Source of the DNA: Termitidicoccus mucosus
Lineage (GTDB): Bacteria; Verrucomicrobiota; Verrucomicrobiia; Opitutales; Opitutaceae
Length of the DNA: 64,000 nt
Direction of reading: 5' to 3'
Assembly: GCF_038725785.1 (NCBI RefSeq)
Contig: NZ_CP109796.1
Span: forward strand, 1,054,001-1,118,000
Below are positions 1 to 64,000 of this stretch, in pieces (position 1 is the stretch's first letter; each line of letters opens with the position of its first letter). The notes beneath the pieces were generated by a model. It was not told the origin of the DNA and ran no database searches. It was given only the letters and a program-made list of their open reading frames with translations. Position numbers and translations under genes: made by a program.

Positions 1-1
1 C

Positions 2-395
2 GTCATCGGGCGTGTCTTCAAGGAGCTTGGCTACATCGAACAGTGCGGCAGCGGTATCCAGCGCGTCATTGCTGATTGTCGTCAGGCTGGCTTGCCCGCG
101 CCTGTTTTCAGGAAATGGCGGTTCCGCTTCCCTGTCACTGTCTCGCTCTAATCCGTGTCGCCGCCGGCATTGGATCCGGTGGCTGTCGCCATACGTTACG
201 CACTCGCCGCTCCCGATGCATTCAATGGCCCTTCCTACACAACAACTGGCTGACCTTGCTGGCATTTCCACCCGAGCCATGCGCACTCGTTTGGTCAAAC
301 TGGTTGATTGCGGACTGGTAATCATCGTGGGTAAAAACACCCGTGCCCCTCAACGCAAATATTTCTGGAAAAAACTGACATCCAGCCCGGAAAAG
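2..395 (+). pseudogene. Decayed C-terminus of a RecG-like/AlbA_2 ATP-binding protein
   Basis: Frame 2 reads straight in from the window edge with residues typical of the C-terminal ATPase-like region of RecG-related (AlbA_2/HATPase_c_4) proteins: FKELGYIEQCGSGIQRVI, then a stop at 149-151. The same frame continues past the stop with DPVAVAIRYALAAPDAFNG. From about 225 the match moves to frame 3 as a winged-helix segment, LADLAGISTRAMRTRLVKLV, ending near the lysine-rich stretch at 390. One stop and one frameshift separate pieces that would be contiguous in a working protein, so this is read as a pseudogene. The 5' part lies outside the window. The family name is from recognised motifs, not a search. 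Confidence 0.6.
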
Positions 396-511
396 ACTGA
401 GCGGGAAAATAGAGCAAAGAGGAGCAGACCGGGTTGCTGCGGTGATCTCCACCGGCGGCACCGCGACTTCGGCGTTGATTTTTCCGGCGCGCGCCGTCGA
501 ACATCGTATTC

Positions 512-1513
512 ATGAACCCTGATCGCGTCACCATGCTTGATGTCGCCCGCAAGGCCGGGGTCGCGCGGTCAACCGTCTCCCGCGCGCTGCGCAATGACCC
601 GGCGATTCCGCAAAAACGCTGCGCCGAGATCAAGACGATCGCCGAAAAACTCGGCTACGCGCCGCATCCCATGGTCGCGACGCTCATGTCCCAGTTGCAC
701 TCGCGCCGGCGGCGGTCCGACCCGTTTTGCATCGCGTGGATTGACCTTTGGCCGCGCGGCAGTGCGGCGGTGAGCGTGCCGTATTGGGACACGCACCTCG
801 CCGGCGCGCGCCAGCGCGCGGCGGAACTGGGCTACGGCGTGGAGGTGTGGCAGCCGGAGGCCGATGGCGTCTCCCCCGCGCGTCTGCGGCAGATCCTCGC
901 CGCCCGCGACCAGTGGGGCATCATCTTCCCGCCGGTGCCCGAGACGGCGATAAGGTATGACTTCGACCTGCGCGGCTTCTCCGCCGTCACCATCGGTACG
1001 AGTCTGCAAGCCCCAGCGATGCACCGCGTCTCCCACAATCATTTCCAGGGCATCCAACTGGCGTGCGACCGGCTGCGGGCGAAAGGTTACGAGCGCATTG
1101 GCTTTGTCAGCAGCCTGGCGGGCAACGCGCGCATCAACGGCAAGTGGCTGGCGGCCTTTTTGGAGCGGCAGCTTCACTGGCCGGCGACGCACCGCATCCG
1201 CCCACTCATGGTGAAAACCGGCCGCGACGGACGCGAGGCGGTCAAACGCTGGCTGTGCGAGAAGCGCCCGGATGTGATCGTCTGCGGCGACCAACAGGCC
1301 GCCGCGTGGCTCGGCACCCACCGTCGGTTCCCCCGTGTCGTCTGGCTCACGCTGGGCGGCAACAATAATAAACTATGGGGCATCAACCAGCTCCCCGAGG
1401 TTGTGGGCCGCGCTGCGGTGGAGCTGGCGGTGGGCCAAATCCACCGCAACGAACGCGGCAGCCAGACACCTACCCACAACCTGCTCATTGACGGCACTTG
1501 GGTCGAAGACTGA
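512..1513 (+). CDS. LacI-family transcriptional regulator
   Basis: A 333-residue protein with an N-terminal LacI helix-turn-helix (about residues 7-30; TMLDVARKAGVARSTVSRAL) and a hinge region (YAPHPMVATLM). A periplasmic-binding-protein-like sensor domain follows to the C-terminus. Length is normal for the family. It would bind DNA as a dimer or tetramer and respond to a sugar. It lies 225 bases upstream of, and in the same direction as, the TonB receptor and autotransporter, so local control of that locus is likely (inference). The sensor core is less canonical than that of the second LacI protein at 15306; for example it ends with a short LLIDGTWVED tail. The ligand cannot be told from sequence. 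Confidence 0.88.
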   Translation: MNPDRVTMLDVARKAGVARSTVSRALRNDPAIPQKRCAEIKTIAEKLGYAPHPMVATLMSQLHSRRRRSDPFCIAWIDLWPRGSAAVSVPYWDTHLAGARQRAAELGYGVEVWQPEADGVSPARLRQILAARDQWGIIFPPVPETAIRYDFDLRGFSAVTIGTSLQAPAMHRVSHNHFQGIQLACDRLRAKGYERIGFVSSLAGNARINGKWLAAFLERQLHWPATHRIRPLMVKTGRDGREAVKRWLCEKRPDVIVCGDQQAAAWLGTHRRFPRVVWLTLGGNNNKLWGINQLPEVVGRAAVELAVGQIHRNERGSQTPTHNLLIDGTWVED

Positions 1514-1549
1514 TCGGTCAGAGGCTAGGGAAAACTCCGGTTTCTGGTC

Positions 1550-1576
1550 CCGTGTTCTCTGTTTCTCTGCGGTAAC
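1550..1576 (-). repeat. Copy of the A-rich 'ACAGAG' dispersed repeat
   Basis: The minus strand reads ACCGCAGAGAAACAGAGAAC, the recognisable core of a dispersed repeat. Relatives occur at about 4267-4299, 36110-36132 and 38719-38872. It lies between the LacI gene and the TonB receptor gene. The rest of 1514-1738 holds no gene that I can support. Confidence 0.5.
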
Positions 1577-1738
1577 ACCATTCCTAATATTAAATCCAGA
1601 ATGAATGGATTACGCAACGATGTGCATGAGGGAATGCCTGACTCCGTCTACGAGCGTGTACAAGCTGACGATGTTTAATTCCCCCTTTGCCATTAATTGC
1701 TGCCCTCCTTTTCGCCCATTCCTCCCATTCCATATCTT

Positions 1739-4147
1739 ATGAAAAAAAACTATCCCTCCTCCCCATCTTTTATTAAGTGGTTGTTGCTTTCTGTGCTTTC
1801 TGGTGCACTGGCTGTTGCCAGTGTGCACGGGCAACAGGCGCCGCGCCCGGCGCCATCCGCTGCCGCTGGTGCCGACGATGAAAACTCCGAGGTCGTCGTG
1901 CTGCCGGAGTTTGCCGTGCGCACCTCGGCGAAGGACACCAGCATGAGGGCCGAGGAGACGCTCGGTGCGATGCGCATCAACACGCTGCTCGTCGAGTCGC
2001 CCATCACCGTGACGGTGCTCAAGCCGGAGTTTCTGGAGGCGTTCTCGCTCAGCCAGGAACACGAGCAGGCGGCGTTCATCGCAGGGGGCAACGCGATCAC
2101 CGAGTGGCAGACTGGCGCCGCCACCCCGAGCCTGCGCGGTTTCGGCGCGAATTTTTATCGCAACGGGTTCCAGCGATGGGGCTACAACACTACCGTAAAC
2201 ATCGAGCGTGTTGAATTCGTGAAAGGCCCGCTCGCAGCCACATTCGGACGCTCGTCGCCGGGCGGCATAATCAATTACATTACCAAGCGCGCACAGCGTA
2301 AACCGGCCTACGGTTTTTACCACAACACCGGCACCTATTATCAGAACACCGAGATGAGCGCCACCGGCCCGGTGGCCAAAAACTTGTTTTACCGCACCGA
2401 CTTCCAATACATGAAAATCGGGGGGCCGCAGGACTTTTTCTTTCATCGCACATGGGCCGCATCCGCGTCCTTCACTTGGCAAATTAGCAAGAACACGGTG
2501 TGGATGTTTGATTTCGAGCAAAAAGTCCAGACACTGAACCGCGGACACGCCGGCCTCATCATGCGCTGGACGGGAGCGAATCAAGTCATGTCTCCCGTCA
2601 CTGGCGCGTGGAATACGGGACAGGTGACGGGCGGGCGGCTCATCAGCTACTCCTATTTTAATGCCCGCGGGCCGGACGAATACAATCACCGGAAAATCTC
2701 GACTTTTGACACGCGTTTCGAGCACCGCTTCAGCCGCTACCTCAGCCTGCGCATTAACGGCCAGTATTATTTCGGTAACTACGAGCGCTGGGGATGGGGG
2801 ACCAACGAACCAACCAACATCCCGGTGTATAACATGATCACCGGCATCCTTCCGGGCCGCAGGCCATATTACGAAAACCATGATCCACGCACTTTCGCCG
2901 GCCAGGCCGACCTGCTCTCCGAGTTCAAAATTGGCCCCACCTCTCACAAACTCCTCCTTACGATGGACGTTTCCGACGCGCGCGACAAGTTGCCCGACTG
3001 GACAATGTCGGCGGAAAACTTGGCCGCGCTTCCCGACACCATCCTCAACCTCCGCGTCGCCAATCCCGATTGGGGCGGTTTTGACCGCTCGCTCGTCACC
3101 GAACTGTTCCACGACCGGCGCGTGCGTTACGAGGACATAGGTTTTCTTCTGAGCGAGCGCATGGAGTTGTTGCGCGGGCGGGTGCTGCTCTATGCCTCGC
3201 TGCGCCACGACGATTTCCGGGCGCGCTACGACGACTACATGGAGCCTTCGAAAACGGGCAGCCTAAACAAAAACATGTTCAATGAAACTTACGGGGGTGT
3301 TGTGCACATCATTCCCGGGAAGCTCATTGCCTTTGCCAACCGCAGCACCTCCTTCACGGCGAGCACGACCTACGACCGCGGCACCGGCAAATTGCAAGAC
3401 CCCGTCACCTCGCGTGGCATCGAAGCCGGCGCGCGCGGAGAAATCCTCAAGGATCCCGGCAGCAGGCGCGCCCTCTACTGGTCGGCGTCGGCTTACCAAA
3501 TAGACCGGAAAATCGCCCAACGTAATCCGTATTACAGCGACGATGACAGTGACTACGATGGCAGCATGCCTGAATACCTCAACAATGGCATTGAGCGCGT
3601 GAATGGCGTCGAGGTTGAGTTTTTTGGCGACATCACGAGGCAATTTTCCATGAGCCTCACTTACACCAAACTCGATGCCTTCGTTAAGGACTATCCCGAG
3701 GAACCCGAACGAGAGGGTGTGCCCCTTCTTTACGTCCCGAAGACCAGCCTGAGCAGCACCCTCCGTTACGAAGTCACCGAGGGCCCGATGCGCGGATTTG
3801 CCGTCGGCTTCACGATGCGCCACAATAGCGAATACTTCGCCCGCTACGGCACCTTCGGCTCGCAAGTCACCGGCGTTGACAGCATAACTCAAAATGGCGG
3901 CATAACCGGCAATCTGCGCGTCAAAAACAAGAACGGCGATCCCTACGGCCCCAATAATGCCATTGAGGAAGTACGCCCGGCGATCACGCTCTTTGATATT
4001 TTTGCCGAGTATGTATTCTGCACCGGTAAATACCGGCATACAGTCGGCGTGAACATTAAAAACCTGACCGATGCTGTCTGGTATAACAGCAGCGGCCAAC
4101 TCAACGCTGGATGCCAGATTCAGGTCCGCTATCGCCTGCGTTTCTAA
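1739..4147 (+). CDS. TonB-dependent outer-membrane receptor
   Basis: An 802-residue protein. The chosen start (MKKNYPSSPSFIK) gives a normal signal peptide: lysines, a hydrophobic core (WLLLSVLSGALAVASV) and a cut near HGQQ. The open frame extends 14 codons upstream without adding sense. The plug domain follows (about residues 50-190), with VEFVKGPLAATFGRSSPGG, the conserved plug segment ahead of the barrel. A 22-strand barrel region ends in the aromatic C-terminus RYRLRF. The protein would import a ligand across the outer membrane using TonB energy. No SusD-like gene follows; the next gene, 53 bases on, is a large autotransporter. Ligand unknown, but the locus points to an oligosaccharide. 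Confidence 0.9.
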   Translation: MKKNYPSSPSFIKWLLLSVLSGALAVASVHGQQAPRPAPSAAAGADDENSEVVVLPEFAVRTSAKDTSMRAEETLGAMRINTLLVESPITVTVLKPEFLEAFSLSQEHEQAAFIAGGNAITEWQTGAATPSLRGFGANFYRNGFQRWGYNTTVNIERVEFVKGPLAATFGRSSPGGIINYITKRAQRKPAYGFYHNTGTYYQNTEMSATGPVAKNLFYRTDFQYMKIGGPQDFFFHRTWAASASFTWQISKNTVWMFDFEQKVQTLNRGHAGLIMRWTGANQVMSPVTGAWNTGQVTGGRLISYSYFNARGPDEYNHRKISTFDTRFEHRFSRYLSLRINGQYYFGNYERWGWGTNEPTNIPVYNMITGILPGRRPYYENHDPRTFAGQADLLSEFKIGPTSHKLLLTMDVSDARDKLPDWTMSAENLAALPDTILNLRVANPDWGGFDRSLVTELFHDRRVRYEDIGFLLSERMELLRGRVLLYASLRHDDFRARYDDYMEPSKTGSLNKNMFNETYGGVVHIIPGKLIAFANRSTSFTASTTYDRGTGKLQDPVTSRGIEAGARGEILKDPGSRRALYWSASAYQIDRKIAQRNPYYSDDDSDYDGSMPEYLNNGIERVNGVEVEFFGDITRQFSMSLTYTKLDAFVKDYPEEPEREGVPLLYVPKTSLSSTLRYEVTEGPMRGFAVGFTMRHNSEYFARYGTFGSQVTGVDSITQNGGITGNLRVKNKNGDPYGPNNAIEEVRPAITLFDIFAEYVFCTGKYRHTVGVNIKNLTDAVWYNSSGQLNAGCQIQVRYRLRF

Positions 4148-4200
4148 AAATCTGAAGCCTGAAAAACACATAATTTAAAAAACAAACCGACACACCGCTT

Positions 4201-7200
4201 ATGAATCCCCAAACCACCTCAGTCCCGTCTCCGACACCGTTTCTCTCGCGGGCTGGAAAGCCCGCGCTCCTTTGTGCCCTTTGCGCCTTTGTGGTGAATC
4301 TTCTCCCGCTGCATGCCGCCACCTACACATGGACCGGCAGCGCGGGCGACAACGATTGGTATAACGCGGCCAACTGGGATGCCGGCATCGTCCCCCTGCA
4401 AACCGACATCGTGTCCTTCAATACCATCGCGGGTCCCGTTTTCGATTCGGTCTCCGCCACTGCCGCCACCCTCAACATCGGCAACACAGCCAACACCACC
4501 GGCTCCATCGCGCTCAACAATTCCTATCTTCGCATCGCCGCCGCCAACATCGGCGCCAACGCCACCGGCACGGCGTTCATGGCCCTCAACAACTCCACCC
4601 TGTATGTCACCAACAATCTCAACTTTGCCACCACTGGCTATGCCGTTGTCGACCTACACGGCAGCAGCACCATCACCGTCGTCGGCACCTACGACACGGG
4701 CGTGGGGAATCAGACCAGCGGGACCGGCATAATCACCCTGAACGACAGCTCCGCATGGCTCAGCCCCCGCAACATGCAGCTTGGCTCGCGCGGTTACGGC
4801 GTGCTCATTCTAAACGGCAACTCCCGCGCTTCCGCCCCGACCACGATTTACATCGGCGGCAATCTTGCCGCGGGCGCGCGCGGACTGGTTGAAATCCACG
4901 GTTCCGCGCACCTTTCCAGCTCCGGCTCCGCGGTCGTCGGCCACACCGGCACCGGCACGGTCATCCTGACCGACTCCGGCTCGTTTACCGCCAGTTCCTT
5001 CATAACGCTCGGCCAAGCCGCCACCCACAAGGGCATCATCACGCTCTCGGACAACGCACTCATCTCCTCCGGCAGCCTCATCGTCGGACTCGGCGGCACC
5101 GGCACGGTCACGTTCCTCAATGGCGGCAACCTCCGCGCCAACGCCATCACGCTCGCCTCCTCCGGCGCGGCGCGCGGCACGCTCGAAATCGCCGGCAACG
5201 GCTCGCACTCCATCACCCGCGGCGACGGCCAGACGCTCATCGACATCGTCGGCGGCACAGGCACCGGCGGCGCAACGGTCCTCTTCACGCACGTCAACTC
5301 CGAACTCGTTTTCAACAACAAGCTCACCGGCGCGCTTGCCGTCGAGGTCAACGGCTCCGGATGCACCACCCTTGCCGCTGAAAACGACTACACCGGCGGC
5401 AACATCGTGCGCTCCGGCACACTCGCCGGCACTCCTGCGAACATTCGCGGCGCCATCCTTGTCGACGGCGGCGGCGTTGAACTCACCACACCAAACGCAT
5501 ATACTCTCACCCTTACCGGTACCGGCTCATTTAACAAACTCGGCGCCGGCACGCTCACGCTCGCATCCAACTTTGGCGGCGCGTTTGACATTTCCGCAGG
5601 GGCTGTCGCTTTCGACACCGCCGCCACGCTCGACAGTGCCCGCGCCGTAACCCTTGCCTCCGGCGGCACCCTTTCCGGCTCGCTCGCCCGCACCGCCGGC
5701 CAGACACTCTCCGCCGCCGCTGGCAGCGCCATCACCGGCAATGTTTCATTCAACAACACCACGCTCGCGCTCTCGCCCGCGTCCCCGGGTGCGGCGGCGT
5801 TCTCCATCGGCGGCAACCTCACGTTTGCCGACTCCACCCTCAAACTCGGCCTCTTCGACGCAGCCGACACCATCATCACCATCGCCGGCTCCCTCAGCAT
5901 CTCCGGCGTAAACACCCTCGACCTTACTCCGGGCATGTCCGGCACCTACACAATCGCCGGCTTTGGCGCGCTGGCCGGCAGCACCATCACGATTGACGGC
6001 GCCGCGCAAGGCGGCTCCGGCGCCCGCCAAAATGCCACCAGTGTCGCCGCTGGCTCCGCCCTCCAGATTCTCGTCCAGTCCGACATCTCGCGCCGCCTCA
6101 CGTGGACAGGTTCCGACTCCGCAAGCTGGGACACCACCGGCGACAATTGGACCGGTTCCAACAACACAAAAAACTACATCAGCCTCGACGCCGTCACCTT
6201 CGATGGAGTGTCCGATGCGGGCAATCCGGCCAACCGCGCCATCACGCTCACGGGCAACACGCGCGTCTCCGACATCACCGTTTCCGGCGACGCCGACTAC
6301 ACCTTTGCCGGCGCCGGTGGCATCACCTCCGGCACACGCATCATCACGCTTCCCGGCAATCCCGACAACCTCGCGGGAGTCACGGGCAAACTCATAAAAA
6401 CCGGTGCAGGCACGCTCACCTTTGAAAACACCGGCGCGAACAATTTTGGCGGCGGCATCGAAATCTCCGGCGGCGCAATCGTCTTTGACAACGTCGCCCA
6501 GCTTGGCACCGCCATTACAGAAAGCGAACACGCTGCAATCGCCTTTACCGGCACGGGCGGCACCCTTGCCGGCACATTCGCCGGTGACGGCATGCTTGCC
6601 GGCGCAGTCAGCATCGCCGGCTCGGCCACGGCCACCTTCGAAATCGACGGCGCCGCGCTGATGCTTTCCTCCGGTATCTCCGGCGCAGGCACACTCGAAA
6701 AAACCGGCGATGGCACGCTCGAAATTTCCGGCTCCGCCGCCCACGCCGGCGCCGTCACCATCACCGGCGGTACGCTCGCCGCCGGAGCGAATAACCTGCG
6801 CGGAGCGTCCATCATCAACAACGCTGCTCTCGCGCTCCGCGCCGAGACCGACGCTGATTATTCTGGCGCGATCACCGGCACCGGCGCGTTCTTCAAGACT
6901 GGCGCAGGTACGCTCGAATTCACCGGCACGCTCACGCTCCAGACCGTGACGATTTCGCAAGGCTCACTTGTGATAAAACCTGTTACCATGCTCGCCGCCG
7001 CATCGGTCTTTGACATCGCGACCGGCGCCGCGCTCATGGGAACCGGCAGCTTTTCCGCGCCGCAACTGACCAACGCCGGCGTCATCAAAGTTGGCCGCGC
7101 CGCCGACCCGTCCGCGCCGCACGGCGTGATGACTTTTGCCGGAAACTACACCGGCGCCGCCACGGGCGAAATCCGCCTCGATATGTCACTCGGTACCGGC

Positions 7201-8385
7201 GGCACGATGGAATTTGACCGCTTCATCATCAATGGCGACGCCGACGGCTTCACGCGCGTTTCGTTGCAGGAGCAACCCAGCGCTGACCCGCTGCGCGGCG
7301 ACACCTCGTTGCTGCCCTCGCTCGGCGACATGCTCATCGTCACCGGCTCCGCCGCCGAAGGCGCGTTTGTCCAAAACGGCACCGTCGAGTTTGCCGGCGG
7401 CAAATACCAATGGGACCCCGCGCTTAACGCCGGCACCGGCGGCTGGCGCACGCTCGTCGCCGAGCCAATCCGCGCCATCGCCGCGCTCGACGCCGCCGCG
7501 CTGATTATCGGCAAGGCCGCGTTTGCCTCGCTCGAAAATCGCCTCCCCGCCGCCCGCGAAACCACCGTCAACCGCTCAAAACAATTCTGGCTCGCCGGTT
7601 TCCAGCGCGACGAAAAATTCGACGGCGTGCGCTACGACCGCTACGACACCCCACCGCGCGCCGACGCCGACACGCAGGGCGTCCAGGCCGGCTTCGACTG
7701 GCTCTCGCTCCCGACCCCCGAAAGCATTTTTATCTTCGGCCTCTTTCTTGACCACGCAAAATCCGACATCCACCTGCCCGGCCGCGTCACCACCGGCGCC
7801 ACCACGTCCACCGGCGGCGGCCTGTATGCGTCGGGCATCATCGGCGCGTGGCACATTGACGCGCTCCTGCGCAACGGCACGGAAAAATACGACGCCGTCG
7901 CCCCGCGCGTCCTGCCCTTCTCCACCTCCGGCTATAGTTGGGGCGGCCAGCTCTCCGCCGGACGCGACATCGCTCTCGGCAAAGCCAAAAAATGGCGCCT
8001 CGAACCCGCCGCGCGCATCTTCTATCAGGCCCACAAACTCAAATCCGTCACCGATTCCGCCGGGCGCCGCTATTCCGTCGTCGGTGCCGACATGAAGGAA
8101 TTTCGCGCCAGCCTGCGCATCAGTCACGACGGCACTTGGAAAAACAACCTCAAGTGCGCTCCGTGGCTGCGCGTCGGCTGGCTCTGCGACATCGGCGGCG
8201 ATGGCCGCGTTAATGTCGCCGACCAGACATTCAAAAACGCCCTCGGCGGCACCGGCGCGGAAATCGGCGCCGGACTGCTGCTCAACCTGAGCCGCAAAGC
8301 CGCCCTGCAAGCCGATCTCGAATGGTTTGATACCGCCGCCACGCAAGGAGCCGCCGCCACGCTCGGCATTGCTTTCGCGTGGTGA
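4201..8385 (+). CDS. Giant autotransporter with PATR beta-strand repeats
   Basis: A 1394-residue protein. The leader (about 1-40) has a hydrophobic stretch (LLCALCAFVVNLLPLHAA) before the first TYTWTGSAG segment. The passenger is a Gly/Thr/Ser-rich beta-helix with about five autotransporter-associated beta-strand (PATR) repeats of the type KTGAGTLTFENTGANNFGGG. A roughly 120-residue module near residues 634-750 is shared with the autotransporter at 39099. From about residue 1120 a type V autotransporter barrel runs to the last residues LGIAFAW, so the C-terminal residue is an aromatic Trp. The passenger should be exported and displayed on the surface. It directly follows a TonB receptor (53-base gap). 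No enzymatic motif is seen in the passenger; adhesion or glycan binding is a guess. Confidence 0.88.
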   Translation: MNPQTTSVPSPTPFLSRAGKPALLCALCAFVVNLLPLHAATYTWTGSAGDNDWYNAANWDAGIVPLQTDIVSFNTIAGPVFDSVSATAATLNIGNTANTTGSIALNNSYLRIAAANIGANATGTAFMALNNSTLYVTNNLNFATTGYAVVDLHGSSTITVVGTYDTGVGNQTSGTGIITLNDSSAWLSPRNMQLGSRGYGVLILNGNSRASAPTTIYIGGNLAAGARGLVEIHGSAHLSSSGSAVVGHTGTGTVILTDSGSFTASSFITLGQAATHKGIITLSDNALISSGSLIVGLGGTGTVTFLNGGNLRANAITLASSGAARGTLEIAGNGSHSITRGDGQTLIDIVGGTGTGGATVLFTHVNSELVFNNKLTGALAVEVNGSGCTTLAAENDYTGGNIVRSGTLAGTPANIRGAILVDGGGVELTTPNAYTLTLTGTGSFNKLGAGTLTLASNFGGAFDISAGAVAFDTAATLDSARAVTLASGGTLSGSLARTAGQTLSAAAGSAITGNVSFNNTTLALSPASPGAAAFSIGGNLTFADSTLKLGLFDAADTIITIAGSLSISGVNTLDLTPGMSGTYTIAGFGALAGSTITIDGAAQGGSGARQNATSVAAGSALQILVQSDISRRLTWTGSDSASWDTTGDNWTGSNNTKNYISLDAVTFDGVSDAGNPANRAITLTGNTRVSDITVSGDADYTFAGAGGITSGTRIITLPGNPDNLAGVTGKLIKTGAGTLTFENTGANNFGGGIEISGGAIVFDNVAQLGTAITESEHAAIAFTGTGGTLAGTFAGDGMLAGAVSIAGSATATFEIDGAALMLSSGISGAGTLEKTGDGTLEISGSAAHAGAVTITGGTLAAGANNLRGASIINNAALALRAETDADYSGAITGTGAFFKTGAGTLEFTGTLTLQTVTISQGSLVIKPVTMLAAASVFDIATGAALMGTGSFSAPQLTNAGVIKVGRAADPSAPHGVMTFAGNYTGAATGEIRLDMSLGTGGTMEFDRFIINGDADGFTRVSLQEQPSADPLRGDTSLLPSLGDMLIVTGSAAEGAFVQNGTVEFAGGKYQWDPALNAGTGGWRTLVAEPIRAIAALDAAALIIGKAAFASLENRLPAARETTVNRSKQFWLAGFQRDEKFDGVRYDRYDTPPRADADTQGVQAGFDWLSLPTPESIFIFGLFLDHAKSDIHLPGRVTTGATTSTGGGLYASGIIGAWHIDALLRNGTEKYDAVAPRVLPFSTSGYSWGGQLSAGRDIALGKAKKWRLEPAARIFYQAHKLKSVTDSAGRRYSVVGADMKEFRASLRISHDGTWKNNLKCAPWLRVGWLCDIGGDGRVNVADQTFKNALGGTGAEIGAGLLLNLSRKAALQADLEWFDTAATQGAAATLGIAFAW
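4247..4299. repeat. Palindromic repeat inside the autotransporter leader
   Basis: A perfect 8-bp stem (CGCGGGCT / AGCCCGCG) with loop GGAA lies at 4247-4266. It is followed by CTCCTTTGTG and a T/C-rich tail that is the complement of the A-rich 'ACAAAG/ACAGAG' repeat. This normally intergenic element is read in frame and encodes SRAGKPALLCALCAFVV, part of the signal peptide. A related 52-bp double palindrome lies at 17387-17438. Confidence 0.7.
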
Positions 8386-8392
8386 GTCTGAT

Positions 8393-8412
8393 GCAGGAGG
8401 CATCTTGCTCCT
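8393..8412. repeat. Short palindrome between autotransporter and glycosidase-like gene
   Basis: The sequence AGGAG-GCATCTTG-CTCCT forms a 5-bp stem just after the autotransporter stop. It resembles a REP-like intergenic palindrome. There is no T-tract, so it is not a convincing intrinsic terminator. Confidence 0.35.
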
Positions 8413-8481
8413 CTCGGCGAGCCGGACATTTCCACCACTTTGTTTCCAAGTATCGCACCCATCCAAAATCCCGCGCCCTTT

Positions 8482-10659
8482 ATGAAAACACACACACTGC
8501 ACTCCCTGCTGTTCTGTATTCTGCATTTCACATTCCTCATCAGCCACGCGGCGGCGCTTCCAGCGCTTATGAAGAGCACCGACCACCTGCCGGCCAAACT
8601 TGCGATGTTTTCCAAGGAAAAGGATGCCGCGGCTGCCCGCTTTTACTTCGACGATCGCAAGTACGGCGGCCACCGCGACCCCTATCCCGAATGGCTGGAG
8701 GGTCTTCTGTATTTTGAATCCGCAGCCGAGTGCCAGCGCAACTACCAGTGCCTGCGCGCCGGCGATGTCATCGCACTTGCGCCGGTCAACAAGGCTCGCG
8801 ATTTCACTGAACACATGGTCGCGCTCGGCTTTGTGCAACGGCCTGAAAAAACCTTTTTTCTCTTCAGAAGCATCGACGGCCAATACAAACAATCCGACAT
8901 CTACGGCGCATTCGGGAAAACACTCGCCGACGGCGAGAAGCTCCAGCTTCCGGGCTGGGTCATCCTTGCCGGCTTCGACGTGCCGCGCCAGACACCTTCC
9001 GGCGCCGGCGAACTCCTCTACAACGGCATCCGCCTCCCCGGGCAATGGCCGCCAAGAATCAATCTGGACACCGACGAGCCCCCCCCCGTGCCGTGGCTCG
9101 AAAAACGTCCCGCCGTCGTCCCCATCGACCTCGGGCGGCAGCTTTTTGTTGACGATTTTCTCGTCGAGCAAACCAACCTCGCGCGCGAATTTCATTACCC
9201 GGAAAAATATTCCGGCAACCCCGTGCTTGTCCCCGAAACGCCGCTCGAACACGGCCGGCGCAACGGCAAGGCGTTCACCCAGTTTGCTTGCGCCACGCCA
9301 AAAAGCGGCGGCCTTTGGTGGAGTCCCGAAAAACAAGTTTTCGAGCTTTGGTACGAAGCCGGCTGGATCGGCACTGTCGCCTACGCCACGAGCCGCGACG
9401 GCCTGAAATGGGAGCGCCCGAGCCTCCCGCTCCGCCCCGGCACCAACCAGGTCATCCCCGACAAGATCAAGGCCGACTCGTGGACTGTCGTCCGCGACCC
9501 GCACACCAGCGACCCGCAAAAACGCTTCAAATTATTTCTCAACGGCCCCGGTGACCACAACCGCTTCCACTGCGTTTATGCGACCTCGCCCGACGGCATC
9601 ACCTGGAGCACGCCTCTCAGTGGCGGCATCAGCGGCGACCGCTCCGGCATGTTCTACAATCCATTTCGCAAAAAATGGGTCGGCAGCCTGCGCTTGACCA
9701 GGGATGAAAGAAGAGATGGCGGACGCTCGCGCGCCTATTGGGAAGGCGATGATTTCGAGCAAACCATGAACTGGCTTCCCAATCAACCCGTGCCATGGGC
9801 GCGCGCGGACAAACTCGACCTGCATCCCGTCGCCAATGAAAAGACCCAGCTCTACAACCTCGACGCCGTGGCCTACGAAAGCCTCATGCTCGGCTTTTTC
9901 CAAATCCACTACGGCCCGAAAAACAGCGTCTGCGCGAAGGCGGGCATCCCGAAATTCACCGGCCTCAATTTTGCCTACAGTCGCGACGGCTTCCACTGGC
10001 ACCGCCCCGACCGCGCCATCGCCATCAACTCCGCGCACGCCGCCGGCACCTGGGACCGCGGCTACGTGCAATCGCTCGGCAACATTTGCGTCATCCGCGG
10101 CGACAAGCTCTGGTTTTATTACATCGGGTTCGCCGGCAACGAAAAACTCAAAATGGGGGAAAATGGCATCAATGACATTGGACCGTCCGGCATGCACGCC
10201 GGCGGCGCGACCGGCATCGCCACGCTCCGCCGCGACGGCTTTGTTTCGATGAACGCCAGCGCCGGTGGCGGCGTGCTGCTCACGCGCCAGGTGCGTTTTT
10301 CCGGCGCGCGCCTCTTTGTCAACGCCATCGCCGGTACAGGCGGTGTGAAGGCGGAGCTTTGCGAACCCAATGGACGCCCTATCGGGTCCTTCACTCTCGA
10401 CAACTGCATCCCCTTCACCGGCGACAGCACGCTCACGGAAATCCGCTGGAAAGATGCCGCCGATCTCTCCGCGCTTGCGGAGAAAACCGTGCGCATCCGA
10501 TTCCAACTCGGCGCCGGCGCAAAACTTTTTTCGTTTTGGGTCAGCCGCGATGAGACCGGGCGCAGCGACGGCTACCTTGCCGGCGGCGGCCCCGGCTACA
10601 CCAGCCTCACCGACACCGTGGGGCGCGCCGCGCTGGATGTATCTGTCGTAAAAAAATAA
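8482..10659 (+). CDS. Secreted five-bladed-propeller glycosidase-like protein (GH32/43-like)
   Basis: A 725-residue protein. The start (MKTHTLHSLLF) gives a signal peptide with core LLFCILHFTFLISHAAA; the open frame extends 14 codons further up but without a better start. Residues about 30-210 form an N-terminal domain of unknown type. From LGRQLFVDDFLVE onward the protein resembles the GH32/GH43-like propeller family common in Planctomycetes and Verrucomicrobia, with repeated blades containing YATSRDGLKWERP, YATSPDGITWSTP and FAYSRDGFHWHRP. A C-terminal beta-sandwich follows. It would act on a glycan in the periplasm or outside. The next gene is 9 bases away, so they are probably co-transcribed. 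The exact substrate and catalytic acids are not assigned here. Confidence 0.7.
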   Translation: MKTHTLHSLLFCILHFTFLISHAAALPALMKSTDHLPAKLAMFSKEKDAAAARFYFDDRKYGGHRDPYPEWLEGLLYFESAAECQRNYQCLRAGDVIALAPVNKARDFTEHMVALGFVQRPEKTFFLFRSIDGQYKQSDIYGAFGKTLADGEKLQLPGWVILAGFDVPRQTPSGAGELLYNGIRLPGQWPPRINLDTDEPPPVPWLEKRPAVVPIDLGRQLFVDDFLVEQTNLAREFHYPEKYSGNPVLVPETPLEHGRRNGKAFTQFACATPKSGGLWWSPEKQVFELWYEAGWIGTVAYATSRDGLKWERPSLPLRPGTNQVIPDKIKADSWTVVRDPHTSDPQKRFKLFLNGPGDHNRFHCVYATSPDGITWSTPLSGGISGDRSGMFYNPFRKKWVGSLRLTRDERRDGGRSRAYWEGDDFEQTMNWLPNQPVPWARADKLDLHPVANEKTQLYNLDAVAYESLMLGFFQIHYGPKNSVCAKAGIPKFTGLNFAYSRDGFHWHRPDRAIAINSAHAAGTWDRGYVQSLGNICVIRGDKLWFYYIGFAGNEKLKMGENGINDIGPSGMHAGGATGIATLRRDGFVSMNASAGGGVLLTRQVRFSGARLFVNAIAGTGGVKAELCEPNGRPIGSFTLDNCIPFTGDSTLTEIRWKDAADLSALAEKTVRIRFQLGAGAKLFSFWVSRDETGRSDGYLAGGGPGYTSLTDTVGRAALDVSVVKK

Positions 10660-10668
10660 AATTTTCCC

Positions 10669-11448
10669 ATGCTCAATACTGCTGCCACACTCAAAACCCG
10701 CCTCATAAACGGCGAGACGCTCACCGGCCTTTTTGTCTCGGAGTTGCTCTCGCCCAATCTCGGCGCCTTCTTCGACATCGCCAGCTATGACTTTGCGCTT
10801 TTCGATTTCGAGCACTGCCCGTTCACCCTGCGCGACCTCGCGGGGATTTTACCAAGTTTCAATGGCCGCCGCTGCCGCCCGATGGCGCGCGTGCCCGCCG
10901 CCCGACGGGAGTTCATCGGCCCGCTCCTCGACCTCGGCGTCGCCGGCATCATGGTGCCGATGGTCGAAACGCCGGAGCAAGTCCGCGAGGCAGTCTCCCT
11001 CATGAAATATCCGCCTGCGGGCCGGCGCGGCTCGCATTTCGGCACGCCCCACACCGGCTTCCAGATGCCCGACCGCGACGCCTTCACCCGCGACGCCAAC
11101 GACAACATTCTCCTCGTCGTCCAAATCGAAACCGCAAAAGGCCTCGCCAACCTCGACGCCATCCTCGCCGAGCCGGGCATTGACGTCGCCTTCGCCGGCA
11201 ACACCGACCTCGCCCTCTCGATGGGCCTGCCCAACGACCTCGAAAAAGGTCCGGTGTGCGAAGCCGTCCAGCGCATATTGCAAACTGCGAAGGCGCGCGG
11301 CATCCCCGGCGGCGGCAACTTCACCGACCCGAAGCTCGTCGGAAAATTCCGCGACGACGGCCTGCGCTTCATCATGCTCGACGGCGAACTCGGCTGGTTT
11401 CTCGAAGGTCTGAAACTCGGCAGGCAGCGGGCCGGCCTCCGCCTCTGA
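10669..11448 (+). CDS. HpcH/HpaI-family aldolase
   Basis: A 259-residue TIM-barrel class II aldolase of normal length. Recognisable motifs are FDFEHCPF near the N-terminus, a VPMVETPEQVREAV segment, metal-ligand segments VQIETAKGLANLDAI (Glu) and VAFAGNTDLALSMG (Asp), and GGGNFTDP. The family (2-keto-3-deoxy-rhamnonate, 4-hydroxy-2-oxo-acid and related aldolases) cleaves 2-keto-3-deoxy sugar acids to pyruvate and an aldehyde, using a divalent metal. It is 9 bases after the glycosidase-like gene and 5 bases before an MFS permease, so an operon is likely. A second family member begins at 63683. The exact substrate is not determinable. Confidence 0.85.
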   Translation: MLNTAATLKTRLINGETLTGLFVSELLSPNLGAFFDIASYDFALFDFEHCPFTLRDLAGILPSFNGRRCRPMARVPAARREFIGPLLDLGVAGIMVPMVETPEQVREAVSLMKYPPAGRRGSHFGTPHTGFQMPDRDAFTRDANDNILLVVQIETAKGLANLDAILAEPGIDVAFAGNTDLALSMGLPNDLEKGPVCEAVQRILQTAKARGIPGGGNFTDPKLVGKFRDDGLRFIMLDGELGWFLEGLKLGRQRAGLRL

Positions 11449-11453
11449 CCTCC

Positions 11454-12713
11454 ATGACCGCCAATCCTTCAGCCCCGTCCGCCGTTTCTCGTTACGCCTG
11501 GTGCGTGGTCGCGCTGCTTGCGCCAGTCGTCCTGCTCAATTACATGGACCGCCAGATGATGGCCGCCATGAAATACTCGATCATGGTCGACGTCATCGGC
11601 CTCGACACCGAGGCGAAATGGGGTCTGCTGCCGGCGGCGTTCAAATGGACCTACGCCGTGCTCAGCCCGCTTGGCGGCTACATCGCCGACCGGTTCAGCA
11701 AAAGGCACGTCATCATGGTGAGCCTCTTCGCGTGGTCGGCGATCACATGGGCCACCGGTCATGCGCAGACCTTCGAGCAACTGATGTGGAGCCGCGCCCT
11801 CATGGGAATAAGCGAGGCATTTTATTTTCCGGCGGCGCTGTCGCTGATCACCGATTACCACACCGGCCCCACGCGCTCGCGCGCCGTCGGCATCCACCAC
11901 ATGGCGCTCTACTTCGGTATCATCATTGGCGGTTTCTGCGGCCATGCGGCGGACTCACCCGATCTCGGCTGGCGCTGGACCTTCGACACGGCCGGCATCC
12001 TCGGCGTGCTCTACGCGGCGCCGCTATTCCTTCTGTTGCGCAATGCGCCGAAAAGCTCCGCCGTGCCGGCAAGCGCGGGCGCGGGTGGGGAAAAACCGTC
12101 GGTTGCGCGCGCCTTTGCGGAACTGCTCGGCAACAAATACTTCATCATGCTCGTCATTTACTTCACGCTGCCCGGCCTCGCGGGCTGGGTGGTGAAGGAC
12201 TGGATGCCCTCAATCCTGAAACATCAGTTTGACATCGGCCAGGGGCAGGCCGGCGTGTCCGCCGCGCTCTACACGAACATCGCCGCCATGCTCGGCGTCC
12301 TGACCGGCGGCTGGCTGGCCGACCGGCGGATGCGGCACACCGGGCGCGGGCGCATCCAAGTCGGCGTGCTCGGTCTGTGCTGCATCATCCCCGCGCTCTT
12401 CGGTGTCGGCAATGCAGGCACCTTGGGAATCGCGGTGGTCTTCCTCGTGCTCTTCGGCCTCGGCTACGGTTTTTTTGACTGCAACAGCATGCCCATACTC
12501 TGCCAGGTCGCACGCCCCGAATTGCGGGCGACCGGCTACGGCATCATGAATTTTGCCGGCATCAGCCTCGGAGGCTTCACCGATTGGGGCGTCGGCCTGA
12601 TGCGCGATGTCGGCCTGCCAAACAACCTCATCTTTGCCGTCTTCGCCATCCTCTGCGCCATCGCGGCGGCGCTGGTTTTGTTGATAAAACCCAACCGCGA
12701 ACTGACGCAATGA
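11454..12713 (+). CDS. MFS transporter, anion:cation symporter (ACS) type
   Basis: A 419-residue protein with about 12 membrane segments. Start at MTANPSAPSAVSRYAW; the frame is open further upstream but only as a shadow of the aldolase gene. LLNYMDRQMM after the first helix is characteristic of the anion:cation symporter family (hexuronate and sugar-acid carriers), and GGYIADRFSKRHVIM is the MFS loop 2-3 motif. A sugar acid or related anion is the likely cargo, fitting the upstream aldolase. The stop overlaps the next gene's start (ATGA), indicating translational coupling. Confidence 0.87.
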   Translation: MTANPSAPSAVSRYAWCVVALLAPVVLLNYMDRQMMAAMKYSIMVDVIGLDTEAKWGLLPAAFKWTYAVLSPLGGYIADRFSKRHVIMVSLFAWSAITWATGHAQTFEQLMWSRALMGISEAFYFPAALSLITDYHTGPTRSRAVGIHHMALYFGIIIGGFCGHAADSPDLGWRWTFDTAGILGVLYAAPLFLLLRNAPKSSAVPASAGAGGEKPSVARAFAELLGNKYFIMLVIYFTLPGLAGWVVKDWMPSILKHQFDIGQGQAGVSAALYTNIAAMLGVLTGGWLADRRMRHTGRGRIQVGVLGLCCIIPALFGVGNAGTLGIAVVFLVLFGLGYGFFDCNSMPILCQVARPELRATGYGIMNFAGISLGGFTDWGVGLMRDVGLPNNLIFAVFAILCAIAAALVLLIKPNRELTQ

Positions 12714-14206
12714 ACACCAGCATCAAAAACCGGAAATCGAAAATCCAATCCATCACCGCGACTTTTGCGTTTGGCGGAATTGTTGCCTCAAGCTGCCCGC
12801 GATTGATGCCCGCCCCGCCGCGTGATTTTGTCATCCCGGATGCCGAACGCCAGATCACCATCGCCGCGCACGACCATGTGCTCACCAACATCAACTGCTG
12901 GTCGCGCGACGGACGCTGGCTCGCCTACGACATCCGCTCCGGCGACAGCTCGCAATTCGACGGCGATCTCATCGAGGCCGTGGATATGGAAACCGGACGC
13001 ATCCTCCGTCTCTACCATTCCCGCGACGGCGCGTGCTGCGGCGTTGTCACCTTTCATCCCGCGCTCGATCGCGTCGTTTTTATCCTCGGGCCGGAGAATC
13101 CGTCCGGCGTCTGGAACTACGGTTTCTCGCGCCGCCACGGTGTGATTGTGGACATCAACCAACCCATGAAAGCCCTCCCGATGGACGCGATGAACTACGC
13201 GCCACCGTTCACACCGGGCGCGTTGCGTGGAGGGTCGCATGTGCATGTTTACAGTCCCGATGGCCAGTGGCTGAGCTTCACCTACGACGACGAAATCCTC
13301 ACCCGCCGCGACGAAAAAGAACGCGGTCAAAAAAATGCCGTGCCAACAGCCGCCCGCGACCGCAACCAGCGCAACGTCGCCGTGGCCGCGCCGTTTGGTC
13401 CCGTCCATGTTGCCCGCAACCACCCGCGCAACCACGACGGATCTTTCTTCTGCGCCGTCGTCACCCGCACCGTTAATGAACCACGCCCCGGCTCCGACGA
13501 AATCAGCCGCGCTTTCGAAGAAGGCTGGATCGGCGAAGACGGTTACAACCGCGCTGATGGAAGGCGGCAGCGGCGTGCCCTCGCGTTCCAAGGGCTCGTC
13601 ACCGCCGCCAGCGGCAGCCGGCACGCCGAGGTTTTTGTCGTGGACATCCCCGACGACATCACCCGCCCGGGCGATGCGCCGCTGTATGGCACCGCCACCC
13701 GCCGCCCCGCGCCGCCGGCCGGCACGGCGCAGCGCCGTCTCACCTTCACCGATTCGCGCAAGTTTCCCGGCGTTGCTGCCGCGCCGCGCCATTGGCTGCG
13801 CAGTTCGCCCGCCGGCACGCAAATCGCCTTTCTCATGAAGGACGATGACGGCGTCACGCAACTCTGGACAATTTTGCCCAACGGAGGCGAGCCGCGCCAG
13901 GTCACGCGTCTTCCGCATGACATCGCGTCGGCGTTTTCGTGGAACTGCGATGGCACGCGTATCGCCGCAGTCATCGACGGCAGCGTGTGCGTGATCGACG
14001 TGGCCTCTGGCGATACCGCGCGCCTCACACCGCGTCGCGATCCGTCCGACGCGCCATCGGAGCTTGCCTGCGTGTTTTCTCCGGACGGCACGCAAATCGC
14101 CTTTCTCCGTCACGTTATGTATCAAGGAAACGGATATAATCAAATCTTCACCGTGCGCGTGCCCGAGCAAACCCGGCCTCTGCCGGATTTTCACGCCAAC
14201 CCATAA
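12710..14206 (+). CDS. DUF3748 (YidR-like) TolB-type beta-propeller protein
   Basis: A 498-residue protein starting at the ATGA overlap with the permease. Repeated TolB/PD40-like blades are visible: NINCWSRDGRWLAYDIRSGD, HVYSPDGQWLSFTYDDE, SSPAGTQIAFLMKDDDG, ACVFSPDGTQIAFLRH. The order and the GVWNYGFSRRHGVIVD segment match the DUF3748 family of Escherichia coli YidR, whose biochemical role is not established. The N-terminus has FAFGGIVASSC, which may be a lipoprotein box with Cys as the modified residue. The first codons (NTSIKNRKSKIQSI) are encoded by an A-rich stretch resembling an intergenic repeat. Periplasmic location is inferred. Confidence 0.72.
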   Translation: MNTSIKNRKSKIQSITATFAFGGIVASSCPRLMPAPPRDFVIPDAERQITIAAHDHVLTNINCWSRDGRWLAYDIRSGDSSQFDGDLIEAVDMETGRILRLYHSRDGACCGVVTFHPALDRVVFILGPENPSGVWNYGFSRRHGVIVDINQPMKALPMDAMNYAPPFTPGALRGGSHVHVYSPDGQWLSFTYDDEILTRRDEKERGQKNAVPTAARDRNQRNVAVAAPFGPVHVARNHPRNHDGSFFCAVVTRTVNEPRPGSDEISRAFEEGWIGEDGYNRADGRRQRRALAFQGLVTAASGSRHAEVFVVDIPDDITRPGDAPLYGTATRRPAPPAGTAQRRLTFTDSRKFPGVAAAPRHWLRSSPAGTQIAFLMKDDDGVTQLWTILPNGGEPRQVTRLPHDIASAFSWNCDGTRIAAVIDGSVCVIDVASGDTARLTPRRDPSDAPSELACVFSPDGTQIAFLRHVMYQGNGYNQIFTVRVPEQTRPLPDFHANP

Positions 14207-14286
14207 AGTCGCAAAACATGACCAGCCTGTCTTCCCCAAAATCCATCCGCCCGCGCTCGCACCTCGACGGTAAGGAAAATCTTTCG

Positions 14287-15219
14287 ATGACCAAACCACG
14301 CATCCTCGTCCTCGGCAGCTCCAACACCGACATGATCATCAAGCTCGCGCGCATTCCCCGCCCGGGCGAAACCCTCCTTGGAGGCAAATTCACCACCGCG
14401 GCCGGCGGCAAAGGGGCCAACCAGGCCGTCGCCGCCGCGCGCGCCGGCGGCGATGTCGCCTTCATCGTTCGCCTCGGCAAGGACATGTTCGGCGACCAGG
14501 CCCTCGCCGGGTTCAAGGCCGACAAGATCGACACCCGCCACATCCTGCGCGACGCGAAGACACCCTCCGGCGTCGCGTTGATTTTCGTGGCCGGCTCCGG
14601 CGAAAACAGCATCGCAGTGGCCTCCGGTGCCAACGCCCGCCTCACGTCCGCCGATGTGCGCGCCGCGGAGGCCGCCTTCCCTGGCAGCAAGGCGCTGGTC
14701 ATGCAGTTGGAGACCCCGCTGCCCACCGTCACCGCCGCTGCGAAGCTCGCGAAGAAACACGGCGTGCCCGTCATCCTCAATCCCGCGCCCGCGCCTTCGG
14801 AAAAACTCCCGCCCGCGCTGCTCAGGCTCGTGTCCATCCTCACGCCCAACGAAACCGAGGCCGAACTGCTCTCCGGCATAAAAGTCACCGACGAAGCCTC
14901 CGCCCGCGAAGCCGCCCACGCCTTGCTCAAACAAGGCGTGGAAACCGTCATCATCACGCTCGGGGCCAAAGGCGCGTATCTGCACAACGCCCGGACCAGC
15001 GGGCTGATTCCCGGACGCAAGGTGAAGGCCGTGGACACCACCGCCGCCGGCGACACCTTCAACGGCGCACTGGCCGTTGCGCTGGCCGAGGGCCGCGACC
15101 TGTCCGAGGCCATCCGCTTCGCCAACGTCGCCGCCGCCCTCTCCGTCACCCGCCTCGGCGCCCAGCCCTCCGCCCCGGCGCGGACGGAAATCGAGCGTCT
15201 ATTGAAACGCAAACCATAG
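14287..15219 (+). CDS. rbsK: PfkB-family carbohydrate kinase, ribokinase type
   Basis: A 310-residue protein. The start MTKPRILVLGSSN was chosen because an AAGGAAA ribosome-binding site lies 8 bases upstream; a longer frame from 14218 adds 23 implausible residues. Family signatures are present: GGKGANQAVAAARAGG (signature 1) and DTTAAGDTFNGALAVAL (signature 2 with the catalytic Asp in AAGDTF). The protein would phosphorylate a free sugar, ribose or a related pentose or deoxy-sugar, with ATP in the cytoplasm. It follows the DUF3748 gene by 80 bases. The symbol reflects family resemblance; the true substrate could be another sugar. Confidence 0.85.
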   Translation: MTKPRILVLGSSNTDMIIKLARIPRPGETLLGGKFTTAAGGKGANQAVAAARAGGDVAFIVRLGKDMFGDQALAGFKADKIDTRHILRDAKTPSGVALIFVAGSGENSIAVASGANARLTSADVRAAEAAFPGSKALVMQLETPLPTVTAAAKLAKKHGVPVILNPAPAPSEKLPPALLRLVSILTPNETEAELLSGIKVTDEASAREAAHALLKQGVETVIITLGAKGAYLHNARTSGLIPGRKVKAVDTTAAGDTFNGALAVALAEGRDLSEAIRFANVAAALSVTRLGAQPSAPARTEIERLLKRKP

Positions 15220-15305
15220 GCCGAAAGCCGTCCGGCAAAGCGGGAGATTTCCATGTTTATGCGCAATATCGGGCGCGACTCAGCACACCACCCATTCCAA
15301 AAGAG

Positions 15306-16343
15306 ATGTTTTCCCGTCCGCAAAATTCCCTTAAGCAAATTGCGGCCAAGCTCGGTGTCTCGATGACCACCGTATCACGCGTGCTCAGCGGACAAGCGGG
15401 GAAATACCGCATCAGCGAAGAAACCGCCACAACCATTCTCGACTACGCGCGTAAGGAGAATTTCACCCCCAACCCGATCGCGAAGGGGCTGCGTTTGCGC
15501 AGGACCAACACCATCGGCCTCGTGATCGCCGATGTCATCAACCCGTTCTTTGCGGGCATCGCGAGCGAGATCGCCAATGCCACCCGCAATCTGGGCTATT
15601 CGCTCATCCTGTCCGACAGCAAGGGCGATCTTACCTTGGAAAAGCAGGCGGTGGAGCTGTTGTGGCAGCGCCAGGTGGACGGCATGATCGTCTGCCCGGC
15701 ATCCGAATCCTTCGAGCATCTGGCGCGATACGCGAAGGAGCGCCGTCCCTTGGTGCTGGTTGACCAGGTTTCCCCGGAGATCGGGCTGCCGTATGTCACC
15801 TCGGATAATTTCGCCGCCGGGAAAATGGCGACCGCGCATTTGCTGGAATACGGCCACAAGCGCATCGCCTGCCTGCAAGGCCGGCCCACCACGATCACGA
15901 GCCGGTTGCGGGTGCAGGGCTACGCGGCGGCGCTGGCAGGGCGGGGCATCGCCTTTGACCCCGCGATTGTGGTCGGCGATTCGTTTGACGAGCAGGGCGG
16001 TTATCTCGATACCAAGCTCCTGCTGCAAAGCGGGCGCGACGTGACGGCCATCCTGGCCCTGAGTGATCCGCTCGCGCTCGGTGCGTTGCGCGCGCTCGCC
16101 GAGGAAAAACGCCGTGTGCCAGAGGATGTTTCGATCATCGCTTTCGACGACCAGCCGTTTCTTGCCCACCTCTCCCCGCCGTTGACCACCGTCGCGCAAT
16201 CCGCCCGCGCCATGGGAGGCGCGGCCGTGAAAATCCTCTTTGAGCGCATGCGCGTCGCCGATGCCGCCGGGGATGCCAATAATGCCGGCCTCCTGCTGCC
16301 GGTTTCCCTCATCACGCGCAAATCAGTCCACAAACTGGGCTGA
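15306..16343 (+). CDS. LacI-family transcriptional regulator
   Basis: A 345-residue regulator with HTH LKQIAAKLGVSMTTVSRVLS and hinge FTPNPIAKGLRLRRT. It has a canonical periplasmic-binding-like core (TIGLVIADVINPFFAGIASE; VTSDNFAAGKMATAHLLEYG; LALSDPLALGALRALAE; SIIAFDDQPFLAHLSPPLTT). All expected LacI/GalR family landmarks are present and the length is typical. It sits between the ribokinase-like gene and the GH2 enzyme, all on the plus strand. It is the second LacI protein of this locus; the effector is unknown. Confidence 0.92.
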   Translation: MFSRPQNSLKQIAAKLGVSMTTVSRVLSGQAGKYRISEETATTILDYARKENFTPNPIAKGLRLRRTNTIGLVIADVINPFFAGIASEIANATRNLGYSLILSDSKGDLTLEKQAVELLWQRQVDGMIVCPASESFEHLARYAKERRPLVLVDQVSPEIGLPYVTSDNFAAGKMATAHLLEYGHKRIACLQGRPTTITSRLRVQGYAAALAGRGIAFDPAIVVGDSFDEQGGYLDTKLLLQSGRDVTAILALSDPLALGALRALAEEKRRVPEDVSIIAFDDQPFLAHLSPPLTTVAQSARAMGGAAVKILFERMRVADAAGDANNAGLLLPVSLITRKSVHKLG

Positions 16344-16357
16344 TACCGCCCAAAAAA

Positions 16358-16400
16358 ACGGCCTTCTTCGTTTCTTTCTGTTCCTCGCTATTTTGAGTAG
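16358..16400 (-). repeat. Copy of the GAACAGAAAGAAACGAAG dispersed repeat
   Basis: The minus strand reads GCGAGGAACAGAAAGAAACG followed by AAGAAGG, matching A-rich copies at 18667-18705 and 26263-26375. It lies just downstream of the LacI gene, before the broken leader fragment. Confidence 0.5.
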
Positions 16401-16411
16401 AAATTAAAACC

Positions 16412-16638
16412 ATGTTCAAACATCTCAAAACGGTATCTCTTCTTTTCGTGTTATTGCTGGGCCGCTGGCATATCCCGCCGACCACCCTTTCTGGTCCGAC
16501 CCGACGCGACAGCACGAGGGATTGGAGCCGGCCTCGACGCAAATGCCCGTGTTTGCCGACGCCGCGCGCTCCATAGCCGCCCGCATGTATATCCTTCGTT
16601 CCGCTGCCAGTGTGCCCCAGTGGCAAACAATGAATTAA
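16412..16638 (+). pseudogene. Frameshifted fragment of a secreted protein
   Basis: An ATG at 16412 opens a signal-peptide-like sequence, MFKHLKTVSLLFVLLL. Reading then makes sense only in the neighbouring frame, where it continues AGPLAYPADHPFWSDP and on to a stop at 16636-16638 (ending VPQWQTMN). The frame change falls near 16452-16456. The pieces look like the start of an exported protein whose body is gone. It occupies the gap before the GH2 gene, whose start is 12 bases downstream. The family is not recognised. Confidence 0.4.
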
Positions 16639-16650
16639 TTCCATTAAAAT

Positions 16651-18576
16651 ATGCGCCCTCACACCTCACATCCCCACGCGGCGACCTTCGCGCTCGTCGC
16701 GTTTTTCTCCGCCACCGCCACTGCGCCTGCGAAGCCGTGGTCTCCTGCCGGTGACCTCATCAAGACCTCGTGGGCCGCGCAAGTCTCGCCCGAGTCCACC
16801 CTGCCCGAGTATCCGCGCCCGCGCCTCGTCCGCTCCGACTGGCAAAACCTCAACGGCCTGTGGGACTATGCCATCACCCCAAAAGGCGCCGCGCTCCCCG
16901 CCGCCTTCGACGGCCAAATCCTCGTGCCCTTCCCCGTCGAGTCCTCCCTCTCCGGCGTGCAACGCGAGGTCGGCCCGGACAACGAACTCTGGTATCAACG
17001 CCAGTTCACCATCCCCGCCGACACCGCGTGGCGTGGAAAAAACGTCTTCCTCCATTTCGGCGCAGTGGACTGGCGCGCCGACGTGTTTGTCAACGGCGCG
17101 CCCGCCGGCTCGCACACCGGCGGCTACACGCCGTTCTCGTTTGATATAACAAATTATATAAAAACAGACGCCGCGAACACCCTCACCGTCCGCGTGTGGG
17201 ACCCGACCGACGCCTCCGACCATCCCGTCGGCAAGCAGTCGCGCAAGCCCAAGGGCATCTGGTATACCGCCGTCACCGGCATCTGGCAGACCGTCTGGCT
17301 GGAGCCAGTGCCGGAAAATTATATAAAAGACATCCAAGCCGTCTCCGACATCGACGCAGGCACCCTCGCCGTGACCGTCACCCAACGGAGCGCGGGCATT
17401 CCTGCCCGCGAAATCGCGGACTGTAATGTCCGCGCTCCTGTCGAGGTGGAGCTGCTCGACAACAACAAAATCCTCGCCACCGCGCGCGGCCACGCCGGCG
17501 AAGCCGTGACGCTCTCCCTGAAAAACCCCGTCCTCTGGTCCCCCGAAAACCCCAAGCTCTACGACCTGCGCGCCCGCCTGTTCTCCGGCGAAAAAACCGC
17601 CGACGAAGCCCGCTCCTACGCCGCCTTCCGCAAAATCTCCATGCAGCGCGACGCCGCCGGCATCATGCGCATGCAACTGAACGGGAAAAACTATTTCCAC
17701 TTCGGCCCGCTCGACCAGGGCTGGTGGCCCGACGGTTTATACACCGCGCCGACCGACGAGGCCCTCCGTTTTGATATTATCAAAACCAAGGAGCTGGGTT
17801 TTAACATGATTCGCAAGCATGTGAAAGTGGAGCCGCAGCGCTGGTATTACCACTGCGACCGCGAAGGCATCCTCGTCTGGCAGGACATGCCCAGCACGCA
17901 CAGCTACGGCCTCGGCGCGAAATGGGGCCGCAACGAGCTCGACGGCGGCACGGACACGCTGCGCACGCCGCTCTCCAAGGACAATTTTTATAAGGAATGG
18001 GGCGAAATCATGGATCTTTGCCAAGGCCACCCGTCGGTGGTGGTGTGGGTGCCGTTCAACGAGGCGTGGGGCCAGTTTGACACTGACAAAGTGGTCGCCT
18101 GGACCAAACAGCGCGACCCTTCCCGCCTCGTGAATCCGGCCAGCGGCGGCAACCTCCGCATGTATAAGGATGCCGTCGGCGTCCTGCGTCCCTGCGCGGA
18201 CATGGTTGATTTTCACCATTACCCGGAGCCCAAAATATTCAAGGGCGACGCCGACCGCGTGCTTGTGCTCGGCGAATACGGCGGCCTCGCCCTCCCGCTG
18301 CCCGACCATCTCTGGCAGAGCGACGGAAAGAACTGGGGCTACGGCAAGGTCAAGTTCACGGGCCGGGACGACCTCACCGCAAAGTATGTCGAATATGCAA
18401 ACATGCTGAAGGGCCTGGTGAAGGACGGCTTTTCCGCCGCCGTCTATACCCAGACCACCGACGTCGAAATCGAGGCCAACGGCTTTTATACCTACGACCG
18501 CAAGGTGCTGAAATTCGACCCCGCCGCCGTCCGCTCCGCCAACCGCGAGGTCATCGGCACCCTGCCCGCCGAATAA
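16651..18576 (+). CDS. Glycoside hydrolase family 2 enzyme
   Basis: A 641-residue protein. A weak leader (about 1-28, ATFALVAFFSATATAPA) precedes the GH2 sugar-binding domain (WQNLNGLWDYAITP; FGAVDWRADVFVNG; GGYTPFSFDIT). An Ig-like domain follows, then the TIM barrel. Likely acid/base is Glu471 in VPFNEAWGQ and likely nucleophile is Glu542 in VLVLGEYGG. The family cleaves beta-galactosides, beta-glucuronides or beta-mannosides with retention. An Ig-domain loop near residues 246-262 is encoded by an in-frame double palindrome, so it is probably surface-exposed and dispensable. The enzyme is shorter than LacZ and closer in size to beta-glucuronidase-like members. The substrate is not determinable. 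Confidence 0.88.
   Translation: MRPHTSHPHAATFALVAFFSATATAPAKPWSPAGDLIKTSWAAQVSPESTLPEYPRPRLVRSDWQNLNGLWDYAITPKGAALPAAFDGQILVPFPVESSLSGVQREVGPDNELWYQRQFTIPADTAWRGKNVFLHFGAVDWRADVFVNGAPAGSHTGGYTPFSFDITNYIKTDAANTLTVRVWDPTDASDHPVGKQSRKPKGIWYTAVTGIWQTVWLEPVPENYIKDIQAVSDIDAGTLAVTVTQRSAGIPAREIADCNVRAPVEVELLDNNKILATARGHAGEAVTLSLKNPVLWSPENPKLYDLRARLFSGEKTADEARSYAAFRKISMQRDAAGIMRMQLNGKNYFHFGPLDQGWWPDGLYTAPTDEALRFDIIKTKELGFNMIRKHVKVEPQRWYYHCDREGILVWQDMPSTHSYGLGAKWGRNELDGGTDTLRTPLSKDNFYKEWGEIMDLCQGHPSVVVWVPFNEAWGQFDTDKVVAWTKQRDPSRLVNPASGGNLRMYKDAVGVLRPCADMVDFHHYPEPKIFKGDADRVLVLGEYGGLALPLPDHLWQSDGKNWGYGKVKFTGRDDLTAKYVEYANMLKGLVKDGFSAAVYTQTTDVEIEANGFYTYDRKVLKFDPAAVRSANREVIGTLPAE
17387..17438. repeat. Compound palindromic repeat inside the GH2 gene
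   Basis: Two perfect stem-loops lie side by side: CGCGGGCA-TTCC-TGCCCGCG (17391-17410) and CGCGGAC-TGTAAT-GTCCGCG (17415-17434). They are enclosed by an outer GGAGCGC/GCGCTCC pair at 17387 and 17432. The reading frame passes through without a stop, encoding RSAGIPAREIADCNVRAP. Confidence 0.75.
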
Positions 18577-18580
18577 ACAC

Positions 18581-18657
18581 AAGATTTTAAGAATCAACAG
18601 GATTGGTATTTTTATTATGTAAATCCTGAATAATCCTATTAATCCTGTCCAAAACAA
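18581..18657. repeat. 'AATCCTGT' repeat with inverted arms after the GH2 gene
   Basis: ATCAACAGGATT is followed by three close copies of AATCCTGT/AATCCTAT (AATCCTGAATAATCCTATTA then ATCCTGTCC). The first unit is inverted relative to the others, so the transcript could fold. It begins within 10 bases of the GH2 stop and may act as a terminator or REP-like element. Confidence 0.5.
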
Positions 18658-18666
18658 AACCAACGA

Positions 18667-18705
18667 TTATTTTGAACAGAAGACAACGAAAGGAACAAAG
18701 TTCCG
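18667..18705 (+). repeat. Copy of the TTTTGAACAGAAG dispersed repeat
   Basis: The plus strand reads TTTTGAACAGAAGACAACGA then AAGGAACAAAG. It closely matches the copy at 26263 on the same strand and copies at about 16358 and 26340 on the other strand. Confidence 0.5.
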
Positions 18706-18824
18706 TACAAAGCGAGATGACTGACTCCAAACCACGATGCCTCGCTTCAGCTTTTTCCGTACTTCTTTGCTGGCTGATATCGCTTCGCTCGGTCCGTGAT
18801 TAATAATACGCGGAACGACCGCCA

Positions 18825-18965
18825 TCAGCTTCCCCCGTTCCGCTGCCCTGCGCGGACAAAGTAGGCGGTGCCGCGCTGGCGGTAGCCGTGCGGCGAGATG
18901 CCTTGGTGCCGCTTGAACCAGGTGGTGAATTGCGGCAGATGGAGAAAGCCCAGATCGAATGCGCA
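18825..18965 (-). pseudogene. Truncated AraC-family HTH fragment
   Basis: The minus strand encodes CAFDLGFLHLPQFTTWFK then RHQGISPHGYRQRG, the second HTH and C-terminal signature of AraC/XylS regulators. It ends naturally at GQRNGGS and a stop. The upstream open frame does not resemble a first HTH or a sensor domain, so only the tail of the gene remains. Confidence 0.6.
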
Positions 18966-19436
18966 TACTGGAAAATGGGCAAATGGGGTTGGCCGCCAAG
19001 AGACTCTTTTCTTCTTTTGCCCGGCATAAAACCCTCGTTCCATCCCAATGGTTGTCGCTGCTCGGCGTCATTTTCAGTCCGCTACCGGGGCTGTCTGCGG
19101 CTCTCAAGCCACAAACCCGGCGACACTGCCGCGCAGGTTAAGGGAGAAGGCCATCGCATCGATGCTCCGACACGCTCCCGCCGGTGTCGGTCCGTCGAGA
19201 CCGAGCCAGACGGCTTAGCGGTTGGCTCCGTGTTGCAGCGTCACGGCATTGGCGACGATGCGGAAACGGTTTTGGCGCGTGGTTTCCTCGTGCCTAGCGG
19301 GCCTGCTGGGCGGCGCGGCAAGCAGACGCCACGCGGTGATCGAGTCATGGCTCAAAGAACAGACCGATTAGTGATTAACCCTCCGCCGCCGCGTCGCGGA
19401 GTTCAGCGATTAACAATTCGTCGCGAACAGGGAGCT
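18966..19436. other. Non-coding or decayed stretch
   Basis: No intact gene is supported here. A plus-strand open frame of about 250 codons across this stretch has no recognisable domain and runs antisense to better candidates. On the minus strand a short stretch just below 19436 reads KLPVRDELLIAELRDAAAEG before a stop. It may be the tail of a lost gene. Confidence 0.3.
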
Positions 19437-19631
19437 TCAGATTCCCCCTACTTCGAAGCGTGCCAGGACCTGCCTGCGATCATTGAGCGCGACCACCTCG
19501 TAGCCGAATTCCGTGTCCTGAAGGATTGCCCACGAGACTTCGTGGCAATGGAAGCACTCCGGGCAGGGCAGGCCCGGCACATGCCCGGGCCTGCCGCAGA
19601 ACGGGCATTGGTCCGCCGGCAGGCGTTTCAT
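19437..19631 (-). CDS. Small zinc-ribbon protein
   Basis: A 64-residue protein from MKRLPADQCPFCGRPGH. Two Cys pairs (CPFCG and CPEC, with a nearby HCHE) form a plausible zinc ribbon, followed by WAILQDTEFGYEVVALNDRR. The same frame opens 18 codons further up. An overlapping frame from 19707 encodes a convincing helix (MSYLEKLDAVFRQAREAALG) that would join this one after a frameshift, so the gene may be broken or start differently. It lies just downstream of the nuclease gene on the same strand. Function unknown. Confidence 0.45.
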   Translation of the reverse strand: MKRLPADQCPFCGRPGHVPGLPCPECFHCHEVSWAILQDTEFGYEVVALNDRRQVLARFEVGGI

Positions 19632-19639
19632 TGTGCGCT

Positions 19640-20266
19640 TCAATGAAGCCGAGCGCGGCCTCCCTCGCCTGACGGAACACCGCATCGAGCTTTTCGAGAT
19701 ACGACATGGAAAGGCCGTGATGCGTCAGCCGCGTTCCGGGTGAACAGCCGGTGCGCCCTGCGGATCAACTCTCGGGCATCGCGATACGCGAACACGCGAA
19801 CCCGGGCCTCACGAAAACTCACATACGCCAGGGCGGCCCACACGGCGCCTGTCATCGAGCGATGCCCGAGAAGCTCGGCATACCCGCCCACTTGGAGGAG
19901 GTGTCCGGCCTCGGGCTCATCGGGCACGGCGTCGGTGACCTTGACTTCGATGGCGCCGCGGCGGGCCAGTCCGCCCGTGGCGACCAGGTCGCATATGCCG
20001 CCGGGCAGCCCGTTCGCGCCGGCAAGCCGGACTTCGGGCTCGAGGTAACGAACGCCCAGGCCGCGCAGTTCGGCGCGGAGCGCAGACAGCCACGGCAGCA
20101 TGGCTTTCTCGTTTGCGGAAAGGGGGCTGTGGTCGCGGACGCGACGCAGCAGCGCGTGGAAGCGGCAGCCCAGAAAATAGGGATCCGCATGGATGAATGT
20201 GTCCGGCGCAAGCCCGCCGACAGGACGCGTTTTTGCGACGCAGGGCGGAAGGTTTTTATGCTGCAA
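19640..20266 (-). CDS. RecB/Cas4-like PD-(D/E)XK nuclease
   Basis: A 208-residue protein with the ordered core of PD-(D/E)XK nucleases: a Glu near residues 76-78 (YLEPEV), Asp93 in GGICDLVAT, and Glu107-x-Lys109 in AIEVKVTD. A QVGGYAELL helix (Gln125, Tyr129) matches the RecB/Cas4-type QxxxY motif. These residues would bind metal and cut DNA. No helicase, Cas gene or Cas4 cysteine cluster is present. The last 20 or so residues overlap the start of another frame and may not be native. It is divergent from a small HTH gene at 20442. A standalone nuclease from a mobile or defence element is likely, but the function is inferred from motifs only. Confidence 0.55.
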   Translation of the reverse strand: MQHKNLPPCVAKTRPVGGLAPDTFIHADPYFLGCRFHALLRRVRDHSPLSANEKAMLPWLSALRAELRGLGVRYLEPEVRLAGANGLPGGICDLVATGGLARRGAIEVKVTDAVPDEPEAGHLLQVGGYAELLGHRSMTGAVWAALAYVSFREARVRVFAYRDARELIRRAHRLFTRNAADASRPFHVVSRKARCGVPSGEGGRARLH

Positions 20267-20378
20267 AAAACGGCGAATTTAGGTAGGGAACGGGTGATGG
20301 TAGTAATGCTCATGATGTTGGTTTTTTTGTGACAGGGATCACCTGATGTGGATTCATATAGACAACAATGCTGTTATT

Positions 20379-20435
20379 TTGTCAATTGCCATCTTGACAA
20401 TGGCGTGGGAACGGCATTCCATTCACTGTGTGAAT
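20379..20435. promoter_or_regulatory. Palindrome-rich operator region between nuclease and HTH gene
   Basis: TTGTCAA-TTGCCATC-TTGACAA (20379-20400) is an inverted repeat with 7-bp arms. ATTCAC-TGT-GTGAAT (20421-20435) is a perfect palindrome 6 bases before the HTH start codon. ATGAATTCAT (20434-20443) is a third palindrome that runs into that start codon. The layout suits autoregulation by the HTH protein (inference). Confidence 0.5.
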
Positions 20436-20441
20436 GAATTC

Positions 20442-20762
20442 ATGAAAATTCTTTGGGAGATGCTGAACCGGCCTCCCTTTGACGGCAACCAGCGCCTGCT
20501 CTCGCGGCATACCGGCATCGACACCGCCCTGCTCTCCCGGGTGCTGAACGGAACACGCAATCCGACCCCGGAATTTGTCGGCCGCCTGGGAGGAACCCTG
20601 CCCGCGCCCGAGGCCGCAAAGCTGCTCAAGGTCTATCTGGAGGAAGTCGTGGCGGAAATCACCAGAACGAAGCGCAAAACCGGATCGAAAGGTGCCTGGA
20701 CGCCCGCGTTGGGCCACCTTGCGATCTCCGTCTCCTGCGAGGCCCGAAAGAAATCGGCGTAG
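20442..20762 (+). CDS. Small XRE-like HTH regulator
   Basis: A 106-residue protein starting at MKILWEMLNRPPFDG. Residues about 15-50 (NQRLLSRHTGIDTALLSRVL, then NGTRNPTPEFVGRLGG) form an XRE-type helix-turn-helix. A helical stretch (AAKLLKVYLEEVVAEITRTK) and a basic tail follow. The longer open frame from 20346 has no sensible N-terminus and would run through the palindromic region. It is divergent from the nuclease gene, 175 bases away. Likely a DNA-binding repressor of the pair (inference). Confidence 0.6.
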   Translation: MKILWEMLNRPPFDGNQRLLSRHTGIDTALLSRVLNGTRNPTPEFVGRLGGTLPAPEAAKLLKVYLEEVVAEITRTKRKTGSKGAWTPALGHLAISVSCEARKKSA

Positions 20763-21370
20763 CCGCGGCGAGGCTGTATTCCGGGTGCTCAAAACGAAAC
20801 CGAGGTCGATGCATCGACCTAATCGTCGGCATGGCCTTGCCGGTTGGGCTGGCGAAGCTTAGGTCCCTTGATCTTCAGCCCATTCCAACAGCCAAAAGTC
20901 CCAGCAGGCATGGCTGCGACCGTGGCTGCACCGAGAGAGCAAATCCTCGCCACTGTCGCGAAAGTCCAGAAATGGGCACAGCAACTCCGGTCGGGCGATA
21001 TGGTCGGGTTTTTCCACGATCGCAGCGATTGAGGGCATTTCAGTCGTTCGAGTAAACTAGCTGATGGCTCTCAAGCGGCTCACACCCAAGCAAATTGAGT
21101 CCTTCTTCAAACGACCAACACGCCCCAGTGTTCGAGCATTGATTATGGAAGCCCGATTGATCTGCAACTAGTTGCGCCTAGGAGTCAGCCGCCAAGTGAG
21201 TCGAGGAATCCTCCACTTTGCTGATATTAATTCCTCCGAAAAAGTTCACTCCCCTACTCTTGGGATGAGCTGGGGAGCATCCCGGCTGACGACCGTATCA
21301 AGCTTATGCGAGAGACGCTTGATGCGAAGGTACGCGGTTTGATCGCGAACTTGCGGGACCCCTATCTGGT
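20763..21370. other. Decayed region with short coding remnants
   Basis: No intact gene. A 35-codon frame at 21064-21171 reads MALKRLTPKQIESFFKRP and stops. Just before the HipA fragment another frame reads YSWDELGSIPADDRIKLMRE and continues to a stop near 21400. Both look like pieces of real proteins broken by stops or frameshifts. I do not recognise their families. Confidence 0.35.
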
Positions 21371-21880
21371 GTGGGTCCGCATTCGCCGCATGCCATGATG
21401 CGTTGGGATCGGGTGCATCATCACACGCTGGCCGGAATGTGCCAGATCATGGGCGGCGACCTGGATTACTCCACGCTGTTGCGCGTCACCCGGCGGGTGA
21501 CCGGCAACGAGCGGGAGGTCTGGCGGGCATTTCAGCGGGCAGTGTTTAACGTGCTGGCGAGCAACCGTGACGACCACGGCAAGAATCATGGATTTCTTTA
21601 TCTAGATGGACAATGGAGTGTCGGGCCGGCCTACGATCTAACCTTTTCGAATGCCTCCGTTTTACCGGAGCGAGGCATGATCGTTCTTGGCGAGCGGATG
21701 CGCGTGGATGAAAAGGACTTGGTTCGGCTTGCCGCGAACGAAGCATTGGAGTGGAGGAAGGCGGGAGAGATTATCGATGAAACACATCGCGCTTTGTCTC
21801 AATGGGATGACATCGCGGCTTCGGTCGCCGTGCCGGAACACAGGACAATCGAAATCAAGCGGCTTTTGCGTGCCGTCTAG
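21371..21880 (+). pseudogene. Truncated HipA-like kinase
   Basis: A 169-residue frame that resembles only the C-terminal part of HipA toxins. It carries FNVLASNRDDHGKNHGFLYL, the HipA catalytic and metal-binding loop (Asp/His/Lys/Asn), and SVGPAYDLTFSN, the metal-binding segment. The C-terminus matches the family. Intact HipA proteins are about 400 residues, so the N-terminal half is missing, and no partner HipB is adjacent. The listed start (MGPHSPHAMMRW) is arbitrary. Treated as a decayed toxin-antitoxin remnant. Confidence 0.7.
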
Positions 21881-22344
21881 TCGACAACTGTATCAACGTC
21901 TCCGCAGACGAAACCTACTTTACCGTGCTCACCACCACCTTGTCCAAGTGGCTTCTGATAAGGCTCTCGTCCACATGGAGCACTCAGCTAGGCATGGCTA
22001 GGGATCCTCTGCAGCTCCTTCGCCGCTTTCTTTGGTTTTTTCGGGACTTTGATTCATCGGAGACGTTTTCCCCTCGTTCTTATCACTTTAAAAAATCTGC
22101 GCAACTTTCCGGACGTTATCACGTTTAACCACAAACAGCATCAGAACCACCTGTGCCAGGCAAACCATCGCGTGGCGCAGGTTGATCAACTTGGTTTGTT
22201 TGACGGGAGGCAGACTGGTAACCCATTCTGGGTTCAGTATGTCAAGGTGTGTTTTTCAAAGAAATTCTGGCGTAATGACGGGAGTCGATACGCGCCAGCT
22301 CTTGTTTGCTGCGAGGGTGACATCGGGGAATGCAAACAACCCGA
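21881..22344. other. Gap with an unrecognised minus-strand fragment
   Basis: On the minus strand, 22255 down to 22088 reads KTHLDILNPEWVTSLPPVKQ then a hydrophobic stretch (MVCLAQVVLMLFVVKR) and a stop. It looks like part of a real protein, possibly a transposase or membrane-protein fragment, with no clean start. Nothing else is supported. Confidence 0.3.
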
Positions 22345-23718
22345 TCATGGACCTGATTCAATTCCAATGCAATCTGACGCTCCACGCCGGACTCCATTTA
22401 TATATAGTTTCGATGCATCGACACCGCAGACCCATTGCTTCTGATAACCCGGCGAATCCGTGGCCCATAACTGCGTCGCCCATACGTGAAACTCATCAAC
22501 ATTCTCAAGCTTGATCGCCCGGTTGTCCGTGATGTTCACCCCCTCGAGCGGACGTGATCCTAATCCGAAGCCGCAGGCAATCATCCGCGTGTGGATCGCG
22601 GGCCGGCCGGGCTCCCCCGCCTCAATCAAAACACCACCCGTGCTGCCGAAGGTGAAATGGCACTGCGAGAACTGGGTTCCTGTGGCGTTGCGAATCCTCA
22701 CCATTCGTATATTCTTGGGCCCCTTGTAGTCATAGATATTCCAGGGCACTTTGCGGAATCCCAGGTTCATCCTGTAGACGCCCTCCCAGTCGGGCTGGAG
22801 GTAATCCCTCACCAGACCATGGAATATGCAGCCGATGAAATGATTGTCACCCGTATTTTGTGATATATACGGGGAGGCGGGATCCTCCGTGCCAATATCC
22901 AAATAGGTCTCCGCGTCGCATATTTCGATCTTCAGGCTATAGAAGGTATTGTAAACATTGCGATCAACCAGCCCCGGGGCACCTTGCCAGCACCCTCCGT
23001 AGGGATCGGGTTGTTTGCTCATCTGGAAAAGGTCCAGCATCGGTTCCCCCTGTCCGCGGCACCGCGAGATAAAGACATTCCGGAAGACATTGTGCCTGCA
23101 ATTATGCAATCGCATCGCGGTGCCCCTTGTCCCCTCTATGGTTATATTATCGAACATCGCCTGGTCAATGTGCGCCAGGAAAATTCCCCGGGACTGGTCC
23201 CGCCCGCGAATGGTTAATCGCTGAACCCTGTAACGGCCCTGATAGATGTTACTGCCCTCATAAGGTCCGATGATCGCCCGATCCGGACGACCGAACTCAA
23301 TCAAATAGTCACTATAATCACCGAAGGGGACGATAGTTCCTCCGCCGTCGATCTCAAGATCAAAAACATCAAATACAATCCGTGATCCAAATGCGTATTC
23401 CCCCGGGGGGACGACCAGACGGCTTCCAGTCCTGCAAACCTTGATTGCATTTCGAAAGGCGGGGGCGTCGTCAGTTTTACCATCACCTCTCGCGCCGAAA
23501 TGCTTTACATTCACTTCGGCCGAGATCGCCGCGCGCATCCATCCGCCGCCGCCTTGCGGGGCGGAAATCCAATGTCCCCCGTCGCCCTCGCGCGCCCCAC
23601 CCGGCATCCATTGAAAAAATCCCTCGCCGCCATCACCCGGCTCATGATATCCGGAAACCCAAAGCGGAGTGCCGTCAATTATCGGCGCATGGTTCTTCTT
23701 GAGTTCACTTACTGTCAT
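22345..23718 (-). CDS. Pectate-lyase-superfamily right-handed beta-helix protein
   Basis: A 457-residue protein. Residues about 70-92 carry the pectate_lyase_3 signature NVKHFGARGDGKTDDAPAF, followed by a long right-handed beta-helix (ITIEGTRGTAMRLHNCRHNV; GDNHFIGCIFHG; ATGTQFSQCHFTFGS). The family includes polysaccharide lyases, GH28-like enzymes and phage depolymerases. No signal peptide is apparent at MTVSELKKNHAP, so location is uncertain. It is the last gene of the minus-strand run, 20 bases after the AmpG-like transporter gene. Catalytic residues are not assigned, so the lyase label is a fold-level statement. Confidence 0.75.
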   Translation of the reverse strand: MTVSELKKNHAPIIDGTPLWVSGYHEPGDGGEGFFQWMPGGAREGDGGHWISAPQGGGGWMRAAISAEVNVKHFGARGDGKTDDAPAFRNAIKVCRTGSRLVVPPGEYAFGSRIVFDVFDLEIDGGGTIVPFGDYSDYLIEFGRPDRAIIGPYEGSNIYQGRYRVQRLTIRGRDQSRGIFLAHIDQAMFDNITIEGTRGTAMRLHNCRHNVFRNVFISRCRGQGEPMLDLFQMSKQPDPYGGCWQGAPGLVDRNVYNTFYSLKIEICDAETYLDIGTEDPASPYISQNTGDNHFIGCIFHGLVRDYLQPDWEGVYRMNLGFRKVPWNIYDYKGPKNIRMVRIRNATGTQFSQCHFTFGSTGGVLIEAGEPGRPAIHTRMIACGFGLGSRPLEGVNITDNRAIKLENVDEFHVWATQLWATDSPGYQKQWVCGVDASKLYINGVRRGASDCIGIESGP

Positions 23719-23738
23719 GGTGCCTCGTCTGAATTGTT

Positions 23739-25118
23739 TTAGGATGCCTTTGACGTTTCCTCATCGACGTAACGGAGTCTTGGCAGCACCAGAAACACCG
23801 GAATGGAAACCAAAACGCTGATGACAAAGAACCATCCCCAGCCGGAAAGACTCTGAACCCAGCCGCTTATCGCCCCAAAAACAAGCACAACAATATACAA
23901 AATCGACAATAGGAAACCTGCTATGGAAGTCTGATATTTGCCGCGCGATAATGAAAACAGGAAATATTCAGCGGCGGAATACCCCAAGCCATAGCCAAAA
24001 TTTTCAACAAGCGCCCCAAAACTCAGTGCGATATTCAGATCAGTCTTGTAATTGATGCCTATGCCGGTGAGATCAAATGTCATGCTCCATTCCACATGCC
24101 AGACAGCCAGTGCGGTGTAGATCAGTGACGGGAATATCGCCGCGGCCACGAAAGGCAGCATGATGCGTCGCAATCCGTATTTTTTTATGGCAAACCCTGA
24201 TATGACCGCCCCGGCTGACGCCCCGATGAGTCCGATCATCCCGATAAATCCCACCTGAGCCAGATCCGCCCCGTAACCACCGGATTCTGGCGGATCCATG
24301 TAAAACGGGACAACCATGCGATGGATAAACGCTTCCCCTGATCTAATGAACAGGATAAACAACACCGCCAAACCGATGTATTTTATCTTCAGCAGGGCAA
24401 CAAAGGGCTCTTTCAGGTTATTCCAAATACCCTGCCCCGGAGCGCGAGGCAGCGCCTTGTCCCCGATGGGATACGGGCATGACGTTTGTGTCCAAAGATA
24501 CCCGATAGCATAGACGGCAAGAAGGCATAAAAAATAAAATCCCCAAGTATAACGCATATCCCCATCCCCGGCCACCTTGCCGAAAATACCAGCCATGCCA
24601 AGCAGCAGGGAGCCGGTGAACACCATGGCCAGCCGTGAAGTCAGCGGTCGTATGCCAATAAAACGCGCTTGGTCGGATTTTGTCAGTGAGACCAGATAAA
24701 ATCCGACCAATGCGATTTCCTGTGGGGATTTTGACAGGCTGACAAGGAAAAGTATTCCGAAAAATATCGCAACCGTGAAGTGGGATGTCACAAGGAGAAA
24801 CACCATTGCCGCCCACAACAGCAGTTGAATTTCAATGGTGCGGAGAATCCATTTTCTCTTTGTTGATATCGCATCAATGACGGGCCCCCACAGGAATTTG
24901 AGGGCATACGGTATCGTGATAAGGGAACTCAGTCCGATAAAGACATTGGAATACCCCAAATCCTTCAACATCGCGGTCGGAACATTGAAGAGAACGACAT
25001 TCACCATCCCGCTCCACAAGCTGATGCTGGGAACAAAGAACCACGGGTTTCCACGATAATGAGTTTTTGCCCCGTCGCTGGAAGGCGGGGTTGCGTTGTC
25101 ATTTGTTCCAATATCCAT
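23739..25118 (-). CDS. MFS transporter, AmpG/PAT-like
   Basis: A 459-residue membrane protein with about 12 hydrophobic segments. The N-terminal region resembles AmpG/PAT-type carriers: MLKDLGYSNVFIGLSSLITI then PYALKFLWGPVIDAISTKRK. AmpG proteins import anhydro-muropeptides; related MFS proteins in carbohydrate loci are thought to carry oligosaccharides. It lies 59 bases after the esterase gene and 20 bases before the beta-helix gene, so uptake of the locus product is the likely role. Confidence 0.75.
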   Translation of the reverse strand: MDIGTNDNATPPSSDGAKTHYRGNPWFFVPSISLWSGMVNVVLFNVPTAMLKDLGYSNVFIGLSSLITIPYALKFLWGPVIDAISTKRKWILRTIEIQLLLWAAMVFLLVTSHFTVAIFFGILFLVSLSKSPQEIALVGFYLVSLTKSDQARFIGIRPLTSRLAMVFTGSLLLGMAGIFGKVAGDGDMRYTWGFYFLCLLAVYAIGYLWTQTSCPYPIGDKALPRAPGQGIWNNLKEPFVALLKIKYIGLAVLFILFIRSGEAFIHRMVVPFYMDPPESGGYGADLAQVGFIGMIGLIGASAGAVISGFAIKKYGLRRIMLPFVAAAIFPSLIYTALAVWHVEWSMTFDLTGIGINYKTDLNIALSFGALVENFGYGLGYSAAEYFLFSLSRGKYQTSIAGFLLSILYIVVLVFGAISGWVQSLSGWGWFFVISVLVSIPVFLVLPRLRYVDEETSKAS

Positions 25119-25177
25119 TGTGCAGTGATTTTATCAAGTTCTTGGCCGCATGCCTTGTTGTTTCATTTGATTTTATT

Positions 25178-26077
25178 TCATGGCAACTTCTGAATCCAAT
25201 CGGCGACAATCTGGCGCCAGCGGGGCCCGATGTCCTTGTCGTAGGCGAAATCTTTGCCATGCCCGCCCGATGAAAACACATGCAACTCCATCGGCAGCTT
25301 TGCTTTCCAACAGGCACGCGCAAAAGTCAAGCTGTCCTCCACGCTGACCGCCGGATCGTCGGCGGCGTGAAATATAAGCGTGGGCGGTGTCTCCGCATCC
25401 ACATGCGCGGCTGGTGCAATATCCCGACGAAGCTCATCAGATGCATCCGCTCCCAGATAGCGGTTGATTGAAGATGATTGAGCAGAGGTGTTGATGACCG
25501 GATAAAGAAGGATGAGCGCGTCGGGTCGTGCCGGGACGGTTTTTGCGAGTTCGTCCGCAACGTCCTGCCAATGGTTGGGGCGCGTGGCCACCAAAGCTGC
25601 AAGATGTCCGCCCGCGCTGCCGCCAAGCAGCAAAATCCTTCCTGGAATTTTCCATTTTTCGGAGTTCTTCCTTATCAATCTGATCGCCCGGCATGCATCC
25701 GAATATGCCGCTGGATGACGGCATGGGGCGACCCGGTAGTCGACTGTAACAGCGGTGAGGCCCAAGCTCCGAAAAAACTCGGCCTGCAATCGTTCGTAGG
25801 GGCTGATCCCCCCATAGCCACCACCGGGCAAAATGACCACGGTATGGGAGACTGCCGGGTTTCTGGAAAACGCCCGATATATTTCCAAGCAGGGCCGGGC
25901 CTTCCCCTCTGGATTATTTGGACTGCCTTCCTCCCATAGAAAATATCGCTCGGGCGCAACTTTATTTTGCGTCGATCCATCCGCCACCGCAAATCCGCCA
26001 GCCAAGTAAATGAATGCCAAAAAGAGAGGGCTGGCCAAAGACGAGCGGCATCGGAACGTTGGGGACATAAAACGCAT
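25178..26077 (-). CDS. Secreted alpha/beta-hydrolase esterase (BD-FAE/acetyl esterase type)
   Basis: A 299-residue protein from MRFMSPTFRCRSS, with a hydrophobic leader (SPLFLAFIYLAGGFAVADG). An alternative start lies 12 codons upstream. The catalytic triad is visible: Ser in LLLGGSAGGHLAAL, Asp in FHAADDPAVS, His in SSGGHGKDF. The oxyanion segment is VILPGGGYGGISPYE. Family members remove acetyl or feruloyl groups from plant polysaccharides. It follows the rhamnosidase gene after a 308-base gap containing a large inverted repeat, so it may head a separate transcript with the MFS and beta-helix genes. Confidence 0.85.
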   Translation of the reverse strand: MRFMSPTFRCRSSLASPLFLAFIYLAGGFAVADGSTQNKVAPERYFLWEEGSPNNPEGKARPCLEIYRAFSRNPAVSHTVVILPGGGYGGISPYERLQAEFFRSLGLTAVTVDYRVAPCRHPAAYSDACRAIRLIRKNSEKWKIPGRILLLGGSAGGHLAALVATRPNHWQDVADELAKTVPARPDALILLYPVINTSAQSSSINRYLGADASDELRRDIAPAAHVDAETPPTLIFHAADDPAVSVEDSLTFARACWKAKLPMELHVFSSGGHGKDFAYDKDIGPRWRQIVADWIQKLP

Positions 26078-26262
26078 GTTCACCAATTTCTCGCCCGCAT
26101 CAAACCTTATCAACTGGATTCATTTTCAATCCGGCAGGGATTCCTTCGATGCGCGAACAACATGCAGGCGCGGAGCGGTAAGCAATCCCATTGGCTTTAT
26201 TTGATATTCATAAGCCCAATGATCGTCGGTGCTGCGCCAAGCCTCGGGGCCAATCCACAACA

Positions 26263-26375
26263 GATTTTGAACAGAAGGAAACGGAGAGGGCCAAGAAAAC
26301 CATAATAATATATATCAGGCCTGGCGCTTCGCGCCGGGACTTTGTTCCTTTTGTTTCTTTTTGTTCAATAAAAGC
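26263..26375. repeat. Large imperfect inverted repeat with central hairpin
   Basis: A left copy (TTTTGAACAGAAGGAAACGG, from 26265) and a right copy (26340-26375, opposite strand, TTTATTGAACAAAAAGAAAC) of the same A-rich dispersed repeat face each other. Between them is a perfect GGCGC-TTC-GCGCC hairpin (26323-26335) followed on the plus strand by a T-rich tract. It lies just downstream of the rhamnosidase stop and may terminate transcription in either direction. Confidence 0.6.
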
Positions 26376-26385
26376 CAACCAATCA

Positions 26386-28755
26386 TTATTTCTTGTCCGC
26401 GGACAGAAGGGCGCGCCACTTGCCCTTGGCGGTTTGGGATTTGCCGCCGAAGAGCAGCACGCGCGCGGTCATACCCGGCGGCAAGTCCAGCTCCACCTGG
26501 ATTTTATTTCCGGTTTTGCGCCACTTGCTTTTTATCAGGCCGCGCGGGGTCGGTATTACCGTGTCGCAACGCGTGCCGTGAAAAACCGGCTTGTAAGTTA
26601 TGGATTTCCAGTCGGGGGCGGCCTGGCGGACACCTCCCAAGGTTTGCATCAGATGAAAGAGCGGGTGCGCGGACCAGGCATGGGAAAAGCTCTCGTCGGC
26701 GCGACGTGGTGCGAAGTTTTCCCAGGTCGTGCCGTGCTCCGCCATGCGCGCCCAGTGACGTTTTATAAAATCGACCACGCCCTGTCCATGTCCGCGTTCG
26801 GATAAAAATGACAATATGTAAGTAACCCAGTAGGCGGATGGCACCGCCTTGTCGCACTTGTCCTCATGGAGATATGGCAGCAGGCGTCTTTCAAGGATTG
26901 TTTTCTCGTCGAGGCCGGGAATGGCTGCAATCAAGCCGAGCACTTGGGAATGCAGGCTCGCGGTCGTGACAATTTCACCGCCGGCGGTGAAACCGTCGCG
27001 CATCTGCCCGTCGGGCGTAACGAGGCGGGAGAGGGACTTTCTGATTTTGGAGGCCCATTTGGAGAGCGCCAGGGCTTTCGCCTTGTTCCGGGTTTTTTCG
27101 GCAAGGAGCGCGAGGCACTCAAGCGCGATGAGAAGCCACAAGTTATACACACTCGGGAATCCTTCCCTGCGCAGTTCCGTCCAGTCCAGAAACAGCCAGA
27201 AACGCTTGTCGTAACCGACAAGGCCATTTTTTTTGTCGCTATATTTTTCAAAATAACCGAGAGCGCGCTCCACGGTATCGAGGTGCGTTTCAAAAGGCTC
27301 GGCCGAGCCGGTCTGCCAGTAATAATCCCAAAGGGTGAGAAACCAGATGAGTGTGAAATCGGGCAGGATGCAGCTATGCGCGATGGTGGGGGCGTGCCCG
27401 TAGGTGACGCCCTCGGGCGTGGTTTGGCCGGCGATTTGCGCGATGCCGCGGCGCAGCAGGCGAGCGTCCCCGCAAAGGTGAAACGTGTTCCACGACTGCA
27501 CGCGCGCGTCGCCCCACCACTGGGCCTGCTCGCGCCACGGGGTGTCCACATAGGCGTCGAGCGAGCAGCATTGCTGCGTCCACGCGCAGGCATCCCAGAT
27601 TTTGTTCAACGCCTCGTCATCGCAGGAAAATCGTCCGGTTTTACCAAGCGGATATCCCTGCCAGCGCAACGCGACAGTCATCGTGAGCGGACGGGGGGAA
27701 TTGCGCACGGTGACAATCATATGGCGGAAACCGAGCGCATGATAAAACTCGTGCGTGTTGCCGTCGGCGCGGCAGATCATGCGCCCGCCAAAGGCCATGC
27801 GGCAGTGTTTGTCTGGAATATAATCGGGCAAAAGGTTTTCGCCGATGGTCTCAAAGTGGAGGGTGTCGATGGTTTCGCCACCCGCGCACTCCGGGATTGA
27901 TATGGCGGGACAGCCGACGACGGTTTTGCCAAAATCAATGAGGTAACTGACGAAGTGGTTTTCAGCCAGCGCGGGAACGGGGATTTTATCGGCGGAACCG
28001 GACGCGGGCAGGAAGGCAAACCCGGTCTCGTATCTGAAACGCGCGACGTCGCGGATGTTTATATAATCGCGCGGATCGACGCCGGCATGCATGCCGATGA
28101 CCGTCGCCGCGGGCAACCATTTTTCTGCAAGCTGCGGGATGCCCCGCGGCTCCAAGTCCGCCCAGGGCATGTCGTGCCATGTCTGGCTGCACGAGGGAGC
28201 CTTCCATGCCGCATCGCAATCGTGGTTCGTAGCGAACCAGTCCGGCGGCTCGACGCGCAGATCGATGTGCTCCTGCGCGAACAGTTGCAGGCTGCCGGGG
28301 GCGCTGTCGCGGCGGATGCCGGGCTGGCGGCGGCCGAGCCAGGTTTCATCGGTGACGACCCGCGTTTTGCCGGCGTCCAGCGCGGCGAGCAGGCCGGCGC
28401 GGCCCTGAAACACATATTGGAAATTGCCGGTGCCGGGATTGTGGGCGCGGACGGCGATGAGGTTGCGGCCCTTTCTCAGATGCCTGGAAACATTGATCTC
28501 ATCATAGGGCCAGTGCGACTGGAAGCCACGGGCCGGGCCGCGCGCGATGTATTCCCCGTTTATGTAAAGCCGGTAAGATTGGTCGGCCGTTATATAAAGA
28601 ATCGCATCGCGGGGTTTTGTCTTGAGATCGAAGGTTTTTCGGAACAGCGCGAAGCAATGGTGCATGTCCCAGAACTGGTCGTCGGGCCAGATCCATTTCG
28701 CCTGTTTCAGCGCGGGCGGAACGCTTGTGTCTTTTTGCGCAGGTTGTTTTTTCAT
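26386..28755 (-). CDS. Alpha-L-rhamnosidase, GH78
   Basis: A 789-residue protein, a usual size for GH78. N-terminal beta-sandwich domains (AKWIWPDDQFWDMHHCFALF; SYRLYINGEYIARGPARGFQ) precede an (alpha/alpha)6 barrel. The GH78-defining segment is AYVDTPWREQAQWWGDARV, carrying the conserved acids. Further landmarks are LDWTELRREGFPSVYN and SFSHAWSAHPLFHLMQTLGG. A C-terminal beta-sandwich follows. It removes terminal alpha-L-rhamnose with inversion. No signal peptide is seen (MKKQPAQKDTSVPPALKQ), so it may act in the cytoplasm. It lies 36 bases after the preceding esterase gene, in the TonB-headed minus-strand run. Confidence 0.88.
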   Translation of the reverse strand: MKKQPAQKDTSVPPALKQAKWIWPDDQFWDMHHCFALFRKTFDLKTKPRDAILYITADQSYRLYINGEYIARGPARGFQSHWPYDEINVSRHLRKGRNLIAVRAHNPGTGNFQYVFQGRAGLLAALDAGKTRVVTDETWLGRRQPGIRRDSAPGSLQLFAQEHIDLRVEPPDWFATNHDCDAAWKAPSCSQTWHDMPWADLEPRGIPQLAEKWLPAATVIGMHAGVDPRDYINIRDVARFRYETGFAFLPASGSADKIPVPALAENHFVSYLIDFGKTVVGCPAISIPECAGGETIDTLHFETIGENLLPDYIPDKHCRMAFGGRMICRADGNTHEFYHALGFRHMIVTVRNSPRPLTMTVALRWQGYPLGKTGRFSCDDEALNKIWDACAWTQQCCSLDAYVDTPWREQAQWWGDARVQSWNTFHLCGDARLLRRGIAQIAGQTTPEGVTYGHAPTIAHSCILPDFTLIWFLTLWDYYWQTGSAEPFETHLDTVERALGYFEKYSDKKNGLVGYDKRFWLFLDWTELRREGFPSVYNLWLLIALECLALLAEKTRNKAKALALSKWASKIRKSLSRLVTPDGQMRDGFTAGGEIVTTASLHSQVLGLIAAIPGLDEKTILERRLLPYLHEDKCDKAVPSAYWVTYILSFLSERGHGQGVVDFIKRHWARMAEHGTTWENFAPRRADESFSHAWSAHPLFHLMQTLGGVRQAAPDWKSITYKPVFHGTRCDTVIPTPRGLIKSKWRKTGNKIQVELDLPPGMTARVLLFGGKSQTAKGKWRALLSADKK

Positions 28756-28791
28756 GCTATGCTTGTATGTGGATTTTTCATCCTTATCGGC

Positions 28792-30150
28792 TCACATTCT
28801 TTTGAGTTTTTGAATCAAAAACTCCTTCCATCCTGAATAATCCGCATCCTTTTTATCGGCATAGCGCAGGTGGCACTCCACTCCCGCAGTCTTGGCAAGC
28901 TCAGCCAATCCCTGACCAAACCGCGGCGAATGCACATAATATGCGTCCAGCGGTTCGCTCGGTTCCATGGTAAAATCAAGATAATCAAGATAAATGGGAG
29001 GCGCATGAGCACCTATTAACGATGCGGGCGAAAATTCCTCTATCAAGGGCAGCAAAGCCGTGCGTTCTGCGATAAACCTATCGAACCGCCCTCCGGCGGA
29101 AAGCCCGCCGGTCGAAATGCCAAAGGCATGGGGACCGTAGGTGAGTTCCCGTCCGACCCATGCGCGCATTTGGAGCGGATCCAGCGTTGTTTGGGCAAAA
29201 ATGGCCGCGACGCAGGAGGGGCGAGTTGATTGGCGCGGGATCATCTCGGGCGAACTCGCATCGGCCAAATCGGGATGTGTTGCGAGCCACAATGCCGTGC
29301 AAGCCCCCGCCGATCTTCCCCAGAGCCCCACATTGCAAGGGTCGATGTTCCACTCGTCCGCCTTGCTGCGCACAAATTGCAATGCCTGCGCGGCATCATG
29401 CATCGGATACGCAACGGGAGGCGTCGCCGCGGCAGGATTTGAAGGCGGACAAAACCGGTAGTTGATTGAGATAATGGTGATCCCCGACCGGATAAGCTCT
29501 CCGTATTCATGAATGTCTCGTTTGTCGCCTTTTATCCAAGCTCCGCCATGAATATAAATGACCGCCGGTGTCCGTCCCGGGGCTTTCGAAAAATACACAT
29601 CGAGCGTCTGCCGGGGATACCGTCCATATTTTATATCAACCAAGTCAGGCGGGGGTTCCTCATCGTAAAAGCAATGTTCAACTTCGACAAAGCGCAATTC
29701 CACCATCTTTCCCCCCAGATTAAAACAGCCTGCCATCTCTCTTTCAGCACGCTTGATTTCTTTCAAGCAGCCGGAAAGGACAATATCGGGATCCGCCGGC
29801 AAAGAGGGACGCATATCCTGCCAGCTAGGCGCGCAAGGCACCACGATATCAGGACTCCCCGCCCGGGCACTTGCAATCCCAGTGAGAGTCACCCTCCAGG
29901 TGAAGAGCCCTTTGTCGGAATTCAACTTAAAGCGGAGCCATGCACCATTCAGCGCCCGGTGAATAATCCGCCCTTTCAGAATGACAGGGCCGGGCGCCAG
30001 TTCGGACGGTGAACAAACAGGCTCCACCCCGGCACGAGAGTCCTCTGTTGAAACAATTGCAAGCATGAGCGACAGATGCACGCCCAAAAAGATACGGCAT
30101 CTCCTCAGTGTCAGGCTCTTTTCACCGGCTGCCGTTAATATATTCATCAA
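28792..30150 (-). CDS. Secreted alpha/beta-hydrolase (lipase/esterase type)
   Basis: A 452-residue protein with a hydrophobic leader (IFLGVHLSLMLAIVST). Residues about 45-175 form an N-terminal domain of unknown fold. The hydrolase domain follows: AVIYIHGGAWIKGDKRD (HGG oxyanion hole) and VGLWGRSAGACTALWLA (nucleophile Ser in GRSAG). A C-terminal His cannot be placed with certainty. Its start overlaps the upstream gene's end by 29 bases, so the two are probably coupled. De-esterification of glycan side groups is likely from context. Confidence 0.8.
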   Translation of the reverse strand: MMNILTAAGEKSLTLRRCRIFLGVHLSLMLAIVSTEDSRAGVEPVCSPSELAPGPVILKGRIIHRALNGAWLRFKLNSDKGLFTWRVTLTGIASARAGSPDIVVPCAPSWQDMRPSLPADPDIVLSGCLKEIKRAEREMAGCFNLGGKMVELRFVEVEHCFYDEEPPPDLVDIKYGRYPRQTLDVYFSKAPGRTPAVIYIHGGAWIKGDKRDIHEYGELIRSGITIISINYRFCPPSNPAAATPPVAYPMHDAAQALQFVRSKADEWNIDPCNVGLWGRSAGACTALWLATHPDLADASSPEMIPRQSTRPSCVAAIFAQTTLDPLQMRAWVGRELTYGPHAFGISTGGLSAGGRFDRFIAERTALLPLIEEFSPASLIGAHAPPIYLDYLDFTMEPSEPLDAYYVHSPRFGQGLAELAKTAGVECHLRYADKKDADYSGWKEFLIQKLKRM

Positions 30151-31489
30151 GCACCGATTCCCGGAATTTCACGCTATCCGGAGAGCTTTTGTGGCCGCTT
30201 CGGACATCGTTGAACATCTGCTTTTCTCCCGCATAGTTATTAAAGACGGCATATACGCAGCTTGGCGGACAGGTTTCGTCAATGAATCCCACGGAAAACA
30301 CCGCTTTGGCCTTGGCGCGTGTGGCGAAATTCATAATATCGTAATATCGGACCGCCTGAATGGTGCTTTGCATCTCTGGTGTGTCAATCTCCTCCGAGGC
30401 AATGAAATACGGCCAGCTTTTTGGCTTTCCCGCCAGCACGCCTGTGCAGTCTGCAAGCGCAGGAACTGCCGCGGAAATAAATGAAACCCTTTTGTCGAGT
30501 CCGGCGGCCACGACGGCTTGGGCGCCGCCCTGACTTCCTCCGACGACAAGCAGGCGCCGGCCATCCCATTCGGGCTGCATGGCCAGAAAATCAAGGGCCC
30601 TCAGGACACGCAAAAACATACCCAGAAAATACATGCTCTCACGGTCCTGGCACCCTCGTGTCCTATAATTCGCGAGTTCGTCGCGGGCTTTATCCGCGTA
30701 AAAGGAATCTGGACGCCCGTTCGGCAACCCGTGGGCATTGATGTTGAGGGCAAGCAAACCGCGCCGGGCCCATTTCACGGCACTGTCCAGATCTGAACTG
30801 CGCACCCCTGCGCCATGCACGATGAGGATGGCCGGAAGGCCGCGCGGTGACGCAACGGCGGGCCTGACAAAGTAGCCGGAAACCGGGGCACCAACGCATG
30901 GCACTTGGACATCAAACGCTTCGATATCGGATGCCCCGTCGATTGTGACAGGCGTCAGCGAGGCCTTGACTGGTATTTTGAGCAGGGCTGCTTTCTTCTC
31001 ATTCCAAAACGCATCAAAATCATCCGGCACTGACATGCTCGGTGTGATTTTGGCAGGATCGAACCCCGCCGCAGCTGACGCCATGGATGTCTTGTTTTTC
31101 TCCGCCGGTGTGTCAGCAAAAAATGTCACCATTGCATCGCAACGCACAAATCCCGGCGTGTCGGACGTGGCGCTCAGTTCCAGAAAATCGCCATCGAGGC
31201 AAGCAATCCCGGATTTTTCGGGAGACGCACCATCCCTGCTAATGCGCCAGTGGATCTTTGGAATACCTTCGGGGCGGGGTGCCGGCTGCCGGATCTGAAT
31301 ACGAAAACGCACAGTTTCCCCGACATGATAAAGTGCGTCCGGGCGATCGGTCGTCACCGAAATCCCAGGCAATGTTTCTTCCGCAAAAACTCCGACGGCG
31401 AATATAAACAATCCGGTCAGATGACAAAACCAGCGCGTCATGGACATGAGCATGATGTATGTGATATGCAGCGTGCGTTGCACGATCAT
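30122..31489 (-). CDS. Acetyl-xylan-esterase-like (AXE1) secreted hydrolase
   Basis: A 455-residue protein with a leader (WFCHLTGLFIFAVGVFAEE) and an N-terminal beta-sandwich (about 45-130). An AXE1-like domain (PF05448 type) follows: SVPDDFDAFWNEKKAALLKI, RGLPAILIVHGAG, nucleophile Ser in LVVGGSQGGAQAV, Asp in GFIDETCPPS and His in RSGHKSS. The family deacetylates carbohydrates. The ATG at 31489 overlaps the upstream gene's TGA (ATGA), which supports this start over internal Met codons. It is one of three esterases in the run, which argues for an acetylated substrate. Confidence 0.87.
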   Translation of the reverse strand: MIVQRTLHITYIMLMSMTRWFCHLTGLFIFAVGVFAEETLPGISVTTDRPDALYHVGETVRFRIQIRQPAPRPEGIPKIHWRISRDGASPEKSGIACLDGDFLELSATSDTPGFVRCDAMVTFFADTPAEKNKTSMASAAAGFDPAKITPSMSVPDDFDAFWNEKKAALLKIPVKASLTPVTIDGASDIEAFDVQVPCVGAPVSGYFVRPAVASPRGLPAILIVHGAGVRSSDLDSAVKWARRGLLALNINAHGLPNGRPDSFYADKARDELANYRTRGCQDRESMYFLGMFLRVLRALDFLAMQPEWDGRRLLVVGGSQGGAQAVVAAGLDKRVSFISAAVPALADCTGVLAGKPKSWPYFIASEEIDTPEMQSTIQAVRYYDIMNFATRAKAKAVFSVGFIDETCPPSCVYAVFNNYAGEKQMFNDVRSGHKSSPDSVKFRESVLDEYINGSR

Positions 31490-33219
31490 CGGCTCCGCAC
31501 AAGATCCTCCTCATGCAGCACATAGGCGCGGATGAACGGATTGCGTGCGCCACCATGGTGCCAGGTGTGACTGTCCAGGCAGCCTCCATTGGTGTAATCC
31601 ACGATGACGATGGTGCCGTCATCCATTTGCGCCCAGCCGCTATAGCCGGTATCGGCAAAAAAGCTGAGGTCAAGCTCAACCACGCGATCTCGGCGGAACT
31701 GGTCGGGATAGGTTTGCGAGTCGGCCCGCCACTGCCAGTCGATGGAATGCGTGTCCGGATTTGTAACTTTTACATGGATCGCCTTCCATGACGTGCGTGA
31801 GGCATTGCGAAAATAACCGTCCACGATGCTGTTTTTCTGGTCCTCGTAGATGGCGCCAGCGCCTCCCACCCGGTTGCCGACCCTGACGAATCGCGTCCAT
31901 AAATCTCCCACGGGCGCGTGCAGCCGCTCCACTCCGTCCACGAAAACAGCGATGACTCCGTTCTCCCTGACAATTCGGTAATCGTGCCAGTCCGTCGTGT
32001 CGAAGTTGAAGCCGGTTTCCGGCTGGTCGCCCAAGCAGACCCGGTCCGGGGTCAGGCGCACCCAGCAACCGGCACCGAGATTGCAGCCGTTCAGGTCCGC
32101 GGAAAAAACGCGCAAGGTGGCCGAAATTTCCACGCGCGCCGTGTCGTCCTGCGCGGGATAAAAGATGAAACTAACGGCGCTTTGTTTTCCCTCGTCTGTT
32201 GTTATAAGCAATTCATCGGAATTCCCCAGACGGCACCGTTCCTCCTCAGGGATCCATGCTTGCGGCTCGTAGGGAAGCGATTCATCCGGATCAAACACGA
32301 AGGCGCGGTTGCCCGGTGTGCCGGGGGCATTGCGGTAGGTCACAAGCAACTTGCCCGACTGCAACTGGCGGACACAAGGCCGGTGGGCATAGACCGGCAG
32401 CAGAGCCGGCGCGTCCCAGGTTTTTCCGCCGTTATGGCTGCGCACAATCCGGCTGGGCTGCCCGTAAAATGACGCTCCCATGCCGATGCGGGTGACGGCG
32501 AGAAGCTGGTTGGGCGCGTGTTCAACCACGCCGACTTCGCAGTCGCCATGAAAAGGATCGTCCGCCAGCGAAACCACCCCGCCCCAAGTCTCCCCGCCGT
32601 CGGTGGAGAAGACCGCCGAGTTTTTATAATAGATATTGAGCCACGGGGGCGGCGGATTTTTTAACTTGCTGGTCGCGGCGGAATCCGTGCGGGTGTATAA
32701 AAGCGTGCCGTCATGAAGCTCGGTGATGTAGCTGGGTTCCCCGCCCATGTCGTCAATCTTCCGAGGACCGCGCCACGTGCGTCCGTCGTCGTCGCTCCAG
32801 AACAGATGGTTGCTCATTCCACGGGCCGGTTTTTGCCAGGCGGAAAGCATGGGCCAGTCCTGCCCCGGGTTGCGCTGACCGAGGTCGGCGATGACCACAA
32901 TCCGCCCATCGCGCAGACGCGAAATCTGGGGCGCCACCCACGCTTCATGATGCTGCCAGACATTGCGGTGGGAGAGAACAAATGGGGACGACCAAGTGCG
33001 TCCCTTGTCCTCGGAGCGGGTGATCATGATCGAGGTGTAAAGCGCGCAATGGTTGTCCGACAAACGGTAGCAGGCCACCAGCGCGCCGCCGCGGGTCGCG
33101 ACCACGCCCGCCGAGGAATGATACCAGCCCTTGGGGTTTGGGCAGACCAAACCGTCATAATGGCCAGGCGAAACTTGGAATTTTTTGTCATCGGAAATGC
33201 GGATGGGCTGTGTGTTCAT
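31486..33219 (-). CDS. BNR/Asp-box propeller protein, sialidase-like
   Basis: A 577-residue protein from ATG at 33219 (MNTQPIRISDD); a GTG at 33252 is an alternative that overlaps the upstream gene. Four Asp boxes are visible: SEDKGRTWSS, SDDDGRTWRG, STDGGETWGG and SHNGGKTWDA, the hallmark of BNR six-bladed propellers. A LamG-like C-terminal domain starts near residue 360 (RVEISATLRVFSADLNG). The family includes exo-sialidases, but the N-terminal Arg-Ile-Pro motif of true sialidases is not evident and no signal peptide is seen. It could be another glycosidase or a lectin-like protein. Confidence 0.7.
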   Translation of the reverse strand: MNTQPIRISDDKKFQVSPGHYDGLVCPNPKGWYHSSAGVVATRGGALVACYRLSDNHCALYTSIMITRSEDKGRTWSSPFVLSHRNVWQHHEAWVAPQISRLRDGRIVVIADLGQRNPGQDWPMLSAWQKPARGMSNHLFWSDDDGRTWRGPRKIDDMGGEPSYITELHDGTLLYTRTDSAATSKLKNPPPPWLNIYYKNSAVFSTDGGETWGGVVSLADDPFHGDCEVGVVEHAPNQLLAVTRIGMGASFYGQPSRIVRSHNGGKTWDAPALLPVYAHRPCVRQLQSGKLLVTYRNAPGTPGNRAFVFDPDESLPYEPQAWIPEEERCRLGNSDELLITTDEGKQSAVSFIFYPAQDDTARVEISATLRVFSADLNGCNLGAGCWVRLTPDRVCLGDQPETGFNFDTTDWHDYRIVRENGVIAVFVDGVERLHAPVGDLWTRFVRVGNRVGGAGAIYEDQKNSIVDGYFRNASRTSWKAIHVKVTNPDTHSIDWQWRADSQTYPDQFRRDRVVELDLSFFADTGYSGWAQMDDGTIVIVDYTNGGCLDSHTWHHGGARNPFIRAYVLHEEDLVRSR

Positions 33220-33241
33220 ATTATAATATAACAAGGAAAAA

Positions 33242-34357
33242 TCATGATTCACGAACGTTCTCCGTGTGGGCGTCTATCCAAGCCCAATCGAGTTCCACCC
33301 CCAATCCCGGCGCGCTTGGAGCCTTTATGAGGCCCCCCCGCTCCACGTTGAAGGGATGTTTTTTGAGAGCGAAACGAAAGGCGGGATGGTGCACCTCCAT
33401 CATGGAGGTGTTGGCGCACGATGCGGCCACATGCAGATTCGCCACATCGAGCAGAGGGGTGTTTGCGGTGTGTATTTCGAGATTGTAGCCGAATAATTCG
33501 CACATCGACATGGCCTTTTTCAGGCCCGTGATGCCGCCTTTGATCAGGACATCGCCGCGGGCGATGGTGAGCGCCTCCTGTTTTAGGAACCCGGCCATCT
33601 CCCCCAAGCTCGATGTTTCGGTGGCCAGTATCGGAGTCTTTAATGTTGCGGCCAATCTCCGATAATGGCCAACTTGGGTCTCCGGCAACGGCTCCTCATA
33701 CCAATGATAGTGAAGCTCGTCCAAAGTCCGTCCCACGGTGATGGCGGTGGTCAGATCATATGAGGAATTTGGGTCCTGCATGAGCCTGAAATCTTTTCCC
33801 ACCGCCTCGCGGGCGGCCCGCAGGCGGGGAATGTCTTTCTCCGCGCCGTCTCTCAACTGCAATTTATATCCGTAAAACCCCCGTGCTTTTGCCTCGGCGG
33901 CCTCGATGGCGACTTCCGTCTCCGTATAAAATTCGCTTTTCGCCGACATGTAGGCGGGCACTTCCTCCCGGTATTTGCCCAGCAGCGCGGCGATTGGCCG
34001 CCCCGCGATCTTGCCCCTGATGTCCCAGACTGCCACATCAATCACCCCCAGCATGGTGTCAGTCTGATTATAGAGATGACGCTGGCGTTTGTATAATTTT
34101 TGCCAGATTGCCTCTCCATTCTCCGGATCGAGGTCCTTGATCTGGGGGAAGTAGCTGTCGCGGGCCAGATCGGCAAGTCCGCGCCCGTCGCCATGAGGAC
34201 CGTATGCCATTGAATGCCCTTCCACCCCTTCATCCGTTTTCAGGGTGATGAGCGGGAAATGCCAATGCCTGGGGCGTCCCGCCGGTATGTGCCCGTTTGC
34301 ATACCGGCTGGATGCGTCAACCTTTAGAAGACGAGTAACAATGCCTGTTATCTTCAT
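33242..34357 (-). CDS. Enolase-superfamily sugar-acid dehydratase (mandelate racemase type)
   Basis: A 371-residue cytoplasmic enzyme. The expected residues are in order: Lys165 in YGYKLQLRD; metal ligands Asp195 (MQDPNSSYD), Glu221/222 (WYEEPLPE) and Glu247 (ATETSS); and His296 in LEIHTANTPLLD. These fit the mandelate racemase/sugar-acid dehydratase group, which abstracts a proton next to a carboxylate and makes 2-keto-3-deoxy acids. With a rhamnosidase in the run and HpcH/HpaI aldolases in the window, L-rhamnonate or another sugar acid is a reasonable substrate guess. Lys165 is followed by Leu-Gln, so the second base differs from the classic KxK. Confidence 0.87.
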   Translation of the reverse strand: MKITGIVTRLLKVDASSRYANGHIPAGRPRHWHFPLITLKTDEGVEGHSMAYGPHGDGRGLADLARDSYFPQIKDLDPENGEAIWQKLYKRQRHLYNQTDTMLGVIDVAVWDIRGKIAGRPIAALLGKYREEVPAYMSAKSEFYTETEVAIEAAEAKARGFYGYKLQLRDGAEKDIPRLRAAREAVGKDFRLMQDPNSSYDLTTAITVGRTLDELHYHWYEEPLPETQVGHYRRLAATLKTPILATETSSLGEMAGFLKQEALTIARGDVLIKGGITGLKKAMSMCELFGYNLEIHTANTPLLDVANLHVAASCANTSMMEVHHPAFRFALKKHPFNVERGGLIKAPSAPGLGVELDWAWIDAHTENVRES

Positions 34358-34370
34358 GGTCCAAATGCGA

Positions 34371-35318
34371 TCAATATCCGCGCGCGAAGTTTGCGATCGG
34401 GCTCACTTCCTCTCCCTTGATAAAACGCCTCAAGTTCGTCTTGAACCGATCCAGAACCAGCGAGCCCAGCTCGCGCGAATGGCCTGCGATGTGGGGCGTT
34501 ACCAGGACATTGTCCATGCCCCAGAATGGATGGTCTTTCGGCAAGGGTTCGTTTTCAAAAACATCAATCGCAGCGCCAGCGATGCGCCTGGCCTTCAGCA
34601 ACTCCAGAAGTTTGGCCTCATCAACCAGTCCCCCCCGGGCGACATTGTGCAGACACGCGCCTTGCTTGACCGCCTCCAGTTGCCGCGCCCCGAGAATATT
34701 CCGGGTATCGGGGGTCAGCGGAAGCATCACCAAAACATGATCGCTCAGCGAAAGCAGGCGGGAAATTTCAGACGGAGGCATGACCTCCGAGACGCCCGGC
34801 GGCGTGACGCTGGTGTTTATGTCGGCGGCGATAATATTGGCCTTGAATGGCTCAATCACGCGCAGGAACTCCCTTGCGATTGCTCCGCAGCCGACAAGGC
34901 CGATCGTGTTTCTTTCAAGAAGGCTCGGGATGGCGGGATTTCGCTCCCATCGTGATTCGGCCTGCGCCTGCCGGAAGAATGGCATGCCGCGCGCAAACCA
35001 CAACACCGACATCAGCAAATGCTCCGCTATGATTCTGGCATGGATGCCGTGGGCGGTTGTGACCACGATGCCGGAATTTCCCAATGAAACATATTCATCA
35101 ATGCCGGTTGAAACGATTTGCAACCAGCGCAACCGCCCCGCCCCGGGCAACAAGGCTGCGGGAATGTTGCCGAAAACGACATCGGTTTCGGGCAGCAAGG
35201 GCGCGGCCTTTTCCGGCGTGGCGCACATCGTGAACGCAATATCGGGAAACTCATTCGCAATTTGGCGGAGATCATGTTCTCCCAAATTCCTGTATAAAAG
35301 GACGTTTAATTTTTTCAT
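34371..35318 (-). CDS. D-2-hydroxyacid dehydrogenase (NAD-dependent)
   Basis: A 315-residue enzyme. The start MKKLNVLLYRNLGE overlaps the previous gene's stop as ATGA; the longer frame upstream is a shadow. The NAD-binding motif is TIGLVGCGAIAREFLRVI. Catalytic residues are Arg in HNVARGGLVDEAKL, Glu in DVFENEPLPKDHPF and His in TPHIAGHSREL. It interconverts 2-keto and D-2-hydroxy acids. It lies between the LamG protein and the enolase-superfamily gene (13-base gap), suggesting handling of a sugar-derived keto or hydroxy acid. Confidence 0.9.
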   Translation of the reverse strand: MKKLNVLLYRNLGEHDLRQIANEFPDIAFTMCATPEKAAPLLPETDVVFGNIPAALLPGAGRLRWLQIVSTGIDEYVSLGNSGIVVTTAHGIHARIIAEHLLMSVLWFARGMPFFRQAQAESRWERNPAIPSLLERNTIGLVGCGAIAREFLRVIEPFKANIIAADINTSVTPPGVSEVMPPSEISRLLSLSDHVLVMLPLTPDTRNILGARQLEAVKQGACLHNVARGGLVDEAKLLELLKARRIAGAAIDVFENEPLPKDHPFWGMDNVLVTPHIAGHSRELGSLVLDRFKTNLRRFIKGEEVSPIANFARGY

Positions 35319-36097
35319 TGATGCAAAAATTGCTCCGGGGTCAGCGCGGCATCGGAGATCCTGATTGCGGCGATGTCGCCGTCCCACCGGGAGCGGCTCC
35401 CGGCATGAGCCGTCGAACCGATCATCGGCGGTGAGTCCGTCTTCACGCCATAGCGTGCCAGCACCGGCGGCACGGCGTCTTTTTTCCCGTTGACAAAAAG
35501 GGTCACCCTGCCCCGTTCGTCCCGCACCGCTGCGATGTGCCACCAGACACCGGTCGGAATGACGGCCTCCGACTTCAGGTTCCGGAACGGCTCGCCGCCA
35601 TCAATGCCGAAAAGCACATTCCCCTCGGGTCCCACGCTCAACACAAGGCCGGGATTGCCCGGCGACTGGCTGCGCGTGGAAAAAATCGCGCGTTGCCACC
35701 CCTTTTCCCTGGGCAGGCTTTTTAGCATCACCCACGCCTCGATGGTAAACGGGGCGGTCTCGGCAAAATCCAAGCTTGGCTGCGCAGCAGCCGCCTCCAG
35801 CAAATCGCTTTCCTTGACGGAATCGTCCGCGAACCGCGCCGCGACACGACCGCGCAACGCGGCGGGAATGGTGTCGGCGGCCGGCAGCGCCACCGCCATC
35901 GGACGCCGGTGCTTAAGCGTCTGCGCGAGATCAAACGGAGACGCGCCGGTCCCCTTGACCAGACTGATTGGCTCGCCGGGTTTCAGTCCATCGAACGACC
36001 ATTGCGCCACGGTTGCCGCGCCGCACGGAGCCCCCGCAGCCAGCGAGACCAAGGCCGTGATGCGGATAAACAATTTGGTAAATGGGTTTGTTTTCAT
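35315..36097 (-). CDS. Secreted LamG/concanavalin-like protein
   Basis: A 260-residue protein from MKTNPFTKLFIRITA, with leader ALVSLAAGAPCGAA. The rest is a LamG/laminin-G-like jellyroll: FTIEAWVMLKSLP, GVWWHIAAVRDERGRVTLFV, WDGDIAAIRISDAALTPEQF. Such domains usually bind carbohydrate; no catalytic motif is seen. The stop overlaps the next gene's start (ATGA). It is the first gene after the TonB receptor in the run, where a substrate-binding protein would be expected (inference). Confidence 0.75.
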   Translation of the reverse strand: MKTNPFTKLFIRITALVSLAAGAPCGAATVAQWSFDGLKPGEPISLVKGTGASPFDLAQTLKHRRPMAVALPAADTIPAALRGRVAARFADDSVKESDLLEAAAAQPSLDFAETAPFTIEAWVMLKSLPREKGWQRAIFSTRSQSPGNPGLVLSVGPEGNVLFGIDGGEPFRNLKSEAVIPTGVWWHIAAVRDERGRVTLFVNGKKDAVPPVLARYGVKTDSPPMIGSTAHAGSRSRWDGDIAAIRISDAALTPEQFLHQ

Positions 36098-36109
36098 AAG
36101 GAAAGACGG

Positions 36110-36132
36110 TTCGTCTCTGTGTCTCTTTGAGT
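36110..36132 (-). repeat. Copy of the A-rich 'ACAGAG' repeat
   Basis: The minus strand reads ACTCAAAGAGACACAGAGAC, between the TonB receptor stop and the LamG start. Confidence 0.4.
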
Positions 36133-36182
36133 CGTGTTTTGCAGTCATCGAAAATAGCGGTGAACCAGAAAGGCAGAATCGC

Positions 36183-38564
36183 TCACAGACGATAGTTCAG
36201 TGAAAGCACATAGGTGCGCGGATATTGTTGCTGGACGCTCGCGGACTGCGACACCGCGGTCAGCACCTTGCTGGAGTCGAAAACATTGTTCACATTCAAC
36301 TGCACGCTGCACTGCCGCGTGACGGGATAGGACAGAAAAACGCCGAACTCATCAATCTCCGACAGCCAGAATTGTGGATCGGCTTCGCGCTGCTCGCCGG
36401 TGCGCTTGCCCCGGTGCTTGTAATTCGCTCCGGCGCCCAACCCCTTGAGAAAAGTATCCTGAAATGTATATCTCGCCATCACCGAGTAAGTCGCCTTTTG
36501 CGGCACACCCCGAAAGGGCGCTTTATTTTCATTGACCGATGTCAGATTGGAAAACGCCACCATCATCCTGAACGCCTTGTTCGGCTGCCAACTGATGTCC
36601 GCCTCCCAGCCCTCCGTGTATTGGGTGCCCGCCGGTTTTTGGACGGACACGCCGTCATCGCCCACCACATAGATCACCACGTTGGTCAGCGACATCTTGA
36701 ACACGGACACCGTGCTTATGAGCGTGCGGTTAAACAACTCTGTTTTTACGCCGAGTTCTTGTATTTTGCCGCGCTGGTTGGGGAAGCGCGTGTCGCCCAG
36801 CGGGCGGAAGGTGGTCGCCTGCTGCGCAAACACGCTCACGCCCCGGACCGGCGCCACCACCAGGCCGGCCTTGTAGGTCAATTCCTCATCGTCCACGGAT
36901 TTTATCAGACGGGTTTTGCGCCACGGGCCTGTGGGGATGCCGTTGTGCCAGGCAACATTGTCGAGCCAGTATTGCTTGTCTATGTCCCATGATTGTTCGC
37001 GCGATTTGTCAAAGCGGCCGCCCGCGACAAAAATAATGCGATCATCGAACAGCGACATGCTTTCCTGAAAACCAACCGCCGCGTATTTGTTTTTATTCGG
37101 CGCCGTGTTCCTGACAATGTTGCTCAGCGTGGGCAGCCGCCCGTTTATAATATCGGCGATGGTGAGGCCGGAAACGGTCTGCCGCGCATGATCCGGAACG
37201 ACCGAATAGGTGTTCGGCAGCGAGGGCGGCGCGTCGGGCAGTTCCGCCTGCCATTGCACATAGCTCTGGCGCCCGGAGGAGCCGCGCATTTCCCCGCTGA
37301 ACAGCAGCGTGTGCTTGGTCGGCCCGATTTTGAACTTGGCCGCAAGGTCCGCGAAAAGGCCATCCTGCTTGTAAAAGCCCTCGAAAATGCGCCCCCAAAG
37401 CGGCGCGCGCCAGTCGTCCACGCGCGGGTCGTCCGCCGAGATTTGCAGATTGTCGCCCAAAACCAAACCCGTCTCGTCGAGGGCATAAATCCCGGTTCCG
37501 TTCGAATACGACGGATTGTCGGCGCCGGACGCATTGCTGTGCCGGCCAATCAGGCGCGCCGTCCAATCCATTCCGAAAATGCTGAACGCCGTCTGCGCGC
37601 CGACCTCGTAGTTGCGCGAGCGCAACGGCGTGATCGAGTCCAGCGGGAAACTGGAGAACGTGCGGTTGTCCTCCCGGAAAAACGCGGGCACCTTGTAATC
37701 CTTGTCGGCGAAAACCGCGCCCTGCCCGTAGTTGATGTCGGTGCTCAAATAACTGAAACGCCCCCACACGCGGTGCTGCCGCCGCGAGCCGAAATGCCAG
37801 GCCAGCGAGTTGACCGAGGACCAGCGGTGGTCCTTGCCGCCCCAGCCGCGCTCGCCGTCGCGGTCCACGAGGATTACGCGATAAGCCAGCCCGCTCCGCC
37901 CAATCGGGCCCGTGGTGTCGAGCATCGCACGGGCATAGTCATCCCAGCCATGACTGGCGTTCAACTGGATGAGCGTCCTCGGCTTCAACTGCGGGTTTTT
38001 CGTCACACGGTTGACGATGCCGCCCATCGCGCTGCCCGACGCGCCGGAGCCGTAGAGCACGCCAGCGGGCCCCTTGATGACCTCCAGCCGGTCAAACGCC
38101 GCCGCCTCCGTGGGCGACTGCCGCAGCGCCCACTCGCGGTCAGGCAGGCCGTCGCGGTAGTTGATGCCCTGCTGCGCGTAGCCGCGCAGGCTGTATTGTG
38201 TGTCGCCCTGCCCGCCGCCGGCGGTGGCGATGCCCGACACGAAGTTGATCGCCTCCAGCAAATCCACCGCCGCGAGGTCGCGGATGACCGCCTCGTTGAT
38301 CGTGATGATCGACGCGGGCACGTCCTTGACCGCCATGTTTACGCGCGAACCGCCGATGCTCTGAGTGGCGCCGTAACCGCTGTCCGTCTGCGCCTCGACG
38401 GTGAAGACTTCCATGCGCACGACATCCTCCTTCTCATCATCGGAGCCGGTGGGCGGCGGCGCAACCCGCGTCTGGGCCGGGAGAATGCCAAAGGCAGGAA
38501 ACGCCATGAAACCGGCGGCAAGAAACATTACTTTTATTTGAGGAGAAACAGGTGTTGTTCGCAT
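36183..38564 (-). CDS. TonB-dependent outer-membrane receptor (FhuA/FpvA-like)
   Basis: A 793-residue protein. Start at MRTTPVSPQIKVMFLAAG, with a signal peptide cut near ILPAQT; a longer open frame (70 more codons) has no sense. The plug domain (about 60-200) has VPASIITINEAVIRDLAAVD and RLEVIKGPAGVLYGSGASGS. The barrel runs to the C-terminus LSLNYRL. It resembles ferric-siderophore or vitamin-type receptors, but the genes behind it are for glycan breakdown. It is divergent from the large autotransporter at 39099 across a 534-base region. Ligand unknown. Confidence 0.9.
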   Translation of the reverse strand: MRTTPVSPQIKVMFLAAGFMAFPAFGILPAQTRVAPPPTGSDDEKEDVVRMEVFTVEAQTDSGYGATQSIGGSRVNMAVKDVPASIITINEAVIRDLAAVDLLEAINFVSGIATAGGGQGDTQYSLRGYAQQGINYRDGLPDREWALRQSPTEAAAFDRLEVIKGPAGVLYGSGASGSAMGGIVNRVTKNPQLKPRTLIQLNASHGWDDYARAMLDTTGPIGRSGLAYRVILVDRDGERGWGGKDHRWSSVNSLAWHFGSRRQHRVWGRFSYLSTDINYGQGAVFADKDYKVPAFFREDNRTFSSFPLDSITPLRSRNYEVGAQTAFSIFGMDWTARLIGRHSNASGADNPSYSNGTGIYALDETGLVLGDNLQISADDPRVDDWRAPLWGRIFEGFYKQDGLFADLAAKFKIGPTKHTLLFSGEMRGSSGRQSYVQWQAELPDAPPSLPNTYSVVPDHARQTVSGLTIADIINGRLPTLSNIVRNTAPNKNKYAAVGFQESMSLFDDRIIFVAGGRFDKSREQSWDIDKQYWLDNVAWHNGIPTGPWRKTRLIKSVDDEELTYKAGLVVAPVRGVSVFAQQATTFRPLGDTRFPNQRGKIQELGVKTELFNRTLISTVSVFKMSLTNVVIYVVGDDGVSVQKPAGTQYTEGWEADISWQPNKAFRMMVAFSNLTSVNENKAPFRGVPQKATYSVMARYTFQDTFLKGLGAGANYKHRGKRTGEQREADPQFWLSEIDEFGVFLSYPVTRQCSVQLNVNNVFDSSKVLTAVSQSASVQQQYPRTYVLSLNYRL

Positions 38565-38718
38565 GATTTGTTTGGCAGGGTTGTTGAGGGCGGGAGGTAG
38601 TGGAAGCAAGGGTATGCAATCGACGCCTCGACCTTTCCCCCGTTGTCCAAATCTGGCCATGTTTTTTTGCCGGATGCTTTTTGAATCCGGGGCGGGCAAA
38701 GGCGGATTTAAAATACCT

Positions 38719-38872
38719 TGGACACAGAGAGCACGGAGGCGCGCAAGTTTTCCAGACAGTCCCGCGCCAATCACCTCGAAGAAAATGTTTCCCTCGCCAA
38801 CAACTCCACATTCAGCCGGACGGTCCTCCGTGGCCTCTGTGGGTCGCGCTCTGTGCCCCCTGTGTCAAAACA
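38719..38872. repeat. Two inverted copies of the 'ACAGAG' repeat between divergent genes
   Basis: GGACACAGAGAGCACGGAGG (from 38720, plus strand) and its relative on the minus strand at 38824-38872 (TTTTGACACAGGGGGCACAG..., ...CAGAGGCCACGGAGGA) flank about 85 bases. They lie upstream of both the TonB receptor and the autotransporter genes. Apart from these and the 38925 palindrome, 38565-39098 holds no supported gene. Confidence 0.55.
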
Positions 38873-38924
38873 GACCGCCTCAATTTCCAAATTCTTCCTT
38901 GAAACCAGCACGGTGCGGGCTCGC

Positions 38925-38941
38925 GGCCTCATATTGAGGCC
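38925..38941. promoter_or_regulatory. Perfect palindrome in the divergent promoter region
   Basis: GGCCTCA-TAT-TGAGGCC has 7-bp perfect arms and a 3-base centre. It lies 158 bases before the autotransporter start. It could be an operator for a LacI- or AraC-type regulator, but no protein has been linked to it. Confidence 0.35.
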
Positions 38942-39098
38942 AGCAGGTGAGGATTGCATAAACTGATATTTGGCCGAGCATATGCGCACCATTAATCTCC
39001 CCTTCCTTACCCCGCGAAGCACATGGTTTTCCGGCCGCGCGGCGGGGAAATAAATGCATGCAAAATCCAATCTCCCCTTCCTGGTTTATTTAACGCCC

Positions 39099-42000
39099 AT
39101 GAATATAAACAACAAAATACACCTCGCCCCGGTCGCGCGCCTTGTCTCCCTCGCCATCTCACTGTTGTCCGCCGCATTGGCCTGCCGCGCGGATGTCGTG
39201 ACCTTCACGGGCGGCAGCCCCTCGACGGCGGTCAACGCCACCGTCGCCGGCGGCACCATCGCCATCTCGGGCGGCGACGGCAGTCTCGTCCTCTCCAACG
39301 GCCAGACCCTCGTCATCTCCGACAGCGTGTCGCAAAGCGCGGTCGCCACCCTCGGTGGAAAATCCGACATCACCTTCCGCGCCGAAGGCGACGGCTGGGC
39401 CATGCTCAACTCCGCCGGCGGCGCCTACCGCCTGCTCGACATCACGCCCCAGCCCGTCACCGCCTCCGCCACCGCCACGCTCAACCTCGACCGTGTCATC
39501 GTCTCCAATGCCGCCATGAACGCCATGTTTGTTCGCGTTTCCACTGCCAGCTTCGACCTTGTGGTGAACGGCGATTTCGTGTTTTCGGGCAACAAATCAG
39601 CCAGCAGCCACGGCGGCGCGATCAACTGGCAAAAAGCCGGCAACCTCACCTTCACCGGCACCGCGATTTTCGACCGCAACACCGCCGGCGGCACCTACCT
39701 CGGCGGCGCCCTCGGCTCGACCGCCGCCGGCTCCGGCACCATCACCTTCGAGAACACCGCTCTGTTTTTCAGCAACACCGCTGCCAGCGGCGGCGCGATT
39801 TTCACCCACCCCGGACATTCCCTTATATTCAAGGACGCCGCCGAATTCAAAAACAACATCGCCTCCACCGGACAGGGCGGCGCGTTTTATATACAAAGTA
39901 ACGACACTTATCTCGGCATGCAAAAAATCCGCTTCGAGGACGACGCCACATTCGACGGCAACCGTGCCGTCGCCCAAGGCGGTGCCTTCTCCACGGATGA
40001 CCGGGTGATCATCCAGTTCGACTCCACGACCGGCACCGTCACCCTCACCAATAATCGCGCCGGCAATGGCAGCGGCGGGGCGATCACCAGCGGTGAGATC
40101 AGCTTCAAGGGCGGTCTGCTCACGGTGACAGGCAACTTTGGCGGCACCGCCACCACACATGCGGGCGGCGGGCTCCGCGCCGCGCGGCTGCTCGACATCA
40201 CCGGCAATTATAATATTTCCGGAAACCAGACGATGGGCTCGGGCGGCGGTGTCAGTGTCGGCAGCCTGCTGATCAACGGCGGCGGCACCCTGTCCGGCAA
40301 TATCGCTTCAGTCAACGGAGGGGCCGTCAACGCCGCCGGCAACAGCACCTTCGAAATCGGTGGCGGGGCGGAGCTCTCCGGCAACACCGTCGGCGGCCTT
40401 GGCGGCGCGATTTATGTGGGTGGCACCTCCCGGCTCACGCTCAACGCCTCGGCGGGCGACATCGTTTTCAGTGGCAACAAACAAGCTGCGACGATTGACT
40501 CCGCCGCCGTGAGCACCGGAGGCACACTGGCTGCCACGGGCGGGACGAATAATGCCGTCTATTTCGCATCATCCGCAACGCTCGTGCTGAATACGGGCTC
40601 AGGCATGGCTGTCCGTTTTGATGACCCCATTGAGTCCGCATCCGGGGCGACTGTGATGGTCACAAAAAGCGGCGCGGGCACCGTGATCTTTTCCGACCAC
40701 CATTCCAATATCAACGCGACCACGACCATTGAGCAGGGAGAAATCAGGCTCTCCCGAGGCGCGATCTACGGGGCCGCGAATGACCAGGGTAGCTTTGTCC
40801 TGAAAACCGGCGCAACGCTGGCCGGAAACGGAACGGTTCAGGCCGGCGCCATCGAAATCGAATCCGGCGCGCGGTTGGTTGCCCGGGATTCAGGCCGGCT
40901 GGAAATGGCGAGCAGCGCCACGCCGGTCATTGGCGGCTCGCTCTCGCTCGGTGGCTCCGGCACGATTGCCGTGGGCGCGGCGTCGAATCTGCTTCACGCA
41001 TCATTGATAGATGTGGGAGCTGACGAACCGGCAGGGGCCAGGACACTCGCCATCGCCAACGATCTCTCGCTCGAAAACGGCGCCGCCATCCGGCTGGATC
41101 TGTATGCAGGCAATATATCGGATAAACTGGCGGCCTTGTCCGATCTGGCGATGGAGGGCCGCGCCAGTATCAACATCGGGCTGGTCGAGACTGGCTCCTT
41201 TAATCTGGTGTCATGGGAAACGGGCGGGCTGACGACGGCGCAGTTGGACCTCTCTTTCGGCAGCGGCACCGGGCAGACGGCCCGCAATGACGTCCAACTT
41301 GGGGTGGACGCCACCGCCAAGACCCTTTATTTGACCAACATTGTTTCCAGTCTCGATATGGCCTGGACCGGATCGGCGGGTGACGGGATCTGGCAATCAT
41401 CCGCGCTGGAAAGCGCGAACTGGTCCAATGGTGGCGCAGGCAATGAGGAACGTTATTTCCGCAACGGAGACTTGGTGTCGTTTGGCGGCGCGGCGTCCGG
41501 CACGATCACCGTCGCCGGTCCAGGCGTGGTGGTTTCGGGTATGACAATTGAGGGCACTGCCGATTATGAATTTCGCGGCACCGGCGGCATCACGGGCAAC
41601 ACGACCGGTGTGGAGGGCAGCTTGATTACGGCCACCGGCAAACTGACGAAAAAGGGGACGGGAAAACTGGTGCTGGCCAACACCGGAGCCAATTCGTTTT
41701 CCGGCGGGGTCGAGATCAAGGGCGGCGAACTGGCCGTGGCCGATGGCACCCGGCTCGATGCGGACATCACCATTGACGACCAGGACGGAGACGGCGCGAA
41801 GCTCTCCGGCTCCGGAACCTTTGGCAACATGGTGGTGAGAAACGGCGGTGTGCTCAGCATCGGAACCTCGGCGGCGTCATCAGGCACCATCACGGTCGCC
41901 GACCTAACGCTCGACCATGCGAGCCTTTACTTCGATTTGCTTGCGAACAACAGCAGCGATTATCTCAAGGTGACCGGCAGCGCGCTGGCGCAAAGCAGCA

Positions 42001-44630
42001 CCATCGTGATCGGCATTTTTACCGACGGCACCTTCAACCTCGGTAACTTCGCCGGCATCAAGGACCAGTTGTCCGTCTCCACCGCCGGCGCGGCCCGCCA
42101 ATCCGGCACCCTGTATGGCGAGGGCGCGGAGCTTTTTCTGAAAACCATCGCGGATGTTTCCCGGGTAATGACCTGGAGCGGCACGGCGGGGACGATCTGG
42201 GACACCACGAGCGACGCGTGGGACAACGCGGACGGGAAACAGCAGTTTGTCAACGGAGACCGCGTCATATTCGGCGATGGCACGGCGCCGGGTGACCGCG
42301 CGATCCAAGTCGCGTCCGTCGGCGTCAAGGTCGCGGATATGTTGGTGAATGCCGACGGCTATGTGTTCACGGGCAACGGCGGGATTGTATCCGGGACGCA
42401 ACACATCAGCGCCAGCGGCGTTGATGCCGGGCTCTCCAGCCAGTCCGCCACCGGAAAATTAATCAAGACCGGCACGGGAGTCCTTGAGTTCGCGAACACG
42501 GGGACAAATATATTCGAGGGCGGCATTGTTTTTGGAAGCGCCGGCACCACCGGCGGCATCATCAAGTTCTCCAGTGCCGATCAAATCCGCACCGGCACAT
42601 CCGGCGTTGAGTTTATCAATTCCGGCACGCTGCAAGCCTTGACGGCCGTCTCCGGCACAATCGAAAGCGGAATCGCCATTGGCGACGGAGCGACCGGCGG
42701 TGTGACGATCTCGGGCGGGACACTTGTCCTTGGCGGCAAACTGTCGTCAGGCGGGACGTCCTCGGTGTTCTCCACCTCGGGCGGAGGAGTCCTGGCGCTC
42801 ACCGCCGATAGTTCGCTGTTCAACGGAGTGACCGATGTCAGCGGCACGCTTCTTCTCGCCGGTGGAAAACTCGGCGGCAGGGTGAACACCCGCAACGGCG
42901 CCGTTTTCGGCGGTGTCGGGGAGGCCACCGGGCAGCACAGTGTTTACATCGAAAACGGCGCGAATCTGCAAATCGGTCTTGCCGGTGACGGGAACGAAAC
43001 GCTTCACGTGGCCAATCTTATCATGGAAAACGGTTCGTATATGACCGGCAGTGGCACCCTCACCGGGACAGGGACCGTTGGCCATGCCGCCTCCGACCTG
43101 GTAACCGTGCAAACCGGATCGGCCAAAACAATAAACATTGCCTCAAACCTTGCCGGCGAAGGGGTGCTTATAAAAGACGGTGACGGAACCCTGCAATTAT
43201 CCGGCCAGATGAATATCGGCGGAATGGAAATCAGGAATGGGCTGGTATCCATGATGTCCGGCGCTCCCGTCACCGTGCAAAGGACGCTCCTGATTGGGGC
43301 GAATGCCACGCTTTCGGGCACCGGCCAGCTTGTTGCGGCCACGCTCACCAATCGCGGTGTGATCAGAGTCGGCAAGGCCGGCGGCGCGGACGAGTTTGGC
43401 ACGCTCACGGTCAACGGAAATTACACCAGCGACGGCGGCACGCTGCATCTCGCGGTCGGCCAAGTGGCCGGCAGCGGCACCGGGCGGTATGTGCAGTCGG
43501 ACAAATTCAAAGTGACCGGTGCCGGGACAGGCGTGACCACCGTGTATTTCGAGCATTCACCGGGTTTATACAGACTGCCGGAAGGCGTCACGCCCCCGGA
43601 TGATATTGTCGAGGGCATCGCCGTGGACGCCATGCCCGCAAGAACTTCCGGCAACCTGCTGGTTTACGGCGTGCAGGAGTGGTGGTTCACGCCCAACGCC
43701 GGCGGCACCGGCGGCATTTGGGAAACCGATGTTGCCCCCGAGGTGCCGCCCGCCACGGGGTTGGACACAGCCTCGGTTCTCATGAGCAAGGCCTCCCTCG
43801 GCGCGCTGAGCGAGCGCCTCGCCTGGAACCGGGACGCCTCCGCCTCGCACAATTTCGTTTTCTGGCTGAATGGGCTTTACCGGAACGACAAGCTCACCAG
43901 CGGCCTGTATGACGGGGCGAAAACCCGGACAACCGGACTCCAGGCGGGCGCGGACTGGTCGCATGCCGGCGAGTCGGCAGTGCTTTCCTTCGGCATTTTT
44001 GCCGATTATGTGAAAACGGACATGGACCAGGCAAGAAAAGCCTCTTCCACCATGGCGGAAGCCGATGGCTACGGTATATATGGGACATTGAAAATGGGCC
44101 GCTGGTATGTTGACGCCATTCTGCGCGGCGCGGATGAAAACTATGCCATCTCGGTGCCTGGCCGTCCGGACTTTAAAACAGACGGCACGAGTTGGACCGG
44201 ATCAATCGAAACCGGAATGGTGTTCAGTGACAAAACACCGTGGCGGACTGAACCGCAACTGCAACTGGTCTTCCAACACCGCAACCTCGCCGACACGCAG
44301 GATTACATGGGGCGCCATTATGTGATCGACAGCGCGGATTCATTGGAAACACGTGCCGGCATCAAGGTGTGGCGGGAACTGAAATGGGGGAATGCCAAAA
44401 TCGTCCCATGGCTCCGCGGGAGCTATCTGTATGAATTCAAAGGTGACAACAAGGTGATCGTGGATGGCGCCACATTTGCCAGTGATCTGAAAGGCTCGGG
44501 GTTCCAAATAGACGCCGGTCTCTCGATCCAGATCAACGAAAGATTCGCCATCAATGGTGATTTTGCATGGTATAACGGCGGCAGTCTGCGCAGCCACATG
44601 TTTAACATGGGTTGCTCTTACAAATGGTAA
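39099..44630 (+). CDS. Giant autotransporter with Pmp-like and PATR repeats
   Basis: An 1843-residue protein from MNINNKIHLAPVARL, with signal core LVSLAISLLSAALACRA. Residues about 157-455 carry roughly nine FxxN...GGA[I/F/V/L] repeats (FSGNKSASSHGGAI, FFSNTAASGGAI, FDGNRAVAQGGAF, LSGNTVGGLGGAI), the pattern of chlamydial polymorphic membrane proteins. About five PATR-type strands follow, along with two copies (near 754-875 and 1023-1140) of a module also found once in the autotransporter at 4201. The type V barrel runs from about 1585 to the terminal CSYKW. It is divergent from the TonB receptor at 36183. Surface display is expected; the passenger has no recognised enzyme motif. Confidence 0.88.
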   Translation: MNINNKIHLAPVARLVSLAISLLSAALACRADVVTFTGGSPSTAVNATVAGGTIAISGGDGSLVLSNGQTLVISDSVSQSAVATLGGKSDITFRAEGDGWAMLNSAGGAYRLLDITPQPVTASATATLNLDRVIVSNAAMNAMFVRVSTASFDLVVNGDFVFSGNKSASSHGGAINWQKAGNLTFTGTAIFDRNTAGGTYLGGALGSTAAGSGTITFENTALFFSNTAASGGAIFTHPGHSLIFKDAAEFKNNIASTGQGGAFYIQSNDTYLGMQKIRFEDDATFDGNRAVAQGGAFSTDDRVIIQFDSTTGTVTLTNNRAGNGSGGAITSGEISFKGGLLTVTGNFGGTATTHAGGGLRAARLLDITGNYNISGNQTMGSGGGVSVGSLLINGGGTLSGNIASVNGGAVNAAGNSTFEIGGGAELSGNTVGGLGGAIYVGGTSRLTLNASAGDIVFSGNKQAATIDSAAVSTGGTLAATGGTNNAVYFASSATLVLNTGSGMAVRFDDPIESASGATVMVTKSGAGTVIFSDHHSNINATTTIEQGEIRLSRGAIYGAANDQGSFVLKTGATLAGNGTVQAGAIEIESGARLVARDSGRLEMASSATPVIGGSLSLGGSGTIAVGAASNLLHASLIDVGADEPAGARTLAIANDLSLENGAAIRLDLYAGNISDKLAALSDLAMEGRASINIGLVETGSFNLVSWETGGLTTAQLDLSFGSGTGQTARNDVQLGVDATAKTLYLTNIVSSLDMAWTGSAGDGIWQSSALESANWSNGGAGNEERYFRNGDLVSFGGAASGTITVAGPGVVVSGMTIEGTADYEFRGTGGITGNTTGVEGSLITATGKLTKKGTGKLVLANTGANSFSGGVEIKGGELAVADGTRLDADITIDDQDGDGAKLSGSGTFGNMVVRNGGVLSIGTSAASSGTITVADLTLDHASLYFDLLANNSSDYLKVTGSALAQSSTIVIGIFTDGTFNLGNFAGIKDQLSVSTAGAARQSGTLYGEGAELFLKTIADVSRVMTWSGTAGTIWDTTSDAWDNADGKQQFVNGDRVIFGDGTAPGDRAIQVASVGVKVADMLVNADGYVFTGNGGIVSGTQHISASGVDAGLSSQSATGKLIKTGTGVLEFANTGTNIFEGGIVFGSAGTTGGIIKFSSADQIRTGTSGVEFINSGTLQALTAVSGTIESGIAIGDGATGGVTISGGTLVLGGKLSSGGTSSVFSTSGGGVLALTADSSLFNGVTDVSGTLLLAGGKLGGRVNTRNGAVFGGVGEATGQHSVYIENGANLQIGLAGDGNETLHVANLIMENGSYMTGSGTLTGTGTVGHAASDLVTVQTGSAKTINIASNLAGEGVLIKDGDGTLQLSGQMNIGGMEIRNGLVSMMSGAPVTVQRTLLIGANATLSGTGQLVAATLTNRGVIRVGKAGGADEFGTLTVNGNYTSDGGTLHLAVGQVAGSGTGRYVQSDKFKVTGAGTGVTTVYFEHSPGLYRLPEGVTPPDDIVEGIAVDAMPARTSGNLLVYGVQEWWFTPNAGGTGGIWETDVAPEVPPATGLDTASVLMSKASLGALSERLAWNRDASASHNFVFWLNGLYRNDKLTSGLYDGAKTRTTGLQAGADWSHAGESAVLSFGIFADYVKTDMDQARKASSTMAEADGYGIYGTLKMGRWYVDAILRGADENYAISVPGRPDFKTDGTSWTGSIETGMVFSDKTPWRTEPQLQLVFQHRNLADTQDYMGRHYVIDSADSLETRAGIKVWRELKWGNAKIVPWLRGSYLYEFKGDNKVIVDGATFASDLKGSGFQIDAGLSIQINERFAINGDFAWYNGGSLRSHMFNMGCSYKW

Positions 44631-44635
44631 CGGTT

Positions 44636-44651
44636 CCCGCCATCGGGCGGG
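44636..44651 (+). terminator. Hairpin after the autotransporter
   Basis: CCCGCC-ATCG-GGCGGG forms a 6-bp GC stem with a 4-base loop, 6 bases after the stop. There is no U-tract, so it may only slow or protect the transcript. Confidence 0.4.
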
Positions 44652-44675
44652 GCATCCGACAGGGTTGCGCGTTTC

Positions 44676-47600
44676 ATGAAAAAGAACCCTTTCAACGCCA
44701 TGAAAAAATTCCTTATTGCCATCCTGCTGGCTGCGGCGCTTCCGCCATCCCCGGCATCTGCCGCCGCGCCTGACGAAATGGAGTTTGATTGTATCCCCGC
44801 GCCCGGACGGGCCTATGCCAAGGCATTTTTTCTGCCCGGCGAGACTGCCGAGACCGAATTGCGTATCCGCCTGTTGACAGACCAACAGGGGATCGCGGGG
44901 ATCGTGCTGGACGCGTCGGTTTTTGACCTATGGGATAACCCCGCCGGAACGATAACGGTCACGTCCGCCGGCGCCGGCCAGAACGGATATGATTATATAC
45001 TCAAGCCCTCCGTGAACGCGCTCGGGTGGTTCAGGGTCGAGCTGACCCTGAAAATCGGCGGGCAATCCGTCCGCCTGAAACGGCGGGCGAAGACCACGTC
45101 GTCGGAAAATTATGATTTTATAACATTCGCGATGCTGCCCGCGCCACGCACGCCCGAACAGACGCCGGACAGCCCCTTCGGCCTCATGACCGCGTTGCTG
45201 GCGCAGCCGTTCTGTCCCATTTCGGCGCAGGTTGACCTGGCCGCATATTCGGGCGCGCGCTGGGCCCGCGAGACCGTCAGCTGGAGCAGGGTCAACCCGG
45301 GACCGGGAAACTATAATTGGGCGGCAAACCGCCAAAATATCACGGCGCTGGCGGAGCGCGGCTTTCATATTCTCGGCTTGATCCAAACCAGCCCGGAATG
45401 GACGCACCCGGCGGACGCCGGCCTGCATGTGCTGCCGGCTGATTTGTCCGCCGCCCGTGATTTTGCCCGGGCGCTGGCGCTCGACTTCGGCCCGCTGGTG
45501 CGCGCCTGGGAAACCTGGAACGAGGAGGACATCGGCGCCTTCTCCATCGACCCGCCCGACCGCTATGCCGCCGTCGCCAAGTCCCTCTCGCTCGGCCTTT
45601 CCTCCGCCGCGACCGCGCCGCGCGTCCTGCTCGGCCCGGTCGCCCGCGACCCCAACGCCGGCGATTTCGCCGCGCTGCTCGCCGCCAACGACCTCGCGCC
45701 CTACCTCGACGCTTACAGTTTTCACACCTACACGCCCGCCACCTCCGCCTTGTTTGGTGCAACACTGGAAACGCACCTCGCCGCCGCGCGCCAGCTTGGT
45801 CTGGGCGACCGGCCGGTCTGGCTGAGCGAAACCAGCCTGCCCTACGCGCGCAACAAGGTGCCGGCGCCGACGGAGGCGGTGCCGGCGATGCGCGCCCAGC
45901 TCGCCCAAATGGGAGCCTCTTACATGGAGTGCATCGCCCGGAATATAAAGCCGGTCTTTTGGTTCATCGTCCGCCCCTACATAAGCACCAGCACGGCGAA
46001 GCCGTCGCAATGGGGAATGGTTGACACCCAGTTGTCGCCCCTGCCCGCGTATCCCGCCTACGCCGCGATGACCCGGCATCTGGGCGCGGCGACTTATATT
46101 GGAAAAGTGCCGCTCGCCGCCGGTGCCGCTTGGCTGTTCAACGACGGACGGGACGAGGTCGCCGCCGTGCTCCCGCCCGCCGGCGCCGGCGAGATTTCCC
46201 TGCCGTCCGTCGCGCCGGAGGCGGAGGCGTTCGACGTGATGGGCAACCCGCTCGCGCTGGCCCCCGACGGCGCCGGCAAAAAAGTCGCCGCCAGGGGCTT
46301 CATTGTTTATATAAAAAACCCCGGCTGGCAAAACCTCGCAGAGCCGCCGGAGCCGCCCACCGGGGCCGCCCCCCGCGCGCCCGCGCCCGTGGTCATGCAG
46401 GCGCTGTTCCCGCGGAAAAACATGGAGCCGACAACCGCGCCGCTGGAAAACTGGGATGCCGTCCTCGCCAACTTTTCCCCGCGCGGATACAATTACAAGG
46501 CCGGGGAGGAGATCCCGTTCTCGCTCGAAATATATAATTTCGGCGACACCGCCGCCATCGGCGCCGTCACCGCCGCCCTGCCCGCCGGCTTCTCCATTTC
46601 TCCCGCCGGCGTCGTCTCCTCCGTGCAAGTCGCGCCCGGCGCCCGGGCGGCATTTGACTTGACACTAAAAACCCCGGTGGCGGATTTGTCCGGCATGGTG
46701 GTTTTTCAAGGCGCCTTCGGCAACATGCCGGCCGTCGCCACCGCCTCTCGCTGGACGCTCGACAAAACGCCGGTCGCGGAAGTTTTTGATATAACCGAAA
46801 CCGGCTTCATCCTCGATTGGAAACCCGTGCCCGGCGCGTCCGGCTACATGATTGAAATGGCCACCGACGCCGGATTCGCAAATCACATTCCGGGTTATGA
46901 TAAACTCGATGTGGGCGACACCTTGGGCCGGACAGTCGCGAACTTGGCGCCGGGCACAACCTATTTCGTCAGGGTGTATAATCGTTCCGCCTCCGACGCC
47001 CCGTCTGCCCCGGTTTCAGTGACAACCCTGCCACTGCGCCCTCCGGTGGTCACCAGCGCGGATGCGATTGTGTTCACCGCCGGCGTGCCCTGCGCATTTG
47101 CCCTTCGCGTGGAAGGAACGCCGCCCTTTATTTATGAGGCGGATTCGCTTCCTGCCTGGCTGACGCTTGATGAGAACGGTATTCTCTCCGGAACGCCTCC
47201 CCCGACGGCGACCGGTGACAGCCACACCATCCAGATGACGGTGCGCAATGCCGTCGGCAATACTCCCCCTCGACAACTGACACTCGCAGTGGAGGCGCCG
47301 CCCGGCATCCCCCTGCCCGCCTTGGATGTCCGCACCCTGGCCGGCTCCGCGGGAATCCCTGGCAATATCAACAATACCGGCACCGCAGCCCGTTTCAACG
47401 CGCCGGTTGGCATCGCCGTTTCCGGCTCATTGGTTTTCGCGGTCGATTCCGCGGGCAACGACATCCGCAAGATCACCCGTGACGGCGTCGTTTCCTCTCT
47501 CGCCGTCGATACCGTGTTTGACAGCCCCACGGGCATTGCCGCCGACGGCAAAGGCAATTTATACATCGCCGACACCCTTAACCACGTCATCCGCAAAATC

Positions 47601-48644
47601 ACCCCCGCCGGCAAAGCCAGCATCATCGCCGGCGATCCGGCACAAAGCGGCGCCACTGATAATCCCTCGCGCTTTGACACGCCGACCGGCCTCGCGTTGG
47701 ATGCGGACGGGCAGAATCTTTACGTGGCCGACACCGAGAACCACCTTATCCGGAAAATTGAACTGGATGGCGGCAATGTGACAACCATCGCCGGACGCGC
47801 GGGCCGACCGGGATTCATCGACGGTCCACTCTCGGCAGCCCGGTTCAACGCACCGTCCGCCATCACGGCGGGCTCGGGCGGGTGCATCTTCGTCGCCGAC
47901 ACAGGCAACAATACCATCCGTCGCATCAACACGGCTACCGGGGAAGTGAGCACATTGGCCGGACTGGCCGGCTGTATCGGCGCAAGCGACGGGGCGGGTG
48001 CCGCCGCGCGATTCAACGAACCCTCCGCCCTCACCCTCGAAGCATCCGGCAGCAACCTCTATGTGCTCGATACGGGAAACAGCATCATTCGCAAAATCGC
48101 TCTCGCCACCGCCAATGTGACAACACTTGCGGGGCTGGCTGCCACGCCCGGGGACGCCGATGGTGAAGGCTCCGTCGCCCGTTTCAAATATCCATCCGGC
48201 ATCGCCGCGGATGCCGGCGGAAAATTGTACATGGCTGATACCGGGAACCACACTCTCCGCTCCGGCGAGCCGCCCGGAAAACCTGTCATCGAAATCCAAC
48301 CAAGCGACCAAATGCTGAACCCTGGTGATACCCTCCTTCTTTCAACGGCTGCCGCCGGGCATCCGCCGCCTTTGTATCAATGGTATTTTAATGGCAACGA
48401 AATTCCCGGGGCTATCGGTGACACTTATATGCGCTCCAATTTGCAGGCATCGGATGACGGTCTTTATGCAGTCAAGGCATATAACACACTCGGGGAAACC
48501 ATGAGCATCGGCGCCCGCGTCACCATTGCAAATCACAACGATAGCTCCAAAGGCGGCGGCGGCGGTTCGCCGGGGTTCTGTTTTTACCTCCCCCTCCTCC
48601 TTCTGCTCCTGGTCCGGTCATTGCTCCATCGCGGCCTCCGCTGA
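44676..48644 (+). CDS. Multidomain clan-A-type glycosidase with NHL propeller and C-terminal sorting-like tail
   Basis: A 1322-residue protein. The signal peptide is MKKFLIAILLAAALPPSPAS (an internal Met at 44700 is an alternative start). An N-terminal beta-sandwich precedes a TIM-barrel-like domain with likely acid/base Glu283 in WETWNEED and nucleophile Glu385 in WLSETS, as in GH39/GH5-type clan A enzymes. A NEW3-like domain (about 600-690), an FN3-like domain (about 700-790), a putative-Ig/cadherin-like domain (TLDENGILSGTPP) and an NHL propeller (about 885-1190) follow. The NHL blades include NLYIADTLNHVIRKI, IFVADTGNNTIRRI and LYVLDTGNSIIRKI. Next comes an Ig-like domain. The C-terminus is GGGGGSPGF, a hydrophobic stretch and basic residues, like a cell-surface sorting signal. 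Paralogues lie at 53398 and 55930. Confidence 0.8.
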   Translation: MKKNPFNAMKKFLIAILLAAALPPSPASAAAPDEMEFDCIPAPGRAYAKAFFLPGETAETELRIRLLTDQQGIAGIVLDASVFDLWDNPAGTITVTSAGAGQNGYDYILKPSVNALGWFRVELTLKIGGQSVRLKRRAKTTSSENYDFITFAMLPAPRTPEQTPDSPFGLMTALLAQPFCPISAQVDLAAYSGARWARETVSWSRVNPGPGNYNWAANRQNITALAERGFHILGLIQTSPEWTHPADAGLHVLPADLSAARDFARALALDFGPLVRAWETWNEEDIGAFSIDPPDRYAAVAKSLSLGLSSAATAPRVLLGPVARDPNAGDFAALLAANDLAPYLDAYSFHTYTPATSALFGATLETHLAAARQLGLGDRPVWLSETSLPYARNKVPAPTEAVPAMRAQLAQMGASYMECIARNIKPVFWFIVRPYISTSTAKPSQWGMVDTQLSPLPAYPAYAAMTRHLGAATYIGKVPLAAGAAWLFNDGRDEVAAVLPPAGAGEISLPSVAPEAEAFDVMGNPLALAPDGAGKKVAARGFIVYIKNPGWQNLAEPPEPPTGAAPRAPAPVVMQALFPRKNMEPTTAPLENWDAVLANFSPRGYNYKAGEEIPFSLEIYNFGDTAAIGAVTAALPAGFSISPAGVVSSVQVAPGARAAFDLTLKTPVADLSGMVVFQGAFGNMPAVATASRWTLDKTPVAEVFDITETGFILDWKPVPGASGYMIEMATDAGFANHIPGYDKLDVGDTLGRTVANLAPGTTYFVRVYNRSASDAPSAPVSVTTLPLRPPVVTSADAIVFTAGVPCAFALRVEGTPPFIYEADSLPAWLTLDENGILSGTPPPTATGDSHTIQMTVRNAVGNTPPRQLTLAVEAPPGIPLPALDVRTLAGSAGIPGNINNTGTAARFNAPVGIAVSGSLVFAVDSAGNDIRKITRDGVVSSLAVDTVFDSPTGIAADGKGNLYIADTLNHVIRKITPAGKASIIAGDPAQSGATDNPSRFDTPTGLALDADGQNLYVADTENHLIRKIELDGGNVTTIAGRAGRPGFIDGPLSAARFNAPSAITAGSGGCIFVADTGNNTIRRINTATGEVSTLAGLAGCIGASDGAGAAARFNEPSALTLEASGSNLYVLDTGNSIIRKIALATANVTTLAGLAATPGDADGEGSVARFKYPSGIAADAGGKLYMADTGNHTLRSGEPPGKPVIEIQPSDQMLNPGDTLLLSTAAAGHPPPLYQWYFNGNEIPGAIGDTYMRSNLQASDDGLYAVKAYNTLGETMSIGARVTIANHNDSSKGGGGGSPGFCFYLPLLLLLLVRSLLHRGLR

Positions 48645-48699
48645 TCTTTTGAATACGACATGATCGGGCATCAATAAACGTCTCATCCCCCTCGAAATC

Positions 48700-50796
48700 A
48701 TGCCATACTACATATGCCTGCGTTCACTTTTGTTCATTGCCGGCCTCTGCGCCGCCACGCTGTCCGGCCTGGCCATGCACACGGTTTCCATCGAGTCCTT
48801 GTTGCTGGAAATGGTCGATCGCGACGAGCGTGCACGGTTTCCCGAACCCGCCTTCACCTGCAAACAGGCCAGCAGTTACGACCGCGCCAGCGTCGCCAAG
48901 GATCAACCCGGTTGGTTCGGCAACAAGGATCGATCCTGGTTTTTGCGCGTGGAACGGGACCGGGGACGCCGCGAGTTTGTCATGATGGATGCGGAAGGCC
49001 CGGGTGCCATTGTCCGCTTCTGGATGACTTTCTCGGGGGAAGCCGGCGGGCGCGGCACCCTGCGCATCTATATTGACGAGTCGCCGGTTCCGGTCGCCGA
49101 GGGGCGCGCCTTTGATATTCTAAGTGGTAGTCTCGTGACCGGTGCGCCGCTAGCGGCCTCCGTCTCCGAGGCGACCATCTACAGGCGGCGCGGCCATAAT
49201 TTGTATTTTCCGATCCCCTATGCAAAACGTTGCAAGGTCACCTATGAGAGCGAAGGCGTCCACGAGGACGATTACGGCGCTTATCGCGTGCATGAACCGG
49301 GGACGGAAGCCGTATATTATAGTATCAATTATCGCACCTATGCCCCTTCCGTAAAGGTCGTTTCTTATTCCGAGGCAGAGTTGAAAAAGAACAAGGGCAT
49401 CATTGCCTCCACCCTGAAACAGCTCACCGCCGGCGGACGGACACTTTCGGCCGAAAGCGCGAAGCTTCGATTGGATGCCAGCCTGCGCCCCGGCGAAAGC
49501 AAGACATTTGAGGTCAACAACGCCGGTGCGATCCAACACCTCGCGATGCGGCTCCAGGCCGAAAACAAGGAGCAGGCGCTTCGCTCCACCGTGCTCGAAA
49601 TCGCCTTTGACGGCGAAAAAACCGTATGGGTGCCCGTCGGCGATTTTTTTGGCATCGGTTATAAACAAATATATACAAACACATGGTACACGACGGCCGA
49701 CGAGGACGGGTTGATGCAATCCTACTGGATCATGCCCTTTGCGAAAAATTGCACGATCACCTTGTCCAACCTAGGCAGCCAGCCCGTCAGCGTGACCGAC
49801 GCGTCCGCCAGCATAAAGGACTGGACCTGGGACGACCGCTCCATGCACTTTGGCACGACCTGGCGGCAATACACCAAGATACTCGCGGGGCCTTACGAGC
49901 AGGCGGTTGATCTCGGCTATGCCAGCCTTGAGGGAAAGGGTGTTTATGTTGGAGACGGGCTCGTCCTGTTCAACACGGGATACCGCTGGTGGGGCGAGGG
50001 GGACGAGAAAATCTATGTGGACGGTGAAAAATTTCCCTCTCATTTCGGCACCGGTACGGAGGATTATTATGGATACGCCTGGTGCCGCTCGGAAACCTTC
50101 ACCGACCACCCCTTCATCGCCCAGCCTTTGGGCACGGGCAATTTTTGCCCGGGCTACAGCGTGAATGTCCGTATGCGCGCGCTGGATGGCATTCCGTTCT
50201 CCAACTCGCTCCAGTTCGACATGGAGCTGTTTCCCTGGCTCTATTCCAGGCTCAATTACGCGCCTACTGCCTTTTGGTATATGCTCCCCGGAGGAAAAAA
50301 TCTCTCGGCCCGGGATCTCGTCGGCGCCAGGGAACCTGTCGCGCTGGACCGCGCCGATATTTATCCACCCGTGCTGGACGAAAACCTGGGCGTGGAGGCG
50401 GAAAACCTGACTTGGATCAGCACACCTGCCGGGTCGTTCACCTATCAGTCGCACGACACGCTGCCGCTGAGCGGCGGGGTGCAGTTGTTCTGGAAGGATG
50501 CCGAGGTAGGCTACCGGGCCTCCTTCGGCTTCAATTCAAACATTGAGGGCGTTCGCTCATTGACTGGAGTTTTTACCACGGCGCGTGACCATGGCGTGGC
50601 CGATATTTATCTGAATGGCAAAAAGGTCTTCGGCAAACTAGATCTGGGCAGCGACGAGCCGGGCATCAAGACAGTCAAGGCCGGCCCGGTGAATCTGCTT
50701 AAAGGCCGCAATTTGATTGAGATCGAACTCGTCAGGCACGCCAAGGGCGCCATCAACAAAAGCAACTTCGCCATCGACCGGCTGTCTTTCGAATAA
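48700..50796 (+). CDS. DUF2961 (GH172-like) secreted protein
   Basis: A 698-residue protein with a signal peptide ([16 protein letters not shown]). DUF2961 features are clear: [15 protein letters not shown] near residue 105 and [15 protein letters not shown] near residue 450. Some members of this family are alpha-D-fructofuranosidase or difructose-dianhydride enzymes (GH172). The EDYY segment is a plausible catalytic region. The protein is well over 200 residues longer than a typical single-domain member. The extra C-terminal part (from about residue 565) looks like a beta-sandwich ([18 protein letters not shown]). It follows the multidomain glycosidase by 55 bases. Confidence 0.75.
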
Positions 50797-50881
50797 AGAT
50801 ATAAAATACATTTGGCATCAGGCCCGGATTCCATCTGATGCGCCCGATAGAGAACAACCGCATGAGATACAATTATCAAAA

Positions 50882-51913
50882 ATGAAACCTCCAACCTGCT
50901 TGAGCAAACGCGAGGTGGTAATCCGCGCCCTCCAAGGTGAAGCGGTGCCCTACACACCTTGGTCTTTCCGTTTCACAAAGGAGCCTTGGGACACCCTGCA
51001 ACAGCATTTCGATGATGCCGATTTGGAGTCGGTGCTCGGCAACCACATCCTTGAACTGGGCAGTGCGATAGGGTTCTTCGAGGATCTCGGCAACGACCGC
51101 GTTCGCGATGCCTTCGGTGTCGTCTGGGATCGTTCTCAAGACAAAGACATTGGCAGCGTCGATGGACTTGTCCTGACCGATCCGACGCTCGTCAACTACA
51201 CCTTTCCCGATCCCTGCGATCGGCGTTTTTTCAACGATATCGTGACGTGTTCCGCCCGTTATCCCGACCGTTTTCGGCTTTTTACCCTTGGCTTCTCACT
51301 TTTCGAACGCGCCTGGACACTGCGCGGAATGGAAAACCTTTTGGTGGACATGGTGGAAAATCCGCGCTTCGTTCACGCGCTCTTGGACGCCATCACCGAT
51401 TATAATATCGCGCAGGTGAAAAAGGCGCTGGAATACGATATCGACGCGGTGTACTTCGGCGACGACTGGGGCCAGCAGCACGGCTTGATCATGGGGCGCG
51501 CCAAGTGGCTCGAGTTTATACAACCACGCCTTAAGCGCATGTATGCCGTCACGAAATCCGCAGGGAAATGGCAGTTCATCCATTCCTGCGGCGATGTTGA
51601 CGAGTTGTTCGACGACCTGATTGGTATCGGCCTGGACTGCTTCAATCCCTTCCAGCCCGAGGCGATGGACATCAAGACGGTTTATCACAACTACCGCGGG
51701 CGCCTTTCGTTTTGGGGCGGGCTTTCAATGCAACGCACCTTGCCGCATGGCACGGTGGAAGACGTTCGTCACGAAAGCACTGGTTTGTTGCAAATGGGAT
51801 TGGACGGCAATTACATATTTTCGCCCTCGCACGCCGTCGAGGGTGACACGCCGCTCGAAAACATCCTCGCATTTATAGAGGCGGCCCAAAGCCAGCCGGG
51901 CTTTGGAGGCTGA
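50882..51913 (+). CDS. Uroporphyrinogen decarboxylase-family protein (methyltransferase-like)
   Basis: A 343-residue protein from [18 protein letters not shown]; the frame extends upstream into the previous gene but without sense. The fold markers of UroD/MtaA-type proteins are present: [19 protein letters not shown] (His-x-Cys), [19 protein letters not shown] and [20 protein letters not shown]. MtaA-type corrinoid methyltransferases bind zinc with His, Cys and a later Cys; here the first two are present but the later Cys is replaced in FSPSH. True haem-pathway UroD is unlikely in this context. A role in methyl transfer is possible but unproved. It is convergent with a paralogue at 52287. Confidence 0.75.
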
Positions 51914-51926
51914 TTGCAAGCAATCA
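51911..51926. repeat. 16-bp palindrome at the UroD-like stop codon
   Basis: TGATTGC-AA-GCAATCA is a perfect inverted repeat that includes the stop codon. No T-tract follows. Could be a terminator element or operator. Confidence 0.3.
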
Positions 51927-52286
51927 ATGACATGTGGTTTCGAGATTTCATGCATTGGGAGTCATCCCTGCCGCAGATCTGGCGCGTCACGGTGGTCGCC
52001 ATGATCCGGCGAGGGATCGACCAAAAAGGTGAGGATACTGTGCCAGGATCTAGGTTCCCCAATAGGGATTTTTCGTGGCCGAAGTGTGCTGGGCGACCGG
52101 CAGCGGCGCGACATGACATTTCCGTGTGGCCGTGAGCCCCACCGGTTTTATCTCACGATGCAGAAAACCCGGTGATGCGTCGATGCCTCCCTGTCGGTGA
52201 TTCACCTGAAAAACCTTGGCAGCCCTGGTCTCCAAAACCTCCCTTGCCTGAACGCCGTTCCGCTCCGTGAGCAACCGCGTTTCGCT
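51927..52286. other. Gap between convergent UroD-like genes
   Basis: No gene is supported. Short frames on both strands have no recognisable motif and no ribosome-binding site. Confidence 0.4.
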
Positions 52287-53345
52287 TTATCCGCCCCAAT
52301 TGCGGACAGTCTTTATCATTGCGAGTATGTTCTCCACCGGTGTCCCGGCTTGGACATTGTGGCAGGAACAACAAATATAACCGCCCCCCTGTCCCAATGT
52401 TTTCATGCATGTTCGGGTTTCGTTAACCACGTCTGAAACACTCCCCCTTGGGAGAATTTCCTGATTCTCCACGCCACCGTGGAAAACGAGGTCTTGCCCA
52501 TGTGTGTTCTTCAGCTTCAACCTGTCCATCCCGGCGCAGACATGCTGGATTGGGTTCAGTATGTCTATGCCGCAGTCGATCAGTCCGGGAATCAGGGGGG
52601 CCACCGCGCCATCGGTATGATACAGCACCTTTTTCCCGTATTGATGGATAAGATCGCACCAGCGCTTCAATCTGCCCCGGAAATGACGCTCCCAGGCGTC
52701 AAGTGAAACCAAAAGGCTCTCCTGCGTCCCCATGTCGTCACTGATAAAAATGATATCCAAGCTATCTCCGAGTGCCTGGAGCATTCGTTCAAGCATCGCG
52801 GTCTGGATGGCATCGATTTTGTCAAGCGCCGCCTCCAAAAAATCCGGCTCCGTCAAAATGTCCATGAGCGCGTTTTCGAGACCGCGCATCTGGCAGTATA
52901 TTTCAAAATGGGATATCCAAGGGCCAATGGTCGCGAAATCATACGATCTCGCCCTCCCGGCCAGCGCCCTGGCCCCATTGTAATCAAACAGATCCGGATT
53001 GGGCCACGATGGATAATCGGCCAGCTGCCGGAGATCGGCATATCCCGCAAGGGGCGGATTGATATATTCTTGATAGGTGGCCAGCCCGGCCTTGACCTGG
53101 CGGGTCGGCACGCCCCAAGGGTTGGTTCCATCGCCGTCATCCGGGTCCGGAAAACGCCCGTCATATCCGGGGAAAACCCATGCAATCTTGTCGATTCCAA
53201 GCGCGCGATACACCTCAAATTCATCTTGCAAAGATGTATATGATCTGAGCGTGTCCAGCACCTCAGGCACGCACCAGAGATCGACCGGCGGACGATCGAC
53301 GGATTGACGGTTTAGCGTGGAAAGGATTCGTTCCTGTGAAGTCAT
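52287..53345 (-). CDS. Uroporphyrinogen decarboxylase-family protein, paralogue
   Basis: A 352-residue protein from MTSQERILSTLNRQ. It shares the UroD/MtaA-type layout: RPPVDLWCVPEVLDTLRSY, FISDDMGTQESLL, VLYHTDGAVAPLIPGLIDCG, VFHGGVENQEILPRGSVSDV and GGYICCSCHNVQAGTPVEN. Here the HTDG segment lacks the Cys of the HSC motif, while the later segment has three Cys, the opposite of its neighbour at 50882. It is convergent with that gene. Function uncertain; corrinoid methyl transfer or a non-catalytic role is possible. Confidence 0.72.
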   Translation of the reverse strand: MTSQERILSTLNRQSVDRPPVDLWCVPEVLDTLRSYTSLQDEFEVYRALGIDKIAWVFPGYDGRFPDPDDGDGTNPWGVPTRQVKAGLATYQEYINPPLAGYADLRQLADYPSWPNPDLFDYNGARALAGRARSYDFATIGPWISHFEIYCQMRGLENALMDILTEPDFLEAALDKIDAIQTAMLERMLQALGDSLDIIFISDDMGTQESLLVSLDAWERHFRGRLKRWCDLIHQYGKKVLYHTDGAVAPLIPGLIDCGIDILNPIQHVCAGMDRLKLKNTHGQDLVFHGGVENQEILPRGSVSDVVNETRTCMKTLGQGGGYICCSCHNVQAGTPVENILAMIKTVRNWGG

Positions 53346-53397
53346 GTGCTGGAATAATCGGACGGGCGATATCTGTATAACAGCTAGCGCCGGAATT

Positions 53398-55503
53398 TCA
53401 CGGGTGCTTGCCGGATTCGGCTTTGGGCTTGGGCTGCCAAAGCGACACGCAGGAAGTGGTCTGGCCGTCACCCACCCTCGCGCGTGCCTTCAGTTTGAAT
53501 TCCTTCGTTTCCAGAGAGGTGCGGATGGAAACCGGAACCACGGCCTTCCCCATCGGCCCGATAGCCACGGATGGAGAAGACACGATCACCTCGGCGCCGG
53601 TCGCGGGTTCAAAATGAATCGTCCCCTCAATTTTCCGGTCGCTGAAATTATAGACTTCCATTTGGAGATTCACGGTTTCCCCAGGGGTAAAACGATAGGC
53701 GGCCGGCGCCCAGTTCGTGGCCAGAAAGTCAAAGTTTTCAAGCGGTTCGTCGAGCCGTTGGATAATCCGGTCGCGATCAATCACGCCGAATAATACCACA
53801 TCAAAAACACAATCGTCGGGGTAGTTCATTTCCTTGACGCCCCCGGAGACGGTTGCCGGCTTCTCGATGCGATCACTCCAATCGACGGATTTGAGATAAA
53901 CGGGCATTCGACCGACCGAGATTTTCCCCCGACTGGTGTCAATCCGGCTCCCCATAACATTGATCGCCTCGACTCCTTCGAATTTTCTTATGTCGAGCGT
54001 TTCGGGCTCGCCCTCCTCCTTCCACACCATGGCGACCTGCTCCCGCCTGCCGGGGCCCGGACCGGTGCCGAAAACATATCCCTGCAACCTGCCGAAACGC
54101 AGATCCCCTTGGTATTCGGCTTTGCCCAAAGTCGAGGTCATGACGGCGAGCGCGACGTAGGCGGGATAAGGCGTCCAGTCCGCGCGGACGAGACCTGTTT
54201 GTAATGAGCCTTTCGTCTGCCCGAAATACGGGCGGAGTATGAACCACCCGATGCGATCCACTCCGCCGACAATGTATTCGGCGTAGGCACGCACGAGATA
54301 GTGCGTCTGCCCTTCATGGGCTTTTTCAAAACTTATCTTCTCCGCGCTCCGCCTCCACAACGCGCCAATCTCGGATATCCATTTTTCCTTGTTCCGAAAC
54401 CCGTGCCGGAACGCCTCCCTGGGATGGATTTCGGCCTGCGCCTGAAATTTCCCCGCGGTGAAAGGCGCGTAGGCGTGATAGTCATACGCGTCCAGATAAT
54501 GCGTGAGCTCGTTTTCCCAAAGTATTTCGTTAAACACATTGGGGGAGCGGGCAAATGGTCCATTCGAAACGAGCGGCCCGTTTGGGACGGATTTCATGCC
54601 CAGGGCAATCGCCTTGGCCATTGCCGTGTAGTGGTCGGGAGTGCCTCCCCCAAAATGGGCGATATCCTGTTCGTTCCAAAGCTCCCATCCAAATACCCGC
54701 CCTTTGTAGTGCCTCGCGACTTCCATTCCATAGCGATGGGCGGCCAGTAGATCGTCAGGAAAACGCACAAGATCGTCGCGCCGCGTCCAGTTCGGGCTTC
54801 TTTGAAAGACGCACATCACTTCCAATCCGCGGCTGGCATAGGCATCCATCACATTGTCAAAGTGATTCCAGTTGAACTGGTCCGGATTCGGATTCACCCG
54901 TGGCCAATCAAATCGTTCGCGACACCAAGCCACCCCGGCGGCCGAGGCCAGTTCCGCGGATAATTCCAAGTATTTCCGCTCATACGCGGAGACGGCGGTG
55001 TCCAATCCGAACTGCGGCGCGCGTCTTTCCGGAGGAAGCGGCCTTGGAATCACCGCAAACGTCAAAAACCGCGCCTGATCCAATATTTGCTCTGGATTCG
55101 CGGCATACCCGATTTTGAGAGAACTGTCGCCGGGCTCGGCGGAGAACCCCACGCGATACCATCCCAAGCCCGGCACCCTGGGCTTTAGGCAGATGCCGGT
55201 TTTGCCCTCAGCTTGATGAATCCGGGCCATCCCCTGATCAATACGATTGCCCCAAAAGTCGCACACTTCATAAGCCAGTTGGCGTCCATCCAGCGTCGTG
55301 GCACTCGTGCGGACAGAAATCTCCAGCACCACCGGCTGATCCGATGTAAAAATAAAATAATCCGTGATTTTTACCGGCACGTTCTCGGCCGGCCCCAAAA
55401 CAATCGACTCCTCCGCTGCGCGCACGGACATTGCAAGCATGGCGGATAAAACCATGCAAAGGTGGATCAGAATCCCGGATAACTTTATTAGTTTATAGTT
55501 CAT
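53398..55503 (-). CDS. Secreted clan-A-type putative glycosidase, paralogue 2
   Basis: A 701-residue protein from MNYKLIKLSGILIHLC, with signal peptide core LIHLCMVLSAMLAMSV. The N-terminal beta-sandwich and TIM-barrel-like core match the paralogues at 44676 and 55930 but are more divergent. Likely acid/base is Glu278 in WELWNEQD and nucleophile Glu378 in WISEIG; YLDAYDYHAYAP corresponds to the usual His/Tyr segment. A C-terminal beta-sandwich (NEW3-like; YRFTPGETVNLQMEVYNFSD) ends the protein without NHL or sorting tail. It is on the same strand as paralogue 3, 426 bases away. Substrate unknown. Confidence 0.7.
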   Translation of the reverse strand: MNYKLIKLSGILIHLCMVLSAMLAMSVRAAEESIVLGPAENVPVKITDYFIFTSDQPVVLEISVRTSATTLDGRQLAYEVCDFWGNRIDQGMARIHQAEGKTGICLKPRVPGLGWYRVGFSAEPGDSSLKIGYAANPEQILDQARFLTFAVIPRPLPPERRAPQFGLDTAVSAYERKYLELSAELASAAGVAWCRERFDWPRVNPNPDQFNWNHFDNVMDAYASRGLEVMCVFQRSPNWTRRDDLVRFPDDLLAAHRYGMEVARHYKGRVFGWELWNEQDIAHFGGGTPDHYTAMAKAIALGMKSVPNGPLVSNGPFARSPNVFNEILWENELTHYLDAYDYHAYAPFTAGKFQAQAEIHPREAFRHGFRNKEKWISEIGALWRRSAEKISFEKAHEGQTHYLVRAYAEYIVGGVDRIGWFILRPYFGQTKGSLQTGLVRADWTPYPAYVALAVMTSTLGKAEYQGDLRFGRLQGYVFGTGPGPGRREQVAMVWKEEGEPETLDIRKFEGVEAINVMGSRIDTSRGKISVGRMPVYLKSVDWSDRIEKPATVSGGVKEMNYPDDCVFDVVLFGVIDRDRIIQRLDEPLENFDFLATNWAPAAYRFTPGETVNLQMEVYNFSDRKIEGTIHFEPATGAEVIVSSPSVAIGPMGKAVVPVSIRTSLETKEFKLKARARVGDGQTTSCVSLWQPKPKAESGKHP

Positions 55504-55929
55504 TGGATTTTTTGTAAAACGCCTTGCAAACAGCTCATCCAAGCCGCCGCTCCGATTGAACGCCAAAGAATTTGACGCCTGCATCGAAGGATGGTGGCTC
55601 CGGTGCAATGTTTGAGGCAGTGCGGGTATATGATGATGTGAGGCATGAGGCAGCAAAATGCGCACCCTGATTTTGGGTCACGCTCAATGCTTCAACTCAG
55701 CATTTTTCTCCAATGCTTTCGACAAGATTCTGGTGGAATCAAATAGAAGCCAATCTCGAAAATGCGCAACCCGGTTGCCTGATAATCCAATTTCTCTGTC
55801 ATGAACAATCTTGCGCACGGCGGTGTATGGCCGGGCCAACTTGGCAGACGGATAATGACGGTGCCGGCAAATCGTTCGTCGCCAAAACGCCCCCGTTTCA
55901 TGCAAAATGCCATCACTGGCACCCCGACA
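55504..55929. other. Gap between two paralogues
   Basis: No gene is supported. Minus-strand frames here overlap each other without a recognisable domain. A decayed fragment is possible but I cannot name it. Confidence 0.35.
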
Positions 55930-58218
55930 TTAATTCTCTTTATGAGTCCAGCGCGAGACACTCGGGGAAACAGGTAGATGATCAAATTCGGCCTGCCAGA
56001 TCCAATAATGCCCTGGAGTGATATCCTTTCCGACTTGATATCCATCACCGGAATTGCGGGCGGCCTTGACTGACAATGGGACGGCCACTTTTTGTCCCGC
56101 AGGAATCTCCACTTCAAAGGTGTTTTCGCTCGCGATAAATCCGGCGGGGGGACGAAACCAGACTTTGCCCCGGGAGGCCGAGGAGCCGAAATTATAAATG
56201 TTCAGAGTCACGGGGATGTTTTCGCCGGTTCTGAACATATATCCCCTCGGCGCCCAATTGGCCAGGAGATCATCCCAGTTTTCATAGACGATACCACCTG
56301 TCTCGACCATCCCCCGGGGATACTCTGGCTGGAGGACGATGTTGCGCTGCATGGAAACGCGGGAATGGCTCGTCCCGGGCGCCACAGGTTTCAGGACGCC
56401 ATGCGGCATAAAATCCGGCCTTCCTCGCCAGCCCGGATTCCGAACATAGGCCATGTATCCCCGGGTTGAGACTGTGACAGCGCCATTTTGCTCGCGCAAT
56501 GGGATATCATTCCCCATCACATCGAAAGCCAAGGAACCGGGGGCCACGGGTGGAAGCGTGACCACATCCTCGCCTTGCGATGCGAGGACTACGGCAACCT
56601 CATCGCCGCCATCATCGAATATATAACAACGTCCTGTATTTTCCGGGCTTCCCTGTTTGTCCCGGCCAGCCGTCATGCTTCCCAAAAATCTGCCGGCGCC
56701 AAGCTGTTTGCACATGACGGCAAATGCCGGGTAGGCCGGCACCGGTGAAAGCCTGCTGTCCACCATGCCCCATTGGCTGGGCTTGGGAGTGTATTTGCTG
56801 ATATAAGGACGTATCATAAACCAGAACACGGGTTTGATGTCCTGTTGAATCGCAGTCATGTAGGTCTCGCATAACTGCCTGAGTTGCGCCGATAAGGCGG
56901 GCATGGGCTTGGGCACCGTATTCCGGGCATAGGCCAGACTCGTTTCGGTAAGCCAGATAGCTCGCCCGGAAAGTCCCATCATATCGGCGGCATTGAGATG
57001 GGTGTCCACCACCTGCTGAAAGCGTCCGCCGACAACCGGATGATAGGTGTGGAAATTGTAGGCGTCGAGGTAAGGCGCGATATCATTGGCCTTGAGCAGA
57101 CTGGCATAACCTCCCACTTGCGGATCGCGCGCAAATGCCGCGAGCAGAACGAGCGGGCGCGCCGCCCCGATGGATTCCGCACCGGCCGAAAAACCGAGCG
57201 AGAGCGCCTTCGTCATCGCCGCATAGCGATCAGGAGTTTCGGTGGTGTAATGCGCAATATCAGGTTCATTCCACGTTTCCCACGCCTTGACCAGCGGGCC
57301 AAACGTTGCCGCCGCCTCCCGGGCGAAGCCATATGCCACGGTGAGGTCTTCCGGAAACGCGGGTTTGCCCTCCGCATGAGGATGCGTCCACAAAGGAGCG
57401 CGCTGGATCAGAACCGAAACGTTTATTCCGAGACGCGCAAGCATTTCGATTTCATGTTTGCGGCGGCTCCAGTCGAACTCACCCGGCGAGGGGTTCGCCC
57501 GCTCCCACGATATGATCTCCCGCGCCCAGCTTGCGCCCGAACAACGGGTGATCTCGACTTGGGCGGAAATCGGACAAAAGGGCTGGGGCAACAAGGCGCT
57601 CATTACCCCGAATGGCGTTTCCATATCCGCCTCAGTTCCGATCAAATTACGCGGCTCCGGCAGGCGCGCGAAAGCAAGAAAATCATAGTTCTCGGCCGAA
57701 TTTGCCACCCCAGGTTTGCGCTTAAGCAACACCTCCCGCCCATTGATTCTTAGGGTGAGTTCGATGCAAAACCAGCCGAGCTTTTGGACGCGCGGCGTGA
57801 TGACATACTCATATTGGAATTCTGGCGGACTATTGGAATGCGTTCCGGCTTGAGTCGCAGGCTGGATGTCCACGCCTCCCGCCACCTGCGACCAGAAATC
57901 GAAAACCTTGCCCTCAAGTTGCATGCTGCCGGTTGGGAATGATGCAGGACCAGCGTCCCCGGCCTCCATATCCGACCCGTCCGACGGCAGCAGCCTGATT
58001 CGCATGGCCACCTTTTCGCCGGGAAGGAAAAACGCCTTGAACCATGAGCGACCTTCGGATGTCACGGGCTCGAACCAAACCACCGAGGGCGATGCGGTGG
58101 ATGCCTTCATGGCAAATCCGCCTGAAAGCACACCGGCCGCAATGACCGTGAGCAGGCGAGAAATGACCGGAATGATATTTCGGGTTGGAGGAACGGAAGC
58201 AATTTTCAGGGTATTCAT
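55930..58218 (-). CDS. Secreted clan-A-type putative glycosidase, paralogue 3
   Basis: A 762-residue protein from MNTLKIASVPPTRNII, with leader RLLTVIAAGVLSGGFAMKAS. It is the closest relative of the N-terminal half of the 1322-residue protein: shared segments are LPQPFCPISAQVEITR, KAWETWNEPDIAHYT, APYLDAYNFHTYHP, IWLTETSLAYARNTVPKP and KPSQWGMVDSRLSPVPAYPA. Likely acid/base is Glu318 (WNEPD) and nucleophile is Glu425 (WLTETS). A C-terminal beta-sandwich (YMFRTGENIPVTLNIYNFGS) follows. It has no NHL propeller or sorting tail. GH39/GH5-like chemistry is inferred from the two Glu motifs. Confidence 0.72.
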   Translation of the reverse strand: MNTLKIASVPPTRNIIPVISRLLTVIAAGVLSGGFAMKASTASPSVVWFEPVTSEGRSWFKAFFLPGEKVAMRIRLLPSDGSDMEAGDAGPASFPTGSMQLEGKVFDFWSQVAGGVDIQPATQAGTHSNSPPEFQYEYVITPRVQKLGWFCIELTLRINGREVLLKRKPGVANSAENYDFLAFARLPEPRNLIGTEADMETPFGVMSALLPQPFCPISAQVEITRCSGASWAREIISWERANPSPGEFDWSRRKHEIEMLARLGINVSVLIQRAPLWTHPHAEGKPAFPEDLTVAYGFAREAAATFGPLVKAWETWNEPDIAHYTTETPDRYAAMTKALSLGFSAGAESIGAARPLVLLAAFARDPQVGGYASLLKANDIAPYLDAYNFHTYHPVVGGRFQQVVDTHLNAADMMGLSGRAIWLTETSLAYARNTVPKPMPALSAQLRQLCETYMTAIQQDIKPVFWFMIRPYISKYTPKPSQWGMVDSRLSPVPAYPAFAVMCKQLGAGRFLGSMTAGRDKQGSPENTGRCYIFDDGGDEVAVVLASQGEDVVTLPPVAPGSLAFDVMGNDIPLREQNGAVTVSTRGYMAYVRNPGWRGRPDFMPHGVLKPVAPGTSHSRVSMQRNIVLQPEYPRGMVETGGIVYENWDDLLANWAPRGYMFRTGENIPVTLNIYNFGSSASRGKVWFRPPAGFIASENTFEVEIPAGQKVAVPLSVKAARNSGDGYQVGKDITPGHYWIWQAEFDHLPVSPSVSRWTHKEN

Positions 58219-58321
58219 TTTCACATGGTCTTTCAAAACACGGGAGCGTGGTGTTGAGTGGCGAAAACTTGTTCAAAATCCAGAAGATCGGGCCAATTAT
58301 ATCAACATTTTTGCCTGCGAC

Positions 58322-59359
58322 TCATCCGGTTTTTATCCATCCCTTGACCACGTTGCCGTCCGAGGCAAAAGCATCGGCATACTGATCCAGGCGCCATGAG
58401 TGCGTCATCAGTCTTTCGGCCGGGATCAACCCGCGACGAATAAGGTCACATACCCATGCATAGGCCAGATGCTCCTCCGCCGGGGGACGCAGGATGTTGA
58501 CCGTCGCAGGACCGGTGGAGAAATCCAACGCCGCATAGCATTGCCCTTCCGGCACGCCATAAATCGCGATCACTCCACCGTCCCGCACGAGCGAAAGTCC
58601 GAGTTGCAGTTGGTCCGGCTTCCCTACCGCGTCGATAAAGAAATCCGCCTTGGCGCCGGCATTGAGCTCAGTCAGACGTTGAAGAATCGGGATGCTCGTA
58701 TCTGTAATATTGATCGTAGCTGTCGCCCCCAGTTCACGGGCGAGTCGCAAGCGTTCGTCGCGCCGCCCCAGGATTATTGTCCGTCGGGCGCCTCCAAGCA
58801 TGCACCAAATCACAATGCCCAACCCCGCGATGCCCGTGCCGGAGACACAAACGTTCTTGCCAGAAACAGATGGCAGGTGGCGAAACCAGCTTGCTGTTTC
58901 CGCCAGGGAAATTGCCAGAATAGCTTGGGGCAATTCCATTGCCCGGGGAACAGTTTGCTGGCGCTGCGCCGTATAGTCCTCCAGCAAGGACGCGTCGCCA
59001 TCCGCAGCCATGGCGAGGCGGTCGCGGACAATGCCGTATTCGGCAAATCCACCCCACCCGCTGGCCATACCGCCTTGAACGGTTCCCGGCCAGATCGCAA
59101 CAGGGCGCGTAACCAGATCGCCGATCCTGAAACTGCTCACACGCGCCCCGTTTTCCAGAATCTCGCCAATGGCTTCGTGGCCCAATACGGCGGGATAGGC
59201 GTCATGGTAAGGCTGCCTGCCTCTGATGATTTCCCGGTCAGTCGTGCCGCACACCCCGCAGCCGCGTATTCTCACCAAAGCGTCATAATCCCCCGGAACG
59301 GGGGCGGGGATGTCACGCAATTCCAAGTTTCCCGGTTTTGACACAACAAGTGCTTTCAT
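58322..59359 (-). CDS. Zinc-dependent medium-chain alcohol dehydrogenase
   Basis: A 345-residue MDR enzyme. Catalytic zinc ligands are Cys37 in GCGVCGTTD and His61-Glu62 in VLGHEAIGE. The coenzyme motif is VCVSGTGIAGLGIVIWCMLG. The four-Cys structural zinc lobe of classical ADHs is absent. It would oxidise or reduce a sugar alcohol or related polyol with NAD(P). It lies 23 bases after the next MDR gene on the same strand, likely an operon divergent from the AraC regulator. Confidence 0.85.
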   Translation of the reverse strand: MKALVVSKPGNLELRDIPAPVPGDYDALVRIRGCGVCGTTDREIIRGRQPYHDAYPAVLGHEAIGEILENGARVSSFRIGDLVTRPVAIWPGTVQGGMASGWGGFAEYGIVRDRLAMAADGDASLLEDYTAQRQQTVPRAMELPQAILAISLAETASWFRHLPSVSGKNVCVSGTGIAGLGIVIWCMLGGARRTIILGRRDERLRLARELGATATINITDTSIPILQRLTELNAGAKADFFIDAVGKPDQLQLGLSLVRDGGVIAIYGVPEGQCYAALDFSTGPATVNILRPPAEEHLAYAWVCDLIRRGLIPAERLMTHSWRLDQYADAFASDGNVVKGWIKTG

Positions 59360-59382
59360 ATTATTTTAAAGGAGTCCTGTTG

Positions 59383-60411
59383 TTATTCAGCCCAATCGAA
59401 CATCACGCCAAGAAAATCTTCCGAGCCCGCGCCAATCATCCTGTAGATTTCCGGGGCCTTTTCCGGACAGATTCGGTGGGTGATGAGATTGCTGGTCTTT
59501 AGGTGCCCGTCGGCTATCCATTGCAACACCGCCCTGACCGCGGGGCTGGAAAAAGAGCAGGGTGCGTGGCAGGTGGGCAGGCGCTGGTGCAGGGCGTTAA
59601 GATCAAGCGGTGTGGGCGGCGGATACCACCCTTGCAGGATGAATTTCCCCCGCATGCGAAGCAGCGGAAACAGTGAGTTGATGACCGGCGCAGAACTGGT
59701 GGTGTCGATAATAATGTCGTATCCATGAGGTGCGATCCGGTCCGAAATTTCGCCGACATTCTGCTTGGCGGCGTCGATGATCCAATCCGCTCCGTTGTCG
59801 CCCGCGATTTTGAGCCGCGCGGACACGCGGTCCATCACCCCGACCTCCGCCCCCTTCAAGCGGCATATTTGCGCGGCGAACTGGCCGATCACCCCGAGTC
59901 CGGCTACCAGAACCCTGGCCCCGGCAGGAATGCCTGCCATCTCAATGCCTCGCATGGCGACGGCACCCAGTCCGGCAAGGATGACATTCTTCATCTCCGG
60001 CGAGCCGGGAATCTTTACACAACGGTGCACATCCAGCGTGTCCGCCGAAAAATCGATCCCATTGCACACATCCACAACGGCGTGCGACAAGTGCGTCGCC
60101 ATCCAACTCGCGCCGTCAAACTCGCCGGCAAGCTTGCTGGTAGAATAATAGACCATGTCGCCCTTCCGGTAGCCGCGCGCCGCGGCGGCGGCGCCGGCTT
60201 CAATCACCCTCCCCGCCGCCATGTAACCGGGAACATTCGGGAAGCGGATTTCTCCGCGCTTGCCGAGCCATGCCCAACGTTCCGTTCCCACGGAGACACC
60301 GCTGGCCAGCGCCTCGACGAAGATGTCGGATTCCGCAAGCTCCGGAAGCGGAACCTTGCCCAGCGCCACGGTCTCCGGTCGGACAAAAATAATTGCATTT
60401 GCATTCATCAA
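59383..60411 (-). CDS. Medium-chain dehydrogenase without zinc ligands (BchC-like)
   Basis: A 342-residue MDR-fold protein. The N-terminal segment SGVSVGTERWAWLG replaces the zinc Cys motif, similar to SGIS.GTER in BchC-type proteins. FPNVPGYMAAGRVIEAG takes the place of the GHE zinc segment. The NAD(P) motif is RVLVAGLGVIGQFAAQICRL. It is therefore probably a zinc-independent oxidoreductase of unknown substrate. It is divergent from the AraC gene 95 bases away and precedes the zinc-type dehydrogenase by 23 bases. Confidence 0.75.
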   Translation of the reverse strand: MMNANAIIFVRPETVALGKVPLPELAESDIFVEALASGVSVGTERWAWLGKRGEIRFPNVPGYMAAGRVIEAGAAAAARGYRKGDMVYYSTSKLAGEFDGASWMATHLSHAVVDVCNGIDFSADTLDVHRCVKIPGSPEMKNVILAGLGAVAMRGIEMAGIPAGARVLVAGLGVIGQFAAQICRLKGAEVGVMDRVSARLKIAGDNGADWIIDAAKQNVGEISDRIAPHGYDIIIDTTSSAPVINSLFPLLRMRGKFILQGWYPPPTPLDLNALHQRLPTCHAPCSFSSPAVRAVLQWIADGHLKTSNLITHRICPEKAPEIYRMIGAGSEDFLGVMFDWAE

Positions 60412-60506
60412 TTTTAATTATTTATATCATCAACGATTAAATCCAGAGAGATAAAACTGCTTTTATTAGGACAAAAATAACCTTATCTGAGAAATTTCCA
60501 CCTATC
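60412..60506. promoter_or_regulatory. AT-rich divergent promoter region
   Basis: A 95-base AT-rich spacer between a dehydrogenase gene and the AraC regulator gene. It should hold both promoters. No perfect palindrome is evident. Confidence 0.45.
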
Positions 60507-61469
60507 ATGACAACATGGTTGAATCGGGTCGCCCCTCAACTCTCCATGCTCTGGCGCGGACGCTGGAAGGCCGGCGATGTCGAACCCGCCCGCTCCCTGT
60601 ATGACCACGAAATGGTCCTGGTCACAGAGGGTTCGTGCCTTATGAGAATCGGCAAACGCGAACGGGAGGTGCGGGCCGGCGAATATATTATTATTCCTCC
60701 GGACACCGTGCACGTGACCACCACCGGCGCGGACGGCGTGTATCGGTGGTGCGTGCACTTCGACTGGATTCCGGCATCACGCAAGGGTCCTCACAGATAT
60801 TGTTGTTATTACCCCAAGAGGCCGTCGCCGGCCAAAATATGCAGGGCGCCCTCGTTTGTGCCGACCGCGTTTTTTGAAGGATGCTGGCAGGCGGGCGGGC
60901 CGGTTTTGGGATTACTGGAAACACTGTTTCATCGCTGGCAGACGGGAAGACAGTTCGAACAAACCCTGTGCAGGGCGACATTCCTGGAACTTCTTGTCTG
61001 CCTGCTGTGGCCCCGGCAAAAGACACGCGTCCCTTATCGAAAAACACAAACGAAGGAGGGCTCAGCGATGGACTTGGCATGGGCGGTGAAAGACCTGCTG
61101 GATGGCGACAGTTTTGCCGTCGCCCCGGCGCGCGATGGGACGCATTCAACCAGCGCAAAAGCACAATGCGCGACCAAGGATAAAAACAGCGTTCAGGTCA
61201 AACTGGCATCACTGGGGTTTAGTTATCCTTACTTATGCCGGAGATTCAGGGAGAAATTCGGCGTCACTCCCGTCGAATACAAAACGGCGCGGCGACTGGA
61301 ATATGCAAAGGCATTATTGAGCAACCGGAAGTTGCCGGTGGCCGAAATCGCCGAAGCCGCGGGCTTTCGGGATCAAGGTTACTTCACTCGCAGGTTTCGG
61401 AGGCAGAATGGGATGACGCCATCGGCATTTCGGCGGGAGCACGCATCCATCCCTCCGCCCGTCCCATGA
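60507..61469 (+). CDS. AraC-family transcriptional regulator
   Basis: A 320-residue protein. The N-terminus is a cupin-like sensor (HEMVLVTEGSCLMRIGKRER; AGEYIIIPPDTVHVTTTGAD). The C-terminal double HTH has LASLGFSYPYLCRRFREKFG and VAEIAEAAGFRDQGYFTRRF, ending with NGMTPSAFRREH. It probably controls the divergent dehydrogenase pair and the downstream glycosidase gene in response to a sugar. Unlike the fragment at 18825, it is intact. Confidence 0.9.
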   Translation: MTTWLNRVAPQLSMLWRGRWKAGDVEPARSLYDHEMVLVTEGSCLMRIGKREREVRAGEYIIIPPDTVHVTTTGADGVYRWCVHFDWIPASRKGPHRYCCYYPKRPSPAKICRAPSFVPTAFFEGCWQAGGPVLGLLETLFHRWQTGRQFEQTLCRATFLELLVCLLWPRQKTRVPYRKTQTKEGSAMDLAWAVKDLLDGDSFAVAPARDGTHSTSAKAQCATKDKNSVQVKLASLGFSYPYLCRRFREKFGVTPVEYKTARRLEYAKALLSNRKLPVAEIAEAAGFRDQGYFTRRFRRQNGMTPSAFRREHASIPPPVP

Positions 61470-61498
61470 TCCTCCGGCCCTCTTTATTTGTTTGAGAA

Positions 61499-63583
61499 AT
61501 GATTATTCACATGCCCGCGCATCCAGCCCAATATAAAAACATCATGCACACACTGCGCTTCCGCCAAGTTCACTTGGATTTCCACACCAGCGGATTGATC
61601 CCCGACATCGGATCAAAATTCGACAAGAAGGAGTTCCAGTCCGTCCTGCGGGAAGCGCATGTGAATTCAGTCACCTGCTTTTCCAAATGTCATCATGGCT
61701 GGAGTTATCACGACACGGCTGTTGGCCGGCGGCATCCCAATATGAAGGGAGAGCTGCTTGCGATGCAAATAGAGGCGTGCCGAGAGATGGGTGTGCGGGT
61801 TCCAATCTATATCAGCGCAGGATTTGATGAACTCGCGCTTTCCGAGCACCCCGAATGGCGTGTGATAGACCGGAATGGCATAGGAACACCGCCGTTTCAT
61901 GCAGGCTGGCGGGGAACGTTGCGCTGGAACTCGCCTTACCTCGACTATCTTTGCCGTCAGATTGAGGAGGTCGTCACCCGCTGGCGTGATGCCGATGGAA
62001 TCTTTCTGGATATTGTCGGGCCGCGTTTGGACTACTCCGACGACAGCCTGATGCAGATGAAAAAGCAAGGCTACAACCCGGAAAACGAGGAGGAGGTCGC
62101 AAGCTGGGCGCATGAAGTATTGCTGGATTATTATAAGAAAACAACCGCAGCCGCACGCGTGCATCATGCCGGCATGCCCGTGTTCCATAACTGCGGGCAC
62201 ATCCAGATCGGCTCCGCCGAGCAGCTGCGTTACAACTCGCATCTCGAGCTCGAATCGCTGCCGACCGGGGGCTGGGGGTATGATCATTTTCCGCTGTCAG
62301 CGCGTTATGCGATCACGACCGGACACGATTTTCTCGGAATGACAGGGAAATTCCACACGGCATGGGGTGAGTTTGGCGGATTCAAACGCCCGGAGGCGTT
62401 GCGCCATGAATGCGAGGCCATGATTGCTTACGGCGCCAAATGCAGCATCGGCGATCAACTCCATCCAACCGGAAAGATCAACCGGGATACCTACAGGCTG
62501 ATCGGGGAGGCTTATCGCACTGTCGAAGCAAAGGAAGCGTGGTGCGCAGATGCGCGACCGGTCGCCAGCATCGGTTTGGTAAGCGCAACGAAATCCAACA
62601 TCGCGGCGACGGTGCCCGGCGGGGTGAATGTGACCCTGCCGGACGAAGGCGCTTCACGCATGTTGTTGGAATTGCATCAACCATTTCTTGTCTTGGACGC
62701 AAAAGCGTCCTGGACACCATTTGCACTCATCATTTTGCCGGACGCAATTGTGTTTACCAAAGCCTTGCAGGAAAAAGCCTGCGCTTATCTTGCGAAGGGA
62801 GGGAGGATTCTTGCCAGCGGCAGGAGCCTGCTCGACGAAAACGGGCAGCATATCGCACTGGCGGAAGCAGGAATCCGCTATCTCGGGACAAGCGCGAGCA
62901 ATCCGGATTACATCGCAGCAGCCTCCCTTTCATCCGGCGTGCCGGTGAAAGCCCCGGTGGTGATCCACGGGGGCGCCTTGAAGGTGAAACCACTGGCCGG
63001 GACCAAGGTGCTGGCACACCGGATTGCGCCTTACTTCGACCGGACGTGGGAGCATTTCTGTTCGCACCAGCACACACCGGACAATCCCGCATCGCCGGCC
63101 AAAACATCGCTTGCCGCCACGTTGTCCGGCGATGGCAAAGTCGCTTATTTTGCTCATCGGATTTTCACACGTTACCGACTTTACGGACAGCCGCTTTACC
63201 GCGACTTTGTCCTTGCGGCGTTGACGGCGCTGCTCGGCGGAGAAGGCTCACTGCTCGTGAAGACAAAAAATCTGCCATCGTCCGGGCGGGTGAATCTCAT
63301 GGCGCAAACCGCGCAAAGACGCTTTGTTCTCCACTTCTTATACGCGCCACCCGTGTTGCGCGGCGGTGGAAAGCACGAGGGGACGAATGCCCAGCCTGTC
63401 GAGGTCATCGAGGATGTTGTTCCAATATATAACGTGGAGTGCTCGCTTCGCTTGCCGCGCAAGGTTCGATCCACGATCCTCGTCCCGGAGGGCGTTCCGC
63501 TGGAATTCACACAGCAGGGCGGCATCATCGCATTCACGGTTCCACGCGTGCTCAGCCACCAAATGGTGGAACTGGCCTGGTGA
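61499..63583 (+). CDS. GHL6-type glycoside hydrolase-like protein
   Basis: A 694-residue protein. The N-terminal TIM-barrel resembles the hypothetical glycosyl hydrolase 6 (PF14871) type: TLRFRQVHLDFHTSGLIPDI, DADGIFLDIVGPRLDYSDD and NCGHIQIGSAEQLRYNSHLE. The middle domain (about 350-450) looks like a beta-galactosidase trimerisation/class I glutamine amidotransferase-like fold (LPDAIVFTKALQEKACAYL, then AKGGRILASGRS). A C-terminal beta-sandwich follows. No signal peptide is evident, and Met codons at 61511 and 61544 are alternative starts. The likely nucleophile is an Asp in the FLDIV segment (inference). It lies 29 bases after the AraC gene. Confidence 0.65.
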   Translation: MIIHMPAHPAQYKNIMHTLRFRQVHLDFHTSGLIPDIGSKFDKKEFQSVLREAHVNSVTCFSKCHHGWSYHDTAVGRRHPNMKGELLAMQIEACREMGVRVPIYISAGFDELALSEHPEWRVIDRNGIGTPPFHAGWRGTLRWNSPYLDYLCRQIEEVVTRWRDADGIFLDIVGPRLDYSDDSLMQMKKQGYNPENEEEVASWAHEVLLDYYKKTTAAARVHHAGMPVFHNCGHIQIGSAEQLRYNSHLELESLPTGGWGYDHFPLSARYAITTGHDFLGMTGKFHTAWGEFGGFKRPEALRHECEAMIAYGAKCSIGDQLHPTGKINRDTYRLIGEAYRTVEAKEAWCADARPVASIGLVSATKSNIAATVPGGVNVTLPDEGASRMLLELHQPFLVLDAKASWTPFALIILPDAIVFTKALQEKACAYLAKGGRILASGRSLLDENGQHIALAEAGIRYLGTSASNPDYIAAASLSSGVPVKAPVVIHGGALKVKPLAGTKVLAHRIAPYFDRTWEHFCSHQHTPDNPASPAKTSLAATLSGDGKVAYFAHRIFTRYRLYGQPLYRDFVLAALTALLGGEGSLLVKTKNLPSSGRVNLMAQTAQRRFVLHFLYAPPVLRGGGKHEGTNAQPVEVIEDVVPIYNVECSLRLPRKVRSTILVPEGVPLEFTQQGGIIAFTVPRVLSHQMVELAW

Positions 63584-63682
63584 CATTGCGCATTTCGCCT
63601 CCGGCCGGCATCCCACTGGAATCATTTAGAAGCCAGAACGAACTTCTTGTTAAGTTTGGATACAAGTTGCCATGATTGTTCC

Positions 63683-64000
63683 ATGCCACTTGTCCCCAAC
63701 AAACTTCTTGCCAGCATGCATGCCGGCAATGTCGAGAATACATATATCTGCGGCAATCACGCGACGCCGCGGCATGTCGATTTTGTATGCGAAACAGGAT
63801 TGTTCCCCTCGATATGGTTTGATCTTGAGCATTTCGACATCCCCACCACCGAACTCGCGCTGCTTAATATGGTCGCCCGAGGCCATGGGGTGACGACACT
63901 GGCAAGATTCAAAGCCGGCGATTATCAGGTGGTGCAGCGTGTGCTGGAAACCGGTGTCGGCGGCATCATGTGCGCAATGGTTGAAAACGCGCAAGAGGCG
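63683..64000 (+). CDS. HpcH/HpaI-family aldolase, partial at window edge
   Basis: An open frame from ATG at 63683 runs off the window end (106 codons). It reads LLASMHAGNVENTY, then SIWFDLEHFDIPTTELALL and GVGGIMCAMVENAQEA, matching the N-terminal half of HpcH/HpaI aldolases, including the FDLEH motif of the homologue at 10669 (there FDFEHC). It is 99 bases downstream of the GHL6-type gene. The C-terminal half is outside the window. Confidence 0.7.
   Translation, partial: MPLVPNKLLASMHAGNVENTYICGNHATPRHVDFVCETGLFPSIWFDLEHFDIPTTELALLNMVARGHGVTTLARFKAGDYQVVQRVLETGVGGIMCAMVENAQEA

Follow-up and report, generated by a model that had tools for sequence, protein, structure and literature searches.

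Three open reading frames in one locus of Termitidicoccus mucosus carry the same glycosidase-like motifs, and they raise the question of which family the encoded proteins belong to, whether they arose from one another by recent duplication and which glycan they might attack. They lie in the window, the whole stretch of 64,000 nucleotides analysed here, and are referred to as W1, W2 and W3. All three were found in the ORF list where the initial annotation had placed them, and their features, in window positions, are as follows.

44676..48644, +: W1, 1322 aa; in order, signal-like N-terminus, GH39-type unit, fn3 and Ig-like domains, NHL propeller, Ig domain and C-terminal sorting-like tail (ORF list, Pfam, profile, motifs)
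44676..46769, +: W1 GH39-type unit, residues ~1-698 (iterated profile)
45522..45524, +: W1 Glu283, predicted acid/base (motif; equivalent to PslG E165 by profile alignment)
45828..45830, +: W1 Glu385, predicted nucleophile (motif; equivalent to PslG E276 by profile alignment)
46788..48506, +: W1 fn3 705-782 (below cut-off), He_PIG 789-872, NHL ~898-1192 and Ig 1202-1277 (Pfam)
48543..48641, +: W1 GlyGly-CTERM-like tail, Gly-rich, then hydrophobic, with a basic end (sequence; similar ORF ends)
53398..55665, -: W2, 755 aa, signal-like N-terminus and GH39-type unit only (ORF, genome search, profile, motifs)
54670..54672, -: W2 Glu332 (278 from Met55), predicted acid/base (motif)
54370..54372, -: W2 Glu432 (378 from Met55), predicted nucleophile (motif)
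55930..58236, -: W3, 768 aa, signal-like N-terminus and GH39-type unit only (ORF, genome search, profile, motifs, structure model)
57265..57267, -: W3 Glu324, predicted acid/base (motif; Glu in 63 of 63 aligned rows)
56944..56946, -: W3 Glu431, predicted nucleophile (motif; Glu in 63 of 63 aligned rows)

Homology of the three proteins and their putative catalytic residues

The motifs are common to the three proteins at matching spacing, as had been claimed from the sequence, with 102, 100 and 107 residues between the two Glu residues of W1, W2 and W3, respectively. In W1, WETWNE ends at E283, YLDAY occupies residues 343-347 and WLSE ends at E385. Counted from the GTG start of W2, WELWNE falls at E332, YLDAY at 390-394 and WISE at E432; counted from the TTG start of W3, WETWNE falls at E324, YLDAY at 389-393 and WLTE at E431. 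The true starts are likely to be Met55 in W2 (position 55503) and Met7 in W3 (position 58218, the end coordinate given earlier), and from these the original Glu numbers (278/378 and 318/425) are exact.

When W3 was searched against its own genome, W1 was recovered with an E value of 4.3e-179 (49% identity over query residues 43-764) and W2 with 1.8e-67 (30% identity over 144-727); the similarity is therefore far above chance, and the earlier description of two close members and a divergent one holds, identity to W3 being 49% for W1 and 29% for W2. The iterated profile covers nearly all of its 745 positions in each protein (27-742 in W1, 1-745 in W2 and 41-745 in W3), so the likeness extends past the barrel. 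Judged by their sequences, W1, W2 and W3 are homologous across ~600-700 residues, and both putative catalytic glutamates are common to all.

Six residues (R, E, N, E, H, E) are invariant across a 63-row alignment comprising 60 of 88 listed segments and the three window rows, with L006 left out, and all six are present in W1, W2 and W3. The relatives were retrieved with patterns containing the WNE and YLDAY stretches, so that conservation there is partly selected, while R239 and E431 are unaffected. One or more of the trio might be a non-catalytic carbohydrate-binding protein built on the GH39 fold, given that their activity is itself deduced from sequence; yet the presence of all six invariant residues in each of them makes this reading very unlikely.

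Family assignment by profile and fold

Single-protein scans gave little help. No glycosidase model of Pfam or NCBIfam scored above its cut-off for W1, W2 or W3, and PF01229 matched no single window protein at E values up to 0.1. A profile of the clade, built from seven sequences and run against the PDB, was more telling: it retrieved 5jvk (E 6e-18) and PslG (E 5e-15), the next chain following at 0.002. A profile of the three window proteins alone gave the same top two (1.5e-11 and 1.8e-10; next 0.001). Both belong to proteins classed in GH39, so that significant similarity to members of that family is found by the clade profile. In these alignments both Glu residues of the trio align with E165 and E276 of PslG, the catalytic roles of which are described in PMC11912335; the predicted acid/base Glu thus lies in WNE and the predicted nucleophile in WxxE.

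The fold points the same way. W3 was modelled with AlphaFold from the 63-row alignment, yielding a pLDDT of 88.9 and a pTM of 0.92 (a three-row alignment had given a pLDDT of 42.7). The model contains an (alpha/beta)8 barrel and a beta-sandwich, which would extend to W1 and W2 through their homology to W3. Foldseek placed 5jvk (1.2e-22) and PslG (2e-19) at the top, and VIA-align gave Z scores of 27.1 for PslG (model residues 161-559) and 24.5 for 5jvk (11-558, N-terminal part included), at a low identity of 15-18% in the structure alignments. In a viral fold library, phage and virus proteins were also matched, and several of these bear the name glycoside hydrolase; the top match was A0A6J5RA53 at E 9e-18, and the comparison added nothing to the assignment.

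The nearest solved structures differ from the trio in distinct ways. PslG of Pseudomonas aeruginosa (5bx9, 4zn2, 9g17) has a barrel, a C-terminal beta domain and the same Glu pair as W3, but it is only 15-16% identical, has an aligned range that takes in neither the N-terminal nor the last beta domain of W3 and is part of the Psl exopolysaccharide system. The GH39 protein of Bacteroides cellulosilyticus WH2 (5jvk), the best match of the clade profile, co-aligns with W3 over the N-terminal part, barrel and C-terminal part, at an identity of 18%. Its aligned range stops short of the final W3 domain, which follows residue 558, and does not include the NHL and tail regions of W1. The GH39 beta-xylosidases (2bfg, 1px8) share the fold of W3 at 11-13% identity, but their Z scores of 21-23 are hardly apart from those of other clan-A families (up to 21.8), and they are missed by the clade profile at E values up to 0.01 and reached by the 63-row profile only.

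Membership of another clan-A family (GH5, GH10, GH30, GH42 or GH79), or of a sister family outside GH39, has several observations in its favour besides these overlapping Z scores. W2 touches the Pfam GH42 model at E 0.00075, just below cut-off and the best glycosidase match of the trio, and GH10 at 0.039, likewise below cut-off; among the 63 relatives, PF00150 and PF02449 match 29 each, exactly as many as PF01229; and the 63-row profile reaches GH1, GH42 and GH53-type chains at E values of 1e-7 to 1e-13. That profile, however, ranks the GH39 xylosidases before all other families (1.4e-32 to 3e-25), PslG and 5jvk are the sole strong matches of the clade profile, and their fold match exceeds that of the best other clan-A family by 2.7 to 5.3 Z units, which leaves such a placement rather improbable. 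Because profile and fold both favour PslG and 5jvk, W1-W3 very probably belong to GH39, on the PslG/5jvk side, and use the named Glu pair. The initial reading as clan-A-like glycosidases with a Glu/Glu pair is thereby upheld and a family added to it.

W1-W3 would accordingly be secreted GH39-type beta-glycosidases with a retaining mechanism, their nearest solved structures being PslG and 5jvk. Each would consist of an (alpha/beta)8 barrel together with a beta-sandwich and additional beta domains. The Glu of WNE would protonate the leaving group, and the Glu of W[LI][ST]E would form a covalent glycosyl-enzyme that is then opened by water.

Origin of the trio and its relatives

A contig search of genomes with W3 alone found no relative; a four-row alignment gave 189 confirmed stretches, of which the 80 best were taken. 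The clade is rare in the genomes searched with the clade profile, a survey in which three candidates were scored per genome for most and in which the own genome and the L032 MAG match by construction. The proteins of the termite strain Opitutaceae TAV5 (L006) and of MAG 5_bin.45 (L032) pair with each other in the trees as the sister group to W1/W3, are 36-38% and 33% identical to W3, respectively, and have the GH39-type unit fused to a C-terminal BD-FAE esterase, where W1 has its Ig, NHL and tail regions.

Two trees were built, one from the best-scoring 62 of 112 rows and the other from 71 rows hand-picked from the first set together with new loci. The W2 branch is long (0.93-1.03), which weakens its exact placement. 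The initial annotation had ascribed the trio to recent duplication. Tandem duplication of a single gene would suit the single locus, the identical domain order of the GH39-type unit and the pairing of W1 with W3 as sisters (SH-aLRT 100 and 99 in the first and second tree). It does not suit the position of W2, which branches outside a group made up of W1 and W3, the TAV5 protein and three MAG proteins, two from Verrucomicrobiia and one clostridial (SH-aLRT 87 and 92), and constraining the trio to one clade is rejected (AU p 0.00185); a recent common duplication is hardly tenable. Even the split of W1 and W3 is not very recent, since they are 52% identical in the tree columns. W1 and W3 are sister copies and W2 is an older branch.

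Location, neighbouring genes and possible substrate

Residues 608-667 of W1 weakly match NPCBM_assoc (Pfam, E 0.029). Its C-terminal tail has the layout of a rhombosortase substrate, and the genome encodes two rhombosortases above the curated TIGR03902 cut-off, a level reached in none of 14 control genomes (all 14 gave weaker matches). Of the curated GlyGly-CTERM models, NF038115 alone matched the tail, at E 0.054 and far below its cut-off. Elsewhere in the genome this tail has 22 other weak matches, with E values between 0.009 and 5.4, and 14 of 19 other retrieved loci, counted by eye, have a Gly-rich/hydrophobic/basic ORF end. W1 is probably processed by a rhombosortase and then kept at the cell surface; W2 and W3, having no tail, are probably periplasmic or released. 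By description, this resembles the Bifidobacterium GH39 enzymes GAfase and AAfase, which act on arabinogalactan side chains, the former cell-wall anchored and the latter secreted, according to PMC10688797.

Several neighbours in the window bear on the substrate.

25178..26113, -: stand-alone BD-FAE-type esterase, 30-35% identical to the fused esterase domain of TAV5 (L006) and L032
33242..34357, -: enolase-superfamily protein, acid-sugar dehydratase-like, 48% identical to the gene adjoining the L031 GH39-type gene
48700..50796, +: DUF2961/GH172 protein directly downstream of W1 (Pfam PF11175, E 1.8e-59)
50717..51913, +: URO-D superfamily protein, MtaA/CmuA-like, below the NCBIfam cut-off (Pfam, NCBIfam)
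52287..53471, -: second URO-D superfamily protein, adjoining W2 (Pfam, NCBIfam)

The GH172 protein combines its DUF2961 domain with a predicted catalytic Glu pair and Asp: in an alignment with chain 8ah3, which from its label we take to be DgGH172c, Glu433 corresponds to Glu233, Glu454 to Glu254 and Asp455 to Asp255, and the latter residues are those mutated in PMC10115798. In a tblastn comparison of 26 window proteins with the relatives' loci (E up to 1e-8; flanks of at most 6 kb for most), 13 had no match, among them GH172, GHL6, AXE1, the BNR protein, the TonB receptor at 36183 and the MFS transporter, and URO-D matched only at L105, outside the clade; the link to GH172 and URO-D is thus local to the window as far as tested. 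Promoter and terminator scans stayed at shuffle level (7 against a mean of 7.3, and 17 against 19.7) and so offer no grounds for proposing an operon, and a literature search found no paper joining uroporphyrinogen decarboxylase, methyltransferase, glycoside hydrolase, polysaccharide and Verrucomicrobia. The host bacterium is related to termite-gut symbionts, and the trio lies in a single sugar-degrading region.

We infer the activity, retention, location and substrate of W1-W3, which would act inside a glycan-use region with GH172, esterases, a rhamnosidase, GH2, an acid-sugar enzyme and TonB receptors. The substrate clues come from neighbours only and are mixed (pectin-, xylan- and acid-sugar-like), and the shared ones in the left part of the window are at least 9 kb away from W1-W3. 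The esterase fusions of TAV5 and L032, by analogy, hint at acylated plant glycans, and an acylated plant cell-wall glycan is the leading candidate, though a tentative one. A bacterial exopolysaccharide or capsule might be attacked instead, as by the top fold match PslG, described in PMC11912335 as an endo-beta-glucanase of the Psl system. This is unlikely: most of the scanned neighbours look catabolic and include esterases and TonB receptors, no polysaccharide-synthesis genes were seen among the 30 window ORFs scanned (a subset), and the third gene from the relative in TAV5 encodes a GH10 protein. It is possible that the trio attacks several linkages of one glycan, as first suggested.

The trio is a new subgroup of a known family, GH39, missed by routine annotation; it is not a new type of system, and the principles of glycan degradation are unchanged. 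More speculatively, W1-W3 and their relatives may form a separate GH39-like subfamily, patchily distributed among Verrucomicrobiota, present in one or more clostridial lineages and unnamed by single-sequence Pfam or NCBIfam scans. Its specificity would be new among characterised GH39 enzymes: such a protein would debranch acylated plant glycans in partnership with an esterase, either separate or fused to it, and would occur here in surface-sorted and free forms. A glycosidase family, with predicted catalytic residues, can now be named for proteins left unlabelled by those scans, and a rare GH39-type clade is tied to esterase fusions and a surface-sorting-like tail. W1, W2, W3 and the TAV5 fusion are concrete targets for enzymology in search of a new GH39 specificity.

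Family and predicted catalytic pair of the trio

The initial annotation had described three secreted, clan-A-like glycosidases sharing a catalytic Glu pair, and had left their family uncertain. All three ORFs are present; from their positions in the translations, both motifs are common to all at near-equal spacing, and a hydrophobic signal-like stretch can be read at each N-terminus.

44676-48644, plus strand: W1, GH39-type protein; Glu pair 283/385
53398-55665, minus strand: W2, GH39-type protein; Glu pair 332/432 (278/378 counted from Met55, a likely downstream start)
55930-58236, minus strand: W3, GH39-type protein; Glu pair 324/431 (318/425 counted from Met7, a likely downstream start)

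Searching the organism's own genome (7.92 Mb, two contigs) with W3 recovered W1 (E 4.3e-179) and W2 (E 1.8e-67), as well as two distant matches (E 3e-6 and 6e-5) that lie 0.9 Mb off. Scanned singly, none of the three gave a GH model above the Pfam cut-off or any GH model in NCBIfam; below the Pfam cut-off, W2 matched GH42 (E 0.00075) and GH10 (E 0.039). Against the PDB, W3 alone found 5jvk, a GH39 protein of Bacteroides cellulosilyticus, at E 0.00033. A three-row profile gave 5jvk (E 1.5e-11) and PslG, a GH39 protein of Pseudomonas aeruginosa (E 1.8e-10; next match 0.001), as did a profile of the seven-row clade comprising the trio and loci L006 (termite strain TAV5), L031, L032 and L033 (E 6e-18 and 5e-15; next match 0.002). 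With a 63-row set of wider relatives, GH39 xylosidases (E 1.4e-32 to 3e-25) came ahead of every other family, other clan-A chains following from about 1e-13. Pfam by itself is not decisive here, since PF00150 and PF02449 each match as many of the 63 rows (29) as PF01229 (GH39) does.

A W3 model built on the 63-row alignment (pLDDT 88.9, pTM 0.92) had 5jvk and PslG as its top-ranked Foldseek matches. In VIA-align it reached Z 27.1 with PslG (380 residues, 3.5 Å) and Z 24.5 with 5jvk (455 residues, 3.7 Å, including the N-terminal part); GH39 xylosidases scored Z 21-23 and other clan-A families at most 21.8, so that PslG and 5jvk stand apart and the xylosidases are barely separated from the other families. 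With the PDB profiles and this model the family can be named, and we assign W1, W2 and W3 to GH39 with good confidence.

Alignments through the three- and seven-row profiles pair the WNE Glu with position 139 of the PslG chain and the W[ST]E Glu with position 250. Assuming a numbering offset of 26, which we infer, the Glu pair originally proposed falls on E165, the postulated acid/base, and E276, the covalently labelled nucleophile (PMC11912335). W3 residues R239, E320, N323, E324, H396 and E431 are invariant in 63/63 rows, of which only R239 and E431 are free of retrieval bias, because the relatives were retrieved with patterns containing the WNE and YLDAY stretches. Position 477, shortly past a model strand, is Pro in all six clade rows of that alignment; outside the clade it is Asp in 33 of 57 rows and Pro in nine.

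Descent and apparent rarity

A recent duplication had been proposed for the trio; phylogenetic analysis did not support this reading. In a quick 62-row tree (SH-aLRT support, without bootstrap), W1 pairs with W3 (100); the TAV5 protein and L032 of MAG 5_bin.45 group with this pair (99), followed by L031 (a Verrucomicrobiia MAG) and L033 (a Clostridia MAG; 87), and W2 lies outside all of these and inside the seven-row clade (99). A 71-row tree of the same kind with more Verrucomicrobiota gave the same overall pattern (supports 99, 99, 92, 100), and a single clade of W1, W2 and W3 was rejected (AU p 0.00185). The exact placement of W2 is unsure because its branch is long.

Among 57 genomes, including its own, W3 alone found matches covering most of its length only in its own genome and in TAV5, a member of the same family; two same-genus genomes (68-72% complete) held only distant matches. 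A search of 384 genomes of the class with W2 alone ranked the MAG of L032 (219 bits) next after W1, ahead of a match at 122 bits. Across 387 genomes of the phylum, the clade profile exceeded 900 bits in the own genome and in that MAG, both themselves in the profile, and the next match reached 237. The clade thus looks rare among the genomes searched, and the group is a new, apparently rare subgroup within the known GH39 kind.

With this GH39-like clade profile, some genomes of the phylum yielded up to 99 first-look candidates, three being scored per genome (L117, L118, L121 and other loci; families f35, f40, f51), a hint that the wider GH39-like family has expanded greatly.

Added domains and the W1 tail

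W1 is the only one of the trio to extend past the GH39-type unit, into the Pfam domains fn3 (below cut-off), He_PIG, NHL and Ig. NHL repeats also occur in distant GH39-like proteins at L005 (own genome; Pfam) and L016 (same genus; by eye from the ORF end), so this add-on is not W1-specific. The TAV5 and L032 proteins instead have their GH39-type unit fused to a BD-FAE/alpha-beta hydrolase domain. Esterases of this kind are separate from the GH39-type genes in the window, and the one at 25178-26113 shares 30-35% identity with the fused domains across some 207 residues.

The C-terminal tail of W1 is Gly-rich, then hydrophobic, then basic; we call it GlyGly-CTERM-'like' because no curated GlyGly-CTERM model matched it. 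The own genome holds 22 other weak matches to it (E 0.009 to 5.4). Of 19 other loci fetched, 14 showed such an ORF end by eye, four lacked a pattern match and the match at L160 was unrelated; at W1's own locus the pattern scan reported a nearer antisense match in place of the tail. Many large ORFs in L146-L164 end in such tails, with a Gly run, mostly APG or APS, then hydrophobic and basic stretches. Two rhombosortases of this genome (C1:3593896-3594372 and 151185-151655) score above the curated cut-off, which none of 14 control genomes reached, all 14 giving weaker matches. In 2011 GlyGly-CTERM was listed for one Opitutus terrae protein, and Verrucomicrobiae bacterium DG1235 had a rhombosortase without detected substrate (PMC3237569). 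The two enzymes and the many tailed ORFs suggest that the sorting system of this Opitutaceae genome is expanded.

Neighbouring genes and possible substrate

48700-50796: DUF2961/GH172 protein downstream of W1, in which the Glu pair and the Asp identified for DgGH172c are conserved
50717-51913 and 52287-53471: two convergent URO-D superfamily genes (MtaA/CmuA-like), after GH172
Beyond W3: two Zn-dehydrogenases, AraC regulator, GHL6 protein
Further left: TonB receptor, 2-hydroxyacid dehydrogenase, enolase-superfamily protein, BNR protein, AXE1 and BD-FAE esterases
Also further left: bacterial alpha-L-rhamnosidase, pectate-lyase-like protein, another TonB plug, GH2, PfkB, HpcH/HpaI aldolase

The genome has two further GH172 genes. 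Two large ORFs are autotransporter-like, 4201-8385 with a PATR repeat and 39054-44630 with a barrel-like end read from sequence. That the URO-D proteins demethylate O-methyl sugars is purely a guess.

Several neighbours recur beside the relatives: a 48% identical enolase-superfamily protein adjoins L031, 2-hydroxyacid dehydrogenases lie near L031 (29%) and L032 (42%), aldolases near the TAV5 gene (29%) and L032 (24%), and BNR proteins (Pfam) near L031 and the TAV5 relative. Zn-dehydrogenase and AraC relatives (26-38%) accompany two more remote loci of Cohnella, L034 and L037. For 13 of the 26 window proteins compared, including GH172 and GHL6, there was no relative beside any of these loci. 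In TAV5, the third gene on from the GH39-type relative encodes a GH10 protein. The trio itself is real; its substrate and cellular location we infer. Without choosing between xylan, pectin and arabinogalactan, the neighbours tentatively suggest breakdown of a plant glycan that is acylated and perhaps contains acid sugars.
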